Assembly (NCBI GenBank): GCA_947626415.1
Contig: CANQSA010000007.1
Span: 40,206-104,205, forward strand
DNA length: 64,000 nucleotides
Direction: 5' to 3'
DNA from: an uncultured Lachnospiraceae bacterium
Lineage (GTDB): Bacteria > Bacillota > Clostridia > Lachnospirales > Lachnospiraceae
Below are positions 1 through 64,000 of the stretch, one piece after another. The notes beneath the pieces were generated by a model that was not told the DNA's origin, did no database searches, and saw only the letters and a list, made by a program, of their open reading frames with translations. The position numbers and the translations under genes are program-made. Position 1 is the first letter of the stretch. Every line of letters begins with the position of its first letter.

Positions 1-295
1 GCCGTTTCTGGGAATCCGGGTGCAGACCGAGGTAATACCGGAGTCCTGGGGACACCGGCGGATCCATGTGGTGGAAAGCGATTATGACTGCGTCGCGTAT
101 GACGCCGGATTCGCGCTGCCTTTGGATGCAAAAGAGACGGGCTGGGTGGAACGGATTCAGGGTACGGGCGAGGAAATGCTTCTGCCTGTAGATCCGAATA
201 CGAACCTGATCCGAAGCAAGACCAAAATCCCAGCGGTAAAATATGCGATTCACAAAGGAAAAAATGTATTGGAGACAGCGTTTCGATATGATTAA
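1..295 (+). CDS. C-terminal part of a DUF2264-like protein (gene cut by window start)
   Basis: The reading frame is open from base 2, so the gene begins upstream of the window and only about 97 C-terminal residues are visible. The segment with GHRRIHVVESDYD followed by DAGFALP resembles the C-terminal beta domain of DUF2264 proteins, which carry a histidine-rich strand followed by an (E/D)-(G/A)-GF(A) motif. DUF2264 proteins are often found with polysaccharide lyases and hydrolases, and here the next gene is a heparinase II/III-like protein that overlaps the stop codon, so the two are probably co-translated. Substrate unknown. A GTG at base 20 is in frame but is not needed as a start. The family call is from memory of the motif and is only moderately sure. 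Confidence 0.55.
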   Translation, partial: PFLGIRVQTEVIPESWGHRRIHVVESDYDCVAYDAGFALPLDAKETGWVERIQGTGEEMLLPVDPNTNLIRSKTKIPAVKYAIHKGKNVLETAFRYD

Positions 296-2057
296 GCAGT
301 TAAAGAAATTTCTGGCGGACCGGGAAGCACAATTGGAACAGGCCGGCGAACTGCTTACGGCGGAGCCGATTCCGGAGCTGACGGAAGAATTGTTTTCTCT
401 GTTTGAAAAAACAGGAAACCGGCTGCAGTATGAAGCGGTATATTTTAAGCGGAGAAAATATCTGTCCGTATTTGCGCTGTTAAGCATGCGCTATGGCAGA
501 AAGCGGGATTTCAGACAACTAGAAACGGTCATTGCGGAAATCTGTAAAGAAACGTGCTGGGCTCTGCCCGCGCATGTGGGAGACCGGAGGAATCCGGATT
601 GGAAGATTACAGTCGATCTGTTCGCGGCGGAGACGGCATTTGCGCTGGCGGAGATCACCGGGCGGCTTGCCGGAAAGCTGTCGTCATCTGTTTGTGAACG
701 GGCAAAGCAGGAAGTGTTCCGTCGGGTCCTGACACCGTATATCAATTCAGATCCGCCTTACGCATGGTGGGAAACCAGTGAAATGAACTGGAACGCGGTG
801 TGCTGCGGCTCAATCGGCGGCGCGGCCCTCTGGCTTATGCGGGAGCCGGAACTGAAACCGCTCCTGTTTCGGGTATGCGGGAGCCTGTCGCATTATTTGG
901 ACGGCTTTTGCGAAGACGGCGCCTGTCTGGAAGGACTCGGCTATTATACCTATGGTATGAGCTTCTACACGGCTTTTGCCGATCTGCTTGCGGCATATGC
1001 CCAAAAACAGGCGGATCCGGAACTGCAGCAGAGAGCGAAGGCGCTGCTTGCTGTTCCGAAAATGGAACAGATCGCGCTGTTTATGCAAAAATGTTTTGTG
1101 GCGGGCGGTCGGACGCTCAGTTTTTCAGACGGCAGCAGTCAGGATACATTTCGGATGGGACTGGCCGCTTATTTGGCGATGCAGTATCCGGCAGTCCGGT
1201 TTCCGGATTTTTCCATGGCGGCAGACCTGGAGTCGGATCCCTGTTACCGGTATCTGATCCTGTCAAGAGATTTCTTTTTTACCGAAGCATATCTGGCGCG
1301 GCTTTCCCATACCGGTTCGGAAAACAGAGCAGAGGAAGAAATCGAAACACGAAAAATACATGTCGGTCAGGTTGTTCTGCCCGAAGCCCAGTGGTCTGTC
1401 TGTACCTCCGCCGGCGGCAGCGTTCTGGCAGTAAAAGGCGGTCATAACGGAGAGCCGCACAATCACAACGACACAGGCAGCTTTCTCTGGCTGGCGGACG
1501 GGCAGGAGCTGCTGACGGATCTGGGGGCCGGAGAATATACCAAAGATTATTTTGGGGAAAATCGCTATACGATTCTGTGCTGCCGTTCCAAAGGACATAA
1601 TGTTCCGCTGATTGACGGCAAAGAGCAGAAGGCAGGAGCGGCTTACGGAGCCTCTTTCTTTGAAACAGACGGACGGGGCACGGTCAAAGTAGAATTTGCC
1701 GGCGCCTATGGGCTGGGAGCGGAAGGAAAAATCCTGCGCACGGTTTCTTTTGATTTGGAGACAGGGGAGTGGCAGGTACGGGATGAATTTACGCTGCCGC
1801 AGACTACGGCGGTTACGGAAAATCTGATCAGCAAATATCCCTGCACGGCAGAGCCGGACGGATTTACCATTCACGCGCCGCGGGGAGACTATCGGATCCG
1901 CTGTGAAGCCGGTACGCATTTCCGGGTAGAACCGGATCTGCACCGGGATCATGTGGGAGCCTCGATGCCGGTCTGGCGGATGCAGTGGGAGGCCCTCGGA
2001 TTTCATCAGTTTTTTACAGGGAAACAGTTGGATTTTTCTGAAAGCATGGTAAAATAG
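288..2057 (+). CDS. Heparinase II/III-like polysaccharide lyase or hydrolase
   Basis: About 589 residues. An N-terminal alpha-helical (alpha/alpha toroid) half contains WWETSEMNWNAVC. It is followed by a beta-rich half with GHNGEPHNHNDTGSF and LLTDLGAGEY, the signature region of heparinase II/III-like proteins (PF07940), where the His/Asn-rich segment binds substrate and metal. Family members cleave uronate-containing polysaccharides by beta-elimination; the actual substrate cannot be read from sequence. No signal peptide is visible, suggesting action on imported oligosaccharides. The start is uncertain: ATG at 288 overlaps the upstream stop by 8 bases, while ATG at 264 has AGGA only 3 bases upstream. 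Both are in frame. It probably forms an operon with the preceding DUF2264-like gene and the reductase that follows. Confidence 0.8.
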   Translation: MIKQLKKFLADREAQLEQAGELLTAEPIPELTEELFSLFEKTGNRLQYEAVYFKRRKYLSVFALLSMRYGRKRDFRQLETVIAEICKETCWALPAHVGDRRNPDWKITVDLFAAETAFALAEITGRLAGKLSSSVCERAKQEVFRRVLTPYINSDPPYAWWETSEMNWNAVCCGSIGGAALWLMREPELKPLLFRVCGSLSHYLDGFCEDGACLEGLGYYTYGMSFYTAFADLLAAYAQKQADPELQQRAKALLAVPKMEQIALFMQKCFVAGGRTLSFSDGSSQDTFRMGLAAYLAMQYPAVRFPDFSMAADLESDPCYRYLILSRDFFFTEAYLARLSHTGSENRAEEEIETRKIHVGQVVLPEAQWSVCTSAGGSVLAVKGGHNGEPHNHNDTGSFLWLADGQELLTDLGAGEYTKDYFGENRYTILCCRSKGHNVPLIDGKEQKAGAAYGASFFETDGRGTVKVEFAGAYGLGAEGKILRTVSFDLETGEWQVRDEFTLPQTTAVTENLISKYPCTAEPDGFTIHAPRGDYRIRCEAGTHFRVEPDLHRDHVGASMPVWRMQWEALGFHQFFTGKQLDFSESMVK

Positions 2058-2081
2058 ATAAAAAATGAATGGAGGTAAATG

Positions 2082-3182
2082 ATGAAGAATTTTGGATTTG
2101 GCTGTATGCGGCTTCCGATGACGGAACAGAATGAAGTGGATTATACGGAATTTTCCAAAATGATCGATGTATTTCTGGAGGCCGGGTTTACGTATTTTGA
2201 TACGGCGCATCCGTATCTGGAAGAAAAGAGTGAGATCGCCATTCGGGAGTGTCTGGTAAAGCGGTATCCGCGCGACCGATACATATTGACCAACAAACTG
2301 ACCTCCCCGTATTTTGAAACGGAAGCGGAGATTGAGCCGTTGTTTGAACAGCAGCTCGCTGCCTGCGGCGTGGAATACTTTGACTATTATCTGATGCATG
2401 CGCAGAACAAACGGCAGAATGAGAAATACACCCAATGTCATGCCTACGAGGTAGCAGGCCGCCTGAAGGCGCAGGGAAAAATCCGGCATATCGGGATTTC
2501 GTTCCATGACCGGGCCAATGTTCTGGACGATATTTTAAATCAGCATTCGGAGATCGAGGTGGTGCAGATCCAGTTTAATTATACCGATTACGAGGATCTG
2601 ATCGTACAGAGCCGTCTGTGCTATGAAGTATGCAGGAAACATGACAAGCCGGTGATTGTGATGGAACCGGTAAAGGGCGGGACGCTGCTTCGTCTGCCGG
2701 AGCGGGCCAAAGCCGTATTTGACAGACTGGGAGGCGGAAGTTACGCCAGCTATGCGATCCGGTTTGCCGCCAGCTTTGAAGGCGTATTCATGGTACTGTC
2801 CGGTATGAGCAGTCTGGAACAGATGCTTGACAATATCAGTTATATGAAAGAGTTTCAGCCGCTGTCGAAGGAAGAATTCGCCGCGATCGACGAAGTACGC
2901 GAGATCTTCCGCAGCCAGGGACTGATCCCCTGTACGGCGTGCCGGTACTGCGTGGACGGCTGCCCGAAGAAGATTGATATTCCGGCGCTGTTTAGCTGCA
3001 TGAACGCATGGAAGGTGTACAGCGCGCCCAACAGCCCGCGCCGTTATCTGCGGATCACAGAGGGAAAAGGGAAGGCGTCGGACTGCGTCAAGTGCGGCAG
3101 ATGCGAGCAGATCTGTCCGCAGACCCTGCAGATCCGAAGCCTGCTTGAGAAGGTAGCAGACGAATTTGAATCGAATGCGTAA
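2082..3182 (+). CDS. Aldo/keto reductase with C-terminal 2x[4Fe-4S] ferredoxin domain
   Basis: About 366 residues. The N-terminal TIM barrel has GFGCMRLP, the YFDTAHPY segment of the aldo/keto reductase active site (Asp and Tyr) and GISFHD. The last 80 residues carry two four-cysteine clusters, CTACRYCVDGCP and CVKCGRCEQICP, typical of 4Fe-4S binding. This architecture is common in anaerobic Clostridia and probably couples ferredoxin-like electrons to carbonyl reduction or the reverse. GGAGG at 2071-2075 is 6 bases before ATG 2082 and only 3 before ATG 2079, so 2082 is preferred. It lies 24 bases after the heparinase-like gene and is probably in its operon, so a role in handling a released sugar is possible but is inference. 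Confidence 0.88.
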   Translation: MKNFGFGCMRLPMTEQNEVDYTEFSKMIDVFLEAGFTYFDTAHPYLEEKSEIAIRECLVKRYPRDRYILTNKLTSPYFETEAEIEPLFEQQLAACGVEYFDYYLMHAQNKRQNEKYTQCHAYEVAGRLKAQGKIRHIGISFHDRANVLDDILNQHSEIEVVQIQFNYTDYEDLIVQSRLCYEVCRKHDKPVIVMEPVKGGTLLRLPERAKAVFDRLGGGSYASYAIRFAASFEGVFMVLSGMSSLEQMLDNISYMKEFQPLSKEEFAAIDEVREIFRSQGLIPCTACRYCVDGCPKKIDIPALFSCMNAWKVYSAPNSPRRYLRITEGKGKASDCVKCGRCEQICPQTLQIRSLLEKVADEFESNA

Positions 3183-3186
3183 GAAA

Positions 3187-3239
3187 ATGTGAAATACGGA
3201 TGGTAAAATCAGCAAATTTGTGGTAAACTGATTTCACAT
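3187..3239. promoter_or_regulatory. Perfect 9-bp inverted repeat upstream of the flavodiiron gene
   Basis: ATGTGAAAT at 3187-3195 and its exact complement ATTTCACAT at 3231-3239 flank 35 bases. Inside lie a second nested pair (AAATCAG and CTGATTT) and two similar GGTAAA segments. It could be an operator for an oxygen or nitrosative stress regulator, or a leader hairpin. It lies between the reductase stop and the flavodiiron ATG. No clean -35/-10 pair was identified. Confidence 0.4.
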
Positions 3240-3271
3240 CATTTCATTTATATGGTAAAGGAGATAGACAG

Positions 3272-5062
3272 ATGGAAATTACAAACGACATTCGATATGT
3301 GGGCGTCAATGACCATGAGGTGGATTTATTTGAAGGGCAGTATGTAGTAGAGAATGGAATGGCATACAATTCCTATGTGATCCTGGATGAGAAGATTGCG
3401 GTCATGGATACGGTGGACGCCAGATTTACGCATGAGTGGCTGGATAATATTGAAAAGGTGCTGGGAAGCAAAGCGCCGGATTACCTGATCATTCAGCATA
3501 TGGAGCCGGATCATTCCGCGAACATCGCGAATTTTATGAAGTTATATCAGACCACGACAATCGTTTCTTCCGCGAAGGCGTTTACGATGATGCAGCAGTT
3601 TTTCGGAACCGAGTTTGCGGACAGAAGAATTGTGGTAGGCGAGGGAGATACGCTTTCTCTCGGAAAGCACACGCTTACGTTTGTGACGGCGCCGATGGTG
3701 CACTGGCCGGAAGTAATCGTAACCTATGACAGCTATGATAAGGTACTGTTTTCCGCGGACGGCTTTGGTAAATTCGGTGCGCTGGATGTGGAAGAGGATT
3801 GGGCCTGTGAGGCACGCCGGTATTATATCGGAATCGTAGGGAAATACGGCGCGCAGGTACAGAATCTGCTGAAGAAAGCCGCCGGGCTGGATATTCAGAT
3901 CATCTGTCCGCTGCACGGACCTGTTTTAACGGAGAATCTGGGATATTATCTGAACCTGTATCAGATCTGGTCTTCCTATGAGGTGGAATCAGAAGGAATT
4001 TTGATTGCCTATACTTCTGTATACGGTCATACGAAGAAAGCGGTAGAATTGTTGGCGGAGAAACTTCGCGCGAACGGCTGTCCGAAAGTGGTAGTATCGG
4101 ATCTGGCGCGGGACGATATGGCGGAGACGGTGGAAGACGCGTTCCGCTACGGCAAGCTGATTTTGGCGACTACTACCTATAACGCAGATATCTTTCCGTT
4201 CATGCGTGAATTTATCAATCACCTGACAGAGCGGAATTATCAGAAGCGGATGGTCGGCTTTATGGAGAACGGTTCCTGGGCGCCGCTGGCAGCGAAGACC
4301 ATGAAGGAAATGTTGAGCAAGTGCAAGAATCTGGATTTTGCCGATACGACCGTTACGCTCCGCTCCGCGCTGAATGATGAGAGCAAAGAGCAGATCGAGG
4401 CGCTGGCACAGGAATTCTGCCGCGACTATCTGGCACAGAATGACGATACGGCGGATAAGAATGACCTGACGGCGCTGTTCAATATCGGGTATGGCCTGTA
4501 TGTGGTAACCTCCAACGACGGCAAGAAGGACAACGGTCTGATTGTCAATACCGTAACTCAGGTGACCAATACGCCGAATCAGATCGCGGTTACGATCAAT
4601 AAGGAGAATTATTCCCATCACGTGATCAAGCAGACCGGCAGAATGAACGTAAACTGCCTGTCTACAGACGCACCGTTTTCCGTATTTGAGACCTTTGGGT
4701 TCCAGAGCGGCAGAACCGTAGACAAGTTTGCCAATATGGAGCCGCTGCGTTCCGATAACGGACTGGCATTCCTGCCCCGGTATATCAATTCCTTTATGTC
4801 TCTGAAAGTAGAGCAGTATGTAGATCTGGGGACGCACGGCATGTTTATCTGCAGCCTGACGGAATCCAGAGTGATTTCCGATGCGGAGACCATGACTTAC
4901 ACCTACTATCAGAACAATGTGAAGCCGAAGCCGAATACGGAAGGCAAGAAAGGCTTCGTCTGCAAGATCTGCGGATATATTTATGAGGGAGACGTTCTGC
5001 CGGATGATTTCATCTGTCCGTTGTGCAAACACGGCGCAGCGGATTTTGAACCGATCGCATAA
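3272..5062 (+). CDS. Flavodiiron protein fused to flavin reductase and rubredoxin
   Basis: 596 residues in four modules. Residues 1-245 are a metallo-beta-lactamase-fold diiron domain with HMEPDH (His76, Glu78, Asp80, His81) as metal ligands. About 250-390 is a flavodoxin domain that binds FMN (starting near YTSVYGHTKKAVE). About 400-545 is a flavin-reductase-like domain. About 550-596 is a rubredoxin with CKIC and CPLC. Flavodiiron proteins reduce O2 to water or NO to N2O in anaerobes; the attached reductase and rubredoxin should allow a single chain to pass electrons from NAD(P)H. AAGGAG lies 7 bases or so before the ATG. It is monocistronic, with an inverted repeat upstream. Cytosolic. Confidence 0.92.
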   Translation: MEITNDIRYVGVNDHEVDLFEGQYVVENGMAYNSYVILDEKIAVMDTVDARFTHEWLDNIEKVLGSKAPDYLIIQHMEPDHSANIANFMKLYQTTTIVSSAKAFTMMQQFFGTEFADRRIVVGEGDTLSLGKHTLTFVTAPMVHWPEVIVTYDSYDKVLFSADGFGKFGALDVEEDWACEARRYYIGIVGKYGAQVQNLLKKAAGLDIQIICPLHGPVLTENLGYYLNLYQIWSSYEVESEGILIAYTSVYGHTKKAVELLAEKLRANGCPKVVVSDLARDDMAETVEDAFRYGKLILATTTYNADIFPFMREFINHLTERNYQKRMVGFMENGSWAPLAAKTMKEMLSKCKNLDFADTTVTLRSALNDESKEQIEALAQEFCRDYLAQNDDTADKNDLTALFNIGYGLYVVTSNDGKKDNGLIVNTVTQVTNTPNQIAVTINKENYSHHVIKQTGRMNVNCLSTDAPFSVFETFGFQSGRTVDKFANMEPLRSDNGLAFLPRYINSFMSLKVEQYVDLGTHGMFICSLTESRVISDAETMTYTYYQNNVKPKPNTEGKKGFVCKICGYIYEGDVLPDDFICPLCKHGAADFEPIA

Positions 5063-5084
5063 AAATAAAAACGGAAATAAAAGT

Positions 5085-5114
5085 CGGCGTCATCTTGCAA
5101 CAAAGATGACGCCG
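5085..5114 (-). terminator. Intrinsic terminator overlapping the degV stop codon
   Basis: A perfect 12-bp stem (arms 5085-5096 and 5103-5114) with a 6-base loop is followed on the minus strand by a U-rich run. The stem includes the degV stop codon (5090-5092) and its last codons, so the terminator is built from coding sequence. On the plus strand there is no T-run after it, so it serves the leftward transcript. Confidence 0.8.
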
Positions 5115-5926
5115 AATGCTTCCGGGCCGATATGGGTTCCGATCGTAGGTCCGATCTGCAGCCGCTCGGACAGCGGATACCCTTCTTTGATCAGCCTTTC
5201 TTCAAAATATTCACAGTTTTCCGTTCCATAAGAGAAAATAGGATAAACGGGGAAATCATAGTTCAATTCAAATCCCTGGAGCTGTTTCAGAATCGCCTGG
5301 ATCGCTTTGTTCCGGCCCAGCGTTTTGCCTAAAATGCCGATGACGCCCTGTTCGGTCAGGGTAATGATCGGTTTGATATTGGCAAGATCGCCAATGGCAG
5401 CCGCCGCTTTGGGAATCCTGCCGCCTCGTCCCAGAAACTCCAGGGTATCCAGCGCGGCGATTACCTTTACATGAGATTTTAACTGTTCCACAGCTTCCGC
5501 AATCTCCCGCGCGGATCTGCCTTCATCCCGCAGCTTACACGCATAGTCTGCCATTACCTTAATGGTAAAGGTAGCGGACAGGGAATCGATCATATAAATA
5601 TCGGGACAGGCAACCATGTTTTTGGCAAGAAGCGCGCTCTGATAGGTTCCGCTCAGCCCTGAGGACAACAGAATGCAGATCAGGGAATCTCCCTTTTCTT
5701 CCGCATCTTCAAATATATCCAGAAACGCCTGCGGAGAGGGCTGCGAAGTCTTTGGGAAATCATTGCTTTCGGCCAGCAGCGGATAGAATTCATTCCGGTC
5801 CAGGTTAACGCCTTCGATATAATCCCGATCGCCCAGCGTAATGGTGATCGGCACCAGTTCTATATTTTTTTCTTTCAGTTCCTCCAAACGGTAGTCGGAA
5901 GAAGAATCCACTAATATCCGTATCAT
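5090..5926 (-). CDS. DegV family fatty-acid-binding protein
   Basis: 278 residues. The N-terminus MIRILVDSSSDY, the segment TSQPSP and SSGLSGTYQSA are the diagnostic DegV motifs for binding the carboxylate head of a long-chain fatty acid. The middle segment with LEFLGRGGRIPK is also typical. Some DegV proteins (FakB) present fatty acids to the kinase FakA for phospholipid synthesis; whether this one does is unknown, and no fakA is in the window. It lies 22 bases downstream of the marR gene on the same strand, so it is probably controlled by that regulator. Expression ends at the terminator embedded in its 3' end. Confidence 0.9.
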   Translation of the reverse strand: MIRILVDSSSDYRLEELKEKNIELVPITITLGDRDYIEGVNLDRNEFYPLLAESNDFPKTSQPSPQAFLDIFEDAEEKGDSLICILLSSGLSGTYQSALLAKNMVACPDIYMIDSLSATFTIKVMADYACKLRDEGRSAREIAEAVEQLKSHVKVIAALDTLEFLGRGGRIPKAAAAIGDLANIKPIITLTEQGVIGILGKTLGRNKAIQAILKQLQGFELNYDFPVYPIFSYGTENCEYFEERLIKEGYPLSERLQIGPTIGTHIGPEAFGVIFVAR

Positions 5927-5948
5927 ATCAACCTCTGTTCCGGAGCTT

Positions 5949-6389
5949 TTATGTGAACACCTTTTCTGCCGTTTCGGCGATCAGGGTAAACAGCGCAATA
6001 ATATCCGGCAATCTATCATTTCCTACTTTATCGGCAATCGCGGCAATGCAGCGTAAAACCTTCTGGTGCTGCAGCCGGTAGATCTCACTGTGCTCCATGT
6101 TGAGCGCGACCCAGACTTTCCGTTTGTCAATGGTGCTTCGGGTTCGATTGATATAGTGCTTCTCTTCCATCCGGGTTAACGTCCGGTTCATCTGGGACTT
6201 CAGCATCTTCGTTTCTTTGCATAAATCCGTTGCCGTCATCTGACGGTCGGGGTGGTAGATCTGATTTTTATATAAAAGATTGCAGATCACAGCTTCGTTA
6301 TATGGCATATCCAGTACCAGCCTGCTGTTGCTGACAGCAGAAGATAAGCGAAGCCATGCTTCCAGTGCAGCTTCCGTATCGTATTGCAT
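5949..6389 (-). CDS. MarR family transcriptional regulator
   Basis: 146 residues from the ATG whose complement is at 6387-6389, chosen because AGGAG stands about 7 bases upstream; a longer in-frame extension to 6470 runs through the promoter and is rejected. The winged helix includes a segment MTATDLCKETKMLKSQMNRTL followed by the wing with NRTRSTIDKRKVWVAL, as in MarR. It should bind DNA as a dimer and respond to a small ligand. It lies directly upstream of degV, and an inverted repeat overlapping its own -10 box suggests autorepression. The combination of MarR with a fatty-acid-binding DegV hints at lipid sensing, but that is inference. Confidence 0.85.
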   Translation of the reverse strand: MQYDTEAALEAWLRLSSAVSNSRLVLDMPYNEAVICNLLYKNQIYHPDRQMTATDLCKETKMLKSQMNRTLTRMEEKHYINRTRSTIDKRKVWVALNMEHSEIYRLQHQKVLRCIAAIADKVGNDRLPDIIALFTLIAETAEKVFT

Positions 6390-6414
6390 TTGTTTGCTCC
6401 TGTCTTTATAAAAA

Positions 6415-6470
6415 GTACACACAGTGAACGGTTTACTATGTATACTATTCCTTTTTTGGGAAAATGTCAA
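6415..6470 (-). promoter_or_regulatory. marR-degV promoter with overlapping palindromic operator
   Basis: On the minus strand TTGACA (6465-6470) is followed after exactly 17 bases by TAGTAT (6442-6447). An inverted repeat with arms GTACACACAGT (6415-6425) and ACTATGTATAC (6435-6445), matching in 9 of 11 positions, overlaps the -10 box and the start of the transcript. This arrangement is expected for autorepression by the MarR protein. Confidence 0.7.
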
Positions 6471-6491
6471 TCGAAAACGGACAAAAAAATA

Positions 6492-6514
6492 TCGTAGAGT
6501 GTAATACTCTACGA
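6492..6514 (+). repeat. Left inverted site, also a leftward terminator hairpin
   Basis: Perfect 9-bp arms (6492-6500 and 6506-6514) around GTAAT. On the minus strand the hairpin is followed by TATTTTTTT, so it should terminate leftward transcripts. It could insulate marR from a promoter placed in the opposite orientation. Confidence 0.7.
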
Positions 6515-6528
6515 AAAAAAGGCGGTAT

Positions 6529-6560
6529 ATGCCGATTTTACGGCATTTTTTCTTTTATTT
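6529..6560 (+). terminator. Rightward intrinsic terminator inside the invertible segment
   Basis: ATGCCG at 6529-6534 pairs with CGGCAT at 6541-6546 around a 6-base loop and is followed by a long T-rich run. It would stop rightward readthrough from upstream before the loaP promoter. Confidence 0.5.
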
Positions 6561-6719
6561 TGACGGTATTTGACGGAAATTCTGACGGTAAATAGGGAAA
6601 AATGAAAGATGGGGACAAAGCGGAGCAAGAAAAGGATTTCTCTGTTTTTACAAGGGTTTTCTTCCTCTTTATGCCGGATTTTTAACAACGGGTTTGACGG
6701 CGATCCTGACGGCAAATAA
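6561..6719 (+). repeat. Five TGACGG repeats at helical spacing
   Basis: TGACGG occurs at 6561, 6571, 6583, 6695 and 6707. Spacing within the two clusters is 10-12 bases, one DNA turn. The last pair of the first cluster and the pair of the second cluster form a 27-base direct repeat (6569-6595 and 6693-6719, 22 of 27 identical). They look like binding sites for a regulator or arm-type sites of a recombinase. Confidence 0.5.
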
Positions 6720-6856
6720 ATGGGTTTTAAGCCTGAAAAATGACTTTCTTTAGAGATTCGGAACGAACAGAAAAGAAACGGCAAAAAGTGCTATATCTTA
6801 CAGTATTATTTATTATAAATTTGTATAATTTACCAGGATTTTTTCCGGGAAATGTA

Positions 6857-6885
6857 TTGACAAGGATAGTGGATAATGATACGAT
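6857..6885 (+). promoter_or_regulatory. Predicted promoter of loaP and the polysaccharide operon
   Basis: TTGACA at 6857-6862 is followed after 17 bases by TACGAT at 6880-6885, which has an extended -10 TG at 6877-6878. It lies inside the candidate invertible segment about 28 bases from the right site and faces loaP. Confidence 0.6.
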
Positions 6886-6912
6886 AAGCAAGAAATTTGA
6901 CGTATTATTTTT

Positions 6913-6935
6913 TCGTAGAGTATTACATTCTATGA
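6913..6935 (-). repeat. Right inverted site
   Basis: It matches the reverse complement of the left site in 21 of 23 bases. Both differences are C to T in the second arm and turn G-C pairs into G-U pairs, so an RNA hairpin is still possible. On the plus strand no T-run follows, so rightward transcription can pass. Confidence 0.7.
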
Positions 6936-6973
6936 AGAACAAAGGTTGGGATCACCGGAAAATGGTTTTTACC

Positions 6974-7000
6974 GCGTTTCGCCGTCAGCTGCGAAAACGC
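6974..7000 (+). promoter_or_regulatory. Leader hairpin just upstream of loaP
   Basis: GCGTTTCGC (6974-6982) pairs with GCGAAAACGC (6991-7000) with one bulged base and an 8-base loop. It ends a few bases before the loaP ribosome binding site. LoaP proteins are known to recognise an RNA hairpin in the leader of their target operon, so this is a candidate, though it could equally affect translation. Confidence 0.4.
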
Positions 7001-7018
7001 TCCGAAAGAGGAAATGTT

Positions 7019-7540
7019 ATGTGGTTTGTATTATATTGCCCAAATCAAAAGGAAACGGAAGTCATCCGTTCATGCATGCGGCATTTAACTGCACAGGCAT
7101 TGACGGATGCTTTTGTGCTGACTTATGATCGTCTGCGCCGCTATGAAGGGGCATGGCATATGGAACGGCGCCCCATATTTCCGGATTGCATATTTCTGGA
7201 AAGCGAAGATGGGGAATGTCTGGTAAAGGAACTGGATCAGTACAGAAAAGAGTTCCATATCACAGAACCCTGTCCGGCTCCGGTTCCGATCAAAAAAGAA
7301 GAAGAAGAGTTTCTGCAGGGTCTGTGCGGAAGAGAACATCATTCCGCCCTGTCAAAAGGTTATATCCGAAACGGCCGTACGTATGTGACAGAAGGGCCGT
7401 TAGTCGGGAAAGAAGGTCTGATCCGAAAGATCGATCGGCACAAACGGCTGGCTGAGATCCGGATGCCCGATCAAAGCAGCAGCCCGAACCGGTTCCGGAA
7501 AATGCAGGTGGGACTTGAAATCGTAGAAAAAGAACCCTGA
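7019..7540 (+). CDS. loaP: LoaP-type NusG paralog, processive antiterminator
   Basis: 173 residues from ATG 7019, chosen because GAAAGAGG ends about 7 bases upstream and the NusG fold begins MWFVLYC. The N-terminal NGN domain carries [23 protein letters not shown], typical of LoaP rather than housekeeping NusG. A C-terminal KOW domain contains [20 protein letters not shown]. LoaP binds RNA polymerase and a leader hairpin and lets polymerase read through terminators in long polysaccharide or polyketide operons. It is the first gene of about 36 kb of co-directional genes and ends 17 bases before the next start, which fits that role exactly. Confidence 0.88.
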
Positions 7541-7557
7541 GAATGGAGCGAAACGAT

Positions 7558-8799
7558 ATGAATAAAAAGATTGCGGTTGCGGGGACCGGATATGTAGGAC
7601 TTTCTCTGGCGATTCTGCTGGCGCAGCACAATCAGGTAACGGCAGTGGATATTGTTCCTGAAAAAGTGGAACTGATCAATCAGAGAAGATCTCCGATCCA
7701 GGATGCCTATATCGAACAATATCTTGCAGAAAAAAAACTGAATCTGACGGCAACTACGGATGGAAAACAGGCATATCGGGATGCGGAGTATGTAGTGATT
7801 GCGGCTCCTACGAATTATGACAGTCAAAAAGATTTCTTTGATACTTCCGCGGTAGAAGCCGTCATTTCGCTGGTATTGTCTGTAAATCCGGATGCGTTCA
7901 TAGTGATCAAATCGACGATCCCGGTCGGCTATACCGTTTCTGTAAGAGAGAAGTTTCATACGGAAAATATTATTTTCAGCCCCGAGTTTCTAAGGGAATC
8001 GAAGGCTTTGTATGACAATTTATATCCGTCCCGGATCATTGTTTCCACAGACGGAAGTGAAAAATTAAATCAGGCAGCGGAAACCTTTGCGGAGCTTTTA
8101 AAAGAAGGCGCGCTGAAAGAAAACATCGATACGCTTTTTATGGGATTTACGGAAGCAGAGGCAGTCAAGCTGTTTGCCAATACCTATCTGGCGCTGCGGG
8201 TGGCGTATTTTAATGAACTGGATACTTATGCGGAAATGAAGGGACTGGATACGCAGGCGATCATAAACGGCGTTTGCCTGGATCCGCGGATCGGGTCTCA
8301 TTATAATAATCCGTCCTTTGGTTACGGCGGGTACTGTCTGCCGAAGGATACAAAACAGCTGCTGGCGAATTACCGGGATGTTCCGGAGAACCTGATCGGG
8401 GCCATTGTGGAGAGCAACCGGACGCGAAAGGATTTTATTGCGGACCGGGTGCTGGCAAAAGCCGGATATTATGATTACGGAAATCACGGCGATTACGCGG
8501 CGGCAAATGAAAAAGAATGTGTGGTTGGCGTATACCGTCTGACGATGAAAAGCAATTCAGATAATTTCCGGCAAAGTTCGATTCAGGGCGTGATGAAGCG
8601 GATCAAGGCCAAAGGCGCGGCCGTTGTTATCTATGAACCCACATTGAAAGACGGAGGTACGTTTTTCGGAAGTAAGATCATAAATGATCTGGAGCAGTTT
8701 AAAACTCTGAGCCAGGTGATCATCGCGAATCGCTATGACAACTGTCTGGATGATGTGAAAGAAAAGGTTTATACAAGAGATCTGTTTAAAAGAGATTAG
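7558..8799 (+). CDS. ugd: UDP-glucose/GDP-mannose dehydrogenase family enzyme
   Basis: 413 residues from ATG 7558, with GGAG 9 bases upstream; ATG 7543 is in frame but overlaps that site. The NAD-binding Rossmann motif GTGYVGLS is at the N-terminus. [15 protein letters not shown] and [14 protein letters not shown] follow, the last containing the catalytic cysteine (about Cys260). The C-terminal domain has [18 protein letters not shown]. The family oxidises the C6 hydroxyl of a UDP-sugar to a uronic acid in two NAD-dependent steps; UDP-glucose to UDP-glucuronate is most likely, because a UDP-glucuronate-epimerase-like gene lies at the far end of the same operon. Cytosolic precursor supply for the polysaccharide. 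Confidence 0.9.
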
Positions 8800-8834
8800 A
8801 AGGAACTACATTTCATATAGAAGGCAATCAGATT

Positions 8835-10043
8835 ATGGAAAAAAGAGCAGTAAGTTTCAGCCCGCCTGATATCGGGGAGTTGGAAATCGAAGAAGTTTCA
8901 GAAGCTCTGCGTTCCGGCTGGATTACGACCGGAGCGAGAACAAAGCAATTTGAAAAAAGAATTGCAGAGTGGATCGGCACGGAAAAGTGTGTCTGCCTGA
9001 ATTCCCAGACTGCCTGTGCGGAAATGGCACTTCGTATTTTGGGAGTCGGCCCGGGCGATGAGGTTATAACATCCGCGTACACCTATACGGCGACAGCCTC
9101 GGTTGTTTGCCATGTGGGAGCAAAACTTGTTTTGATCGATACGCAGCCTGATCGTCTGGAAATGGATTATGATGCCGTTGAAAGGGCGGTCAATGAAAAG
9201 ACAAAAGCGATCATTCCTGTCGATCTGGCGGGAGTCCCCTGTGACTATGATCGGATCTTTGAGATTGCAGAACGAAAAAAGTCCGTGTTCAAACCAAACG
9301 GTAAGATTCAGACAGCTTTAGGAAGAATCGCCGTCATGGCGGATACGGCGCATGCATTTGGGGCAAAACGGGATGGCAGAATGGTCGGTAATATTGCCGA
9401 CTTTTCAAGTTTCAGTTTTCATGCCGTTAAAAATCTTACGACCGGGGAAGGCGGAGCTTTAACGTGGAGAACGATACCCGGCGTAAGCAATGAGGCAATT
9501 TACCGAAAACTCCAGCTGCTCAGTCTGCACGGACAGTCGAAAGACGCTTTGGCAAAAACGCAGCTTGGCGCATGGGAGTATGACATTGTCGGTACCTATT
9601 ATAAATGCAATATGACAGATATCATGGCTGCAATCGGGCTGAAGCAGTTTGAACGCTATCCCGGAATGTTAAAACGCAGAAAAGAGATAATCCGGCGTTA
9701 TGACGAAGCATTTCGTCCGCTTGGCATTCAGACGCTTGACCATTATACGAATGGATACGAATCCTCCGGTCATCTATATATAACGAGAATACCGGGAATC
9801 ACGCCCGAGCAGAGAAATGAAATCATTGTCAGGATGGCAGAGCGCGGCGTTGCCTGCAACGTCCACTATAAGCCGCTGCCGCTGCATACGGCATATAAAA
9901 ATCTGGGATTTGATATCAAGGATTATCCGAATGCCTATGAGTATTATGCAAATGAAATCACGCTGCCGCTGCATACCTGCTTAAGCGATGCGGATGTGGA
10001 GTATGTGTGTAAAGAGTTTACAGATGTCATATCTAATGTGTAA
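8835..10043 (+). CDS. DegT/DnrJ/EryC1 family sugar aminotransferase
   Basis: 402 residues. The N-terminus with SGWITTGARTKQFE and the segment with SYTYTATASV-like substrate loop are family-typical. ADTAHAFGAKRDGRMVG precedes SSFSFHAVKNLTTGEGG, where Lys199 should hold pyridoxal phosphate. The enzyme transfers an amino group, usually from glutamate, to a keto sugar nucleotide. The 4,6-dehydratase that normally makes the keto substrate is not in the window. It stands directly before the sugar-phosphate transferase, so the first sugar of the repeat unit may be an amino or diamino-sugar. Start ATG 8835 has AGAAGG about 10 bases upstream. Confidence 0.9.
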   Translation: MEKRAVSFSPPDIGELEIEEVSEALRSGWITTGARTKQFEKRIAEWIGTEKCVCLNSQTACAEMALRILGVGPGDEVITSAYTYTATASVVCHVGAKLVLIDTQPDRLEMDYDAVERAVNEKTKAIIPVDLAGVPCDYDRIFEIAERKKSVFKPNGKIQTALGRIAVMADTAHAFGAKRDGRMVGNIADFSSFSFHAVKNLTTGEGGALTWRTIPGVSNEAIYRKLQLLSLHGQSKDALAKTQLGAWEYDIVGTYYKCNMTDIMAAIGLKQFERYPGMLKRRKEIIRRYDEAFRPLGIQTLDHYTNGYESSGHLYITRIPGITPEQRNEIIVRMAERGVACNVHYKPLPLHTAYKNLGFDIKDYPNAYEYYANEITLPLHTCLSDADVEYVCKEFTDVISNV

Positions 10044-10056
10044 GGGGTAAAACGGT

Positions 10057-10689
10057 TTGTATAAATATTTTTGGAAACGCCTGCTTGATATAGTATTCTG
10101 TTTAATTGGATTACCGTTTTTTTGCGCAGTATTTATTGTGCTGGCGCCTATTATTTATTTAACGGATAAAGGCTCTGTTTTTTATATCGCGCCTCGCCTC
10201 GGGAAAAAAGGAAAAATATTTAATATGTATAAATTCCGCTCGATGAAGGTAAATGCTCCTGATATTCGTAATAAAGATGGAAGTACATATAACGGAGACA
10301 ATGATCCCCGCGTAACGCAAATAGGTCGTATTATGCGCAAAACCAGTCTTGATGAGATACCGCAATTCCTTAATGTGCTGCGGGGTGATATGAGTCTTAT
10401 CGGACCGAGGCCAACATTGCCTTCGGAAGAGTTTGATTACCATAAACTTAACCGGACTCAGAAAAAACATTATCAATTAAGACCGGGAATTACGGGATAC
10501 AGTCAGGCTTACTATCGGAATTCTATAACGCAAAACGAGAAATATGAATTAGATGCTTATTACGCAGACAATATTTCTTTGAAATTAGATACTAAGATAT
10601 TATTGAAAACAGTAGCTTCCGTCATTAAGAGAGATAACATTTACAATAATGAAAAAGAGCAAAGGACAGTGAAAGAAGTATGGAAGTAA
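10057..10689 (+). CDS. Undecaprenyl-phosphate sugar-1-phosphate transferase (PglC-like)
   Basis: 210 residues beginning at a TTG codon with AGGGG about 8 bases upstream; no ATG fits. One N-terminal hydrophobic segment (about residues 10-35) is followed by the bacterial sugar transferase domain. That domain includes FRSMKVNA, DPRVTQIGRIMRKTSLDEIPQ, GDMSLIGPRP and RPGITGYSQ, the hallmarks of the small monotopic phosphoglycosyl transferases. It starts repeat-unit synthesis on the inner membrane leaflet by moving a sugar phosphate from a UDP-sugar to undecaprenyl phosphate. Base composition drops visibly to AT-rich here and in the next gene, suggesting separate acquisition. The stop overlaps the next start by 10 bases. 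Confidence 0.9.
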   Translation: MYKYFWKRLLDIVFCLIGLPFFCAVFIVLAPIIYLTDKGSVFYIAPRLGKKGKIFNMYKFRSMKVNAPDIRNKDGSTYNGDNDPRVTQIGRIMRKTSLDEIPQFLNVLRGDMSLIGPRPTLPSEEFDYHKLNRTQKKHYQLRPGITGYSQAYYRNSITQNEKYELDAYYADNISLKLDTKILLKTVASVIKRDNIYNNEKEQRTVKEVWK

Positions 10690-12335
10690 TCAGAATTAAC
10701 AATCTTAATAACGCTGAAGAACTCCTATATGATCATAATCGGGAAATAGGCAGAACAATGCCCGAAAATGAGCTGAGAGCCGGAATTCAAAAGTTTATAA
10801 AAAACGGTGAGATTCTGGGATATATCGTTGCTGATCGAATTATAGCTATGCTTAATTTATATTGTAATAACTATGATACTCTTTCTGCTTATATCTGTAA
10901 TGTTTACGTATTAGAGGAGTATAGGGGAAAGCATTATTCCGAGAATTTACTGAATAAGGCGGTACAGATTTGCAGAGAAAGAAATTTTAAAAATGTATGT
11001 TTACATGTGTCTGTCGAAAATACGCCTGCTGTTCATATCTATAAAAAAATGGGATTTCGTTTCACCGGGGAAAAAAACTCAGCGAACGATTATGAAATGA
11101 AGTTGGATCTGAACAATGAAACAGTTTACAAAAAACGGCTCATGATCCTCGGAGCCGGTAATGCTCAGCTTAATTTGATTCTTGAGGCAAAAAAGTTGGG
11201 ATATTTTGTAATCGTTTGCGATAATCGTCCGACTATGGCGGGAAGTATCATCGCTGATAAATATTATCAAATTGATTATATGCAAAAAGAAAAAGTTATA
11301 GCAATAGCAAGTAATGAACAATTGGATGGAATTACTTCAAGTTCGGAACCGGTTATGCCTATTGTTGCTGAAGTTTCCCAATTGCTTCATTTACCAGGCA
11401 ATACGGTAGAGAGTATTGAAACTTTGATTTCCAAATCGAAATTCAGAGATTTGCAAAACAAAGTCGGGGTTTTTGCACCGGAGCACTATGAGGTGGAGAC
11501 TGTTGAAGAATTATTAGACAAAGCACAGCACATTCATTATCCGGTAATCGTTAAGCCGGCCGAAAGCTGTGGGACGCAGGGAACAACCCGATTGGATACT
11601 TATGATGAAACGTTGTTAAGGAACGCATATGAAATTTGTCGTGAGTTTTCTCGAAATAATTTGGTTACGCTGGAACAATATGTACCAATGAACGTATTAC
11701 GGGTAAATGATATTGATGTATTCATTGTAGGTGATGAAATTATATGGGATGGCTGGTTGTGGGAAGATCGGGCGGCCAGAGAACCCATGCTGCCTATGAC
11801 CGAAATTTTTCCTATGAATCTTCCGAAGGATCAGATCCGGAAAATTAAGGAAACCCTGGAAAAACTGATACGAGGTGCCGGAATTACACTTGGTGAGTAT
11901 AATGTAGAAACTTATTTTACAGAATCCGGAGATGTGTTTGTTATTGAAATGAATCCGCGGCAGGCGGGGAATTATATTCCCCAGCTCATTGAACAGCATA
12001 CAGGCGTGAATTTGTCAAAGCTGTTGGTGTCTACTGCTGTAAATGATATGGAATATTTTGAATTCCTGAAAACGTATGAGCGCACGAATCATTATGTAAC
12101 CTTGCAAGTGGTATTCAGCGAAAAACCCGGGATATTAAGATCATTGTATATTGATCCGGAAATCGCAAAATATGTTTTATGGGTTGATCAGGTGATAGAA
12201 TGTGGCTCTGTTGTACGGAGAGGAATCAACGGATTCGATGCCATCGCGTTTGTCAATATGCAGTTCGAGGATTATGAGACACAGCACAAATTCACGGATC
12301 AGATTGAAACATATATATATCCTGTTGTTGAATAA
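10680..12335 (+). CDS. GNAT acetyltransferase fused to an ATP-grasp ligase
   Basis: 551 residues. About 1-150 is a GNAT acyltransferase with VYVLEEYRGKHYSENLL (acetyl-CoA pyrophosphate loop) and NTPAVHIYKKMGF. About 152-551 is an ATP-grasp protein with a pre-ATP-grasp Rossmann domain (LMILGAGNAQLNLI), VIVKPAESCGTQGTT and the metal-binding FVIEMNPRQAGNY. The first half would acylate an amine, perhaps the amine made by the DegT enzyme; the second would join a carboxylate to an amine with ATP. Together with the next gene it suggests amino-acid decoration of the sugar, which is inference. AT-rich relative to its neighbours. Confidence 0.85.
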   Translation: MEVIRINNLNNAEELLYDHNREIGRTMPENELRAGIQKFIKNGEILGYIVADRIIAMLNLYCNNYDTLSAYICNVYVLEEYRGKHYSENLLNKAVQICRERNFKNVCLHVSVENTPAVHIYKKMGFRFTGEKNSANDYEMKLDLNNETVYKKRLMILGAGNAQLNLILEAKKLGYFVIVCDNRPTMAGSIIADKYYQIDYMQKEKVIAIASNEQLDGITSSSEPVMPIVAEVSQLLHLPGNTVESIETLISKSKFRDLQNKVGVFAPEHYEVETVEELLDKAQHIHYPVIVKPAESCGTQGTTRLDTYDETLLRNAYEICREFSRNNLVTLEQYVPMNVLRVNDIDVFIVGDEIIWDGWLWEDRAAREPMLPMTEIFPMNLPKDQIRKIKETLEKLIRGAGITLGEYNVETYFTESGDVFVIEMNPRQAGNYIPQLIEQHTGVNLSKLLVSTAVNDMEYFEFLKTYERTNHYVTLQVVFSEKPGILRSLYIDPEIAKYVLWVDQVIECGSVVRRGINGFDAIAFVNMQFEDYETQHKFTDQIETYIYPVVE

Positions 12336-12393
12336 AAACTATACTTAGGTTTCTTTGATAATGAAAGAAAGATGGCATGGAGGTGCATACTGG

Positions 12394-13590
12394 ATGAAAA
12401 AGATATTGATACTCGGAGACGGATACTTACAGATTACTGTAATAAAAGCAGCCAAAAGATTGGGGTGTTATGTGATCGGCTGTGATATGAAAACCGGAAA
12501 TCCGGGAGAACAATACCTGGATGAGTTTTATAACATCAGTACAACCGATACAGATCAGGTACTTGCTCTGGCAAAACGACTGAACATTGACGGTATTCTG
12601 ACCTATGCCTCAGACGTGTCTGCTTTGACGGTAGCTTATGTTGCAGAGAAACTGGGACTGCCGGGGAATCCGCCGGCTACAGTAAATACCATGTCACATA
12701 AGGAATTATTTCATCCGTTCCTGAAAGAACACGGGTTTAAAGTTCCAACAGCGGCAGGCGTTCACAGTGTAGAAGAAGTATATTCGTTTTTTGACCGTGC
12801 CGGCGGAAATATCATGGTAAAACCGAACGCCGCTTCCGGAAGCAAAGGCGTAACCCATGTAACGGAGCGGGAGAAGCTGGAGGAAGCGTATCATGAGGCA
12901 AGAAAGTATTCCAAAGATAATGATGTGATCATTGTTGAGGAATTTATTCAGAGAACCGGTTATCAGATTGCCGGAGACGCATTTGTAGCCGATGGCAGGA
13001 TTGCGTTTTTTGGGCTTGCGGATGAACATTTTGACAGATTGAGTAATCCGCTGGTACCGATCGGAGAAAGTTTTCCGTCCACAATCTCAGACAGCCGAAG
13101 AGAAAAAGCCCGTGCGGAGATCCAGCGGGCATTGTCGGTGTTGGGATATCAGAATGGAGCGGTTAATCTCGATTTTATGTTTGATGAAAACGGAGACGTG
13201 ATTATTCTGGAACTCGGACCGAGGAATGGCGGAAACCTGATTACAGATGCAATTTGTCTCAGCTGCGGCGTAGATCTGGGAGAATATACAGTAAAAGCGG
13301 CTCTGGGAGAAGATATCAGTGATCTGCGGGATCAGGAGATGAAAAGAAATATTTCCTCGTATGTCTGGCACTCTTTCCGGGACGGTATATTCAAGGAACT
13401 CTCCATTTCGCCGGAACTTCAAAAGAGGATATTATTATCTGAGCTGTTTACAAAGCCGGGTGAAGAAGTCAAACGATATAATAACGGATCTTTTGCTATG
13501 GGCGTTGCGCTGTTTGAATTTGACGATGTGCAGCAAATGAACGATATGATAGAGCATATGGAAGCCTATTGTTCCGTTGAAATGCAGTAA
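12394..13590 (+). CDS. ATP-grasp domain carboxylate-amine ligase
   Basis: 398 residues from ATG 12394, with GGAGG 10 bases upstream; the longer frame from a TTG at 12355 lacks a ribosome site. It starts MKKILILGDGYLQI (pre-ATP-grasp domain). GNIMVKPNAASGSKGVT (ATP-binding Lys and Gly-rich loop) and VIILELGPRNGGNLITD (Mg-binding Glu/Asn) follow. It is homologous in layout to the ligase half of the preceding fusion protein. Such enzymes make amide or peptide bonds via an acyl phosphate. Two ligases in series could attach two residues, or one dipeptide, to a sugar or to a sugar amine. Substrate unknown. Confidence 0.87.
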   Translation: MKKILILGDGYLQITVIKAAKRLGCYVIGCDMKTGNPGEQYLDEFYNISTTDTDQVLALAKRLNIDGILTYASDVSALTVAYVAEKLGLPGNPPATVNTMSHKELFHPFLKEHGFKVPTAAGVHSVEEVYSFFDRAGGNIMVKPNAASGSKGVTHVTEREKLEEAYHEARKYSKDNDVIIVEEFIQRTGYQIAGDAFVADGRIAFFGLADEHFDRLSNPLVPIGESFPSTISDSRREKARAEIQRALSVLGYQNGAVNLDFMFDENGDVIILELGPRNGGNLITDAICLSCGVDLGEYTVKAALGEDISDLRDQEMKRNISSYVWHSFRDGIFKELSISPELQKRILLSELFTKPGEEVKRYNNGSFAMGVALFEFDDVQQMNDMIEHMEAYCSVEMQ

Positions 13591-13615
13591 TTTTTGAAAA
13601 GAAGGTAACAGGCAT

Positions 13616-15391
13616 ATGGCAGGTTATGTGTTTTTGGGAAACAGTACAAAACCGACAGAAAAAGAGGCCAAAAGTCGGGATGTTATAAAGTTGGATAACG
13701 TATCAAGACCATGCCTGCAAGCCGCGATCAATCTGGGTTATGAGGTTTATCTGGGCGTAAACCGGGAGAAGGCTTTTGAACTAAGATGCGATGAGCTGCC
13801 TGTGAAACTGTATGATTCGCATACGTATCGGAGTATAACCGCCTTTCAGGATAATTGGATCGCGTACCGCAATTTGTGCGAAATCATAAAAAAGCATGAT
13901 GTGAAAGTAATCCACTGCAATTCGCCGGTCGGCGGTATGATAGGGCGTCTTGCCGGCAGAAAGTGTCGTGTAAAGAAAGTGATCTATACCGCGCACGGAT
14001 TTCATTTTTATAAAGGGGCGCCGTTTATCAATCGCACCCTGTATAAGTGGGCTGAGCAGTTAATGGCACACTGGACGGATGTTATTATCACGATAAATAA
14101 AGAAGATTATGAGGCGGCGAAAAAATTCCGGATGAAAAAAGGCGGAAAGGTATATCTTGTTCACGGTGTAGGAATTGACACATCGCAGTATAGCAGTATC
14201 GGGGATCAGCGGGCGAAAAAACGCGGCGAACTGCAATTGAGGAATGATGACGTCGCAGTGATATCAATGGGAGATCTCATTGAAAGAAAAAATTACAGTA
14301 TGGCGATACAGGCGATTGCCAAGGCAAGGAATAAAAATCTGCAATATTTTATTTGCGGTGACGGCCCCGAAAAGAATTCATTACAAGCACTTGCGGAATC
14401 GTTTAATATTTCCGATCAAATCCATTTCCTCGGTTATCGTCCGGATATAAAAGAATTGCTGGCTGCTTCGGATATTTTCCTTTTTACCACAAAGCAGGAG
14501 GGCCTTGCCCGCTCTATGATGGAAGCAATGGCAAGCGGACTGCCCTGCGTTGTAAGCCGGATCAGAGGAAATACAGATTTAATTGAAAACACAAATGGCG
14601 GTTTTCTCTGCGATGCAGCCGATGTTTCCGATTATGCGGAAAAATTGAATATGCTCGCGGCTGATCCGGGGCTGCGTAAAGAAATGGGAGAAAGTAATCT
14701 GCTTACCATTCTGAAGTTTAGTACGGGAGCCGTAACGGACGAGATCTACCGCCTATATAACGCTGAATTGGCAAGGGGGGGGGTAATTTTCAATGCGTAC
14801 ATTAAGACGCTCACAGAGAATATCCCTTTGCGGGCAAAAAAGCGGATGGAATCAGGAATTCCGCTGAATGCATTTGTGCTTGTCTCCGCAGGTGATCTGA
14901 ATAAGAACAAAAATAATCAGATCGTGATCTCAGCAATAGAAAGGCTGAATAAAGAAAATGTTTATTATGTATTATGCGGTACCGGAGAGAAAGAAAAAGA
15001 GTTAAAAAAACAGGTACAAAATGCCGGACTGCAGGAACAGGTCCGTTTTCTCGGATATCAAAACGATATCAAAGAAATATATGAAACAGCGGATTGTTTT
15101 ATCATGACATCGTTCCGGGAAGGACTGCCGCGATCCACGATGGAAGCAATGGCAATGGGACTGCCCTGTATTGTTTCAAGAATTCGGGGAAATGCCGATC
15201 TGATCGATGACGGCAGAGGCGGATTCCTTTGCGGCAGCGATGCAGTGGAGGAATATGTGAATGCAATCCGAAGATTATATTGTGATCGGGAGCTTTGCCG
15301 CAGAATGGGAGAATATAATCGCAGAAAGATAAAGAAATTTGATATAGAAAATGTAAAGAAGGAAATATCAGAAATTTACAGGACTGTTTAA
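13616..15391 (+). CDS. GT4 glycosyltransferase with a duplicated donor-binding domain
   Basis: 591 residues. About 1-389 is a complete GT-B fold GT4 enzyme with the acceptor domain (YTAHGFHFYKG) and the donor domain (GDLIERKNY, GYRPDIKELL, EGLARSMMEAMASGLPCVVS). About 390-591 repeats only the donor-binding half (GDLNKNKNNQ, GYQNDIKEIY, EGLPRSTMEAMAMGLPCIVS). A run of nine G at 14775-14783 lies exactly at the junction. With eight G the chain would stop after residue 389, with ten after about residue 396, both giving an ordinary-length GT4. The fusion thus depends on the tract being nine. A sequencing or assembly error in the homopolymer is the main alternative. It adds one sugar to the lipid-linked repeat unit. 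Confidence 0.87.
   Translation: MAGYVFLGNSTKPTEKEAKSRDVIKLDNVSRPCLQAAINLGYEVYLGVNREKAFELRCDELPVKLYDSHTYRSITAFQDNWIAYRNLCEIIKKHDVKVIHCNSPVGGMIGRLAGRKCRVKKVIYTAHGFHFYKGAPFINRTLYKWAEQLMAHWTDVIITINKEDYEAAKKFRMKKGGKVYLVHGVGIDTSQYSSIGDQRAKKRGELQLRNDDVAVISMGDLIERKNYSMAIQAIAKARNKNLQYFICGDGPEKNSLQALAESFNISDQIHFLGYRPDIKELLAASDIFLFTTKQEGLARSMMEAMASGLPCVVSRIRGNTDLIENTNGGFLCDAADVSDYAEKLNMLAADPGLRKEMGESNLLTILKFSTGAVTDEIYRLYNAELARGGVIFNAYIKTLTENIPLRAKKRMESGIPLNAFVLVSAGDLNKNKNNQIVISAIERLNKENVYYVLCGTGEKEKELKKQVQNAGLQEQVRFLGYQNDIKEIYETADCFIMTSFREGLPRSTMEAMAMGLPCIVSRIRGNADLIDDGRGGFLCGSDAVEEYVNAIRRLYCDRELCRRMGEYNRRKIKKFDIENVKKEISEIYRTV
14775..14783 (+). repeat. G9 tract at a glycosyltransferase domain junction
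   Basis: Nine consecutive G follow AA and precede TA. G8 gives an immediate TAA stop and G10 a stop eight codons further on. It is a candidate slipped-strand contingency tract. Confidence 0.85.
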
Positions 15392-15408
15392 AAAAGTGGA
15401 GAACGTAT

Positions 15409-16452
15409 ATGAAAGTGCTTCATGTATTGCAAAGCGATCGGTTTTCCGGCGCTGAAAATGTTGTTTGTCAAATGATAAAAATGTTTGATAGAGACAAAGA
15501 CATACAGATGGTATACTGCAGCCGTGACGGACAGATACGGGGAGAAGTTGAAAAGCAGGGAATTTGCTTTGTCCCGATAAAGGAATTATCCGTTTCGGAA
15601 TTGAAAAGGGTTATTCAGTCTGAAAAACCGGATCTGATCCATGCACACGATATGAGAGCCGGCTTTATTACAGCCTGTTCCTGCGGCAGCATACCGTTTG
15701 TTTCCCATATTCATGTCAATGCGCTTGATTCACAAGGACTATCCGCAAAAGCCATTGCGTATCGGTTTGCGGCCCGAAAAGCAAAACATATTTTCTGGGT
15801 ATCAGACAGCGCGTTTGAAAGCTACCGGTTTCATAACAGCCTGCGGGAAAAGAGTTCGGTTCTCTATAATGTCATTGATATAGAAGCGCTGTACAGGAAA
15901 ATGGATACAGATAGGCAGTCTTATGACTATGATATTGTATATTTAGGCAGACTGACCGCACAAAAGAATCCGCAAAGGCTGATCCGGGTTCTGAAACAGG
16001 CGCTGGAACTCAAGCCGGACCTTAAAATTGCCGTGATCGGAACCGGAGAGCTGGAAGCAGAGACAAAACAGCTGGCATCAGATCTGCGGATGAATGACAA
16101 GGTAACTTTTCTGGGCTTTCAGACTAACCCATTAAAGATACTCCATGACGCGAAGGTCATGATTATGACATCGCAGTGGGAGGGTACGCCGATGTGTTCC
16201 CTGGAGGCAATGGCATTAGGGGTTCCGATTGTGGCGACCCCGGTAGACGGACTAAAAAACGTAGTGATCAATGGAGAAACCGGTGTATTGAGTGATGACG
16301 ATTCAAAACTGGCGGCAGAGCTTGTCAGAATCGCATCAGACCCGCATATCCATGACAGCATGTCGGACAAAGCGAAAGCGCTGTCGAAGAAAATGAATGA
16401 TCTGGAAACTTACCGATCTGCCATTTTGAAAGGATACGGGATCGAAAAATGA
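15409..16452 (+). CDS. GT4 family glycosyltransferase
   Basis: 347 residues with the GT-B layout. The N-terminus MKVLHVLQSDRFSGAENVV carries the glycine-rich acceptor-domain loop and HAHDMRAGF follows. The donor domain has VYLGRLTAQKNPQRLI and EGTPMCSLEAMALGVPIVATPVDG, where the E-x7-E motif binds the nucleotide sugar. It retains the anomeric configuration, as known for the family. The donor and acceptor cannot be deduced. Its stop overlaps the next gene's ATG by four bases, so the two are translationally coupled. Cytosolic face of the membrane, extending the lipid-linked repeat unit. Confidence 0.9.
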   Translation: MKVLHVLQSDRFSGAENVVCQMIKMFDRDKDIQMVYCSRDGQIRGEVEKQGICFVPIKELSVSELKRVIQSEKPDLIHAHDMRAGFITACSCGSIPFVSHIHVNALDSQGLSAKAIAYRFAARKAKHIFWVSDSAFESYRFHNSLREKSSVLYNVIDIEALYRKMDTDRQSYDYDIVYLGRLTAQKNPQRLIRVLKQALELKPDLKIAVIGTGELEAETKQLASDLRMNDKVTFLGFQTNPLKILHDAKVMIMTSQWEGTPMCSLEAMALGVPIVATPVDGLKNVVINGETGVLSDDDSKLAAELVRIASDPHIHDSMSDKAKALSKKMNDLETYRSAILKGYGIEK

Positions 16453-17534
16453 AAATCTTCTTTTATATCAATATTCTTGCCGGCGGCGGAGCAGAACGGG
16501 TAGTCGCAAATCTGGCCTCTGCCTTTGCGGACGCCGGACACCGGGTTTCAATCGTGACGACCTATCGTGTGGAACATGAGTATGATACCGATTGCCGGGT
16601 AAAGAGATACGAGCTGGAAAGCGGACAGGAGAAAGGCGGGTTTGTAAGCCGGAATTTTCACCGGGTTGCCGGCCTGAGAAGGCTGATGAAGACCAACAAA
16701 CCGGATATCCTGATCTCTTTTATGGCGGAACCGAATTTCCGGGCAATTATTGCAAGTGCGTTTTTGCCGGTGAAAACAGTTATTTCTGTCAGAAATGATC
16801 CGCATGCGGAATACGGTTCAAAACTTAAATGGAAACTGGCGAATCTGCTTTTTAAAAGAGCTGCAGGCGCGGTTTTTCAAACACCGGATGCAAAAGCCTG
16901 CTTTGACGCCCGGATCCGGAAACGGTCAGTTGTGATACCGAATATGGTAAATCCGATTTTTTATACAGTCAACCGAAAGGAAGTATGCAGGGATATCGTA
17001 TCTGTCGGAAGGCTCACCGAGCAGAAAAATCAGAAGATGCTGATAGAAGCCTTTGCGGAAATAAAAGATCAGACAGAGGATAATCTGCTGCTCTATGGCG
17101 AAGGCGAACTGCGGAGCGAATTAGAAGAAGTGATTCGCCGGAAAGGGCTGAAAGACCGCGTCTTTCTATGCGGTAATGTTTCTAAGATAGAGGAAATCCT
17201 TGCGGCCGCGAAATTGTTTGTTCTTTCTTCAGACTATGAGGGTATGCCGAATGCGCTGATGGAGGCAATGGCTGCAGGTGTTCCGTGCATTGCGACGGAT
17301 TGTCCGTGCGGCGGCCCCAAAATGTTGATCGACAACGGAAAAAGCGGATTGCTTACGCCGGTAAAGGAGAAAAGTTTACTGAGCGAAGCCATGCTGCTGT
17401 TGCTGAAAGATGAAGCATTAGCCCGTCAGCTTGGATCAAACGGAAGAAAAGAAGCGAAGAAGTATGCGCCGCAGTTCATATATAAAAAATGGCTGGACTA
17501 CATACAGACGCTGGTTCCTGTCAAAAAGGAGTAA
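16449..17534 (+). CDS. GT4 family glycosyltransferase
   Basis: 361 residues. The N-terminal INILAGGGAERVVANLA is the classic GT4 acceptor-domain loop. SVGRLTEQKNQKMLIEAF and EGMPNALMEAMAAGVPCIATDCPCGG form the donor site. The closest general type is the polysaccharide or N-acetylgalactosamine alpha-glycosyltransferases of Wzy-type clusters, but linkage specificity cannot be assigned. The start ATG overlaps the preceding stop (ATGA). It is the third GT4 gene in a row, so the repeat unit likely has at least four sugars including the initiating one. Confidence 0.9.
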   Translation: MKIFFYINILAGGGAERVVANLASAFADAGHRVSIVTTYRVEHEYDTDCRVKRYELESGQEKGGFVSRNFHRVAGLRRLMKTNKPDILISFMAEPNFRAIIASAFLPVKTVISVRNDPHAEYGSKLKWKLANLLFKRAAGAVFQTPDAKACFDARIRKRSVVIPNMVNPIFYTVNRKEVCRDIVSVGRLTEQKNQKMLIEAFAEIKDQTEDNLLLYGEGELRSELEEVIRRKGLKDRVFLCGNVSKIEEILAAAKLFVLSSDYEGMPNALMEAMAAGVPCIATDCPCGGPKMLIDNGKSGLLTPVKEKSLLSEAMLLLLKDEALARQLGSNGRKEAKKYAPQFIYKKWLDYIQTLVPVKKE

Positions 17535-17539
17535 ATCGT

Positions 17540-18565
17540 ATGAAAAAAACATATCACTATGTCGATGTGCTCAAGTTTTTGTTTGCGATAGGCGTTGTGC
17601 TGCAGCATTCACTGATTCCGTTTATTCCAAATGGGATATATTCCTTTATAGACGTATGCTGCCTAAGGCTGGCAATTCCTTTCTTCTTTGTGGCGTCCGG
17701 TTTCTTCTTGGGAAATAAGCTCTATCCTGTTGGAGCGGATGCCGGAGAAAAAGGGGGGGGGTACTGCAAACGTCTGTTAAAAAAACTGGTAGTTTTTGAA
17801 GCGCTTTCAATTATATTGAAAAGTATTTTTCTGCTTTTAACAGGAACTTCCTGGCGCAGTTTAATCAAGATCATCGGAAGATCCGTATTGTTCTATCCGT
17901 TTGGAGCACTTTGGTATATACAGGCTGTGATTGTAGCGGTTATTATATTATTTCCGTTTGTAAAACGGGGAAAAGAGGCATATGCAATCTGCCTCAGCCT
18001 TCCTTTATATGGGTTTGCTTTACTTTGCAATCGTTACTTTTTTCTGGTTTCTCAGACACCTGCCGAAAAGATGGTCCTTCGTTTCAATGAGGTTTTTGCA
18101 GGGCCGAGAAACGGTCTTTTATATGGAATGCTGTTTGTGGCGATCGGCTTGCTGATTGCAAAACATTGGGCAGTGCTTTCCTCAAAAAGATTTTTGACTG
18201 CTGCCGCTCTGGTTGTCGCTTATCTTCTGTTTATTACAGAATTTTTCCTGCTTAAGGGCAGAGTTGGAGCAGATGATGCGTCGCTTCATATTATGACGAT
18301 TTTCGTATGCCCGTTATTGTTTATTGTTGCGGCACAATATAATAATTGTTGGATTTCCAATACAAAAATATTGAGAAATCTCAGTACCTCAATTTATCTT
18401 TTACATAGCCCTATTATCAGTTGTCTGAATATTATTAGCCTTTTGGCAACAGGGCAGAACTGTCCGGTTTTTGTTCTGAATATTCTGTTATTCGGAATCC
18501 TTTTCCTTGTGATATATGGGGCATATAAAACCAAAAAACAACCTTTTTATGATTTGTTAACCTGA
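17540..18565 (+). CDS. Acyltransferase family 3 membrane protein, phase-variable by G9 tract
   Basis: 341 residues from ATG 17540 (the longer frame overlaps the previous gene). About ten hydrophobic segments run through the protein. The start YHYVDVLKFLFAIGVVLQHS has the family histidine near the end of the first helix, and IPFFFVASGFFLG follows, as in membrane O-acyltransferases. They move acetyl or similar groups onto extracellular polysaccharides. Nine G at 17753-17761 encode Gly-Gly-Gly at about residue 72 in a loop. G8 or G10 would put a stop within about 16 codons, so the enzyme would be on only at G9. The likely effect is on/off O-acylation of the surface polysaccharide. Confidence 0.87.
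   Translation: MKKTYHYVDVLKFLFAIGVVLQHSLIPFIPNGIYSFIDVCCLRLAIPFFFVASGFFLGNKLYPVGADAGEKGGGYCKRLLKKLVVFEALSIILKSIFLLLTGTSWRSLIKIIGRSVLFYPFGALWYIQAVIVAVIILFPFVKRGKEAYAICLSLPLYGFALLCNRYFFLVSQTPAEKMVLRFNEVFAGPRNGLLYGMLFVAIGLLIAKHWAVLSSKRFLTAAALVVAYLLFITEFFLLKGRVGADDASLHIMTIFVCPLLFIVAAQYNNCWISNTKILRNLSTSIYLLHSPIISCLNIISLLATGQNCPVFVLNILLFGILFLVIYGAYKTKKQPFYDLLT
17753..17761 (+). repeat. G9 tract in the acyltransferase gene
   Basis: Nine G preceded by AA and followed by TA, the same flanks as the tract in the glycosyltransferase. Only nine keep the frame open; G8 ends at a TAA about eight codons later and G10 at a TGA about sixteen codons later. Confidence 0.85.
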
Positions 18566-18581
18566 AAGTGAGAATCCGACT

Positions 18582-19625
18582 ATGCTTTTTTATCTTGTAA
18601 ACTTGTTTTTACTCAGCATTGTTTTAGCTGCATTTCGGCGCGACCGAAAAAAAATGCTTGCAGTTGCCGTAATCTGGCTGGGCCTCTTAGGCGCACTGCG
18701 CGGAAGCGGTATCGGAGATGATTATTTTATGTACAGAATGATCTTCCGAAGCAGCCATAGCGTGGGCTGGCTGTCTGTTGGCAAATTATCGATAGAACCG
18801 GGTTATAGTATTTTAAATAAAGTAGTCGGCATATTTTCAAATAATTTCCAATGGGTATTAGCCGTATGCAGCTTTCTGGCAATCCTCGGCGTAGCGTATT
18901 TTATTAAAAAATATTCAAAATATCCCATTATCAGCATATGGCTTTATATTACGATTGGAATGTATCAAATGAACTTTACCGTAATGCGGCAGTCCATCGC
19001 GATCAGTCTGATCTTATTTGCCTATCGGTATGCGGTCGAGCGAAAGCCTTGGAAATTTGTTTTAATGGTATTGCTTGCAACCAGCTTTCATTACACAGCA
19101 TTTGTATTTGGTATTGTATATTTTCTGGTCAACAAACCGATTTTGGAGCGGCATAAGATCCGGGATTTCAGCCTCCTGCTGCTTCTGACCTTTTGTCTGC
19201 CGCTGTTTAGAAAGATACTGGAAATGGTGCTGTCCTACACGAAATACCGTATTTACATAGGTGGCAGAACCGGAGAAGGAGACAGCCTGTTATTCCTCTA
19301 TTTTGTGATCCTGCTTTTTGTCTGTATTATCGGACGCTCCAAAAGGGCCGAGCAGGTACCGGGCTATTCTCACCTGTATCTGTTCTGCGTATTGACTTGT
19401 CTGACGCAATCCTTTGCGTTAATGATCGAACTGATCAACCGTGTTTCGCTCTATTTTTCCATACCGATGCTGTTGCTGCTGCCCAATACGATTGATCGAT
19501 TTGACCGTAACTCTAAGAGAATTGCAGGCAGCGCCTTAATGGTAATGGCATTAGGCTATTATATTTTCGTTATGTTGAATCCGGGAAACAGTACGGTTAT
19601 GCAGTATAGCTTCTTCTTTAGTTAG
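18582..19625 (+). CDS. EpsG/Wzy-like polysaccharide polymerase
   Basis: 347 residues with many membrane segments. The signature pieces of the EpsG family are present: GALRGSGIGDDYFMY near residue 45, SIEPGYSILNKVVG, a membrane segment ending MRQSIAISL, and FHYTAFVFG. EpsG-type proteins act like Wzy and join flipped repeat units into a chain on the outer face of the membrane. Together with the flippase at 40276 this defines a Wzx/Wzy-dependent pathway. No chain-length regulator (Wzz/Wzc type) is in the window. Confidence 0.85.
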   Translation: MLFYLVNLFLLSIVLAAFRRDRKKMLAVAVIWLGLLGALRGSGIGDDYFMYRMIFRSSHSVGWLSVGKLSIEPGYSILNKVVGIFSNNFQWVLAVCSFLAILGVAYFIKKYSKYPIISIWLYITIGMYQMNFTVMRQSIAISLILFAYRYAVERKPWKFVLMVLLATSFHYTAFVFGIVYFLVNKPILERHKIRDFSLLLLLTFCLPLFRKILEMVLSYTKYRIYIGGRTGEGDSLLFLYFVILLFVCIIGRSKRAEQVPGYSHLYLFCVLTCLTQSFALMIELINRVSLYFSIPMLLLLPNTIDRFDRNSKRIAGSALMVMALGYYIFVMLNPGNSTVMQYSFFFS

Positions 19626-19641
19626 AATGCGGGAGGGTGCA

Positions 19642-20583
19642 ATGAAAACGCTGTTGAAAAAGCTGGGGCGCTATCTTACGGATCAAAAGTATCGGTTTCT
19701 GGTCAATTCGTATTTATACGGATATCCCAATATGCATGATGATCAATATCTGCAGAAGAAATTCAGGATTACGATGGGATATGAATTGGACCTCGACTCG
19801 CCTGTCACTTTGAATGAAAAACTTCAGTGGCTGAAGCTCTATGACAGAAAAACGGCGTACACGGTGATGGTAGACAAATATCTGGTACGGCAATATATCG
19901 CGCAGAAGATCGGAGAGGAATATCTGATCCCCCTGCTTGGAGTATGGGATTCTCCGGATCAGATTGATTTTGACAGCCTGCCGGATCAGTTCGTTCTGAA
20001 ATGTAATCACAACTCCGGTCTGGGAATGTGTATCTGCAGCGACCGTTCTGAAATAGATATCCGAAAGGTAAGAAACGGATTGGCGCGGGGACTCAGACAG
20101 GACTATTGGAGAACAGGCCGGGAATGGCCCTATAAAAATGTCCCGCGTAAGATTATTGCGGAGCAGTTTTTAAAAAGCGATGCGGGCGGCCTGACGGATT
20201 ATAAGATCCATTGTTTTAACGGGGTTCCCAAATTTATTCTGGTTTGCCGCGACCGTTTTGCCCAAAGCGGACTTACAGAGGATTTTTATACGGTTGAGTG
20301 GGAACGAATGCAGGTCAAGCGGCCGGGGATTCCCAATGCCGCGACGCCGGTTCCGCGGCCGGAAGGCCTGGAGCAGATGCTGCGGTTGGCAGGAAAATTA
20401 TCGGAAAACATTCCGTTTATTCGAATAGATTTTTATTTTGCAGCGGGAAAAATTTATTTTTCCGAGCTGACGTTTTATCCGGCGTCGGGATTTGAACCGT
20501 ATGATCCGCCGGAATGGGATAAGACTTTTGGAGCGTGGCTGACGCTTCCCATAAGATATCAGAAAGGAGAGAAGAGAAAATGA
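19642..20583 (+). CDS. TupA-like ATP-grasp protein
   Basis: 313 residues from ATG 19642, with GGGAGG just upstream; ATG 19627 is in frame but has none. The sequence SPVTLNEKLQWLKLYDR, MVDKYLVRQYI, FVLKCNHNSG and RIDFYFAAGKIYFSELTFYPASGF is characteristic of the TupA-like ATP-grasp family (PF14305), named after a protein for teichuronopeptide synthesis. Members are probably ligases that add an amino acid or similar group to an acidic polysaccharide. It is the third ATP-grasp protein of the operon. Its stop codon overlaps the first giant gene's ATG (ATGA). Confidence 0.87.
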   Translation: MKTLLKKLGRYLTDQKYRFLVNSYLYGYPNMHDDQYLQKKFRITMGYELDLDSPVTLNEKLQWLKLYDRKTAYTVMVDKYLVRQYIAQKIGEEYLIPLLGVWDSPDQIDFDSLPDQFVLKCNHNSGLGMCICSDRSEIDIRKVRNGLARGLRQDYWRTGREWPYKNVPRKIIAEQFLKSDAGGLTDYKIHCFNGVPKFILVCRDRFAQSGLTEDFYTVEWERMQVKRPGIPNAATPVPRPEGLEQMLRLAGKLSENIPFIRIDFYFAAGKIYFSELTFYPASGFEPYDPPEWDKTFGAWLTLPIRYQKGEKRK

Positions 20584-23500
20584 AGCGCAACTATTACAAA
20601 AAAGTGCTATCAATGTTTCTGGCCGTATCTTTCTCTGCGGCTTCTTTACCGGCAGAGATATCGGCATCGGAAACAAAAACCACGGCGGCGCAGAATACCG
20701 AATATGTTTCGACTTTTCAGACATCCGAATCTACGCTTGCTCCCGGCATTACGCAGACTGTCAACAGCGCTTATGGCGCTGACGGCGCTCTAATCAACTA
20801 CTACGTTGCAGTTGCTGATCTTGACAATGCATATGTAGGTGTTCAGGCGACTTACAAGGATGCGCAGTGTCAGACAACCGGTCTGTCTAAAATGACCGAG
20901 CAGGCAGAGGCCATGTATAAAAAGCATACTAATTCAAAAGATCAGACGAATTATATTGCCAATTATACTATTGTAGCCGGCATAAACGGCGATGGTTACA
21001 ATACCGCGAATGCGATGCCTTCCGGCGCGCATGTGATGAATGGCGTAAATGGATTTAACATTAAGAAGTCGGCTAATTCCAGTTGGTTTGCTGTTTTTGC
21101 GGACGGAAAAGCTCTGTGCGGGGCCGATGACAAAGACTGGGACGAGGCAGTTGCGAAACACGGCGCTGTAAAAGAAGCAATCGGCGGCTTTCAATTAGTT
21201 AGGAAGAACGGTGTCGATATCCCGTATACCGAAAGCAACTATCTGAACAGCAGCCGCTATCCCCGTTCTTTTGTAGGAGTAACTGACGACAATAAGGTCG
21301 TATTCATGATAGCGGACGGCAGCAATTCAGGCGGCTCTGCGGGTACAAATTATAATGAGTCACTTGAAATCATGAATGATGCAGGCTGTACCTATATTCT
21401 CTGTCTGGATGGCGGCGGATCGGCGACCTACATATCCCGGCAGGCGGACAGTAATGATATTCAGGTTACCAGCCGTCCATCCGACGGCTCGGAGCGCGCG
21501 GTGTCAAATGGTCTTATTATGTACAGCAGCGCGCCTTCGTCCGATACCTTTGAAAAGGCGGAAATTACGGCAGAGAACTACTATGTAACACCAAATTCCA
21601 GGGTTCGGATTTCCGCTGTCGGCGTCAGTCCGGCGGGAACCGAAGTAAAGCTGCCGGCGGGTGCCGTATGGACCGCAACGCATGGTAAGATTGAGGGAAA
21701 TGTATTTGTTTCTGATGGAACGACCGGGGATGCTAAGATTTCGCTTAAAGCGGACGGCAGGGAGATTGGTTCAACTACGATCCATGTCGTCTATCCGGAT
21801 ACAGTTGCATTCGCACGGGATGTAATGAATGTTCCCTTCGGTGCTGCGGTTGATCTTGAGGTCATTGCCAAATACAGGCTTCATAATGTAGCGGTCAAGG
21901 ACGGCGACTTTACTTTTCATATTCAAAATCAGAAAGCAGGCAGCATTTCAGGCAATCAGTTTACGGCTGCCGGAGAAAATGCGAATCTTGCAGAAACAAC
22001 GATTACCGTATCGGTAAAGGGCGTATCCGGAGTGACAGATACGCTTACGGTTAAACTGGGGAAAGGGTCTGATGTCATTTTTGATTTCGAGAAAGGGACT
22101 GACGGCGCGAATCTCAATAACTGGAAGGTAAAGGATCATAATAATAGTATGGATGATCTCTGCTCTGAGGTTTCTATCGTAAACAAGAAAACAGGCATGG
22201 TCCACAGTGGGGATTCTGCGCTTGCCTTCCATTACAAGATGGATGAGGAAATTAACGGCACGAAGTCTCTGGAGGGAGACGGAATTGCCTGGGTAGGAAA
22301 ATCTATCGAGGTGAAGAATGCTGTTGGTCTGGGCTTCTGGCTCTATGTTCCTGAGGATTGTACGCAGCTTGCTATATGGGCAGGTACTTCCCTTCATGAT
22401 GAAAAGGGGGAGTTCAAGAAGAAAAATATCTATAATCTTGCGCTTTATAACGATGACAGTGTGAATCATATGGAGTATTCCGGCTGGCATTATTTTAAGG
22501 TTCCCATAACAGATCCGACAGTGTATATCGAAACAAATGATGATAAAGCCGGCGGAACTGCCCTTGCGGCGAGTGCGAATGCTTTTATTAAGATTTATGC
22601 TGTAAACATTGACGCGGAGAAAAATCAGGAAACGAATTATATGGGTGATTTCACCTTTTATATCGATGATATTACAGTAGACTATTCGGACGCGGTTGAC
22701 GACCGGGAGAATCCGATTTTCTCCGGCATGACCTATGCGGCTGACAATATGAGTGGCGCTAAGGAACTGAATGGGCAGACGGCAGCAGACAATACTGTAA
22801 GCTTTGCCGGAAAGGTTTCCGAGGATATGACGAACCCGGCCAACGCCAGTGGCCTGAATGCTTCCTCTGCTGCTGCCTATATTGATGGGGTGCCGGTTGA
22901 CTGCGTATACACGGACGGACTGATTACGGTTTCCGATATGGTTCTGACAAACGGTGTGCACACGGTCCGCATGGGCATCAGCGATAAGATGGGAAATTAC
23001 TCGGAAATTAAGCGGCAGATCGTCATTGCTGATCCGAAAGAAAAGACTCCAACGGTTCGTGTTCGGCCGCATGATAATACGCTTGACGGCAAAGTCCAGA
23101 ATGGTTCGGTTTACTGGGTAGATATAGAGACTGACGCGGTGGAGACTGTAAAGTCGATTGAAATGAAGCTGGATCTGGATAGTATGAACGACTGGCAGCC
23201 GGAACATATTGAGACGCTATCTGGGTTTACATGTACATACAGCTTTGCAGACGTCAATGATAAGGCGGAGAATATTCTTACGGTTCGATTTGAACGGAAC
23301 CGGGATTATTTGGCTGAGACCGGAACCAAGGTAATCGCAAGTCTTCCGATCCGGGTATGGGATTATGTTGGCTCCGCCGGAGGTCATAAACATGCCAATG
23401 CAGTTGAGGCATGGAATTGTGATTCTCCTTGTATCCCTGCACTTTCGGTTGATGTAGATACCGAGAAGGGCGTAGTGACTTATCTGGATAACAGCAGCCA

Positions 23501-26500
23501 CACTTTCTCCGGTGCGGATATTCATACGCGCAGCGTTGCTTATACTTATGGTGAGCAAATGAAGGTCAGCGACCATGCATATTACACTGCGCATTGTTTT
23601 CATATTCATAAGACTGAAAACAAAAATAAGGCGGCAACCTGTACCGAGGATGGCTATACCGGCAGAACAATTTGTACAGTCTGCAACTCTCCTGTAGTTT
23701 GGGGAACTACTGTAAAGGCGACCGGTCATACCTTTGCTCTTACCGACAGTGTTCTGAAATGTCATTGCGGGCAGACCTATACGGGTGTCTGGATAAACGG
23801 TAAGACCTATGTGAACGGCAAGCTGCATGCTGACGGTTGGGATAAAGACGACTGTTATTGGAAGGACGGCAAGAAGCTGACCGGCATACAGCTTGTTGAG
23901 AACTATTACTATAATTTCGGTGAGAACGGCGTCTGCAAAGGGAAAGCAAAATACAGCGGTCTGCTCTACGATGAAACGGTTTCCGCTTGGCGCTACAGTA
24001 AACTTGGCAAATTATTCGGCGGATGGGTTCAGATCAATGGCGGCTGGCACTACTTTGACAAAGAAACAAAGGTGGCAGCGACAGGAAATCGTTACTGGCC
24101 GACGCATGATGGGATTACTTATCGTTTCGATGAAACCGGAAGGACGGAGGGCGTCTGGAGTAAAAGCAGTCTGGGAACAAGGTTCTGGTATGGAGAATGG
24201 TATTATCAGGCAAGGAACCCGTACCAGCGGTACTTTGTTAAAATAGGAGGAAAGACGTATAACTTTGACGCGAATGGCTATGTGACGCCAGGGATCCACG
24301 CGCTGTACAATGACTGGGCCTCTAGGATGAGAGAGGAAATGACTCTCTATGAATTTGACAATACGGGAGCCCTGATCGGTGAAGTGAAAGCGACGGGATT
24401 GGTCAGCAACAAGCAGGGAGACTGGTATCTGGTCGAAGAAGACGGGTTCGTGCATGGCGGAAAGGAAAAATGCGTCAAATATCAGGGCAACATCTATTTT
24501 GTTCAGAACAGCGGCAAACTGACGTTCAATAATTATCAAGAAATCACTGCTGAAAGCGGCAAGGGTCTGTTGAAACCAGGAAGGTATTACTTCGATCAGA
24601 ACGGAAGACTCTTTACAGGTGAGAAGAAGGACAAAACCGGAACCTACTATTATGAGAATGGCCAGCCGCTTACCGGCATAAAGAAGGAAAGCGACGGCAG
24701 CCTGTATTACTATCAGAATGGCCAGATCGCGGTCGGCATTAAAAATAAACTGGTTCAGATCAATGATCAGATCTACTTCATTAAGACAGGCAGCCGGGCC
24801 GCTGCCGATGAAACCATTGAGATCACCAAGAACAATGGAAATGGTCTGCTTGCAAATGGCAGTTATTACTTTGGCACAGACGGCAGGCTGTTTACCGGCG
24901 TAAAGAAAAACGCTGCCGATGGTCAGTTTTACTACTACAGTAAAGGAAACATTGCCAAGGGCATCTATAACAACGAGTTAGTATCGGCAAACGGCGATAT
25001 CTATTTTGTGAAATGGAGCGGCAAGGCAGCGGCAGGCGAGTTAAGAGAGGTCACCGCTTCCAACAGCCACAAACTGCTTACAAACGGCTCTTATTACTTT
25101 GGAAAAGACGGTAAGCTTTCTACCGTTACCGGCATTGTATGGGATGAAATCACTAAACTTTATTACTACTGTAAAAACGGTAAGCTTGGCACCGGCGCAT
25201 ACAACAATCAGCTGGCAAAGATCAACGGCGACATTTACTTCGTGAAGTGGAGCGGTAAGATTGCCGTGAATGAGTTAAGAGAGATCACCGCAGAAAACAG
25301 CAGCAAGCTGCTGTCCCCCGGCTCCTACAAATTCGGTGCGGATGGTAAGCTGCTAGAGGGTGAAAAAAAGGATGAAGACGGCAATCTGCGTTACTATGAA
25401 AACGGGCAGCCGTATACCGGCACGAAGAAAAACGCTGCCGATGGTCTGCTGTATTATTACAGCGAAGGAAAGCTGGCAAAAGGTGTATACAACAATGAAC
25501 TGGTATCGGCAAACGGCAGTATCTACTTCGTAAAGTGGAGCGGTAAGGCAGCGGCAAACGAGCTAAGAGAGGTCACCGCTTCTAACAGCCACAAGCTGCT
25601 TGCAAACGGCAGTTACTACTTCGGAAAAGACGGCAAACTTACTTCTGCCACAGGCATTGTATGGGATGAAATTACCAAACTTTATTACTACTGTAAAAAC
25701 GGTAGGCTTGGCACCGGCGCATACAACAATCAGCTGGCAAAGATCAACGGCGATATTTACTTCGTGAAGTGGAGCGGTAAGATTGCCGTGAATGAGTTAA
25801 GAGAGATCACCGCTTCCAACAGCAGCAAGCTGCTGGCCCCCGGTTCCTACAAATTCGGTGCGGATGGTAAACTGCTGGAGGGTGAAAAAAAGGATGAAGA
25901 CGGCAGCCTGCGTTACTATGAAAACGGGCAGCCGCTTACCGGCACGAAGAAAGAGGCCGATGGTCTGCTGTATTATTACAGCGAAGGAAAGCTGGCAAAG
26001 GGTGTATACAACAATGAACTGGTATCGGCAAACGGCAGTATCTACTTTGTGAAGTGGAGCGGCAAGGTGGCTGCAAACGAGGTAAGAGAGGTCACCGCTT
26101 CCAACAGCCACAAGCTGCTTGCAAACGGCAGTTACTACTTTGGAAAAGACGGCAAACTTATTTCTACCACAGGCCTTGTATGGGATGAAACCGCCAAACT
26201 TTATTATTACTGCAAAAACGGTAGGCTTTGCGTCGGCGAATATAACAATCAACTGGCAAAGATCAACGGTGATATTTACTTTGTAAAGTGGAGCGGCAAG
26301 GTCGCAGCCGGCGAGATCAGAGAGATTACGGCTGCTAACAGTAATAAGCTTTTGAAACCCGGATTTTATGAGTTCGGCGCGGACGGCAAGCTGTATCAGG
26401 GCGAGAAGAAAGATGCAGCGGGCGAGATGCGCTATTATGAAAACGGGCAGCCTCTTACCGGCACGAAGAAAGAGGCTGATGGTCTGCTGTATTATTACAG

Positions 26501-26924
26501 TGAAGGAAAGCTCGCCAAAGGCACATATAACAATGAGCTGGTATCGGCAAACGGTGAGATCTACTTTGTGAAGTGGAGCGGCAAGGTTGCAGTCAATGAG
26601 TTAAGAGAGGTCACCGCTTCCAACAGCCATAAGCTGCTTGCAAACGGCAGTTACTACTTCGGAAAAGACGGCAAACTTACTTCTGCCACAGGCATTGTAT
26701 GGGATGAAATCACCAAACTTTATTACTACTGTAAAAACGGTAAGCTTGGCACCGGCGCATACAACAATCAGCTGGCAAAGATTAACGGTGATATTTACTT
26801 TGTAAAATGGAGCGGCAAGGTGGCTGTGAATGAGCTAAGAGAGATTACCGCTTCCAACAGCGGCGGTTTCCTGAAACCGGGCTCCTATTACTTTGGTGCA
26901 GACGGCAAACTTCAATTGGCATAA
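20580..26924 (+). CDS. Giant secreted phosphodiester glycosidase-domain repeat protein 1
   Basis: About 2114 residues. A signal peptide (residues 1-30) is followed at about 50-320 by a NAGPA-type phosphodiester glycosidase domain (PF09992) with AGINGDGYN, RSFVGVTDDNKVVFM, CLDGGGSATY and ERAVSNGL. That family removes a sugar from a sugar-phosphodiester. Next come Ig-like domains (325-495), a carbohydrate-binding-like beta sandwich (497-705), another Ig-like domain, a cohesin-like domain (825-975) and a Cys-rich segment with CTEDGYTGRTICTVC. From about 1060 the chain is aromatic-Gly repeats like choline- or glucan-binding repeats, ending with eight units containing KWSG. No sortase motif is seen, so anchoring is probably through the repeats. 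It may trim, bind or anchor the polysaccharide made by this operon. Confidence 0.85.
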   Translation: MKRNYYKKVLSMFLAVSFSAASLPAEISASETKTTAAQNTEYVSTFQTSESTLAPGITQTVNSAYGADGALINYYVAVADLDNAYVGVQATYKDAQCQTTGLSKMTEQAEAMYKKHTNSKDQTNYIANYTIVAGINGDGYNTANAMPSGAHVMNGVNGFNIKKSANSSWFAVFADGKALCGADDKDWDEAVAKHGAVKEAIGGFQLVRKNGVDIPYTESNYLNSSRYPRSFVGVTDDNKVVFMIADGSNSGGSAGTNYNESLEIMNDAGCTYILCLDGGGSATYISRQADSNDIQVTSRPSDGSERAVSNGLIMYSSAPSSDTFEKAEITAENYYVTPNSRVRISAVGVSPAGTEVKLPAGAVWTATHGKIEGNVFVSDGTTGDAKISLKADGREIGSTTIHVVYPDTVAFARDVMNVPFGAAVDLEVIAKYRLHNVAVKDGDFTFHIQNQKAGSISGNQFTAAGENANLAETTITVSVKGVSGVTDTLTVKLGKGSDVIFDFEKGTDGANLNNWKVKDHNNSMDDLCSEVSIVNKKTGMVHSGDSALAFHYKMDEEINGTKSLEGDGIAWVGKSIEVKNAVGLGFWLYVPEDCTQLAIWAGTSLHDEKGEFKKKNIYNLALYNDDSVNHMEYSGWHYFKVPITDPTVYIETNDDKAGGTALAASANAFIKIYAVNIDAEKNQETNYMGDFTFYIDDITVDYSDAVDDRENPIFSGMTYAADNMSGAKELNGQTAADNTVSFAGKVSEDMTNPANASGLNASSAAAYIDGVPVDCVYTDGLITVSDMVLTNGVHTVRMGISDKMGNYSEIKRQIVIADPKEKTPTVRVRPHDNTLDGKVQNGSVYWVDIETDAVETVKSIEMKLDLDSMNDWQPEHIETLSGFTCTYSFADVNDKAENILTVRFERNRDYLAETGTKVIASLPIRVWDYVGSAGGHKHANAVEAWNCDSPCIPALSVDVDTEKGVVTYLDNSSHTFSGADIHTRSVAYTYGEQMKVSDHAYYTAHCFHIHKTENKNKAATCTEDGYTGRTICTVCNSPVVWGTTVKATGHTFALTDSVLKCHCGQTYTGVWINGKTYVNGKLHADGWDKDDCYWKDGKKLTGIQLVENYYYNFGENGVCKGKAKYSGLLYDETVSAWRYSKLGKLFGGWVQINGGWHYFDKETKVAATGNRYWPTHDGITYRFDETGRTEGVWSKSSLGTRFWYGEWYYQARNPYQRYFVKIGGKTYNFDANGYVTPGIHALYNDWASRMREEMTLYEFDNTGALIGEVKATGLVSNKQGDWYLVEEDGFVHGGKEKCVKYQGNIYFVQNSGKLTFNNYQEITAESGKGLLKPGRYYFDQNGRLFTGEKKDKTGTYYYENGQPLTGIKKESDGSLYYYQNGQIAVGIKNKLVQINDQIYFIKTGSRAAADETIEITKNNGNGLLANGSYYFGTDGRLFTGVKKNAADGQFYYYSKGNIAKGIYNNELVSANGDIYFVKWSGKAAAGELREVTASNSHKLLTNGSYYFGKDGKLSTVTGIVWDEITKLYYYCKNGKLGTGAYNNQLAKINGDIYFVKWSGKIAVNELREITAENSSKLLSPGSYKFGADGKLLEGEKKDEDGNLRYYENGQPYTGTKKNAADGLLYYYSEGKLAKGVYNNELVSANGSIYFVKWSGKAAANELREVTASNSHKLLANGSYYFGKDGKLTSATGIVWDEITKLYYYCKNGRLGTGAYNNQLAKINGDIYFVKWSGKIAVNELREITASNSSKLLAPGSYKFGADGKLLEGEKKDEDGSLRYYENGQPLTGTKKEADGLLYYYSEGKLAKGVYNNELVSANGSIYFVKWSGKVAANEVREVTASNSHKLLANGSYYFGKDGKLISTTGLVWDETAKLYYYCKNGRLCVGEYNNQLAKINGDIYFVKWSGKVAAGEIREITAANSNKLLKPGFYEFGADGKLYQGEKKDAAGEMRYYENGQPLTGTKKEADGLLYYYSEGKLAKGTYNNELVSANGEIYFVKWSGKVAVNELREVTASNSHKLLANGSYYFGKDGKLTSATGIVWDEITKLYYYCKNGKLGTGAYNNQLAKINGDIYFVKWSGKVAVNELREITASNSGGFLKPGSYYFGADGKLQLA
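24568..26921 (+). repeat. Coding repeat array of giant protein 1
   Basis: Eight KWSG-containing units. Distances between successive KWSG codons alternate between 234 and 285-288 bases, so the true period is a two-unit block of about 520 bases (about 173 residues) present four times. Near-identical blocks suggest recent internal expansion. Confidence 0.85.
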
Positions 26925-26936
26925 AGATACCGATAT

Positions 26937-26954
26937 CCCCGCCTCCGGGTGGGG
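26937..26954 (+). other. UNCG hairpin preceding ribozyme 1
   Basis: CCCCGCC pairs with GGTGGGG around a TCCG loop, ending one base before the predicted cleavage site. No U-run follows, so it is not a normal terminator. It would become the 3' end of the upstream message after cleavage. Confidence 0.75.
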
Positions 26955-26955
26955 A

Positions 26956-27025
26956 GCCGCACGGGATCAGTACCTCCACGCGGTGTGCGGCGGGCAACAT
27001 ATAGGGATATATGGCCAAACTGATT
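26956..27025 (+). ncRNA. HDV-like self-cleaving ribozyme 1
   Basis: All parts of the double pseudoknot are visible. P1 is GCCGCAC (26956-26962) with GTGCGGC (26985-26991). P2 is GATCAGT (26965-26971) with ACTGATT (27019-27025, one G-U pair). P3 is ACC with GGT around loop TCCACGC, whose CC can form P1.1 with the GG of GGGCAAC (26992-26998). P4 is ATATA/TATAT with a GGGA loop. The joining strand after P4 is GGCCAAA, placing the catalytic C at 27015 and the conserved AA after it. The loop and GGGCAAC nearly match the viral ribozyme. Predicted cleavage is between 26955 and 26956. Confidence 0.9.
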
Positions 27026-27053
27026 AAAAAATAAAAATGTTAAGGAGGAAAAA

Positions 27054-30000
27054 ATGAAGAACAATCTTTTTTCGAAAGTGATTTCCATGATTCTGATTGT
27101 GTCTTTCGGGGTGGTTTCTATACCCGCAGAAACCTTTGCGTCAGAAAATGGAGTCGAAGCGACGCAGGAGAAAGAATACGTTTCAACGTTTCAGTCGTTT
27201 GAATCGACGCTTGCGCCCGGTATTACACAGACTATCAGCAGCGGATACGGTGCTGACGGCAAGAGGATCAACTATTATGTTGCAGTAGCTGATCTTAGTA
27301 ACGAAAATGTAGGCGTTCAGACGTCTTATAAGGATGCGCAGTGCGAGACGCCCGGTCTGTCTAAGATGACGGATCAGGCAGCTGCTATGAACAAAAAGCA
27401 TACAGATGAGTCGGATCAGACTAATTATATTAAGAATTACGCAGTAGTGGCCGGCATAAACGGCGGCGCATTTAATACCGGCAGCGGAATGCCTGCCGGC
27501 GCGCATGTGATGAACGGCGTAATCGGATTTAATAAACAAAAATCAGACGGACACCCATGGTTTGCGATCTTTAATGATGGAACGGCACTATGCGGAGAAA
27601 ATGACACTGACTGGGATCAGGCAGTTACGGCGCATCAGGGTGTAAAAGAGGCAATCGGCGGCTTCCAGTTGGTGAAAAAGAACGGTACGGATATTTCGTA
27701 TCAACCGAACAGCTATCTGAATAATGGCCGCTATTCCCGCTGCTTTGTAGGTGTTACAGCGGAAAATAAAGTTGTATTTATGGTAGTGGACGGCAGCAAC
27801 GCCGGCGGCTCCGTTGGCGCGAATTACGAAGAATCGCTTGAGATCATGAATGATGCAGGCTGCACCTATATCCTGTGTCTGGACGGCGGCGGATCCGCGA
27901 CTTACATATCCCGCCCGGCCGGCAGCAATAGCATCCAGGTAACGAGCCATCCTTCCGACGGTTCGGAGCGTACTGTATCAAACGGTCTTGTCATGTATAC
28001 GACTACGCCGCCTTCCGACCAGTTTGAAACGGCAGAAGTCAGCGCGGAAACCTACTATGTAACACCGAATTCCAGTGTTCAGCTTTCTGCTGTCGGCGTC
28101 AGCTCGGCGGGAACCGCGGCAAAGATTCCTGAGGATGCCAAATGGACCACCACACTTGGATCGGTTACGGAGAACGGCGTATTTGTTTCCGGAGAAACAA
28201 CCGGGGAGGCTAAAATCTCACTTACAGTAGATGGCAAAGAAGTGGGATCGACCACGATCCACGTTGTATATCCGGATAAACTTGCATTTACCCGGGAAGC
28301 GATTACCGTTCCGTTTAATGCTACGATAACCCTGGATATTACTGCTAAGTACGGGCTGAATGATGTAACGTTAAAAGATGACGACATACTTTTTACTGTC
28401 AAAGATCAGGAGGTAGGTACGATTTCCGGGAATCAATTTACTGCCGCTGCGGAAGGCGTGAGCAAAACGGAAACGACTATTACCGCTGCGGTTAAGCAGG
28501 CGGAGGATCCTGCTGAGGCTACTGTTCAGGTCAAGTTAGGCAAGGGGTCTGATGTTATTTTTGATTTCGAAGAAGGGAGCAAAGGCGCAGATATCAATAA
28601 CTGGAAAGCAGGGGACTATGATAACACTGATACCTACGTTCATTCGGAAGTTTCTATCGTAAACAAGGAAACAGGCATGGTTCACAGCGGTGATTCTGCG
28701 CTGGCTTTTCATTATAAGATGGATGAAGGAATTCATGGCACCGATATGTGGAGCGGCAACGGAATCATTTGGGAAGGGGATTCCATCGAGTTGGAAAAAC
28801 CGACCAGCTGGGGCTTCTGGCTTTGGGTTCCCGAGGATTGTACGCAGCTGGCCATATGGGCCGGTACATCCCTTCATGATGAAAACGGGGAGTTTGTAAA
28901 GAAGCTGGGCTACAATTTTATGCTTTACAACGATGAACAGGTTCTTGAGGAGAATAACAAACGAACCGATCGTTGGCATTATACGAATAATCAGGAATAT
29001 TCCGGCTGGCACTATATCAAGATCCCTATTAAAGAATCGGATTTTACAATTTCTGATGAAAAAACGGCAAAAAATGCCATATATTTTGAAAGCAATGATG
29101 ACAAAGTAGATGGCAATACCTTCAAATCAAAAGCAAATGGTTTCATTAAGATTTATTGCGCAAATGTTGATTCCTGGAAGAAAAATGAAACCAACTATAT
29201 GGGTGATTTCACCTTTTACATCGATGATATTACGGTAGACTATTCGGACGCTGTTAATGACAGGGAAAATCCGATTTTTTCCGATATGACCTATGCGGTG
29301 GAAGGAATGAGCGACGCGCAGTCGCTGAACGGACAGACGGTTCAGTACAATACGGTTGACTTTGCGAGCCTGGTTGCTGAGGATATGATTGATCCGAACA
29401 ATGCCAGCGGCCTCGATGAATCTTCCGCAGTCGCGTATATCGACGGCGTTTCCGTTGACTGTACGTACGCAGACGGACTGATTACGGTTTCCAACGCGGT
29501 TCTGACCGATGGCGTGCATACGATCCGGATGGGCATCAGCGATAAAGCGGGAAACTATGCGGAAACCAAGCGCCAGATCACCGTTAACACCGGGAAAAAA
29601 GAACCTTCAGTCCGCGTGCGTCCGCAGGATAATACGCTTGACTGCAAAGTCCAGAACGACTCGGTTTACTGGGTAGATGTTGAGGCTGACGCAGTTGAAA
29701 CTGTCAAGTCGATTGAGATGAAACTGGATCTTGACAGCATGAACAACTGGGACTGGGATGTTGAGGCGAAGAAGCCTGACCATATCAAGACACTTTACGG
29801 CTTTGACTGCGAGACTTTCTTCGAGACTGCAAATGACAAGGCGGAGAACATCCTTACTCTGCGCCTCACCCGGAATGGCGATTATCTTTCCGCGTCCGGG
29901 ACGCAGGTGATCGCAAGCCTTCCCATCCGTGTATGGGATTATGTGAGCAGTGCAGATGAAAATCATAAAGATGCGGTGGAAGCCTGGAATTGTGCTGCCG

Positions 30001-33000
30001 AAGGAAAAGGTGAATCCTGTATTACCGCACTTTCGGTCGATGTAGATACCGAGAAGGGTGTAGTGACCTATCAGGATGACAGCAGTCATACTTTTTCCAG
30101 TGCGGATATCCATACACGTAGTGTTGCCTATACTTACGGTGTGCGTATGAAGGCAGAGAGTACTGGCGGTGAAGGTCAGGAGGCTATCAATCCGAATTAT
30201 ATCAGTACGCATTGCTTCCATAACCATGATGCCAAGGCAATTGCTGATAAGGAGCCAACCTGTACAGAAGACGGTTATACCGGCAGGACGGTGTGTACCA
30301 TCTGTAATTCTCCGGTAGAGTGGGGAACGACTGTCAAGGCAACCGGTCATACCTTTGCGATTACCGACGGCATCCTGAAATGTGATTGCGGGCAGACCTA
30401 TACCGGCGTCTGGACAGACGGCAGAACCTACGCGGAAGGCATTCCGCACGAAGACGGCTGGGATGAAGACGACTGCTATTGGAAAGACGGCAGGAAGCTG
30501 ACCGGCATACAGCTTGTGGAAAACTACTATTATGACTTTGGCGAGGATGGCATCTGCAAGGGCAAAACTAAGTACAGCGGACTGCTTTATGATGAATCGA
30601 AATCCGCATGGCGTTACAGTAAGGTCGGCGAGCTGTTCGGCGGCTGGGTTCAGCTGGATGACGGCTGGCACTACTTTGACAAGGATACAAAAGTTGCAGC
30701 AACGGGAGACCGTTACTGGCCGACTCACGATCAGATCACCTATCACTTCGATGAGACCGGCAGGACAGAAGGCGTCTGGAATACGAACAGCCAGGGAACG
30801 AGGTTCTGGTATGGCGAATGGTATTATCAGGCAAGAAATCCGTACCAGTTATTTTTAGCCGAGGTCAACGGTAAAACGTATAACTTCGATGCGGACGGCT
30901 ATGTAACGACCGGAATCCATGCATTGTATGACAACTGGTCCGCTATGATGAGAGGGGAAATGAACCTCTATGAATTCGATAACGACGGCGCCCTGGTCGG
31001 TGAAGTAAAAGAGACAGGACTGGTCAGCAACAAGCGCGGCGGCTGGTACCTGGTCGAAGAAGACGGGTTCGTGCATGGCGGAAAGGAAAAATGTGTCAAG
31101 TATCAGAATCAAGTCTATTTCGTCCAAAACAGCGGAAAGCTGAAGGTAAACGGTTATCAGGAGATCACCGCGGAAACCGGAAAGGATCTGCTGGCGCCCG
31201 GAAGCTATTACTTCGGTAAGGACGGTACACTCTTTACCGGAGAGAAGACAGATACGACCGGTACTTACTACTATGAAAACGGTCAGCTGTTTACCGGCAT
31301 GAAGGAAGGCGGAGACGGCAGCCTGTACTATTATAAGAACGGCCAGCCTGCAGCAGACATAAAGAACCGGCTGGTCCAAGTAGACGGCCAGATCTACTTC
31401 CTGAAGGAAGGCGGCAGGACTGCCGCAGATGAAACCGTTGCGATCACTGCGGAGAACGGCAGCGATCTGCTTCCGGCAGATTCCTATTACTTTGGCGCAG
31501 ACGGCAGACTGTTTAACGGCGAGAAGAAGGATGCAGACGGAATGCCGGTCTTCTATCAGGACGGCAAACCCGGCAATGCGATCTATAACAACGAACTGGT
31601 CCGGGTAGACGGCGATATCTACTTTGTAAAGTGGAGCGGCAAGGCCGCAGTCAACGAGATCAGGGAAGTGACTGCAGACAATAGCAACGGCCTGCTTGCA
31701 AACGGCTCTTATTACTTTGGAGCAGACGGAAAGCTCTCTAAAGTTACCGGCGTTGTCTGGGATGAAAAGACACAGCTTTACTATTACTGCAAGGACGGCA
31801 AGTTAGGAACCGGACTTTATAACAGCGCATTGGCCGAGATCAACGGTTCGGTTTATCTGGTAAAATGGAGCGGCAAGGTTGCAGCCAACGAGACCCGAGA
31901 GATCACAGAGGCCAACAGCAATGATCTGTTAAAACCCGGATCTTATGATTTCGGTGCAGACGGAAAATTGTATCAGGGTGAGAAGACAGATGAGGAAGGG
32001 AATTCCCTTTACTGCGAAAACGGTCAGCCGTTTACCGGCGTAAAGAAGAACGAGGCCGACGGTCTGCTGTATTATTACAAGGAAGGCAAGATCGGCAACG
32101 CTCTGTACAATAACGAACTGGTTTCGGTCAATGGAGATATCTATTTTGTGAAGTGGAGCGGCAAGGTCGCAGTCAACGAACTGAAAGAGATCACGGTTTA
32201 TAACAATAACAAGCTGCTTGCGAATGGTTCCTACTACTTTGGGGAAGACGGAAAGATCTCTGATCTTACCGGCATCATCTGGGATGAAAAGACGCAGCTT
32301 CCGTACTACTGCAAAGATGGTAAGCTGGGTACCGGACTCTATAACAGCGCGTTAGCAGAGATCAATGGTTCCGTTTATCTGGTAAAATGGAGCGGCAAGG
32401 TTGCAGCCAATGAGACCAGAGAGATTACAGACGCCAACAGCAACAAGCTGCTTGCGAATGGTTCCTATTACTTTGGAGAAGACGGTAAACTGTACCAGGG
32501 CGAAAAGACCGATGAAGAAGGGAATCCGGTTTACTGTGAAAACGGTCAGCCGTTTACCGGCGTGAAAAAAGAGGCTGACGGATTGCTGTATTATTACGAA
32601 AACGGAAAACTTGCCAAGGGCGTATATAACAACGAGTTGGTATCGGCAAACGGAGAGATTTATTTCGTGAAGTGGAGCGGCAAGGTCGCAGTCAATGAAC
32701 TGCGGGAGATCACGTTTTATAACAATAGCAACCTGCTCGCAAACGGCTCTTATTACTTTGGAGCAGACGGTAAGCTTTCAAAAGATACCGGTATAGTAAA
32801 AGATACGATCACACAGCTTTCCTATTACTGCAAAGACGGTAAGCTGGGAACCGGACTCTATAACAGCGCGTTAGCCAAGATCAACGGTTCTGTTTATCTG
32901 GTAAAATGGAGCGGCAAGGTTGCGGCAAACGAGACCAGAGAGATCACAGCCGCAAACAGCAACAAACTGCTTGCGAATGGTTCCTATTACTTTGGAGAAG

Positions 33001-33542
33001 ACGGCAAGCTGTACCAGGGCGAGAAGACGGATGAGGCAGGCGATCTGCTTTATTATGAAAACGGCCAGCCGTTTAGCGGCGCGAAGAAAGAGGCCGACGG
33101 CTTGCTGTATTATTACGAAAACGGGAAACTTGCCAAGGGCGTGTATAACAATGAACTGGTATCGGCAAACGGAGAGATCTATTTCGTGAAGTGGAGCGGC
33201 AAGGTCGCAGTCAATGAACTGAAAGAGATCACGGTTTATAACAATAATAAACTGCTTGCGAACGGCAGCTACTACTTTGGGGAAGACGGAAAGCTTTCTG
33301 ACGCTACCGGCATTGTATGGGATGAGATCGCCCGCCTTCCGTATTACTGCAAGGACGGTAAGCTGGGCACGGGCGCATATAACAATCAGCTGGCAAAGAT
33401 CGGCGATACGATTTATTTTATCAAATGGAGCGGCAAGGTTGCGGCGAATGAGACCATAACGGTCACAGCTGCCAACAGCAATAACCTGCTTGATTTCGGT
33501 ACTTATTACTTTGGAGCAGATGGAAAACTGCAGTTAGCATAA
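27054..33542 (+). CDS. Giant secreted phosphodiester glycosidase-domain repeat protein 2
   Basis: 2162 residues, paralog of the preceding giant protein with the same domain order. A signal peptide (about residues 1-30) is followed by the glycosidase domain (AGINGGAFN, RCFVGVTAENKVVFM, CLDGGGSATY), Ig-like domains, the beta sandwich beginning VIFDFEEG, the cohesin-like domain, the Cys-rich segment and aromatic-Gly repeats with eight KWSG units. The beta sandwich is longer than in protein 1. It starts 28 bases after ribozyme 1 with AAGGAGG upstream, so it would be the first gene on the cleaved downstream RNA. The nucleotide sequence around 30480-30850 is almost identical to giant gene 3, suggesting gene conversion. 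Confidence 0.85.
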   Translation: MKNNLFSKVISMILIVSFGVVSIPAETFASENGVEATQEKEYVSTFQSFESTLAPGITQTISSGYGADGKRINYYVAVADLSNENVGVQTSYKDAQCETPGLSKMTDQAAAMNKKHTDESDQTNYIKNYAVVAGINGGAFNTGSGMPAGAHVMNGVIGFNKQKSDGHPWFAIFNDGTALCGENDTDWDQAVTAHQGVKEAIGGFQLVKKNGTDISYQPNSYLNNGRYSRCFVGVTAENKVVFMVVDGSNAGGSVGANYEESLEIMNDAGCTYILCLDGGGSATYISRPAGSNSIQVTSHPSDGSERTVSNGLVMYTTTPPSDQFETAEVSAETYYVTPNSSVQLSAVGVSSAGTAAKIPEDAKWTTTLGSVTENGVFVSGETTGEAKISLTVDGKEVGSTTIHVVYPDKLAFTREAITVPFNATITLDITAKYGLNDVTLKDDDILFTVKDQEVGTISGNQFTAAAEGVSKTETTITAAVKQAEDPAEATVQVKLGKGSDVIFDFEEGSKGADINNWKAGDYDNTDTYVHSEVSIVNKETGMVHSGDSALAFHYKMDEGIHGTDMWSGNGIIWEGDSIELEKPTSWGFWLWVPEDCTQLAIWAGTSLHDENGEFVKKLGYNFMLYNDEQVLEENNKRTDRWHYTNNQEYSGWHYIKIPIKESDFTISDEKTAKNAIYFESNDDKVDGNTFKSKANGFIKIYCANVDSWKKNETNYMGDFTFYIDDITVDYSDAVNDRENPIFSDMTYAVEGMSDAQSLNGQTVQYNTVDFASLVAEDMIDPNNASGLDESSAVAYIDGVSVDCTYADGLITVSNAVLTDGVHTIRMGISDKAGNYAETKRQITVNTGKKEPSVRVRPQDNTLDCKVQNDSVYWVDVEADAVETVKSIEMKLDLDSMNNWDWDVEAKKPDHIKTLYGFDCETFFETANDKAENILTLRLTRNGDYLSASGTQVIASLPIRVWDYVSSADENHKDAVEAWNCAAEGKGESCITALSVDVDTEKGVVTYQDDSSHTFSSADIHTRSVAYTYGVRMKAESTGGEGQEAINPNYISTHCFHNHDAKAIADKEPTCTEDGYTGRTVCTICNSPVEWGTTVKATGHTFAITDGILKCDCGQTYTGVWTDGRTYAEGIPHEDGWDEDDCYWKDGRKLTGIQLVENYYYDFGEDGICKGKTKYSGLLYDESKSAWRYSKVGELFGGWVQLDDGWHYFDKDTKVAATGDRYWPTHDQITYHFDETGRTEGVWNTNSQGTRFWYGEWYYQARNPYQLFLAEVNGKTYNFDADGYVTTGIHALYDNWSAMMRGEMNLYEFDNDGALVGEVKETGLVSNKRGGWYLVEEDGFVHGGKEKCVKYQNQVYFVQNSGKLKVNGYQEITAETGKDLLAPGSYYFGKDGTLFTGEKTDTTGTYYYENGQLFTGMKEGGDGSLYYYKNGQPAADIKNRLVQVDGQIYFLKEGGRTAADETVAITAENGSDLLPADSYYFGADGRLFNGEKKDADGMPVFYQDGKPGNAIYNNELVRVDGDIYFVKWSGKAAVNEIREVTADNSNGLLANGSYYFGADGKLSKVTGVVWDEKTQLYYYCKDGKLGTGLYNSALAEINGSVYLVKWSGKVAANETREITEANSNDLLKPGSYDFGADGKLYQGEKTDEEGNSLYCENGQPFTGVKKNEADGLLYYYKEGKIGNALYNNELVSVNGDIYFVKWSGKVAVNELKEITVYNNNKLLANGSYYFGEDGKISDLTGIIWDEKTQLPYYCKDGKLGTGLYNSALAEINGSVYLVKWSGKVAANETREITDANSNKLLANGSYYFGEDGKLYQGEKTDEEGNPVYCENGQPFTGVKKEADGLLYYYENGKLAKGVYNNELVSANGEIYFVKWSGKVAVNELREITFYNNSNLLANGSYYFGADGKLSKDTGIVKDTITQLSYYCKDGKLGTGLYNSALAKINGSVYLVKWSGKVAANETREITAANSNKLLANGSYYFGEDGKLYQGEKTDEAGDLLYYENGQPFSGAKKEADGLLYYYENGKLAKGVYNNELVSANGEIYFVKWSGKVAVNELKEITVYNNNKLLANGSYYFGEDGKLSDATGIVWDEIARLPYYCKDGKLGTGAYNNQLAKIGDTIYFIKWSGKVAANETITVTAANSNNLLDFGTYYFGADGKLQLA
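31186..33539 (+). repeat. Coding repeat array of giant protein 2
   Basis: Eight KWSG units. The intervals checked alternate between 234 and 285-288 bases, the same register as in giant gene 1. Confidence 0.82.
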
Positions 33543-33554
33543 AGATACCGATAT

Positions 33555-33572
33555 CCCCGCCTTCGGGTGGGG
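33555..33572 (+). other. UUCG hairpin preceding ribozyme 2
   Basis: CCCCGCC and GGTGGGG close a TTCG loop one base before the cleavage site. Copy 1 has TCCG in the same place, so the stable UNCG loop class is kept despite the base change. Confidence 0.75.
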
Positions 33573-33573
33573 A

Positions 33574-33644
33574 GCCGTACAGGGATCAGTACCTCCACGC
33601 GGTGTGCGGCGGGCAACATATAGGGATATATGGCCAAACTGATC
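33574..33644 (+). ncRNA. HDV-like self-cleaving ribozyme 2
   Basis: P1 is GCCGTAC (33574-33580) with GTGCGGC (33604-33610); the T replaces the C of copy 1 and keeps a U-G pair. P2 is GATCAGT (33584-33590) with ACTGATC (33638-33644), fully paired. P3 is ACC/GGT around TCCACGC, J1.1/4 is GGGCAAC (33611-33617), P4 is ATATA/TATAT with GGGA, and the catalytic C is 33634. Predicted cleavage lies between 33573 and 33574. Confidence 0.9.
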
Positions 33645-33669
33645 AAAAAAATGTTAAGGAGGAAAAAAG

Positions 33670-36600
33670 ATGAAGCATAAGGTTTTTTCAAGAGCAGTTT
33701 CCATGTTTCTGGTCGCAGCGTTTTCTGTGGTTTCCTCTCCGGCAGAGATGTTGGCGTCAGAAACCGTCCGGGGGGGGGTAGAATACGTTTCAACGTTTCA
33801 GTCGTTTGAATCAACGCTCGCGCCCGGTATCACACAGAGCGTCTGCAGCGGTTATGGTACAGACGGCAAACGGATCAACTATTATGTTGCAGTAGCTGAT
33901 CTTAGTAACGAACATGTAGGCGTTCAGGCATCCTATAAGGATGCGCAGTGCGAGACGCCCGGTCTGTCTAAGATGACGGATCAGGCGGCAGCCATGAATA
34001 AAAAGCATACCGATCCGGCAGACAAAGAGAATTATATTGAGAATTACGCTGTTGTAGCCGGTGTAAACGGCGGCGCATTTGATACTACCAGCGGAATGCC
34101 TTCCGGTGCGCATGTGATGAATGGCGAATTCGGATTTAGAAAACAAAAGGCCGATGGACGCCCCTGGTTTGCAATCTTTAATGATGGAACGGCACTATGC
34201 GGGAAAAATAATGAAGACTGGGATCAGGCAGTTAAGGACCATGATGGTGTAAAAGAGGCGATCGGCGGTTTCCAGTTAGTCAGAGAGAATGGTCAGGATA
34301 TCGGATATACTTCTGACAGCTATCTGAACGATGGCCGTTATAGCCGCTGCTTTGTGGGTGTTACAGCGAAAAATGAAGTTGTATTTATGGTAGTGGACGG
34401 CAGCAACGCCGGCGGCTCCGCTGGCGCAAATTACAAAGAATCGCTTGAGATCATGGACGACGCGGGCTGCACCTATATCCTGTGCCTGGACGGCGGCGGT
34501 TCCGCGACTTACATATCCCGTCCTGCCGGCAGCAATGATATTCAGGTTACCAACCGCCCTTCTGACGGTTCGGAGCGTACCGTGTCAAACGGCCTTGTCA
34601 TGTATACGACTACGCCGCCTTCCGACCAGTTTGAAACGGCAGAAGTCAGCGCGGAAACCTACTATGTAACACCGAATTCCAGTGTTCAGCTTTCTGCTGT
34701 CGGCGTCAGCCCGGCAGGGACCGCTGCGGAGATTCCTGAGGATGCCAAATGGACCGCTACACTTGGATCGGTTACGGACGAAGGATTATTTGTTTCCAAT
34801 GGAGAGACAGGAGACGCTGAAATATCGCTGATGGTTGGCGAAAAAGTAGTCGGTTCGACCACAATCCATGTTGTGTATCCCAAAACAGTTGCATTTGCAC
34901 GGGATGAGATGACGGTTCCCTTTGGCGCCACCGTTAGCCTGGAGGCAGCTGCCAAATATGACTTAAATGATGTAACGCTGAAAGATGATGATTTGCTCTT
35001 TACTGTTACAGATGAAGAGGTAGGTAAAATCTCCGGCAATCAGTTTACCGCCGCGGAGGAAGGTACCCAAAAAACGGAAACAACGATTACCGTATCCGTA
35101 AACGGTGTTTCCAATGTGACTGATACGCTTAAGGTTAAACTGGGTAAGGGATCTGAGGTAATCTTTGATTTTGAAGACGGAACAGAAAGTGCAGACCTGG
35201 AAAATTGGGAAGTAAGAGATTACAATCAAAATAATAGAGAAGAAGCAGGAAATAAGACAGATTGGATTCATTCCGATATTTCTATTGTAAACCGTGAGAC
35301 AGGAGAAGTGCATGACGGCGATTCTGCTCTTGCCTTTCATTACCGGATGGACGAGGGAATCCACAGTACGGAAGATTGGGGCGGCAATTCAATCACTTGG
35401 GTCAGCGATCCGATTGAAATAGAGGATGCTACCGGTTTAGGATTCTGGCTTTGGATTCCGGAAGACTGTACACAGTTAGCTTTATTTGTAGGGACTTCCT
35501 TACATGATGAAGAGGGAAACTGGAGCGGCAGAGCCAATAAAAATTTTATGCTTTATAACGATGATCAGGTCCAGGCTGAAAATGATTTACGAACGGATAA
35601 CTGGCACTATGTGAACAATCAGGAGTATTCCGGCTGGCATTATATTAAGATGCCTATTACAAATGAAAAAGTTTACATTGAGGACAATACGGACAAGATA
35701 GGGCAGGAGTATAACGGCTCTAAATTCAAAGATAAAGCGAATTGCTTTATAAAAGTCTATATGGTAAATATTGATTCCTGGCAAGAAGAGGAAACCGATT
35801 ATCTGGGTGATTTTACTTTCTATATTGATAATGTCACTGTCGATTATTCCGATGCAGTAGATGACCGGGATGCTCCCATTTTTTCCAAAATGACTTATGC
35901 AGAGGAAGGAATGGGTGAGGCACAGCCGCTGAATGGTCAGACAGTTACGCACAATACGATTGATTTTGCAGGGTATGTTGCCGAAGATATGATTGATCCG
36001 AACAATGCCAGCGGCCTCGATGTGTCGTCCGCAGTTACGTATATTGACGGTGTTTCCGTTGACTGTACATACGCAGATGAACTGATTACGGTTTCCAACG
36101 CGGTTCTGACCGATGGCGTGCACACAATCCGTATGGGCATGCAGGATAAAGAAGGCAACTATTCTGAAATCAAGCGTCAGATCACTGTAAACACCGGGCA
36201 GGCGGAACCGACGGTCCGTGTTCAGCCGCATGACAGCTCGCTGGAGAAAAAAGTTCAAAATGACCAGGTTTACTGGGTAGACGTTGAAGCTGACGCGGTT
36301 GAAACCGTACAGTCGATCGAGATGAAACTGGACCTTGACAGCATGAACAACTGGGACTGGGATGTTGAGGCGGAGAAGCCTGACCATATCAAGACGCTTT
36401 ACGGGTTTGACTGCGAGACTTTCTTCGAGACTGCAAATGATAAGGCGGAGAACATCCTTACCCTGCGCTTCACCCGGAATGGTGATTATCTTTCCGCGTC
36501 CGGAACCCAGACGATCGCAAGTCTTCCGATCCGTGTATGGGATTATGTGGGCAGTGACAGTCAGGATGGAGCAAAACATCCGAATCACAAAGATGCAGTA

Positions 36601-39600
36601 GAGGCATGGAAGTGCAGTAGTGAGACTCCTTGTATCCCCGCACTTTCGGTTGATGTAGATACCGAAAAGGGTGTGGTGACCTATCTGGATGACAGCAGCC
36701 ATACATTTTCCAGCGCGGATATCCATACGCTTAGCGTTGCTTATACGTATGGTAGGCGTATGATAGAAGAAGATAAAAATTATTATGAAAACCATTGTTT
36801 CCATACTCATGAGACTGAAGAAGTTGAAGATAAGGAGCCAACCTGTACGGAAGACGGTTATACCGACAGGACCTGGTGCGAGACTTGTAACTCTCCTGTA
36901 GATTGGGGTACTACAGTTCCGGCAACCGGACATACCTTTACGATTACCGAAGGTACCCTGAAATGCAGCGATTGCGGGCAGACTTACACCGGCGTCTGGA
37001 CAGACGGCAGAACTTATGCGGACGGTATTCCGCACGCAGACGGCTGGGATGAAGACGACTGCTATTGGAAAGACGGCAAGAAGCTGACCGGCATACAGCT
37101 TGTGGAATACTACTATTATGACTTTGGCGAGGATGGCATCTGCAAGGGCAAAACTAAGTACAGCGGACTGCTTTATGATGAATCGAAATCCGCATGGCGT
37201 TACAGTAAGGTCGGCGAGCTGTTCGGCGGCTGGGTTCAGCTGGATGACGGCTGGCACTACTTTGACAAGGATACAAAAGTTGCAGCAACGGGAGACCGTT
37301 ACTGGCCGACTCACGATCAGATCACCTATCACTTCGATGAGACCGGCAGGACAGAAGGCGTCTGGAACACGAACAGCCAGGGAACGAGGTTCTGGTATGG
37401 CGAATGGTATTATCAGGCAAGAAATCCGTACCAGCTATTTTTAGCCGAGATCAACGGTAAAACGTATAACTTCGATGCGGACGGCTATGTAACGACAGGA
37501 ATTCATGCATTGTATGACAACTGGTCCGCTATGATGAGAGGGGAAATGAACCTCTATGAATTCGATAACGACGGCGCTCTGGTCGGTGAAGTGGAAGCGA
37601 CAGGACTGGTCAGCAACAAGCGCGGCGGCTGGTACCTGGTCGAAGAAGACGGGTTCGTGCATGGCGGTGCGGAAAAATGTGTTAAGTATCAGGATCACGT
37701 CTATTTCGTCCAGAACAGCGGAAAACTGAAAGTAAACGGTTATCAGGAGATCACCGCGGAAACCGGGAAGGATCTGCTGGCGCCGGGAAGCTATTACTTC
37801 GGTAAGGACGGTACACTCTTTACCGGAGAGAAGACAGATACGACAGGTACTTACTACTATGAAAACGGTCAGCTGTTTACCGGCATGAAGGAAGGCAGCA
37901 ACGGCAGCCTGTACTATTATAAGAACGGCCAGCCTGCTGCAGACATAAAGAACCAGCTGATCAAAGCAGACAATCAGATCTATTTCCTGAAGGAAGGCGG
38001 CAGAACTGCCGCAGATGAAACCATTGCGATCACTGCGGAGAACAGCAACGATCTGCTTCCGGCAGATTCCTATTACTTTGGAGCAGACGGCAGACTGTTT
38101 AGCGGCGAGAAGAAGGATGCGGATGGGATTCCGGTTTTCTATCAGGACGGAAAGCCCGGCAATGCGATCTATAACAACGAACTGGTCCGGGTAGACGGCG
38201 ATATCTACTTTGTAAAGTGGAGCGGCAAGGTCGCAGTCAATGAACTGCGGGAGATCACATATTACAACAGCAATGGCCTGCTTAAGGACGGCTCTTATTA
38301 CTTTGGCGCAGACGGAAAGCTCTCTAAGGTTACCGGCGTTGTCTGGGATGAGAAGACGCAGCTTTACTACTACTGCAAGGACGGTAAGTTAGGAACCGGA
38401 CTCTATAACAGCGCATTGGCCGAGATCAACGGTTCTGTTTATCTGGTGAAATGGAGCGGCAAGGTTGCAGCCAACGAGACCAGAGAAATCACAGAGGCAA
38501 ACAGTAACGGTCTGTTAAAACCCGGATCTTATGATTTCGGTGCAGACGGAAAATTGTATCAGGGTGAGAAGACAGATGAGGAAGGGAATTCCCTTTACTG
38601 CGAAAATGGTCAGCCGTTTACCGGCGTAAAGAAGAATGAGGCTGACGGTCTGCTGTATTATTACAGCGAAGGCAAGATCGGCAATGCGATCTATAACAAC
38701 GAACTGGTATCGGCAGACGGCGCGGTCTATTTCGTGAAGTGGAGCGGCAAGGTTGCAGTCGACGAACTGCGAGAAATCACAGCCTATAATAATAACAAGC
38801 TGCTTGCGAATGGTTCCTACTACTTTGGGGAAGACGGAAAGCTCTCTGATTTTACCGGCATCATCTGGGATGAAAAGACACAGCTTCCGTATTACTGCAA
38901 AGACGGTAAGCTGGGGATCGGTGCTTACAACAGTCAGCTTGCCAAGGTTGGAAATGATATTTACTTTATCAAATGGAGCGGCAAGGTTGCAGCCAATGAG
39001 ACCAGAGAGATCACAGACGCTAACAGCAACAAATTGCTGAAGCCAGGCTTTTATGAGTTTGGTGCAGATGGCAAACTGTACCAGGGTGAAAAGACGGATG
39101 AAGAAGGAAATTCACTTTATTATGAAAACGGGCAGCCGTTTACCGGTGTGAAAAAGAATGAAGCCGATGGCCTCCTGTATTATTACAGCGAAGGCAAGAT
39201 CGGCAGTGCTTTGTACAATAACGAACTGGTATCCGTCAATGGAGATATCTATTTCGTGAAGTGGAGCGGCAAGGTTGCAGTCAATGAACTGCGGGAGATC
39301 ACATTTTATAACAATAACAACCTGCTCGCGAACGGTTCTTATTACTTTGGAGCAGACGGTAAGCTTTCAAAGGCTACCGGCGTAGTAAAAGACACGCTCA
39401 CACAGCTTTCCTATTACTGCAAAGACGGTAAGCTGGGAACCGGATTCTATAACAGCGCGTTAGCCGAGATCAACGGTTCTGTTTATCTGGTAAAATGGAG
39501 CGGCAAAGTTGCAGCTAACGAGACCAGAGAGATCACATCCGCCAACAGCAATAAGCTGTTAAAGCCCGGATCTTATGAGTTCGGCGCGGACGGCAAGCTG

Positions 39601-40131
39601 TATCAGGGTGAGAAGACAGATGAGGCAGGCGATCTGCTTTATTATGAAAACGGCCAGCCGTTTAGCGGCGCGAAGAAAGAGGCCGACGGATTGCTGTATT
39701 ATTACGAAAACGGGAAACTTGCCAAGGGCGTGTATAACAATGAACTGGTATCGGCAAACGGAGAGATCTATTTCGTGAAGTGGAGCGGCAAGGTTGCAGT
39801 CAATGAACTGAAAGAGATCACTGTTTTCAACAGCAATAAACTGCTTGCGAACGGCAGCTACTACTTTGGAGCAGACGGAAAGCTCTCTAAGATTACCGGC
39901 GTTGTATGGGATGAAATCGCCCATCTTCCGTATTACTGCAAGGACGGTAAGCTGGGAACCGGTGCATACAACAATCAGCTGGCAAAGATCGGCGATACGA
40001 TTTACTTTATAAAATGGAGCGGCAAGGTTGCGGCGAATGAGACCATAACGGTTACAGCTGCCAACAGCAATAACCTGCTTGATTTCGGTACTTATTACTT
40101 TGGAGCAGACGGAAAACTGCAGTTAGCATAA
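33670..40131 (+). CDS. Giant secreted phosphodiester glycosidase-domain repeat protein 3, with G9 tract
   Basis: 2153 residues, the third paralog in tandem, with the same order: signal peptide (about 1-30), glycosidase domain (AGVNGGAFD, RCFVGVTAKNEVVFM, CLDGGGSATY), Ig-like domains, beta sandwich, cohesin-like domain, Cys-rich segment (CTEDGYTDRTWCETC) and aromatic-Gly repeats with eight KWSG units. Unlike copies 1 and 2, the codons just after the signal peptide contain nine G (33770-33778). Eight G would give TAG at once, and ten would give a stop about ten codons later, so only G9 allows expression. Ribozyme 2 ends 25 bases upstream and ribozyme 3 follows the stop. Probably a phase-variable surface protein. 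Confidence 0.85.
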   Translation: MKHKVFSRAVSMFLVAAFSVVSSPAEMLASETVRGGVEYVSTFQSFESTLAPGITQSVCSGYGTDGKRINYYVAVADLSNEHVGVQASYKDAQCETPGLSKMTDQAAAMNKKHTDPADKENYIENYAVVAGVNGGAFDTTSGMPSGAHVMNGEFGFRKQKADGRPWFAIFNDGTALCGKNNEDWDQAVKDHDGVKEAIGGFQLVRENGQDIGYTSDSYLNDGRYSRCFVGVTAKNEVVFMVVDGSNAGGSAGANYKESLEIMDDAGCTYILCLDGGGSATYISRPAGSNDIQVTNRPSDGSERTVSNGLVMYTTTPPSDQFETAEVSAETYYVTPNSSVQLSAVGVSPAGTAAEIPEDAKWTATLGSVTDEGLFVSNGETGDAEISLMVGEKVVGSTTIHVVYPKTVAFARDEMTVPFGATVSLEAAAKYDLNDVTLKDDDLLFTVTDEEVGKISGNQFTAAEEGTQKTETTITVSVNGVSNVTDTLKVKLGKGSEVIFDFEDGTESADLENWEVRDYNQNNREEAGNKTDWIHSDISIVNRETGEVHDGDSALAFHYRMDEGIHSTEDWGGNSITWVSDPIEIEDATGLGFWLWIPEDCTQLALFVGTSLHDEEGNWSGRANKNFMLYNDDQVQAENDLRTDNWHYVNNQEYSGWHYIKMPITNEKVYIEDNTDKIGQEYNGSKFKDKANCFIKVYMVNIDSWQEEETDYLGDFTFYIDNVTVDYSDAVDDRDAPIFSKMTYAEEGMGEAQPLNGQTVTHNTIDFAGYVAEDMIDPNNASGLDVSSAVTYIDGVSVDCTYADELITVSNAVLTDGVHTIRMGMQDKEGNYSEIKRQITVNTGQAEPTVRVQPHDSSLEKKVQNDQVYWVDVEADAVETVQSIEMKLDLDSMNNWDWDVEAEKPDHIKTLYGFDCETFFETANDKAENILTLRFTRNGDYLSASGTQTIASLPIRVWDYVGSDSQDGAKHPNHKDAVEAWKCSSETPCIPALSVDVDTEKGVVTYLDDSSHTFSSADIHTLSVAYTYGRRMIEEDKNYYENHCFHTHETEEVEDKEPTCTEDGYTDRTWCETCNSPVDWGTTVPATGHTFTITEGTLKCSDCGQTYTGVWTDGRTYADGIPHADGWDEDDCYWKDGKKLTGIQLVEYYYYDFGEDGICKGKTKYSGLLYDESKSAWRYSKVGELFGGWVQLDDGWHYFDKDTKVAATGDRYWPTHDQITYHFDETGRTEGVWNTNSQGTRFWYGEWYYQARNPYQLFLAEINGKTYNFDADGYVTTGIHALYDNWSAMMRGEMNLYEFDNDGALVGEVEATGLVSNKRGGWYLVEEDGFVHGGAEKCVKYQDHVYFVQNSGKLKVNGYQEITAETGKDLLAPGSYYFGKDGTLFTGEKTDTTGTYYYENGQLFTGMKEGSNGSLYYYKNGQPAADIKNQLIKADNQIYFLKEGGRTAADETIAITAENSNDLLPADSYYFGADGRLFSGEKKDADGIPVFYQDGKPGNAIYNNELVRVDGDIYFVKWSGKVAVNELREITYYNSNGLLKDGSYYFGADGKLSKVTGVVWDEKTQLYYYCKDGKLGTGLYNSALAEINGSVYLVKWSGKVAANETREITEANSNGLLKPGSYDFGADGKLYQGEKTDEEGNSLYCENGQPFTGVKKNEADGLLYYYSEGKIGNAIYNNELVSADGAVYFVKWSGKVAVDELREITAYNNNKLLANGSYYFGEDGKLSDFTGIIWDEKTQLPYYCKDGKLGIGAYNSQLAKVGNDIYFIKWSGKVAANETREITDANSNKLLKPGFYEFGADGKLYQGEKTDEEGNSLYYENGQPFTGVKKNEADGLLYYYSEGKIGSALYNNELVSVNGDIYFVKWSGKVAVNELREITFYNNNNLLANGSYYFGADGKLSKATGVVKDTLTQLSYYCKDGKLGTGFYNSALAEINGSVYLVKWSGKVAANETREITSANSNKLLKPGSYEFGADGKLYQGEKTDEAGDLLYYENGQPFSGAKKEADGLLYYYENGKLAKGVYNNELVSANGEIYFVKWSGKVAVNELKEITVFNSNKLLANGSYYFGADGKLSKITGVVWDEIAHLPYYCKDGKLGTGAYNNQLAKIGDTIYFIKWSGKVAANETITVTAANSNNLLDFGTYYFGADGKLQLA
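33770..33778 (+). repeat. G9 tract after the signal peptide of giant protein 3
   Basis: Nine G, followed by TA as in the other two tracts, at codons 34-37. The two sister genes have no G-run at this place. Confidence 0.85.
37780..40128 (+). repeat. Coding repeat array of giant protein 3
   Basis: Eight KWSG units of the same type as in the sister genes. The last unit and the following 3' flank are nearly identical to those of giant gene 2. Confidence 0.82.
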
Positions 40132-40143
40132 AGATACCGATAT

Positions 40144-40161
40144 CCCCGCCTTCGGGTGGGG
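40144..40161 (+). other. UUCG hairpin preceding ribozyme 3
   Basis: The same CCCCGCC/GGTGGGG stem with a TTCG loop, one base before the predicted cleavage site. Confidence 0.75.
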
Positions 40162-40162
40162 A

Positions 40163-40234
40163 GCCGTACAGGGATCAGTACCTCCACGCGGTGTGCGGCG
40201 GGCAACATATAGAAGATATATGGCCAAACTGATC
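40163..40234 (+). ncRNA. HDV-like self-cleaving ribozyme 3
   Basis: P1 is GCCGTAC (40163-40169) with GTGCGGC (40193-40199). P2 is GATCAGT (40173-40179) with ACTGATC (40228-40234). P3 is ACC/GGT around TCCACGC, J1.1/4 is GGGCAAC (40200-40206) and the catalytic C is 40224. P4 keeps ATATA/TATAT but its loop is GAAGA instead of GGGA, so variation is confined to the loop. Predicted cleavage lies between 40162 and 40163, releasing the flippase message downstream. Confidence 0.9.
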
Positions 40235-40275
40235 AGAAAAATAAAGATCGGCAGGGTTCGGAAATCGGAGGGGCT

Positions 40276-41793
40276 ATGGAATCATCCAGGCGAAAGCGGC
40301 TAAAGTTCAATACAGTCAGTTCGTTACTGCTGCAGATCACAACCATCATATGCGGGCTGATCCTGCCGCGTCTGATCATGGAAAACTTTGGAACCGAAGT
40401 CAACGGACTGCTTAATTCCATTATGCAGTTTCTCCAGGTTATCACATTTCTGGATCTGGGGGTAGGCGCTGTAGTGCAGTCTTCCCTGTATGGACCGCTG
40501 GCGCATCGGGATACTGAGGAGACAAGTAAGATCATACGGTCTGCGGGAAAGTTCTTTAAAAGGATCGCGCTGATCTTATTGGCGTATATGCTGATTCTTG
40601 CGGCAGTCTACCCGTTTATTCTGAATCAGGATTTTGACAGCCTTTATACGGCGGCGCTGATTCTGATCATCGGGATCAGTTCATTTGCGCAGTATTATTT
40701 CGGTATGGTTGACGGTCTGCTGCTTCAGGCTGATCAGCGGGGCTATGTACAATACACGGCACAGATCGCTACGCTGATCCTGAATACCGGAGCCTGCGTA
40801 TTGCTGATCAAACTGGGAATGTCGATCCATCTGGTAAAACTTGCCACCTCGGTTATTTATCTGTTCCGCCCGTGTTTTCTTCGATTTTATGTCAATCGCC
40901 ATTATAAATTGGATCGGCGCATTTCCTATACAGGCGAACCGATCCGGCAAAAATGGAACGGGATCGCGCAGCATGTGGCTTCTACGGTTCTGGAGCAGAC
41001 AGACGTTATCGTCCTGACGGCGTTTTCGACTTTGGCGAATGTTTCCATTTACTCGGTCTATCATATGGTTATCTATGGGGTAAAAAATCTGTTTATTTCC
41101 ATGACGAACGGGTTTCGTTCTCTGATGGGGGAAATGCTGGCTAAGGAAGAAACCGAAGAACTCAACCGATTTTTTCGGTGGATGGAATGGCTTTTGCATA
41201 CGGGGACAGTGTTTATCTTTGGCTGTATCAGTGTTTTGATCGTTCCCTTTGTTGCGGTATATACCAAAAATGTGACGGATGCGGATTATACAGTCCCCGC
41301 ATTTGCGCTGCTGATCACGCTGGCACACGCCGGACATTGTCTCAGACTGCCCTATAACAGTCTGATCCTGGCGGCGGGACATTATAAACAGACGCAGCGC
41401 AATTACATAGTGGCGGCGCTGATCAATATTGTAATTTCTGTTTTGAGTGTCCGCACATGGGGGTTGATCGGCGTGGCGATCGGAACGCTGTGCGCCATGT
41501 TTTACCAGACGGTCTGGATGGCGATATATGATGCGAAAAATATTATTCCGAGATCCATGATTGAATTTATCAAGCATATGGCTGTAGATACCGTCAGTTT
41601 TTTCCTGGCGTTTCTGATTACTTTTCATTTGCCGTTAGGAGAGGTGAGTTATCTCTCCTGGATCAAACTTTCGATTTTAGTTGTCCTGATATGGTTTGTC
41701 GTTATAGCGGCGGTAAATTATATTGCCTATAGGGAGTATGAGGTTCGGGCAGCGCGTTATATTGCAAATCTGCTGCGGGCAAAACGGTCATAA
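40276..41793 (+). CDS. Wzx-like polysaccharide repeat-unit flippase
   Basis: 505 residues with about 12-14 hydrophobic segments of the MOP exporter type. The N-terminal half contains LILPRLIMENFGTEVNGLLNSI, typical of oligosaccharide flippases. It should move the undecaprenyl-linked repeat unit to the outer face of the membrane, where the EpsG-like protein polymerises it. GGAGGGG lies just before ATG 40276. It follows ribozyme 3 by about 40 bases, so it would be translated from the cleaved downstream RNA. Its distance of more than 20 kb from the polymerase gene shows that the giant genes were inserted into the middle of a normal Wzx/Wzy cluster. Confidence 0.88.
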   Translation: MESSRRKRLKFNTVSSLLLQITTIICGLILPRLIMENFGTEVNGLLNSIMQFLQVITFLDLGVGAVVQSSLYGPLAHRDTEETSKIIRSAGKFFKRIALILLAYMLILAAVYPFILNQDFDSLYTAALILIIGISSFAQYYFGMVDGLLLQADQRGYVQYTAQIATLILNTGACVLLIKLGMSIHLVKLATSVIYLFRPCFLRFYVNRHYKLDRRISYTGEPIRQKWNGIAQHVASTVLEQTDVIVLTAFSTLANVSIYSVYHMVIYGVKNLFISMTNGFRSLMGEMLAKEETEELNRFFRWMEWLLHTGTVFIFGCISVLIVPFVAVYTKNVTDADYTVPAFALLITLAHAGHCLRLPYNSLILAAGHYKQTQRNYIVAALINIVISVLSVRTWGLIGVAIGTLCAMFYQTVWMAIYDAKNIIPRSMIEFIKHMAVDTVSFFLAFLITFHLPLGEVSYLSWIKLSILVVLIWFVVIAAVNYIAYREYEVRAARYIANLLRAKRS

Positions 41794-41812
41794 GGATACG
41801 GAGGTGCGAATT

Positions 41813-42889
41813 ATGAGAGAAAAGATAGAACTTACGGGAAAGACGATTTTAGTCACCGGTTCCCCCGGATTTATCGGGGCAAATCTGGTTATGCGGCTGT
41901 TGGGAGAGCTTACTTCCGGCCACATTATCAGTTTTGATAATATGAATGATTACTATGATGTGAGGTTAAAGGAATACCGCCTTGCGGAAATTGAAAAAAT
42001 TGCGGCAAACAGTTCTGCTGCGCATACGTTCATCAGGGGAGATCTGACGGATAAGGCGCTTATCAACAGAATATTTGAGGAGTATAAGCCTGAAATTGTT
42101 GTAAATCTTGCTGCGCAGGCAGGCGTTCGGTATTCGATCGATCATCCGGACGCTTATATCGAATCGAACTTAATCGGATTTTTTAATATCCTGGAAGCCT
42201 GCCGGCACAATCCGGTGGAGCATCTGGTCTATGCTTCCAGTTCATCTGTCTATGGCGGTAATCAAAAGGTACCGTTTTCTACGGAAGATCAGGTAGATCA
42301 TCCGGTCAGCCTTTACGCCGCGACCAAAAAGAGCAATGAACTTCTTGCGCATGCATACGCAAAACTTTATGAGATTCCGTCTACCGGTCTGCGCTTTTTC
42401 ACTGTCTACGGACCGGCCGGGCGTCCGGATATGGCTTATTTCAGCTTTACCGATAAACTCATAAAAGGGGAAACGATCAAAATTTTCAATTACGGAAACT
42501 GTAAACGGGATTTCACTTATATTGATGATATCGTAGAAGGCGTGCTCTGCGTTATGCAGGCGCCTCCGGAAAAAACCGCAGGTCAGGACGGCCTGCCGGT
42601 ACCGCCGTATCGGCTTTATAATATCGGAAATCAGCATCCGGAAAATCTTCTGGATTTTGTAGATATTTTACAGCAGGAGCTTGTGCGGGCAGGCGTATTG
42701 CCGCCGGATTATGCGTTTGAAGCGCACAGAGAGCTTGTACCGATGCAGCCCGGGGATGTGCCGGTAACCTATGCGGATACTGCGGCACTTGAAAATGATT
42801 TTAATTTTAAACCGTCAACGCCTCTGCGAGACGGTCTCAGACGCTTTGCAGAGTGGTATCGGGAATTTTACCGGGAGGAAATTCATTGA
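41813..42889 (+). CDS. NAD-dependent UDP-sugar epimerase (UDP-glucuronate 4-epimerase type)
   Basis: 358 residues from ATG 41813, with GGAGGT 7 bases upstream; the longer frame overlaps the flippase gene. The Rossmann motif TGSPGFIGANL has Pro where most family members have Ala. YASSSSVYGGN and SLYAATKKSNELLAH give the Ser and the YxxxK catalytic pair of short-chain extended dehydrogenases. Length and the segment GRPDMAYFSFTDKL fit bacterial UDP-glucuronate 4-epimerases, which would turn the product of the upstream dehydrogenase into UDP-galacturonate. GalE-type UDP-glucose epimerase remains possible. Confidence 0.88.
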   Translation: MREKIELTGKTILVTGSPGFIGANLVMRLLGELTSGHIISFDNMNDYYDVRLKEYRLAEIEKIAANSSAAHTFIRGDLTDKALINRIFEEYKPEIVVNLAAQAGVRYSIDHPDAYIESNLIGFFNILEACRHNPVEHLVYASSSSVYGGNQKVPFSTEDQVDHPVSLYAATKKSNELLAHAYAKLYEIPSTGLRFFTVYGPAGRPDMAYFSFTDKLIKGETIKIFNYGNCKRDFTYIDDIVEGVLCVMQAPPEKTAGQDGLPVPPYRLYNIGNQHPENLLDFVDILQQELVRAGVLPPDYAFEAHRELVPMQPGDVPVTYADTAALENDFNFKPSTPLRDGLRRFAEWYREFYREEIH

Positions 42890-42990
42890 GAGCGTGCTTG
42901 CGGGAACCGTGATTTTATGATAAGGTAAATACGGAATTACGAAAACGGGCATAATCGAAAAGATTCTGTTACAGCCCCCAAGGAGCAGAT

Positions 42991-43518
42991 ATGAGCGGTC
43001 AAAGGAAACAGCTGCCGGTGATCTGGCTGGACAGCGGAGATACACTGATTGATGAAAGCACGGAGATTTATGATGAAGCGGGCAATGTAGTCCGGGCGGA
43101 ATGGATTCCGGGCGCACAGGCGCTGTTAGAATATCTGGAAGAAAACGGATATACGGTGATCTTGGTGGCGGATGGGAGAGTCCGGTCATTTCAGAATGTA
43201 TACCGGTACCACAGGGCAGAACATTATTTTAAGGATTGGGTGATCTCGGAGGCGGTCGGCCATGAGAAGCCGCACCCGGATATGTTCGGGAAGGCGTTGG
43301 AGGCTTCGGGGCTGTGTGAAGCCGCTAAGCGCCGGATCGTTATGGTCGGCAATAATCTGAAAAAGGATATCGCGGGCGCGAATCGGTTTGGCGTTACTTC
43401 GGTCTGGATGGACTGGTCGCCCCGGTATTTTCATGCGTATGAAGATCCGGACTGGGTCCCGGATCATGTGATACACAGCCCGGAAGAATTGATTTTATTG
43501 TTAAAAAGCGGATTATAA
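42991..43518 (+). CDS. HAD superfamily hydrolase
   Basis: 175 residues. Motif I is WLDSGDTLID (Asp nucleophile and second Asp, in the D-x-G-D-T variant). The lysine motif is GHEKPHPDMF and motif IV is VGNNLKKDIAGANRFG. It is a small cap-less or short-cap phosphatase whose substrate is probably a sugar phosphate or nucleotide. It lies about 100 bases after the epimerase on the same strand and ends just before a good terminator, so it is likely the last gene of the polysaccharide transcript. Whether it belongs functionally to that operon is uncertain. Confidence 0.85.
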   Translation: MSGQRKQLPVIWLDSGDTLIDESTEIYDEAGNVVRAEWIPGAQALLEYLEENGYTVILVADGRVRSFQNVYRYHRAEHYFKDWVISEAVGHEKPHPDMFGKALEASGLCEAAKRRIVMVGNNLKKDIAGANRFGVTSVWMDWSPRYFHAYEDPDWVPDHVIHSPEELILLLKSGL

Positions 43519-43522
43519 AATT

Positions 43523-43550
43523 GCGGTCCCGGAAATGGGACTGCTTTTTT
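43523..43550 (+). terminator. Intrinsic terminator at the end of the polysaccharide operon
   Basis: GCGGTCCC (43523-43530) pairs with GGGACTGC (43537-43544), with one G-U pair and a 6-base loop, and is followed by six T. Confidence 0.85.
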
Positions 43551-43594
43551 ATGTGAAATAGTCGTAAAATTTTCTACACAAGGGAGAAGGTCTG

Positions 43595-43603
43595 TGTTAT
43601 ACT
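43595..43603 (+). promoter_or_regulatory. Extended -10 promoter of the hybrid kinase gene
   Basis: TGTTATACT at 43595-43603 is an extended -10 element (TGnTATACT). A weak -35 (TCTACA, 43573-43578) lies at a long spacing. The kinase ATG is 28 bases downstream. Confidence 0.5.
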
Positions 43604-43631
43604 GGAACAAACTGAGGACGAAGGAGAACGT

Positions 43632-46199
43632 ATGGACGAAAAGAATATGATGCAGCCGAAAAAAATCCCAAAGGACAAAAGTCAGGCGGCAACCATTGTT
43701 ATGATTGTGATCATGGCGGTTGTTCTGCTGTTCGCGTATATGAGGATTACTGCGGCTATCGAGGAACGCAGCCTCGGACGGATGGAAGAGAATGTCAAAA
43801 CGGTAATTGAGGAGGTGCAGTCTAAGCTGAACCGGGACAGTCGGCTGCTGAATGCAGCGGCGGATATCATTTCTGCCGATCAGACGGTGGATATAGATTC
43901 CATGCAGGATATCTTAAATAACATTGCTCCGCTTCTGGAGACAATGAACATCAGTATTCTGTTTCCGGACGACAGTATCCTGCAGGCAGACGGTACGAGG
44001 CTGGATGCTTCTCACAATGACGGGCTTTCGTTTGAGCGAGAGGCGCCGCTTGGCGAGCATGTGTCGGATCGGGTCTACAGTATTCCCGATAATATCCCGA
44101 TTCTGCGGCATTTTGTGCCGATTACAAAAGACGGGAAAACGACTGCGCTTTTATATGGCGTTACCCGGCTGGAAAATCTGCCGACCCGGCTGAATACCGG
44201 CAATATTTATAATTCCAGTGCCCATGTGTATATTATTGATACCAAGACCGGGGATTTTATTATGGATACCTACCATGAAACACTGGGAAATTTATCGGAC
44301 TATACAGAACAGGAAGTCCGGGGCAGTATGACCTGGGATGCCTTTAAGGAGGAATTGCTTGGCGAAGGGACGGGCTACATTGTATTTCGCCCGACTTCCG
44401 AGGATGAATGGGAATACCTGAATTACGCGCCGATTCATGTGAATCAGTGGGTAATCGCCGTATCGGTTCCTGAAAAAGAGGCGCTCACCAGTGTGTATGC
44501 GGTCCGGGATATCGGGGTCGTCGTAGGCGTTTTGATTGCCGGCTCTATCATCTTGTATTATCTCTGGATCAGGCGGAACGCCAGAATGCGGATGGAACAG
44601 GCTGTGGAGCAGGCGGTATTGGTAGAAAAGCTGCAGAAGGCTGAGGCGGCGGACCGCGCCAAGAGTATCTTTTTGTCTAATATGTCGCATGACATTCGGA
44701 CGCCTATGAATGCCATTATCGGATTTACGACGCTGGCACAGACGAATCTGGATAATAAAGAGCGTCTGCAGGATTATCTGAGAAAGACGCTGTCTTCCTG
44801 CAATCATCTGTTGAGTCTGATCAATGATATTCTGGATATGAGCCGGATCGAATCGGGCAAGCTGAACATAGAAGAAAAAGAATGTTCGATTTCCGATATT
44901 TTCCGGGATATGCGGAACATTATCCAGAATCAGATGCAGTCCAAGCAGCTCAGCTTTTTCATGGATACGCTGGATGTAAATGACGAGGACATTTACTGTG
45001 ATAAACTGCATGTCAATCAGGTACTGCTGAATCTGCTGTCGAACGCGATCAAATTTACCCCCGCCGGCGGAACGGTATCGCTGACGGTACAGCAAAAACC
45101 TTCTGCGCCGACCGGATACGGTTCCTATGAGATCCGGGTAAAGGACACAGGAATCGGTATGAGTCCTGAATTTGCCGAACATATCTTTGAACCGTTTGAA
45201 CGGGAACGTACTTCCACGGTCAGCGGGATCCAGGGGACCGGCCTGGGCATGGCGATCACGAAGAATATCGTGGATTCCATGGGCGGCACGATCCGGGTGG
45301 AGACCGAACAGGGAAAAGGGACGGAATTTATACTGAACTTTGATTTTAAACTGCAGTCCGTGCCGAAGAAGATTGAAAAAGTAAGAGAACTGGAAGGAAT
45401 GCGCGCGTTGGTGGTTGACGACAGTTATTCCACCTGCGACAGTGTGACGAAGATGCTCTGGCAGATCGGGATGCGGCCGGAATGGACGCTGCACGGGAAA
45501 GAGGCGGTGCTCCGTGCCAGACAGGCGGTGGAACTGGGCGATTCCTATAAGGCTTATGTGATCGACTGGCTGCTGCCGGATCTGAGCGGGCTGGAGGTAG
45601 TCAGACAGATCCGCGGGATTGCCGGGGACGACACGCCGATCATCATTATTACCGCGTATGACTGGAGCGCGTTTGAAGACGAAGCAAGAGAAGCAGGCGT
45701 GACCGCGTTCTGCGGAAAGCCGATCTTCCTTTCCGATCTGCAGGATACCTTACTGGAGGCAGTCGGAAAAGGTACGATGGAGCAGGAAAGTGTGCTTCCG
45801 AATATGCAGGCGGACTTTAAAGGAACCCGGATTTTGCTGGTAGAAGATAACGAGGTCAATCGGGAGATCGCGGAAATGCTGCTTAGCACGCAGGGCTTTG
45901 TAGTTGAGTCTGCTTGGGACGGGTCCATGGCGGTGGATATGGTGAAACAGTCGGAACCCGGATATTATCAGCTGATTCTGATGGATATTCAAATGCCGGT
46001 CATGAATGGGTACGATTCCGCGAAGGCGATCCGGGCGCTGGAATCTCCGGAGCTGTCCGCGATCCCGATCGTGGCGATGACGGCGGATGCGTTTGAGGAG
46101 GATAAAAAACGGGCGCTGGAGTGCGGCATGAATGCGCATGTGGCAAAACCGATCGATATGAATCAGCTGATGGAGGTTATTGCCGATATCTTAAAATAG
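43632..46199 (+). CDS. Hybrid sensor histidine kinase with two receiver domains
   Basis: 855 residues. A membrane segment at about 19-40, an extracellular sensor region (about 41-290, probably Cache-like) and a second membrane segment (about 293-313) precede the kinase core. The H box is SNMSHDIRTPMN with His353, followed by NLLSNAIKFTPAGG, KDTGIGM and GTGLGMAIT of the ATP-binding domain. Two receiver domains follow with Asp645 (VIDWLLPDLSG) and Asp785 (LILMDIQMPVMNG). No output DNA-binding or GGDEF domain is attached and no dedicated response regulator is adjacent, so signal flow probably goes to a partner elsewhere. It lies alone after the polysaccharide terminator. Confidence 0.9.
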   Translation: MDEKNMMQPKKIPKDKSQAATIVMIVIMAVVLLFAYMRITAAIEERSLGRMEENVKTVIEEVQSKLNRDSRLLNAAADIISADQTVDIDSMQDILNNIAPLLETMNISILFPDDSILQADGTRLDASHNDGLSFEREAPLGEHVSDRVYSIPDNIPILRHFVPITKDGKTTALLYGVTRLENLPTRLNTGNIYNSSAHVYIIDTKTGDFIMDTYHETLGNLSDYTEQEVRGSMTWDAFKEELLGEGTGYIVFRPTSEDEWEYLNYAPIHVNQWVIAVSVPEKEALTSVYAVRDIGVVVGVLIAGSIILYYLWIRRNARMRMEQAVEQAVLVEKLQKAEAADRAKSIFLSNMSHDIRTPMNAIIGFTTLAQTNLDNKERLQDYLRKTLSSCNHLLSLINDILDMSRIESGKLNIEEKECSISDIFRDMRNIIQNQMQSKQLSFFMDTLDVNDEDIYCDKLHVNQVLLNLLSNAIKFTPAGGTVSLTVQQKPSAPTGYGSYEIRVKDTGIGMSPEFAEHIFEPFERERTSTVSGIQGTGLGMAITKNIVDSMGGTIRVETEQGKGTEFILNFDFKLQSVPKKIEKVRELEGMRALVVDDSYSTCDSVTKMLWQIGMRPEWTLHGKEAVLRARQAVELGDSYKAYVIDWLLPDLSGLEVVRQIRGIAGDDTPIIIITAYDWSAFEDEAREAGVTAFCGKPIFLSDLQDTLLEAVGKGTMEQESVLPNMQADFKGTRILLVEDNEVNREIAEMLLSTQGFVVESAWDGSMAVDMVKQSEPGYYQLILMDIQMPVMNGYDSAKAIRALESPELSAIPIVAMTADAFEEDKKRALECGMNAHVAKPIDMNQLMEVIADILK

Positions 46200-46210
46200 A
46201 GGATAGGAAA

Positions 46211-48739
46211 ATGGAAAGCAGGATGAAAGAACAACAAACGCCGGACAGGATAAAGATACGCGGCGGGCGGGTACATAATCTGAAAAACGTTGACGTCGAT
46301 ATCCCGCTTCACAGGATTGTGGGGATTGCCGGAGTTTCCGGCTCGGGCAAATCCTCTTTGGCGTTGGGAATCCTGTATGCGGAGGGTTCGAGGCGGTATC
46401 TGGAATCCCTGTCAACCTACACGCGCAGGAGGATGACGCAGGCGGAAAAGGCACAGGTAGATGAAGTGCTGTATGTTCCGGCTGCGCTGGCGCTGCGGCA
46501 GCGTCCCGGCGTTCCCGGGATCCGCAGCACATTTGGAACAGGTACGGAACTGTTAAACAGTCTGCGGCTGATGTTTTCCAGACTTTCAAGTCATCGCTGT
46601 CCGAATGGGCACTATGTGGAGCCTTCTTTAAATGTGGCGGCGGGCCTTCCTCTGATCTGTCCGGTGTGCGGCGAGCAATTCTTTGCACCGGGCGCGGAAG
46701 AACTTGCTTTTAACAGCCAGGGCGCATGTAAAACATGTGACGGTACGGGGATCGTCCGTACTGTGGATGAATCGACGCTGGTTCCGGATGAGTCGCTGTC
46801 AATCGATGAGGGCGCGGTCGCGCCATGGCAGACGCTGATGTGGTCGCTGATGAAGGACATTGCCCGGGAAATGGGCGTCCGCACCGATGTGCCGTTTCGG
46901 GAACTGACGCCAAAGGAGCGCGAAATCGTTTTTCACGGTCCCGCGGTCAAGAAGAATATCATTTATCAGAATAAGACCAGCGGCGCTGCAGGAGATATGG
47001 ATTTTACCTACTTTAACGCCACTTATACTGTAGAGAACGCTTTGGCTAAGGTGAAAGATGAAAAGGGCATGAAGCGGGTGGAGAAGTTTCTGCGGCAGGA
47101 TGTGTGTCCGGACTGTGGCGGAACGCGCTTAAGCGATGCGGCGCGGGCGCCGCGGCTTCGCGGGATTTCCCTTGCGGAAGCCTGTAAGATGACGCTTTCC
47201 GATCTGACGGCCTGGGTGGCTGGGGTTCCGGCCTCGCTTCCCGAAGCAATGCGGCCGATGGCGGAGAGTATCGCGGAATCCTTTCAAAGCGCCGCAAAGC
47301 GGTTGACGGATCTGGGACTTTCTTATCTGACGCTGGACCGCGCCGCTTCTACGCTTTCCACCGGAGAGCGGCAGAGAATGCAGCTGGCCCGTGCGGTACG
47401 CAACCGTACAACCGGCGTTTTATATGTTCTCGATGAACCGTCTATCGGGCTGCATCCCTCTAATCTGGAGGGACTGAACGGCGTCATGCAGGATTTGGTT
47501 GCCGATGGAAATTCGGTTGTGCTGGTCGACCATGATGTTCATGTGCTTTCCAAAGCGGACTGGCTCATTGAACTTGGCCCAAAGGCCGGGGAAAACGGCG
47601 GAACGGTCATTGCGCAGGGGACAAGGGAAGAAGTCGAAAACGATCCGAATTCACGAATCGGCGGTTTTCTTACAGGAAAAACCGCGATCCATATGGAGAA
47701 ACAGATCGCGCCGGATCAGATGTTTTCCGTTGGCACCATACATCTGTCTACCTCCGAGATTCATACGGTAAAACCGTTGGAGGTGGATTTTCCGAAAGGC
47801 CGGCTGATCGCGGTAACCGGCGTGTCCGGTTCCGGGAAAACGACGCTGATCCTGGAAAGCCTGATTCCTGCCTTAGAAGCGGCTGTCCGAGGCAGCCAGC
47901 TTCCCAGCCATGTAAAGTCTGTTTCTGCCGACGGGATCACACAGGTCAAACTGATCGACGCTACCCCGATCGGAATCAACGTGCGTTCCACTGTCGCCAC
48001 TTACGCTGATGTGCATGATGAACTGCGCAAGGTCTATGCGAGAACGGCGGACGCAAAAGGAAGAGGATATAAGGCAGGCGATTTTTCCTATAATACGGGG
48101 AAACTGCGGTGCCCTGTCTGCGATGGGACAGGAACCATCAATCTGGACGTTCAGTTTTTGCCGGATGTGGAAATCCCATGTCCGGACTGTGGCGGTTCCC
48201 GTTACGCAAAAGAGGCCGGTTTCATCCGGCGCGTACCGAAACAGGGCGGAGAGGCAAAGACGCTTCCGGAACTGATGGATATGAGCGTGGAAGAGGCGCT
48301 CTCCGTATGCGCGGATCTTCCGCTTGTGGCTCGGAAACTGCGCGTATTAAAGGAACTGGGGCTCGGTTATCTGACGCTGGGAGAAGAAACGCCGAGTCTT
48401 TCGGGCGGAGAGGCGCAGCGATTAAAGCTCGCCAGTGAGATGGGCAAGGGACAGGCAGATACGGTATTTGTATTTGACGAACCTACCATTGGGCTGCATC
48501 CGCTGGATGTAGAGACACTGCTTTTTGTATTTGAGGAATTGATCAAAAGCGGAGCGACCGTTATCGTCATTGAGCATGATCTGGATGTGATAAAAAATGC
48601 GGATTATGTGATCGATATGGGGCCGGGCGGCGGCGCGGAAGGCGGAAAAATTGTTGCGGCGGGTACGCCGGAAGAAATCTGCGAATGTAAGGACAGTAAG
48701 ACCGGAGCATATTTGAAACGGTATATGACAGAACATTAA
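46211..48739 (+). CDS. UvrA2-like ABC excinuclease-family ATPase
   Basis: 842 residues, about 100 shorter than housekeeping UvrA. Two ABC modules are visible: GVSGSGKSS with LSTGERQRMQLA, and GVSGSGKTT with LSGGEAQRLKLA. Walker B segments are YVLDEPSIGLHP and FVFDEPTIGLHP. Zinc-binding CPVC, CKTCDGTG, CPDCGG and CPVCDGTG motifs are present. Note LSTGE instead of LSGGE in the first signature. The shorter length fits UvrA2-type paralogs, which lack part of the UvrB-interacting region and are linked to DNA damage or drug tolerance. It starts 12 bases after the kinase gene, suggesting one transcript, an unusual pairing. Confidence 0.87.
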   Translation: MESRMKEQQTPDRIKIRGGRVHNLKNVDVDIPLHRIVGIAGVSGSGKSSLALGILYAEGSRRYLESLSTYTRRRMTQAEKAQVDEVLYVPAALALRQRPGVPGIRSTFGTGTELLNSLRLMFSRLSSHRCPNGHYVEPSLNVAAGLPLICPVCGEQFFAPGAEELAFNSQGACKTCDGTGIVRTVDESTLVPDESLSIDEGAVAPWQTLMWSLMKDIAREMGVRTDVPFRELTPKEREIVFHGPAVKKNIIYQNKTSGAAGDMDFTYFNATYTVENALAKVKDEKGMKRVEKFLRQDVCPDCGGTRLSDAARAPRLRGISLAEACKMTLSDLTAWVAGVPASLPEAMRPMAESIAESFQSAAKRLTDLGLSYLTLDRAASTLSTGERQRMQLARAVRNRTTGVLYVLDEPSIGLHPSNLEGLNGVMQDLVADGNSVVLVDHDVHVLSKADWLIELGPKAGENGGTVIAQGTREEVENDPNSRIGGFLTGKTAIHMEKQIAPDQMFSVGTIHLSTSEIHTVKPLEVDFPKGRLIAVTGVSGSGKTTLILESLIPALEAAVRGSQLPSHVKSVSADGITQVKLIDATPIGINVRSTVATYADVHDELRKVYARTADAKGRGYKAGDFSYNTGKLRCPVCDGTGTINLDVQFLPDVEIPCPDCGGSRYAKEAGFIRRVPKQGGEAKTLPELMDMSVEEALSVCADLPLVARKLRVLKELGLGYLTLGEETPSLSGGEAQRLKLASEMGKGQADTVFVFDEPTIGLHPLDVETLLFVFEELIKSGATVIVIEHDLDVIKNADYVIDMGPGGGAEGGKIVAAGTPEEICECKDSKTGAYLKRYMTEH

Positions 48740-48766
48740 GAAATCAAACAGAGGATAGATCGCAAA

Positions 48767-48794
48767 AACCGGCGCGGCGTTTGCCGCGTCGGTT
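48767..48794 (-). terminator. Terminator between the convergent uvrA2-like and DUF11 genes
   Basis: Arms 48767-48778 and 48783-48794 form a 12-bp stem with one G-U pair and a 4-base loop. On the minus strand it is followed by TTTTT, so it serves the DUF11 gene. It may also hinder rightward transcripts, though no T-run follows on that strand. Confidence 0.7.
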
Positions 48795-48807
48795 TCGCAT
48801 GACCGGA

Positions 48808-49662
48808 TTACAGGGTTCCTGTAATGACCAGTGTACTTGTGCCGGGAATGACCGACCATACGCCGGTAGCCGCGTCCTGTGTATAGGCTGCGGCCGGAAC
48901 GGTAATCTGTCCCGCGACTGTGGAGAACAGACCGGTATCCGGATCGTAGGTGTAATTGGTGGTCTCTGCCCACGCATCCCCGTTAAAGGTTACGGTCAGA
49001 TTGTTTAAAATCGGATTAAACGTATCTGTGATCGCTGCCAGATCTTCCGCGGTAGCCGCGGTATTTCCGGTGTTCTGGATCAGGAAGGTGTAGGTCAGCG
49101 TGCCGTTTTCCGTTACCGGAACCGGGCTGATGGTCTTCGTGATGCTTAATACCGGTTCTGTTTCCACCGCGATTGTTTCGCTGGCTGTGATCGGCGTGAT
49201 ACCCGGGCTGGTGATAGTAACCGTGTTCTCAATGGTAGAACCGGTTGCCAGCGGCGCGTATTGATTGATATCCGCTTCATACACAATGATCGCGTTTCCG
49301 CCTGCCGGTATGGAGATGCCGGAGATTGTAAGCGGAGATTCCGGTGTAACGGCAGGCGTATTCTGCAGTACACCGTTAATATAGTAACGCACGGTACCTG
49401 TGCGGTAAGTTAAAGGAACGACAGTAACGGCGCCCGCCGTATAAGATCCCAGATTATCGGTAACGGTAATATTGGAAAATTCTGTTGTTCCGGAATTGAT
49501 AATACTGATTATATAAGTGACACGATTGTCCTGCGGACCGTAAGTGTTTCCGACTGCAGTCTTGGTGGCGGAAAGTACTTCCAGAATTTCCCCCACTGCC
49601 ACATTGGAATTGGTCACGGTATTGTTATAGGTCAATTGTGCCTGATTTGTAAACTGAGCCAT
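48808..49662 (-). CDS. DUF11 (conserved repeat domain) protein
   Basis: 284 residues beginning MAQFTNQAQLTYNNT. Two beta-sandwich repeats of the DUF11 type follow: LEVLSATKTAVG...VTYIISIINSG and LSITKTISPVPVTENGTLTYTFLIQNTG. There is no signal peptide and no membrane anchor, although DUF11 repeats are usually extracellular. Similar stand-alone Clostridial proteins starting MA-FTNQA are known but have no assigned function. Threonine- and proline-rich linkers suggest a structural or surface role. AAAGGAT lies about 6 bases before the ATG, and a terminator closes the gene. Nothing nearby indicates a partner. Confidence 0.75.
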   Translation of the reverse strand: MAQFTNQAQLTYNNTVTNSNVAVGEILEVLSATKTAVGNTYGPQDNRVTYIISIINSGTTEFSNITVTDNLGSYTAGAVTVVPLTYRTGTVRYYINGVLQNTPAVTPESPLTISGISIPAGGNAIIVYEADINQYAPLATGSTIENTVTITSPGITPITASETIAVETEPVLSITKTISPVPVTENGTLTYTFLIQNTGNTAATAEDLAAITDTFNPILNNLTVTFNGDAWAETTNYTYDPDTGLFSTVAGQITVPAAAYTQDAATGVWSVIPGTSTLVITGTL

Positions 49663-49838
49663 AAAAATAATCCTTTCTTAGAAACTGCTCAATATAATCT
49701 ATGCAGGCAGAAAAATTTGGTGTCAATCTGTCCGAAATGAGATAGCAGTGGATTTATTTTCCCGAATATGATACACTAAGAAAGACTTACATAGGAACGG
49801 ACCGCTTCGGGTCAATGAAGTACGCAGGAGGCGCGCGA

Positions 49839-50582
49839 ATGGATGCTCCGGTCATATCGGTGGTAATGCCGGTTTATAACGGTGAAAAATATATCAGACA
49901 GGCGATTGAATCAGTTCTGTGTCAGAAGGTGCCGCTGGAACTGATCATTGTGGACGACTGCTCGAACGACAGAACGCAGGAGATGGTCCTGGGATATCTG
50001 TCCGCAGGCAATGTCTTTTATTATAAAAATGAGAAAAATGAAGGCGCGGCTTTTTCCAGAAATTATGGCAGCAGGCTTGCGAAGGGAGCGTATATCGCAT
50101 TTCTGGACGCAGACGACTGGTGGACGGAAGGAAAACTGGAAAAGCAGCTGGAACGGTTAAAGAAAACCAATGCGGTTCTGTGCTGTACGGCCAGAGAACT
50201 GATGCATCCGGACGGAAGCTCCGCCGGAAAAGTGATCCCGGTGAGGGAGGAGATCACATACAAGTATCTGTTGTCGCACAACAGTATCGCCTGTTCCTCT
50301 GTCGTGGCAAAAGCGGAAGCGATCCGCGAATTTCCCATGGAGCACGAGGACAGTCAGGAGGATTATATTACATGGATGCGGATCCTGCGCAAATACGGCA
50401 GCGCCTGCGGGATTAACGAACCCATGTTAAAATACCGGATGAGCTTTCACAGCAAATCCGGTAATAAACTGAAATCCGCTAAGATGACATTTCAGGCGTA
50501 CCGCTATATGGGCTTTGGCCTGCTGAAATCCCTCTGTCTCTTCGTCTCCTATGCGGTTCATGGCGTGATCAAATATCTGTAG
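49839..50582 (+). CDS. GT2 family glycosyltransferase
   Basis: 247 residues from ATG 49839, with AGGAGG 7 bases upstream; an in-frame ATG at 49815 lacks a site. The GT-A fold begins ISVVMPVYNGEKYIRQAIESVL; IIVDDCSND and FLDADDWW provide the donor and DxD metal-binding residues. About 20 hydrophobic C-terminal residues (LLKSLCLFVSYAVHG) may associate with the membrane. It stands apart from the main polysaccharide operon, facing the inositol-phosphatase-like gene. An extended -10 (TGATACACT, 49769-49777) is a possible promoter. Donor and acceptor unknown. Confidence 0.88.
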   Translation: MDAPVISVVMPVYNGEKYIRQAIESVLCQKVPLELIIVDDCSNDRTQEMVLGYLSAGNVFYYKNEKNEGAAFSRNYGSRLAKGAYIAFLDADDWWTEGKLEKQLERLKKTNAVLCCTARELMHPDGSSAGKVIPVREEITYKYLLSHNSIACSSVVAKAEAIREFPMEHEDSQEDYITWMRILRKYGSACGINEPMLKYRMSFHSKSGNKLKSAKMTFQAYRYMGFGLLKSLCLFVSYAVHGVIKYL

Positions 50583-50584
50583 TC

Positions 50585-51367
50585 TTATATCTGCCGGGTC
50601 AGCTCCAGCAGTTCCTGTAATACGGCCGGGCGGCAGGCAGCTATGATATCCATGTTGTCTGTATACTGGATTTCCCCGCCGTTCCACCGACAGACACAGC
50701 CGCCTGCTTCCTGTACCAACAGCAGACCGGCGGCACAGTCCCAGGCTTTCAGACGGCGCTCAAGATAAGCGTCCTGCCGGCCGCAGGCCACATAGGCCAG
50801 ATCGATGGCCGCGCTGCCCAGCCGGCGGATGTCATTGCACCGCTTGAATACTTCCCTGAACACATGAAAATTTTCTTCCGCCAATTCTTTATAATAGGGA
50901 GAGGTACCGGTGGAAACGATGGAATTCTCCAGCGCGTCTGTCGCCGCGGCGCAGATCGGACTGCCGTTTCTGTAGGCGCCCTGCCCCTTAACGGCATAGA
51001 ACAATTCATCGGCAAAGAAATGATAGACAACGCCGAACACAATCTCCTTCCCGTCGTACAGTGCCAGTGAGCAGGCGCTTAATCCGTAATCCTTAATAAA
51101 ATTCTGCGTACCGTCGATGGGATCCAGGATCCATGCCGGTTTGTCCGTCAGAGGAAAATAACCGGTTTCTTCCCCCATAAACAGAATATCGGGGTATAGC
51201 TTCTGTAATCCGTCTTTCACATAGTTCTGTACAGCCAGATCGGCGTCGGTTACAAAATCCGCCCGTCCCTTTACATGAATATTTTCATCCTGAAGCGGTT
51301 CGGCAACCAGGGCTTTGGTTTGGGAGACCAGCCGCAGGACGGCCGGGTAATCTATCTTTATGTGCAT
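50585..51367 (-). CDS. Inositol monophosphatase family protein
   Basis: 260 residues. The metal-binding motifs of the family are present in order: GEETG, WILDPIDGTQNF and the C-terminal AWDCAAGLLLVQEAGG. Members hydrolyse inositol phosphates, fructose-1,6-bisphosphate, nucleotide bisphosphates (CysQ type) or similar small phosphates with Mg2+. The substrate cannot be told from sequence. It is convergent with the GT2 gene, with two bases between the stops. AAAGGAAATACAG precedes the ATG on the minus strand. No operon partner is visible. Confidence 0.9.
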   Translation of the reverse strand: MHIKIDYPAVLRLVSQTKALVAEPLQDENIHVKGRADFVTDADLAVQNYVKDGLQKLYPDILFMGEETGYFPLTDKPAWILDPIDGTQNFIKDYGLSACSLALYDGKEIVFGVVYHFFADELFYAVKGQGAYRNGSPICAAATDALENSIVSTGTSPYYKELAEENFHVFREVFKRCNDIRRLGSAAIDLAYVACGRQDAYLERRLKAWDCAAGLLLVQEAGGCVCRWNGGEIQYTDNMDIIAACRPAVLQELLELTRQI

Positions 51368-51474
51368 TTTCTGTATTTCCTTTCTGAAAGTTTAATCTAA
51401 GAGGATTATAGCAGAAAGACCAGAATTCTGTAAATAGGCGAAGCGGAAATTAGCTGATTTTAGAAAATCGACCT

Positions 51475-51497
51475 AACCGTTTCCGGTTTCTTCCGAC
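51475..51497 (+). promoter_or_regulatory. ECF-type promoter before the sigma factor gene
   Basis: AAC (51475-51477) is followed after 16 bases by CGAC (51494-51497), the pattern of Bacillus SigX/SigW-group ECF promoters (AAC in -35, CGwC in -10). It lies about 45 bases before the sigma factor ATG, so autoactivation is plausible. Confidence 0.5.
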
Positions 51498-51541
51498 TAT
51501 ACAGGTGTAACAATCATGATTGAAACGAAAAAAGGTGTGAA

Positions 51542-53188
51542 ATGAAAACAAATGAAGTATTGGAATGGATTGATAACCGGGAATTTCTTGACCGGATCTA
51601 TCAGTTCGCATATCACAGATGCAATACGTCTTATGAAGCGGAAGATTTATGCTCGGATATTATTCTCGCTGTAATCTCTGCGGTACAGAAACAGGAACGG
51701 ATTGAAAATTTCTATGGATTTGTCTGGACGATCGCGGGCAGAGTTTACGCAGATCACTGTGAGAAACGGAATCAGGAACGCAGAATGATCAGTATTGAAA
51801 ACGAAGAACTGCCGATCATCCAGAAAGAAAATGAGATCGATCATTTGCTTGAAGATATGGTTATCAAAGAGCAGATGAAACGGATCGTTTCGGAGATTTC
51901 TTTTCTGTCAAAGGCGTACCGGGATGTGACGGTGATGTATTATCTGGATGAAGTCAGGGTAAAGGACATTGCCATGAGACTGGGAATCAGTGAAACCACG
52001 GTAAAACAGCGTTTGTTTTCAGCACGAAATCAAATCAGAAAAGAGGTTACAGCTATGAATCAAAGAAATCTGTCGTTAAAACCCATACAATTAGACTTTA
52101 TCGGAACCGGCAATCCGATTGGAAACGATCCGCGTGAAAAAGCGGAGAGAAGCTTTTCCCAAAACCTGATCTATCTGTGCAAGGACAAACCGAAATCGGC
52201 AAAGGAACTGTCTGATGCGCTGTGCGTTCCCATGCCGTATATTGAGGAAGAACTGGAGATTCAGTGTCGGGGTGAAAACGGAAGCTACGGGATGCTGCGT
52301 AAACTGGATAATGGAAAATATGCGATCAACATTCTGCTGGCAGACTATGACGAATATGTTCAGGCGAACAAAATATATGAAAAATATCTCCCTGCATTTT
52401 GCGGGCTTATCAGAACCAATCTTGAAAAAAACAGAGAACGCATTCTTTCCTTTCCGTTTCTCAGCAGTCAGAAAGAGGTTGCATTTATTCTCTGGTCTCT
52501 GATTTCCAGAACCGTCTGGGATCTTAACGGGCGGATCAACAAGGAGATTTCAGAGCGGTATTTTGCGGATATCAAACCCCGGGAACGGCCTTTTTTCTGT
52601 GCGGCTGTTGCCTTCCGCCCGGATGAAAAAATGGATGAATTTGGCTTTTACGGATGTGATGGAATTAACGCAGCGGCGGTGGGAGACTATCAGTTGGTCT
52701 TTGTTTCCAATATTTACGGAAAGCGGATGGACCCGCATTTTCATTGCGGACATAACATATCGCAGGATGAGAAGCTGCTGCTGGTACTGCGGGCGATCGG
52801 GGGCCTGCCGGAAAACGAGCTTACGAATACGGAAAAGGAAGTTGCAGCAAAAGCAATCGCATGCGGATATCTTCGGAAAAACGGAAAGATTCTGGAACCG
52901 AAGATTCTTGTGATCGATCAGAAAGACGAAAAGGCATTTTTTCAGCTATCCTATGATCTTGTCAAAGGTGTGGAACCGATTGTGGAACAGATTGCCGCAG
53001 AGCTTTCAGATTTTATGAAACAGCATATTCCGGAGCATCTGCTGAACGAATATCAGATTTATACGACACTGATCGCCGGCGCTCATATTTTATCCCAGAC
53101 AATTGAGGAATGTATTCGCGAAGGGCTGCTGCGTGTGCCGGAGAACCGTCTCTGCGCGGAAGGCGTATATATGGGGGTAAAAAAGTAA
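51542..53188 (+). CDS. ECF-like sigma factor with a long C-terminal extension
   Basis: 548 residues, about three times a normal ECF sigma factor. Residues 1-75 look like region 2 (FLDRIYQFAYHRCNTSYEAEDLCSDI), and about 110-170 are region 4 with the helix-turn-helix VKDIAMRLGISETTVKQRLFSARNQIRKE. From about 180 on there is a roughly 370-residue extension that starts with a winged-helix-like stretch (KSAKELSDALCVPMPYIEEEL) and has no recognised enzyme or membrane domain. Such extensions can replace a separate anti-sigma factor as built-in sensor. No anti-sigma gene is adjacent, which supports this idea. An ECF-type promoter lies upstream. Confidence 0.8.
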   Translation: MKTNEVLEWIDNREFLDRIYQFAYHRCNTSYEAEDLCSDIILAVISAVQKQERIENFYGFVWTIAGRVYADHCEKRNQERRMISIENEELPIIQKENEIDHLLEDMVIKEQMKRIVSEISFLSKAYRDVTVMYYLDEVRVKDIAMRLGISETTVKQRLFSARNQIRKEVTAMNQRNLSLKPIQLDFIGTGNPIGNDPREKAERSFSQNLIYLCKDKPKSAKELSDALCVPMPYIEEELEIQCRGENGSYGMLRKLDNGKYAINILLADYDEYVQANKIYEKYLPAFCGLIRTNLEKNRERILSFPFLSSQKEVAFILWSLISRTVWDLNGRINKEISERYFADIKPRERPFFCAAVAFRPDEKMDEFGFYGCDGINAAAVGDYQLVFVSNIYGKRMDPHFHCGHNISQDEKLLLVLRAIGGLPENELTNTEKEVAAKAIACGYLRKNGKILEPKILVIDQKDEKAFFQLSYDLVKGVEPIVEQIAAELSDFMKQHIPEHLLNEYQIYTTLIAGAHILSQTIEECIREGLLRVPENRLCAEGVYMGVKK

Positions 53189-53263
53189 TCCCCGCTATCC
53201 GGTTGCACAATCCGGATTTCTGTGCTATGATAACGCAAGCAAAATGATGGGAGCGTGCTTGCT

Positions 53264-54409
53264 ATGGAAATCACTATACAGGAATTAAAAAAGCTGGAGA
53301 CCGGAAGTTATCAGATCATTGATATCCGGGATGCCATCGAGGCTGCACACGGAGCAATTCCGGGCGCGGTAAATATACCCATTGACAAGTTGGAAGGCAG
53401 CCCGCTTCTTGAAACAGATAAAAAACTGGTCATTGTATGTAACCGGGGACAGGCCAGCGCGGAAGCGGCCGGGAAGCTGGAGGAAGCAGGATTGGACGCA
53501 GTCAGTTTGACCGGCGGTTATACCGCGTGGCTGTTAAACCGGATGGAAGAAGACGACACGGAAGAGGATTTCTGTGAGACGGTGGAACAGAATCTTCGCA
53601 AGCGATTCCGCAAGAAAATCTGGTGTAAATTCACCAAGGCGATCACACAGTATGAGCTGGTGCAGGAAGGCGACCGCATCGCGGTCTGTATGTCGGGCGG
53701 CAAGGATTCCATGCTGATGGCGAAGCTGTTTCAGGAATTGCAGCGGCACCATAAGTTCCCGTTTGAAGTGAAATTTCTGGTAATGGATCCGGGGTACACT
53801 CCCGCCAATCGGAAGCTGATCGAGGAGAATGCAAAAAAACTGCGGATTCCGATTCAGATTTTTGAGTCCGATATTTTTGAATCCGTTTACCATATCGAGA
53901 AGTCGCCCTGTTATCTGTGCGCCAGAATGCGGCGCGGCTATCTGTACAGTCATGCTAAAGCGTTGGGCTGTAATAAGATCGCGCTGGGACATCATTATGA
54001 TGATGTGATCGAGACGATTCTGATGGGAATGCTGTATGGGGCGCAGATCCAGACCATGATGCCGAAGCTGCACAGCACTAATTTTGAAGGCATGGAGCTG
54101 ATCCGCCCGCTGTATCTGATCCGGGAAGAGGATATCAAGCGTTGGCGGGACGATAATCATCTGCATTTTCTGCAGTGTGCCTGCAAATTTACAGATACCT
54201 GTACTTCCTGTAATAATGAAGAAAACCGCTCAAAGCGAGTGGAGGTCAAGGAGTTGATCCGGCAGATGAAACAGACGAATCCGTTTGTAGAAGGCAATAT
54301 CTTTAAAAGTGTGGAAAATGTGGGGCTGGATACGGTTATTGCCTATAAAAAAGACGGACAGCGGCATCATTTTCTGGACGATTACGATGAGAAAGCATTC
54401 AGAGGATGA
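53264..54409 (+). CDS. Rhodanese domain fused to a TtcA-like PP-loop ATPase
   Basis: 381 residues from ATG 53264, with GGGAG 10 bases upstream; a GTG at 53255 is in frame but too close to it. Residues 1-95 are a rhodanese with the active Cys59 in IVCNRGQAS. After a linker, residues about 125-381 are a PP-loop ATP pyrophosphatase with SGGKDSM near residue 144 and Cys pairs CYLC and CACKFTDTCTSC. TtcA-like enzymes put sulfur on tRNA cytidine or related targets; the rhodanese should hand over persulfide sulfur. The fusion supplies donor and ligase in one chain. Exact substrate unproven. Confidence 0.88.
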   Translation: MEITIQELKKLETGSYQIIDIRDAIEAAHGAIPGAVNIPIDKLEGSPLLETDKKLVIVCNRGQASAEAAGKLEEAGLDAVSLTGGYTAWLLNRMEEDDTEEDFCETVEQNLRKRFRKKIWCKFTKAITQYELVQEGDRIAVCMSGGKDSMLMAKLFQELQRHHKFPFEVKFLVMDPGYTPANRKLIEENAKKLRIPIQIFESDIFESVYHIEKSPCYLCARMRRGYLYSHAKALGCNKIALGHHYDDVIETILMGMLYGAQIQTMMPKLHSTNFEGMELIRPLYLIREEDIKRWRDDNHLHFLQCACKFTDTCTSCNNEENRSKRVEVKELIRQMKQTNPFVEGNIFKSVENVGLDTVIAYKKDGQRHHFLDDYDEKAFRG

Positions 54410-54439
54410 TACTGCCATCCGTATGTGGAAGCGATATGA

Positions 54440-55093
54440 TTACCTGGCACGGGCAGACAGGCGGAATACGTCTTCCCCTTTTCCGATTACAACCAAATGA
54501 TCATCCTTCTGGAATACATAGCTGCCGTCAGGCGAGGGATTCAGTACAGTTCCCTGCTTGATGGCAATTATATTGATACGGTGGAGCCGCCGCACATTGA
54601 TCTCGATGATGCTTTTGCCCACCCATTCCGGCAAAATCGGAATCTCATAAATGGAGTACTCGCCAGTCAGTTCAATAAAATCAAAAATATTGTTGGAGGT
54701 ATAGCGGACTGCCAGCTTCTCCGCGATTTCCCGTTCCGGGAAGAATACCTCGTCCGCTCCGATCTTTTTCAGAAAGTCTGCCTGTCGCTCCTGTTTTGCT
54801 TTGCAGACGACATAAGGAGCGCCCAATTCCTTCAGGGAAGCGGAAATCTCCAGAGATTCATAGAAATTATCCCCGACCGTTACAAAACAATAGTCAAAAT
54901 TGTTGATTCCAAGAGAACGCAGTACGCCCTCGCTGCAGCAGTCCCCGACATAAGCGTTGGGAAAGTCCTGGGAAAGCTCCTGGATCAGTTCTTCATTCTT
55001 ATCTACGATCATAACCTCATTGCCGAGCTGCTGCATTCTGGCGGCAAGGTGCCGGCCTAAGGTTCCCATTCCGATGATCAATATCGATTGCAT
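54440..55093 (-). CDS. ktrA: Potassium uptake gating protein KtrA/TrkA
   Basis: 217 residues. The RCK N-terminal Rossmann domain starts QSILIIGMGTLGRHLA with the GxGxxG nucleotide-binding loop and contains YCFVTVGDNFYESL. A TrkA-C domain (about 135-215) follows and may bind a regulatory nucleotide. In Firmicutes these proteins form an octameric ring under the KtrB channel and gate K+ flow with ATP/ADP. The gene starts 12 bases downstream of ktrB on the same strand. It converges with the rhodanese fusion gene; no clear terminator was seen in the 30-base gap. Confidence 0.92.
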   Translation of the reverse strand: MQSILIIGMGTLGRHLAARMQQLGNEVMIVDKNEELIQELSQDFPNAYVGDCCSEGVLRSLGINNFDYCFVTVGDNFYESLEISASLKELGAPYVVCKAKQERQADFLKKIGADEVFFPEREIAEKLAVRYTSNNIFDFIELTGEYSIYEIPILPEWVGKSIIEINVRRLHRINIIAIKQGTVLNPSPDGSYVFQKDDHLVVIGKGEDVFRLSARAR

Positions 55094-55105
55094 AAGTTCC
55101 TCCTT

Positions 55106-56443
55106 TTATCCGATTAAAATTTGTTCGCTTGGTCTGGCAAGCGGCGCCTGTTTTCTCCGCTCCGCAAATACGAGCAGCAGAGACAGACCTCCGATTCTGC
55201 CGCCGAACATGAGAATCATAAGAATGATTTTGGAGCCTGCGCACAGCGTGGGCGTCAGTCCCTGTGTCAGTCCGACGGTTCCCGCCGCGGACGCAGTTTC
55301 AAAAAAGATAGTTTTGCTGTCAGCCGGTTCCATGAAGCAGATTGCCATTGCCGCCAGCAAAACAGCGGAAACATAAATGACAATGATCACGGCGGCGTGT
55401 TTGACAAGAGAGGCGTTCAGCCGCTTTCGGAATACCGTTACGTCCTCATAGCCCTTGGCCATGCTGCCGATCGTCATAAAGATCACGGCGATGGTAGTGG
55501 TCTTAATACCTCCGGCTGTGGAGCCGGGACTGCCGCCGATCAGCATCAGGATGTTAGACAGGATATTGCCGGAATCGGACAGACCGGCCAGATCCATGGT
55601 GTTAAAGCCGGCGGTTCTTGTCGTCGTGGACATGAATGAGGCCGATAACAGTTTGTCCGGCAGCGACAGACCTGCCAGGTTGCCGGAGTATTCAAAAATA
55701 AAGAATCCGACCGTACCGATCAGCAATAACAGAAACGAGGTGATCAGTACGATCTTGGTATGCAGAGAATAAGCGGAAATGTGTAATTTGCATTTGAGCA
55801 GATCACCCCATACCATGAATCCGATACCGCCGATAATAATGAGCGCCATGATTACTGTGCTGACCAGATAATCGGTTTCATATGCGGTCAGAGAAGAATA
55901 GGGCGCAAATTGTCCCATCAGATCAAAGCCCGCGTTGCAGAAAGCGGATACCGCGTGAAAAACGGAATAGTAAATGCCTTCCAAAATCCCCAGTTTGGGA
56001 ATAAAACGGATGGAAAGCAGCAGAGCGCCGATCCCTTCGATGATCAAAGTCCCGAATACGATTTTCTTGATCAGGCGGATAATGCCGTCGAGCCGCATGG
56101 TTCCGGCTGACTGCATCAAAAGCTGCCGTTCCCGCAGACCGATCCGTTTTTTCATAAAAACGGCGAACATGGTGATAATGGTCATCAGTCCCAGACCGCC
56201 GATCTGGATCATGGTAAGGATCACAAGCTGCCCGAACAGCGACCAGTGGGTATAGGTGTCAAATACAATCAGCCCCGTCACGCAGGTGGCGCTGGTCGCC
56301 GTAAACATACTGTCTAAAAACGAGGTAACGCCGCCGTCCCTGGAAGAAATGGGAAGCATTAAAAGAAGTGTGCCGCTTAAAATGATGATAAAAAAGCTGA
56401 GCGCGATGATTCTTGTATAGCTTAATTTTTTCAGCCAGCGCAT
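55106..56443 (-). CDS. ktrB: Potassium transporter KtrB/TrkH
   Basis: 445 residues with repeated membrane-pore-membrane units. Selectivity-filter-like segments are TSATCVTGLIV, HAVSAFCNAGF, STTTRTAGFNT and ASAAGTVGLTQGL, each with the conserved glycine of Trk/Ktr channels. It should carry K+ (with Na+ dependence in some relatives) across the cytoplasmic membrane together with KtrA. It is the first gene of the ktrBA pair and has a near-consensus promoter close upstream. The leader is too short to hold a cyclic-di-AMP riboswitch, which controls some ktr operons. Confidence 0.92.
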   Translation of the reverse strand: MRWLKKLSYTRIIALSFFIIILSGTLLLMLPISSRDGGVTSFLDSMFTATSATCVTGLIVFDTYTHWSLFGQLVILTMIQIGGLGLMTIITMFAVFMKKRIGLRERQLLMQSAGTMRLDGIIRLIKKIVFGTLIIEGIGALLLSIRFIPKLGILEGIYYSVFHAVSAFCNAGFDLMGQFAPYSSLTAYETDYLVSTVIMALIIIGGIGFMVWGDLLKCKLHISAYSLHTKIVLITSFLLLLIGTVGFFIFEYSGNLAGLSLPDKLLSASFMSTTTRTAGFNTMDLAGLSDSGNILSNILMLIGGSPGSTAGGIKTTTIAVIFMTIGSMAKGYEDVTVFRKRLNASLVKHAAVIIVIYVSAVLLAAMAICFMEPADSKTIFFETASAAGTVGLTQGLTPTLCAGSKIILMILMFGGRIGGLSLLLVFAERRKQAPLARPSEQILIG

Positions 56444-56473
56444 AGGTTACCTCCGTTTGGATCGTGTAATTCT

Positions 56474-56503
56474 ATTATATGGAAAAACAGGATAACTTGT
56501 CAA
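56474..56503 (-). promoter_or_regulatory. ktrBA promoter
   Basis: On the minus strand TTGACA (56498-56503) and TATAAT (56474-56479) are both perfect consensus with an 18-base spacer, 30 bases from the ktrB ATG. Confidence 0.8.
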
Positions 56504-56598
56504 TCGCTTCAAAGGAATTGTTTTAGAGAAAAAGTAGTAGTTTTGCACAAAAAGCACAGCCCCTATTATGCGCAGGATTCACAAAAATAAATTGTACG

Positions 56599-56628
56599 CT
56601 TACAAGAACGGTAAAAAAAGAGTATAAT
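56599..56628 (+). promoter_or_regulatory. Promoter of the CarD-like gene
   Basis: TATAAT (56623-56628) is perfect; CTTACA (56599-56604) is a 4-of-6 -35 at 18 bases. Confidence 0.6.
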
Positions 56629-56670
56629 AACGTTGTGGCAGCAGGAAAGCATTTTGAAAGGTGTGATCAG

Positions 56671-57204
56671 ATGTATCAGGTAAATGATATGGTATCGTAT
56701 GGCGTACAGGGCGTATGTAAGATTATAGAGATTGCCCGGAAAACTTTTGGGAAGAACACGAATGAATACTATGTTTTAAAACCGTTGAATCACAGAGAGG
56801 CCACGATTTATGTACCGGTTTCCAATGAAGCCCTGGTAAAGAAAATGCGGCCGGTGCTGTCTCCGGAAGAGATTCATCAGCTGATCCAGACGATGCCAGA
56901 AGCGGAGCTTCTCTGGATTCCCAGTGAAACTGTGCGCAAGGAAAAATATAAGGAAATTATCGCAAAAGGAGAGCCGGTGGCATTGATGCAGATGATTAAG
57001 GCATTGCATGCGCATCAGCAGGAGCAGGAGGCCAAAGGAAAGAAACTGCATATGGCGGATCTGCACTTTTTTGAAGAAGCGGAACGGCTGCTCTATAATG
57101 AATTCGCGGTGGTACTGGAGCTGGAGCCGGAGCAGGTGCTCCCGTTTATCATCAGAGAAATCGAGCTGACGGAAGCAGAGAAGCCGAAAGCGGCGGCGTC
57201 CTGA
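56671..57204 (+). CDS. CarD-like transcriptional regulator
   Basis: 177 residues from ATG 56671, with GAAAGGTG upstream; an in-frame GTG at 56635 falls in the promoter. Residues 1-60 form the CarD/TRCF RNA polymerase-interacting domain (YQVNDMVSYGVQGVCKI and YYVLKPLNHREATIYVP). The helical remainder (LLWIPSETVRKEKYKEII, FFEEAERLLYNEF) matches the CarD C-terminal domain. CarD binds the RNA polymerase beta subunit and stabilises or shapes open complexes. It is monocistronic, with a terminator downstream separating it from the pst operon. Confidence 0.85.
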   Translation: MYQVNDMVSYGVQGVCKIIEIARKTFGKNTNEYYVLKPLNHREATIYVPVSNEALVKKMRPVLSPEEIHQLIQTMPEAELLWIPSETVRKEKYKEIIAKGEPVALMQMIKALHAHQQEQEAKGKKLHMADLHFFEEAERLLYNEFAVVLELEPEQVLPFIIREIELTEAEKPKAAAS

Positions 57205-57209
57205 TCGAT

Positions 57210-57226
57210 TTTACTTATATTTTACA
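57210..57226 (+). promoter_or_regulatory. Candidate Pho box upstream of pstS
   Basis: TTTACT (57210-57215) and TTTACA (57221-57226) are spaced by 11 bases, like the TTnACA repeats bound by PhoP/PhoB. It lies before the carD terminator, so transcription would have to pass that hairpin to reach pstS. Confidence 0.35.
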
Positions 57227-57264
57227 ATAGAATGATAACGGATTTGATATTTCCGAGATACCAT

Positions 57265-57300
57265 AAAGTCGTAACCAGACAGGTTGCGACTTTTTATTTT
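57265..57300 (+). terminator. Intrinsic terminator between carD-like gene and pstS
   Basis: A 12-bp stem with one G-U pair (57265-57276 with 57282-57293) and a 5-base loop runs into a T-rich tail. It ends about 20 bases before the pstS ATG, so it may also act as an attenuator of the pst operon. Confidence 0.8.
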
Positions 57301-57319
57301 GGCAAAGGAGAATTGAATC

Positions 57320-58186
57320 ATGAAGAAAAAAATTTTTGTATTGATGCTTGCTTTTGTTTTGGCAATGGCTATGGTAGTCGGATGTTCCTCAGAGGAAGAT
57401 TCCAATTCGGGCAATACCGGCGCGGCAGATGGAACAACGCCGTCGGCGGCAGCGTCAGGAAAAGTATCGACTGACGGCTCTACTTCTATGGAAGAAGTGA
57501 TCGGGGTGCTGGGTGAAGCATTTATGCAGGAAAACAGCGGAATCACATTTACTTACAATCCTACCGGTTCCGGCTCCGGAATTCAGGCTGTACAGGACGG
57601 ACGCTGTGATATCGGACTTTCTAGCCGAAGCTTAAAAGATGAGGAAAAAGAAAGCGGACTGAAGGAAACCGTTCTGGCTTATGACGGCATCGCGATTATT
57701 GTCAATCCGGAAAATTCCGTAGCCGACCTGACCATAGAGCAGATTGCTTCTATTTTTACCGGTAAGGTGAAAAACTGGAGTGAAGTTGGCGGAGCGGACG
57801 GCGAGATCGTTGTGATCGGACGTGAGGCAGGAAGCGGAACCAGAGACGGCTTTGAGTCCATCACCAAAACAGAGGGCACCTGTAATTATAAGCAGGAGCT
57901 GACTTCTACCGGTGATGTGATCACGACGGTTTCCAGCAATCCAAACGCGATCGGATATGCTTCTCTGGCAGCAGTAAAAGATAATGTAAAAGCGATTTCC
58001 GTAGGAGGCGTCGCACCCAGCGAAGCAACGGTCAAGGATAGCAGCTATGTGATCCAGCGTCCGTTTGTTCTGGTAACAAAGGAAGGAACAGCACTTTCCG
58101 GGGCAGCGCAGAAGTTCTTTGACTTTGCGACTTCCGATCAGGCTGTTGCTCTGATCTCCAAAGCGGGAGCTGTTGCGGCAAAATAA
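57320..58186 (+). CDS. pstS: Phosphate-binding lipoprotein PstS
   Basis: 288 residues. The lipoprotein signal peptide ends in the lipobox VVGC (Cys about residue 22). The binding domain contains DGSTSMEEV, YNPTGSGSGIQAV, DIGLSSRSLK and GREAGSGTRDGFE, where Ser, Thr and Asp/Arg residues hold phosphate in known PstS proteins. It captures phosphate outside the cell and delivers it to PstCA. It is the first gene of a complete pstSCAB-phoU-phoBR series, all on the same strand, with AAAGGAG before the ATG. Confidence 0.95.
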   Translation: MKKKIFVLMLAFVLAMAMVVGCSSEEDSNSGNTGAADGTTPSAAASGKVSTDGSTSMEEVIGVLGEAFMQENSGITFTYNPTGSGSGIQAVQDGRCDIGLSSRSLKDEEKESGLKETVLAYDGIAIIVNPENSVADLTIEQIASIFTGKVKNWSEVGGADGEIVVIGREAGSGTRDGFESITKTEGTCNYKQELTSTGDVITTVSSNPNAIGYASLAAVKDNVKAISVGGVAPSEATVKDSSYVIQRPFVLVTKEGTALSGAAQKFFDFATSDQAVALISKAGAVAAK

Positions 58187-58224
58187 AAACGGAGCTGCTG
58201 TAAAGAAAGACGAGGAAGGCAGAA

Positions 58225-59088
58225 ATGAAAAATAAAGTATTTGAGACCATTATTCACGGCGTGTTCCTCATTCTCGGCCTGATCACAGTAGGATGTGTTC
58301 TGCTGATCACAGTATATCTGATTATTTCCGGCATTCCCGCGATCAGCAAGATCGGATTGTTCGAATTTCTGTTTGGTACAAAATGGGCGTCAACGGATGC
58401 GGAACCTTCCTATGGGATCTTACCGTTTATTCTTACCAGTATTTACGGAACCGCGGGGGCGATCCTTCTGGGTGTCCCTGTTGGGTTCCTGACTGCGGTA
58501 TATCTGGCAAAGATCGCGCCGGCAAAGATACGGACAATTGTATCCAACGCGGTCAGTCTGCTTGCGGGGATTCCTTCGGTGGTATACGGACTTGTGGGTA
58601 TGCTGGTTCTGATTCCGGGAATCCGTACATTATTTGATATACCGGACGGCGCAAGCCTTCTGGCTGCAATCATTGTACTTGCCATTATGATCCTGCCGTC
58701 TATTATTAACGTATCGATCACAGCGCTGGAAGCGGTTCCGAAGGAATATGAGGACGCTTCTCTGGCGTTGGGCGCGACTCCGGTGGAAACCTATTTCAGA
58801 GTATCCGTTCCTGCCGCAAAAAGCGGGATCGCCGCGGCTGTCGTATTGGGCGTTGGCCGTGCGATCGGAGAAGCCATGGCAGTCATGATGGTGGCGGGAA
58901 ATGTTGCGAATATGCCGTCCCTGTTTCAAAGCGTGCGGTTTCTGACGACAGCAGTCGCCAGTGAAATGTCATATTCCAGCGGACTGCAGCGGCAGGCGCT
59001 TTTTTCCATTGCCCTTGTGCTGTTCTTATTTATTATGCTGATCAATGCGACATTGAACTTCTTTTTGAAGCGAAACAAGGAGGAGTAG
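58225..59088 (+). CDS. pstC: Phosphate ABC transporter permease PstC
   Basis: 287 residues with six hydrophobic segments. FGTKWASTDAEPSYGILPFI and the EAA-type loop EAVPKEYEDASLALGATPVETYF, which contacts the ATPase, are typical of PstC. It forms the membrane channel with PstA. It begins 38 bases after pstS, with GAGGAAGG upstream, and ends one base before the pstA start, so the two are coupled. Confidence 0.94.
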   Translation: MKNKVFETIIHGVFLILGLITVGCVLLITVYLIISGIPAISKIGLFEFLFGTKWASTDAEPSYGILPFILTSIYGTAGAILLGVPVGFLTAVYLAKIAPAKIRTIVSNAVSLLAGIPSVVYGLVGMLVLIPGIRTLFDIPDGASLLAAIIVLAIMILPSIINVSITALEAVPKEYEDASLALGATPVETYFRVSVPAAKSGIAAAVVLGVGRAIGEAMAVMMVAGNVANMPSLFQSVRFLTTAVASEMSYSSGLQRQALFSIALVLFLFIMLINATLNFFLKRNKEE

Positions 59089-59089
59089 G

Positions 59090-59953
59090 GTGAAAAAGCA
59101 AAGTATTTCTAAGAGAAGAAAAGGTTATATCAGTCTGATGAAGGCGCTTATGATTTTGTCCGCTGTTCTCACCTGTGCTGTGGTATTGTTTATTACGATT
59201 TATGTATTGGTGAAAGGAATTCCGAATATTTCCTGGAATCTGTTATCAACAAAGCCCAGCTATCTGGACGGCAATGTGGGGATTCTTCCGGATATCCTGA
59301 GCACGATCTATATTATTATCGCTACGTTGTGTATTGTAATTCCCATCGGCGCCGGCGCCGCAGTTTATCTGACGGAATATGCATCCAATAAACGGCTGGT
59401 TTCCGTGATTGAATATGCGGCGGAAACACTTTCGGGAATTCCGTCCATTATCTATGGACTTGTGGGTATGCTGTTTTTTTGTCAGTTTTTAAATATGCAG
59501 ACTTCTCTGCTGGCAGGCGCGCTGACGCTGGTGATCATGAATCTGCCTACGGTCATGCGGACCACACAGGAAAGTCTGAAAACGGTTCCCATGAGCTACC
59601 GGGAGGGGGCGTTCGGATTGGGCGCCGGCAAATGGCGCGTGATCCGTACCGTAGTGCTTCCGGGCTGTATCGACGGAATTATTACCGGCTGTATTCTTTC
59701 TGTGGGACGGATCCTGGGCGAGTCGGCCGCTCTGCTGTTTACCGCAGGCGTGGCGCATGTTCTGAACGGCTTTTTTGAGGGGCTTGCCAATTCCGGAGCC
59801 ACATTGACGGTGGCCCTGTACTTTTACGCAAAAGAGAAAGGGGAATTTGATGTGGCGTTCGCGATTGCCGCGATTCTGATGATACTGACATTACTGATCA
59901 ATCTGCTGGCCACACTTGTCGGTGTGATCTTTAAGAGAAGGAGGAACGCATAA
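59090..59953 (+). CDS. pstA: Phosphate ABC transporter permease PstA
   Basis: 287 residues from a GTG start. AAGGAGGAG, lying within the last codons of pstC, serves it. Six hydrophobic segments are present, with [17 protein letters not shown] and the coupling loop [22 protein letters not shown], as in PstA. It pairs with PstC. The next gene, pstB, starts 4 bases after its stop. Confidence 0.94.
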
Positions 59954-59957
59954 CGCT

Positions 59958-60704
59958 ATGATTACTGTAAATGACTTGTGTCTTTGGTATGGAAAATCAC
60001 AGGCACTGCACAATATCAATATGGAAATACCGGAAAAAGCGATCACAGCCCTGATCGGTCCTTCGGGATGCGGGAAATCCACATTTTTAAAGACGTTGAA
60101 CCGAATGAACGATTTAATTCCGGGCGTGGCAATCACAGGGGAAGTCCTGTACAACGGAACCAATATTTTTTCATCGTCTGTGGATGTAAATATGCTGCGG
60201 AAGAATATCGGAATGGTATTCCAGAAGCCGAACCCGTTTCCGATGAGTATCTATGATAATATTGCGTATGGTCCCCGGACGCACGGGATCAAAAGCCGCG
60301 TAAAGCTGGACGACATTGTGGAACGGTCTCTGCGGGGCGCCGCGATCTGGGACGAGGTAAAAGACCGGCTTAAAAAAAACGCGCTGGGGCTTTCCGGCGG
60401 ACAGCAGCAGAGATTATGTATTGCCCGTGCCCTGGCAGTTGAGCCCGATGTGCTTTTAATGGATGAGCCCACCAGTGCCCTGGATCCGATTTCCACATCT
60501 AAGATTGAAGAGCTTGCGATTTCTCTGAAGGAAAAATACACGATCGTCATTGTAACCCATAATATGCAGCAGGCTGTTCGTATTTCGGATAAAACGGCGT
60601 TCTTTCTGTTAGGGGAAATGGTGGAATATGATGATACGGAGCAGATTTTTTCCATGCCGAAAGATAAGCGGACAGAGGATTATATTACAGGGAGGTTTGG
60701 ATAA
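59958..60704 (+). CDS. pstB: Phosphate ABC transporter ATPase PstB
   Basis: 248 residues. Walker A is GPSGCGKST, the ABC signature is LSGGQQQRL, Walker B is [13 protein letters not shown] and the switch His is in IVTHNMQQA. The N-terminal segment ([20 protein letters not shown]) and [20 protein letters not shown] identify the phosphate importer subgroup. It powers uptake through PstCA. Its TAA overlaps the phoU ATG by one base. Confidence 0.95.
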
Positions 60705-61363
60705 TGCGGTCGAAATTTGATGAGCAGCTGGCATTGCTGCATAAAGAACTGATCACAATGGGGACACTGTGTGAAAACGCAATTGAAATGTCTGCGAATG
60801 CGCTTGACGAATGCAATCTGACAATCGCGGAGGAAGTATCGGAATACGCTTCCCAAATCGATCATAAGGAGCGGGACATTGAGGCAATGTGTATGCGGCT
60901 TTTGCTGCAGCAGCAGCCGGTGGCAAAGGATCTCCGGACCATTTCTTCGGCATTGAAAATGGTGACCGATATGGAGCGGATCGGAGATAATTCCGGCGAT
61001 ATTGCCGAAATTGTTTCCATGGAGCATATCGCAGCAACGGATGATAAACTGGATATTCACCGTATGGCGCAGGCAGCGATCAAGATGGTGACAGACAGTA
61101 TTGACGCGTTTGTGAAGAATGATGTGGAACTTGCGAAATCCGTTATTGCATATGACGATGTGGTAGACCAGCATTTTAACAGAATTAAAACGGAATTGAT
61201 CGGCCGCCTGAAAAATTCAGAAGCGGACGGGGAGTATGCCCTGGATCTGCTGATGATCGCCAAGTATTTTGAACGGATGGGCGACCATGCCGCGAATATT
61301 GCAGAGTGGGTGCTGTTTTCGATTTTGGGACACCGTGCCGGACATATACAGACGAAACATTGA
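60704..61363 (+). CDS. phoU: Phosphate signalling protein PhoU
   Basis: 219 residues forming two three-helix repeats, each with a metal-binding motif: MVTDMERIGDNSGDIAEI and IAKYFERMGDHAANIAEW (E/D-R-x-G-D pattern). PhoU binds PstB and the PhoR kinase and keeps the Pho response off when phosphate is plentiful. Its coupling to pstB and its position before the two-component genes fit this role exactly. Confidence 0.94.
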   Translation: MRSKFDEQLALLHKELITMGTLCENAIEMSANALDECNLTIAEEVSEYASQIDHKERDIEAMCMRLLLQQQPVAKDLRTISSALKMVTDMERIGDNSGDIAEIVSMEHIAATDDKLDIHRMAQAAIKMVTDSIDAFVKNDVELAKSVIAYDDVVDQHFNRIKTELIGRLKNSEADGEYALDLLMIAKYFERMGDHAANIAEWVLFSILGHRAGHIQTKH

Positions 61364-61415
61364 AAAATGACAGAAGATACGATATGATAGGGTGTGGACT
61401 GGAAAGGAGAAGGAT

Positions 61416-62099
61416 ATGATTTTTTGTGTGGAAGACGATAGCGGCATCCGGGACTTAATGATCTATACATTAAATTCTTCCGGGTTTGAAGCAAAAGGAC
61501 TGGAATCGGGAAAGGAACTGTTTGACGCTCTGAAAACGGAGAAGCCGCAGCTCATTATGCTGGATATTATGCTTCCGGGAGAAGACGGGATTGAAATTCT
61601 GAAACGGCTGCGGGGGACTGCGGTAACGGCCGGAATTCCGATTATCATGGCGACTGCCAGGGGAACGGAATATGACAAAGTGATCGGTCTGGATCTGGGT
61701 GCGGATGATTATCTGGCAAAGCCGTTCGGCATGATGGAGATGGTGTCCCGTGTGAGAGCGGTGCTGCGGCGCACGGAATCAAAGGAGAACGATCAGATCC
61801 TTCAGGTTGGCAGACTTATCATGAATCTTGGAGAACATACGGTTCTTGTGGATGGAAAGCGCATACAGCTGACGTTGAAGGAGTATGAACTTTTAAAGAA
61901 ATTTATGGGAAATCTGGGACGGGTATTCAGCCGTGATCAGCTTCTGCAGGGAATCTGGGGAGACGGATATATGGGCGAGACCAGAACGGTGGACGTCCAT
62001 ATCGGTACCCTGCGGACTAAGCTGGGCGTCTGCGGAGATTATATCGAAACTATCCGCGGCGTCGGTTATCGGATGGAAGCGCAGGAGGAGAGAGAATGA
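61416..62099 (+). CDS. phoB: OmpR/PhoB-type response regulator
   Basis: 227 residues from ATG 61416, with AAGGAGAAGG upstream; a GTG at 61392 is in frame but precedes that site. The receiver domain starts MIFCVEDDSGIRDL, with phosphate-accepting Asp50 in MLDIMLPGEDG and Lys near SYLAKPF-like DDYLAKPFG. The winged helix (about 125-225) has QLTLKEYELLKKF and TVDVHIGTLRTKLG. It should bind Pho boxes and activate the pst genes. Its stop overlaps the start of phoR (ATGA). The gene could equally be called phoP, as in Bacillus. Confidence 0.92.
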   Translation: MIFCVEDDSGIRDLMIYTLNSSGFEAKGLESGKELFDALKTEKPQLIMLDIMLPGEDGIEILKRLRGTAVTAGIPIIMATARGTEYDKVIGLDLGADDYLAKPFGMMEMVSRVRAVLRRTESKENDQILQVGRLIMNLGEHTVLVDGKRIQLTLKEYELLKKFMGNLGRVFSRDQLLQGIWGDGYMGETRTVDVHIGTLRTKLGVCGDYIETIRGVGYRMEAQEERE

Positions 62100-63757
62100 C
62101 AAAACGAATTTTTCGCTCGATCTGCTTTGTGGCGCTTGGCGTATTTCTGGCGTCGGTTATCCTGTTTATGTGGGTTCTTTACGATTATTTTTCAAATACC
62201 CGGCAGGATCAGTTGAAGATGCAGACGGAATTGGCGGCGCACGCGGTCGCGAATGAAGGAAGCGGTTATTTTGAGGGGCTTGATACGACACAGTACCGGA
62301 TCACCTGGATTCAGTCGGACGGGACGGTACTTTACGACAGTGAATCGGATTCGGATGAGATGGAAAATCATCTGGAGCGGGAGGAAATCCAGGAGGCAAT
62401 GCGAAGCGGCTACGGACAGAGCTCCCGGTACTCGGTTACACTGATGGAGCGGGCGCTTTACAGTGCGAAGCGGCTGCCGGACGGTTCTGTCCTGCGTCTG
62501 TCTGTTTCCCAGAACACCCTGCTTACGCTGACTCTGGGGATGCTGCAGCCGATCATTATTATTCTGATCATTGCCATTGTCCTGTCGCTTGTGCTGGCGT
62601 CCAGACTGTCGAAAAAGATTGTGGAGCCGTTAAACAGGCTCAATCTGGAAGAGCCGCTTTCCAATGACGGCTATGACGAACTGGCTCCGCTGCTTCACCG
62701 GATCGACACCCAGCAGAAGCAGATTCAGCAGCAGAGTGATCAGCTGATGCAAAAGCAGCAGGAATTTGAGGCAGTTACGGAAAATATGACGGAAGGGATT
62801 ATTTTGCTGAATCCGAAAGGGATTGTTCTGGAGATCAACCGTGCGGCGCAGCGTTTATTTGAGACAGATCATTCCTGCCTCGGACAGCATATTCTGTCCG
62901 TAAACCGCAGCCTGGAGATTTCAAATCTGCTTCTGCAGGCGGAACAGGGGCGGCACGCCGACTGTATGATCAGCCTGGCAGGAGACAGATACCAACTGCT
63001 GGTCAGCCCAGTCGTTTCCGGGGATGTCGTTTCCGGTTCTGTTATGCTGGCGCTCAATGTAACAGAAAAGGAAAAGGCGGAACAGATGCGCCGTGAGTTT
63101 ACGGCAAATGTTTCCCATGAACTGAAAACACCGCTGCATACCATAGCCGGTTCGGCAGAGCTTCTGATGAACCGGATGGTGCAGGAAACAGATAAAATGG
63201 ATTTTTATACCCGCATTTACGGGGAGGCGCAGCGCATGATCCGTCTGGTAGAAGATATTATCCGACTGTCGCATCTGGATGAAAATGAAATTGAGATGAA
63301 ACGGGAGAAAACGGATCTGTATGCGCTGGCAGGCGATACGATTGACGCTTTGTCTGTGGAAGCGGAGCGTATGCATGTGACGCTGACGCTCGACGGGGAA
63401 CCGGCGGTCGTGGAAGGCATTCCGCAGCTGCTGCAAAGTATTGTGTATAATCTTTGTGACAATGCGATCAAATACAACCGGGAGTCCGGCAGCGTATCGG
63501 TAACGGTAAAGAACCGGCAGGATTCCGTTATACTTTCCGTGGCGGATACGGGAATCGGAATCTCTGATGAGCATAAAGAACGTATTTTTGAACGGTTTTA
63601 CCGGGTGGATAAGAGCCGTTCCAAGGAACTGGGCGGAACCGGACTGGGCCTTTCCATCGTAAAACACGCCGCAAGGCTTCATAACGCGAATATAGAGCTG
63701 CACAGCGTTATGGACGGCGGCACCACCATTACAGTGACATTTCCGAAAATGGACTAG
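62096..63757 (+). CDS. phoR: Phosphate-responsive sensor histidine kinase PhoR-like
   Basis: 553 residues. A membrane segment (about 10-32), an extracytoplasmic region (about 33-145), a second membrane segment (about 146-170), a linker, and a PAS domain (about 225-330, starting VTENMTEGIILLN) precede the kinase core. The H box is ANVSHELKTPLHTI with His341; the ATP-binding domain has YNLCDNAIKYN, VADTGIGI and GGTGLGLSIVKHA. It should phosphorylate the adjacent regulator when phosphate falls, under PhoU control. The PAS domain and location mark it as PhoR-type. It is the last gene of the operon. Confidence 0.92.
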   Translation: MTKRIFRSICFVALGVFLASVILFMWVLYDYFSNTRQDQLKMQTELAAHAVANEGSGYFEGLDTTQYRITWIQSDGTVLYDSESDSDEMENHLEREEIQEAMRSGYGQSSRYSVTLMERALYSAKRLPDGSVLRLSVSQNTLLTLTLGMLQPIIIILIIAIVLSLVLASRLSKKIVEPLNRLNLEEPLSNDGYDELAPLLHRIDTQQKQIQQQSDQLMQKQQEFEAVTENMTEGIILLNPKGIVLEINRAAQRLFETDHSCLGQHILSVNRSLEISNLLLQAEQGRHADCMISLAGDRYQLLVSPVVSGDVVSGSVMLALNVTEKEKAEQMRREFTANVSHELKTPLHTIAGSAELLMNRMVQETDKMDFYTRIYGEAQRMIRLVEDIIRLSHLDENEIEMKREKTDLYALAGDTIDALSVEAERMHVTLTLDGEPAVVEGIPQLLQSIVYNLCDNAIKYNRESGSVSVTVKNRQDSVILSVADTGIGISDEHKERIFERFYRVDKSRSKELGGTGLGLSIVKHAARLHNANIELHSVMDGGTTITVTFPKMD

Positions 63758-63764
63758 ATTTTTA

Positions 63765-63793
63765 TTGCCTGAAACCGGATAATCGGATATACT
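63765..63793 (+). promoter_or_regulatory. Promoter of the PurF-like gene
   Basis: TTGCCT (63765-63770) and TATACT (63788-63793) are separated by exactly 17 bases, about 75 bases before the ATG. Confidence 0.6.
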
Positions 63794-63866
63794 GGTAATA
63801 CAGATATAAGCCGGGGCGGAAAATCCGGGATCAGACATGAGAAAACAGGAAACAGGAGGAAATACA

Positions 63867-64000
63867 ATGGGTGGAATTTTTGGCGTTTGTTTGGACAGGG
63901 ATTGTGTCATGGATCTGTTTTTCGGGACAGACTACCATTCTCATCTGGGTACCAGAAGGGGCGGAATGGCTGTTTTTGACGGGAAATGTTATACCAGATC
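63867..64000 (+). CDS. PurF-like class II glutamine amidotransferase, N-terminal part (cut by window end)
   Basis: Only 44 residues are in the window. AGGAGG stands 7 bases before the ATG. The protein starts MGGIFGVCLDRDCVMDLFFG and continues with DYHSHLGTRRGGMA, matching the N-terminal amidotransferase domain of amidophosphoribosyltransferase. True PurF starts M-C-G-I-x-G with Cys as the nucleophile exposed after Met removal; here the second residue is Gly. Paralogs of this kind occur in Clostridia and are often labelled amidophosphoribosyltransferase, but glutaminase activity is doubtful. Function unknown. Confidence 0.7.
   Translation, partial: MGGIFGVCLDRDCVMDLFFGTDYHSHLGTRRGGMAVFDGKCYTR

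Follow-up and report, generated by a model that had tools for sequence, protein, structure and literature searches.

Hairpin-preceded HDV-like ribozymes behind giant surface-protein genes of a Lachnospiraceae bacterium, with a predicted role in splitting a shared message

The HDV-like ribozyme of Faecalibacterium prausnitzii reportedly lies beside glmM, and its modulation by a metabolite, glucosamine-6-phosphate, is said to have been proposed in a 2017 paper. The glmS ribozyme differs in fold and cofactor, and is located in the leader of a single gene, and the pap pilin operon of Escherichia coli combines RNase processing with a stabilizing stem-loop. In the available text of two papers, few functions are assigned to the HDV-like ribozymes of bacteria and phages, these being one proposal of a response to a metabolite, and the processing of phage tRNAs (PMC10879173, PMC10919898). 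The accessible part of the first describes the theta ribozymes of gut phages as a subgroup of the minimal forms found in phages, HDV-like, located directly 3' of a tRNA, and proposed to form its 3' end (PMC10879173). According to the passages available from another source (PMC11780869), RNase J1 degrades the 5'-hydroxyl product that the Bacillus subtilis glmS ribozyme leaves downstream, and processing of the cggR-gapA operon takes place next to a stabilizing stem-loop.

The window considered here, that is, the whole stretch of 64,000 nucleotides from an uncultured Lachnospiraceae bacterium, contains three HDV-like ribozymes, each of which follows a hairpin and a giant surface-protein gene. The features are as follows, with scores for the Rfam model RF02682 (HDV-F-prausnitzii) and for R1, an own covariance model built from 66 sequences, including the four copies of this genome:

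12355..20583, + strand: polysaccharide genes preceding the array (ATP-grasp, three glycosyltransferases, acyltransferase, EpsG, TupA-like ATP-grasp)
20580..26924, + strand: giant surface-protein gene 1 (PF09992 NAGPA domain, wall-binding-type repeats)
26937..26955, + strand: hairpin 1, CCCCGCC-UCCG-GGUGGGG and a last A, which pairs with U26936; -14.7 kcal/mol with the 5' flank
26956..27025, + strand: HDV-like ribozyme 1, predicted cleavage 26955/26956, catalytic C 27015; RF02682 match 26956-27027, 48.5 bits, E 6.9e-6 over the window; R1 68.7 bits
27054..33542, + strand: giant surface-protein gene 2 (NAGPA, wall-binding-type repeats)
33555..33573, + strand: hairpin 2, CCCCGCC-UUCG-GGUGGGG and A; -14.7 kcal/mol
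33574..33644, + strand: HDV-like ribozyme 2, predicted cleavage 33573/33574, catalytic C 33634; RF02682 match 33574-33646, 41.7 bits, E 1e-4; R1 61.9 bits
33670..40131, + strand: giant surface-protein gene 3 (NAGPA, wall-binding-type repeats)
40144..40162, + strand: hairpin 3, CCCCGCC-UUCG-GGUGGGG and A; -14.7 kcal/mol
40163..40234, + strand: HDV-like ribozyme 3, predicted cleavage 40162/40163, catalytic C 40224; RF02682 match 40163-40236, 41.9 bits, E 9e-5; R1 62.5 bits
40276..41793, + strand: likely polysaccharide flippase, so named from its look and place

The open reading frame of gene 1 is listed from a GTG at 20535, and the ATG at 20580, which precedes a signal-like sequence, is the likelier start. 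The product of 40276..41793 has no Pfam or NCBIfam match of its own.

The fold and the conserved strands are those of the Faecalibacterium ribozyme, and RF02682 finds all three window copies, as the original prediction had expected of Rfam, though only copy 1 passes the curated cut-off of 44, with copies 2 and 3 falling below it; RF00094 gives 29.9 bits on copy 1, against a cut-off of 50. The R1 matches coincide exactly with the coordinates at which HDV-like double pseudoknots had been claimed, and the parts then named can be read from the sequence in 3/3 copies, with a P1 of 7 bp, a P2 of 7 bp, a P3 of 3 bp, a P1.1 of 2 bp, a P4 of 6 bp, the GGGCAAC strand, and the catalytic C. The changes between copies that preserve pairing are also real, with C-G becoming U-G in P1, and G-U becoming G-C in P2. 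No RF02682 match was found in 14 control genomes, and, given this and the greater conservation of the RNA than of the gene ends, a chance origin of the window ribozymes is very unlikely. An R1 match of 18 bits at 4330-4394 on the - strand was taken as chance.

The relatives of these ribozymes split into three classes with definite neighbors, and the window copies belong to class I. The letters of both class I and class II differ from RF02682 in L3/P1.1/J1.1-4, and, whereas the RF02682 example is adjacent to glmM, the window and class II ribozymes sit after surface-protein or pilin genes; the neighbors in the window, giant surface proteins plus one likely flippase, contrast with the glmM of the metabolite-modulated ribozyme. 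As in the theta ribozymes, so far as the available text describes them, an HDV-like ribozyme stands immediately behind a structured RNA, which is a hairpin here, but the window ribozymes have a P4 and a surface-protein host gene, and no tRNA was found in the window. The likeness to glmS, in the part of the source available, lies in a self-cleaving RNA which leaves a 5'-hydroxyl downstream product, as predicted for the window, although the window ribozymes separate two coding regions, and each is preceded by a hairpin. With cggR-gapA and pap, the window shares a hairpin beside a cut between genes, and an unequal output, the cut and the output being predictions here; in those operons the cut is made by a protein endonuclease, and in the window self-cleavage is predicted.

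Each of the three ribozymes separates neighboring genes read in the same direction, all within a single polysaccharide and surface locus. In the spacers, of 127-144 nt each, a simple consensus scan found no sigma-70-like promoter or terminator-like site, and each ribozyme is predicted to self-cleave a shared transcript. The sequence itself establishes the pairing of the fold and of the hairpin, the conservation of both through compensatory changes, and their position between genes of the same direction, in the window and in relatives. The best explanation, and a probable one, is that the hairpin and HDV-like ribozyme after each giant gene split a shared message and set an unequal output. The ribozymes would self-cleave a single transcript spanning the locus, so that each upstream giant message would finish with a hairpin bearing a 2',3'-cyclic phosphate, and its successor would carry a 5'-hydroxyl and the ribozyme fold at its start. 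The hairpin would protect the upstream message against 3' exonucleases, and may also prevent the ribozyme from misfolding with upstream sequence, while the 5'-hydroxyl message would be shorter-lived through decay of the RNase J type, and more of the structural surface protein would be made than of the enzyme or transporter whose gene follows. This genome has two matches of the RNase J type (RMMBL). The processing of one operon transcript into separate messages, as originally suggested, finds partial support in the co-directional genes, the spacers in which the simple scan showed no promoter-like or terminator-like site, and the similar boundaries in relatives, and it stands as a prediction.

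The relatives were collected by pattern matching, and their counts represent a sample rather than a census. At least 122 matches were obtained, of which nine from other phyla were excluded by eye, as a P1 at the usual distance, a P4, or a P2 could not be made out convincingly (L073, for example, has a 7/7 P1 but a 25-nt spacer), and one, L106, is cut at the end of its locus, leaving 112, with near-copies among the rows (L032/L038, L121/L130). The alignment comprises 66 of the 93 distinct core sequences of up to 80 nt, picked by eye for spread. In it, 99.3% of the helix cells are paired, a count that omits P2, which the alignment places in differing registers, and two-sided changes number 179, compared with 46.9 in shuffles; for pairs with a two-sided change and for further pair types, two of the five covariation measures, the alignment is no higher than the shuffles. 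At both of its positions, P1.1 is either C-G or U-A, with exceptions in 0/66. Among the matches listed, the parser recovered a P2 of 4 bp or more in 116/116 sequences, and the active-site C follows P4 in 116/116, partly by construction, as the parser demanded a C there.

In each of the window copies, the predicted hairpin runs up to the cleavage site, and similar hairpins are common among the relatives. Among the matches listed and the four own copies, a hairpin of dG <= -10 stands at the cleavage site of 105 of the 115 parsed ribozymes (111 plus 4 own, L051 being left out for having no upstream sequence), compared with 409 of 2300 shuffles, and 8/115 when the sequence is taken 50 nt further up. 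Six of the 115 are weaker than -8 kcal/mol among these listed matches, and the short hairpins of three (L045, L058, and L108), which fold to -9.4 in context, are not included in the 105. The outer pairs of the listed hairpins are 97.5-99.4% paired, against 49-63% with the 3' strands swapped, and the hairpin sequence varies across relatives while the pairing persists. The hairpin ending at the cleavage site in all three copies, like the fourth copy in the genome, had been overlooked in the original prediction.

It is a lesser, rather doubtful possibility that this hairpin serves the folding of the ribozyme only, as insulation, and not the protection of the message. An upstream P(-1) hairpin accelerates the folding of the HDV ribozyme, which provides a precedent, and the hairpins of dG <= -8 among the matches listed end 0-6 nt from the cleavage site, 6 nt being the maximum of the search. 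Strong hairpins are also found, however, in the ribozyme-less spacers between pilin and sortase genes, a set of 18 that excludes both sortase loci bearing a ribozyme, where 17/18 are stronger than all of their own shuffles, and 17/18 reach -10, compared with 69/180 shuffles; the hairpin is therefore likely to be useful by itself at this boundary. The class II hairpins, with a median of -21.2 kcal/mol among the matches listed, also look, as a matter of judgement, beyond the need for insulation.

The message-splitting reading draws on the neighbors of the three classes. Class I ribozymes mostly come after genes of wall-binding-repeat proteins, and a glycosyltransferase or flippase is often encoded on their other side; among the matches listed, the upstream protein has a C-terminal wall-binding-type repeat in 23/27 cases (by eye, two of them degenerate), and the downstream protein is a glycosyltransferase in about 14/26 and of the flippase type in 3/26. 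In class II, again among those listed, the upstream proteins are pilins with SpaA and an LPXTG anchor (39/40), and the downstream proteins are sortases (38/39); one such locus, run against NCBIfam, encodes a SpaH/EbpB major pilin and a class C sortase. This placement between pilin and sortase is, as predicted from gene order, the clearest case of a bulk surface-protein gene meeting one for an enzyme or transporter, and the comparative data point to this kind of boundary as the commoner ribozyme site, rather than to the punctuation of tandem families. Within the window, this rule shows best at ribozyme 3, which stands between giant protein 3 and the likely flippase. At L103, the junction of giant protein, ribozyme, and likely flippase recurs, with a different but paired RNA, a giant homologue 57% identical to the gene 3 product (BLASTP, aligned part), and 55% identity for the protein in the flippase position. 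The neighbors of class III (protein sets without repeats, 39 of 41 upstream and 30 of 31 downstream) are mixed, and fit the rule of surface protein and enzyme imperfectly. These mixed neighbors count against the mechanism, as do the rarity of the ribozymes in family genomes and a second giant-gene pair of this genome (C2) which has none between its members.

The distribution is indeed narrow, with such ribozymes in only 16/397 family genomes by RF02682, and the same 16/397 by R1, which reaches no wider, both under stricter filters. Pili appear to manage without the ribozyme, since only 2/30 sortase loci from 120 genomes have one. In a sortase tree with 37 of the 39 ribozyme-bearing sortases, two short ones being omitted, all 37 fall in one group with the single ribozyme-less L190 (support 99/98), and ribozyme presence requires 2 changes, compared with 21.4 in shuffles; a single gain at the sortase is possible, for rows that had been selected for bearing the ribozyme. 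In the sister species, no ribozyme match was found, and the only match to the giant genes was a weak one in a 388-aa frame.

The serial arrangement in the window looks, on its sequence, at least partly like a tandem duplication of gene plus ribozyme, and the inner two ribozymes may have been carried along. That they are no more than such passengers, which cleave without purpose at the inner two boundaries, is unlikely. Identity among the three giant gene products is 69-84%, copies 2 and 3 scarcely differ over gene end (279/300 identical) and RNA (102/104), and in the C2 pair a ribozyme is found only after the second member. Between copies 1 and 2, however, the hairpin-ribozyme stretch is identical at 99/103 positions and the neighboring 300 nt at the gene ends at 222/300, that is, the gene ends differ by 26% and the RNA by 4%, with pairing preserved, so selection or a recent homogenization of the RNA alone is needed. 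The hairpin and fold are also kept by relatives over large divergence, and a contig of a goat-cecum MAG bears a pair of class I ribozymes separated by about 7.8 kb, with giant open frames ahead of the first and in the interval. The punctuation of a tandem family, as originally proposed, is matched by this goat-cecum set, and weakened by the likely part played by duplication and by the C2 pair. A fourth ribozyme copy, recovered in the RF02682 search of the genome, is also located behind a giant wall protein.

A quite improbable alternative to message splitting is a ligand-controlled switch of the downstream gene, in which a sugar phosphate or nucleotide sugar would set the cleavage rate. A class III ribozyme is followed by glmM at one locus, downstream proteins of the PGM type number 6/30 in class III and do not appear in the corresponding Pfam tables of classes I and II, and many class I and III neighbors make glycans, all among the matches listed. 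Spacers of 127-144 nt leave little room for an extra aptamer, for which the search covered Rfam, and the class II neighbors, pilin and sortase, suggest no obvious metabolite.

It is highly improbable that the hairpin and following sequence form a terminator or attenuator to which the ribozyme likeness is incidental: the GC-rich hairpins do come soon after stop codons, and the C2 copy reads on the opposite strand as a hairpin with a U-run, but the window hairpins, unlike an intrinsic terminator, have no U-run on the coding strand, where GCCG follows each, the scan shows no terminator-like site in the three spacers, and the ribozyme fold covaries. The joining of messages 2 and 3, cleaved at both ends, into circular mRNAs is barely credible, as the predicted 5'-hydroxyl and 2',3'-cyclic phosphate ends would allow for it, but the RtcB ligase family (PF01139) has no match in this genome, while the same search is positive in 9/14 control genomes.

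The same module at pilin/sortase boundaries of other gut bacteria suggests a shared, putative way to vary the output of neighboring genes. A wider, tentative reading, to which somewhat less than even confidence is given, is that hairpin plus HDV-like ribozyme represents a general, protein-free maker of mRNA 3' ends in gut Clostridia, fixing the ratio of surface polymer to assembly enzyme, and that the class II form is a ribozyme class with a definite host function, overlooked through the Rfam cut-off. This cut-off appears to miss the entire class, with 7/7 tested class II loci below it and 3/3 other class I loci above. If true, the module would be a natural counterpart of the existing synthetic operons split by ribozymes. 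Among the open-access papers covered, a set to which most subscription journals do not belong, none links such ribozymes to pilin, sortase, or operon splitting.

A mobile or plasmid origin of the window copies was rejected, as the first hairpin-ribozyme (111 nt) has no match in the plasmid collection, and the class I pattern is present in 0 viral contigs. The class III pattern is present in two viral contigs and two unannotated gut phage records, and mobility is possible for that class.

The window adds three new ribozymes to a known family, each preceded by a hairpin and placed after one of the tandem genes for NAGPA-domain surface proteins (giant genes 1 to 3):

26956-27025, ribozyme 1, after giant gene 1
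33574-33644, ribozyme 2, after giant gene 2
40163-40234, ribozyme 3, after giant gene 3 and before a likely flippase gene

The original prediction of HDV-like elements at these sites is borne out by the Rfam HDV-F-prausnitzii model (RF02682), which matches all three, one above and two just below the curated cut-off of 44 bits, and the parts of the double pseudoknot that it described (P1, P2, P3, P1.1, P4, and the catalytic C) are directly readable in the sequence. A covariance model derived from 66 sequences, including the four copies of this genome, scores the three at 61.9-68.7 bits at exactly these coordinates. The fourth copy was recovered with RF02682 (51.2 bits) from the whole genome (2.54 Mb, 46 contigs), and lies on contig C2, after the gene for a 1947-aa NAGPA-domain protein and before a glycosyltransferase gene. 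A weak ribozyme-model match on the minus strand of the window (4330-4394; 18 bits, E 0.018) is probably due to chance.

The presence of a hairpin at the cleavage site, which the original prediction did not mention, is general to these ribozymes. The 19 bases 5' of each predicted cut in the window, together with one U, form a hairpin (8 bp, UNCG loop) that ends in the base directly 5' of the cut. At the equivalent position, the C2 copy carries a hairpin of different sequence. Genome and viral contigs were scanned with a degenerate pattern, and 112 ribozymes were kept among the matches listed. Together with the four own copies, these give a sample of 116, divided by the letters of P1.1 into classes I (which includes the window copies), II, and III. 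In the 115 with sufficient upstream sequence, a hairpin of dG <= -10 ending no more than 6 nt from the cut is found, among the matches listed, in 27/31 of class I, 41/41 of class II, and 37/43 of class III, while 107/620, 253/820, and 49/860 of the respective dinucleotide shuffles reach this stability, as do 282 of 2169 random places in the same loci and 8 of 115 positions 50 nt further upstream. Three of the ten ribozymes that fail have short hairpins, of -9.4 when folded in context. Of the six outer pairs in distinct hairpins that reach dG <= -8, 99.4, 98.8, and 97.5% are paired (classes I, II, and III); exchanging the 3' strands between sequences gives 63.3, 53.6, and 49.2% on average. The figures of this control lean to pairing, given that the hairpins were picked by stability, a bias from which the shuffle control is free. 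The base preceding the cut is never G (0/116). On its 5' side, the C2 hairpin (about 1560-1620 of that locus) has an A-run, by which the opposite strand resembles an intrinsic terminator.

The fold itself is also maintained, with 99.3% of the P1, P3, P1.1, and P4 cells being paired in the 66 aligned sequences, and two-sided changes in 179 cells, against 46.9 in shuffles. Three of five covariation measures lie above all 500 shuffles, and the other two (pairs with two-sided change, and further pair types) do not. At P1.1, class I has C-G/C-G, class II has U-A/C-G, and class III has C-G/U-A. This two-sided agreement was not imposed, since the search pattern accepted either pyrimidine and either purine, and the class labels were read from one side only.

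Within the array, the final 300 nt of each gene are identical at 222, 226, and 279 positions (copies 1 vs 2, 1 vs 3, and 2 vs 3), against 99/103, 98/104, and 102/104 in the hairpin-ribozyme stretch. The RNA is either under selection or was homogenised separately from the genes. The same gene order is found in a Clostridia MAG from goat colon, where giant gene 3 has a homologue (57% identity across the aligned region), followed by a hairpin, a class I ribozyme, and a homologue of the next protein of the window (55%). Here, P2, P3, P4, and the whole hairpin have changed with pairing kept, apart from an A-C at the first pair of P1. JAFQDF010000033.1, from goat cecum, has two class I ribozymes, separated by about 7.8 kb, that follow giant open frames (in adjacent loci that were not joined). 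Downstream of the first ribozyme lies a frame with a NAGPA domain that continues to the end of its locus; another frame, of 1022 aa, stops before the second ribozyme, after which comes a glycosyltransferase-like frame. Given this second serial arrangement, giant genes and ribozymes in series are not unique to the window.

Each of the three classes has definite neighbours, those of class III being mixed. Class II ribozymes (n=41) are preceded by genes with Pfam matches to SpaA (39/40 scanned), the LPXTG anchor (39/40), and the pilin backbone (28/40), and followed by a sortase (38/39 scanned). In L112, the sole class II locus checked against NCBIfam, these are named SpaH/EbpB major pilin and class C sortase. 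In this locus and in L137, a larger LPXTG protein precedes the pilin, and the sole ribozyme match lies after the pilin. The proteins upstream of class I (n=27) mostly end in a wall-binding-type repeat (23/27 by eye, two of them degenerate), with the commonest Pfam choline-binding model matching 8/27, and the 26 downstream proteins include two glycosyltransferase families of seven members each and three of flippase type. The hairpin-ribozyme module at recurring gene boundaries, above all the pilin/sortase junctions, is a new form, not found in the open-access literature searched.

Pfam matches for class III (n=44) include VanZ-like proteins upstream (10/39) and the phosphoglucosamine-mutase type downstream (6/30), the rest being mixed. 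One downstream protein is glmM (NCBIfam), in keeping with the F. prausnitzii example already known. In several species (L075, L084, L092, L099, L101, and others), class III ribozymes repeatedly come after a VanZ-like gene whose tail is near-identical, and a second tail, ending in YKADLFADL, recurs in L030, L039, L076, and L128. This recurrence looks like a spreading cassette. Other class III ribozymes lie in viral contigs (L144, L145) and unannotated human-gut phage records (MT835848, MT836086), or in pairs 0.3-2.6 kb apart on the same contig (L031, L054, L055, L094).

Directly observed are the base pairing in the fold and in the hairpin, the conservation of the two together, and their placement; the last steps of the mechanism proposed here lean on precedent. 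The locus would be co-transcribed, and the ribozymes would cleave the shared transcript. The hairpin may protect the 3' end of the upstream message, and the downstream message, with its 5'-OH, may be less stable, so that neighbouring genes would be expressed unequally. A simple consensus scan revealed no sigma-70-like promoter or terminator-like site in the three window spacers. In HDV ribozymes, an upstream P(-1) hairpin aids folding, and cleavage of the pap operon takes place ahead of the pilin gene. The genome has two matches of the RNase J type (RMMBL) and none for RtcB. RNase J1 degrades the 5'-OH product of glmS, and a structure beside the cggR cut stabilises the cleavage product, which sets the stoichiometry of the operon (PMC11780869).

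Some results limit this reading or run contrary to it. Only 16/397 genomes of the family have these ribozymes, and 9/392 of the order sample, which overlaps the former. A second pair of giant NAGPA-type genes, on the minus strand of C2 (L027, about 10141-18001) and with open frames of 2206 and 1954 aa, has a 4-nt gap with no ribozyme between the genes, and one only after the second. RF02682 finds no match in the sister species, where the giant gene is only weakly matched, in a 388-aa frame. In a sample of 120 genomes not selected for ribozymes, 47 have sortase matches, and a ribozyme is found at 2 of the 30 sortase loci fetched. The ribozyme-less pilin/sortase spacers of other family genomes mostly have strong hairpins nonetheless, with 17/18 reaching dG -10 (vs 69/180 shuffles), 14/18 reaching -15 (vs 23/180), and 17/18 being stronger than all ten of their own shuffles. 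This hairpin may in its own right be an element for processing or stabilisation; of 20 spacers measured initially, only 2 have a T-rich stretch after them.
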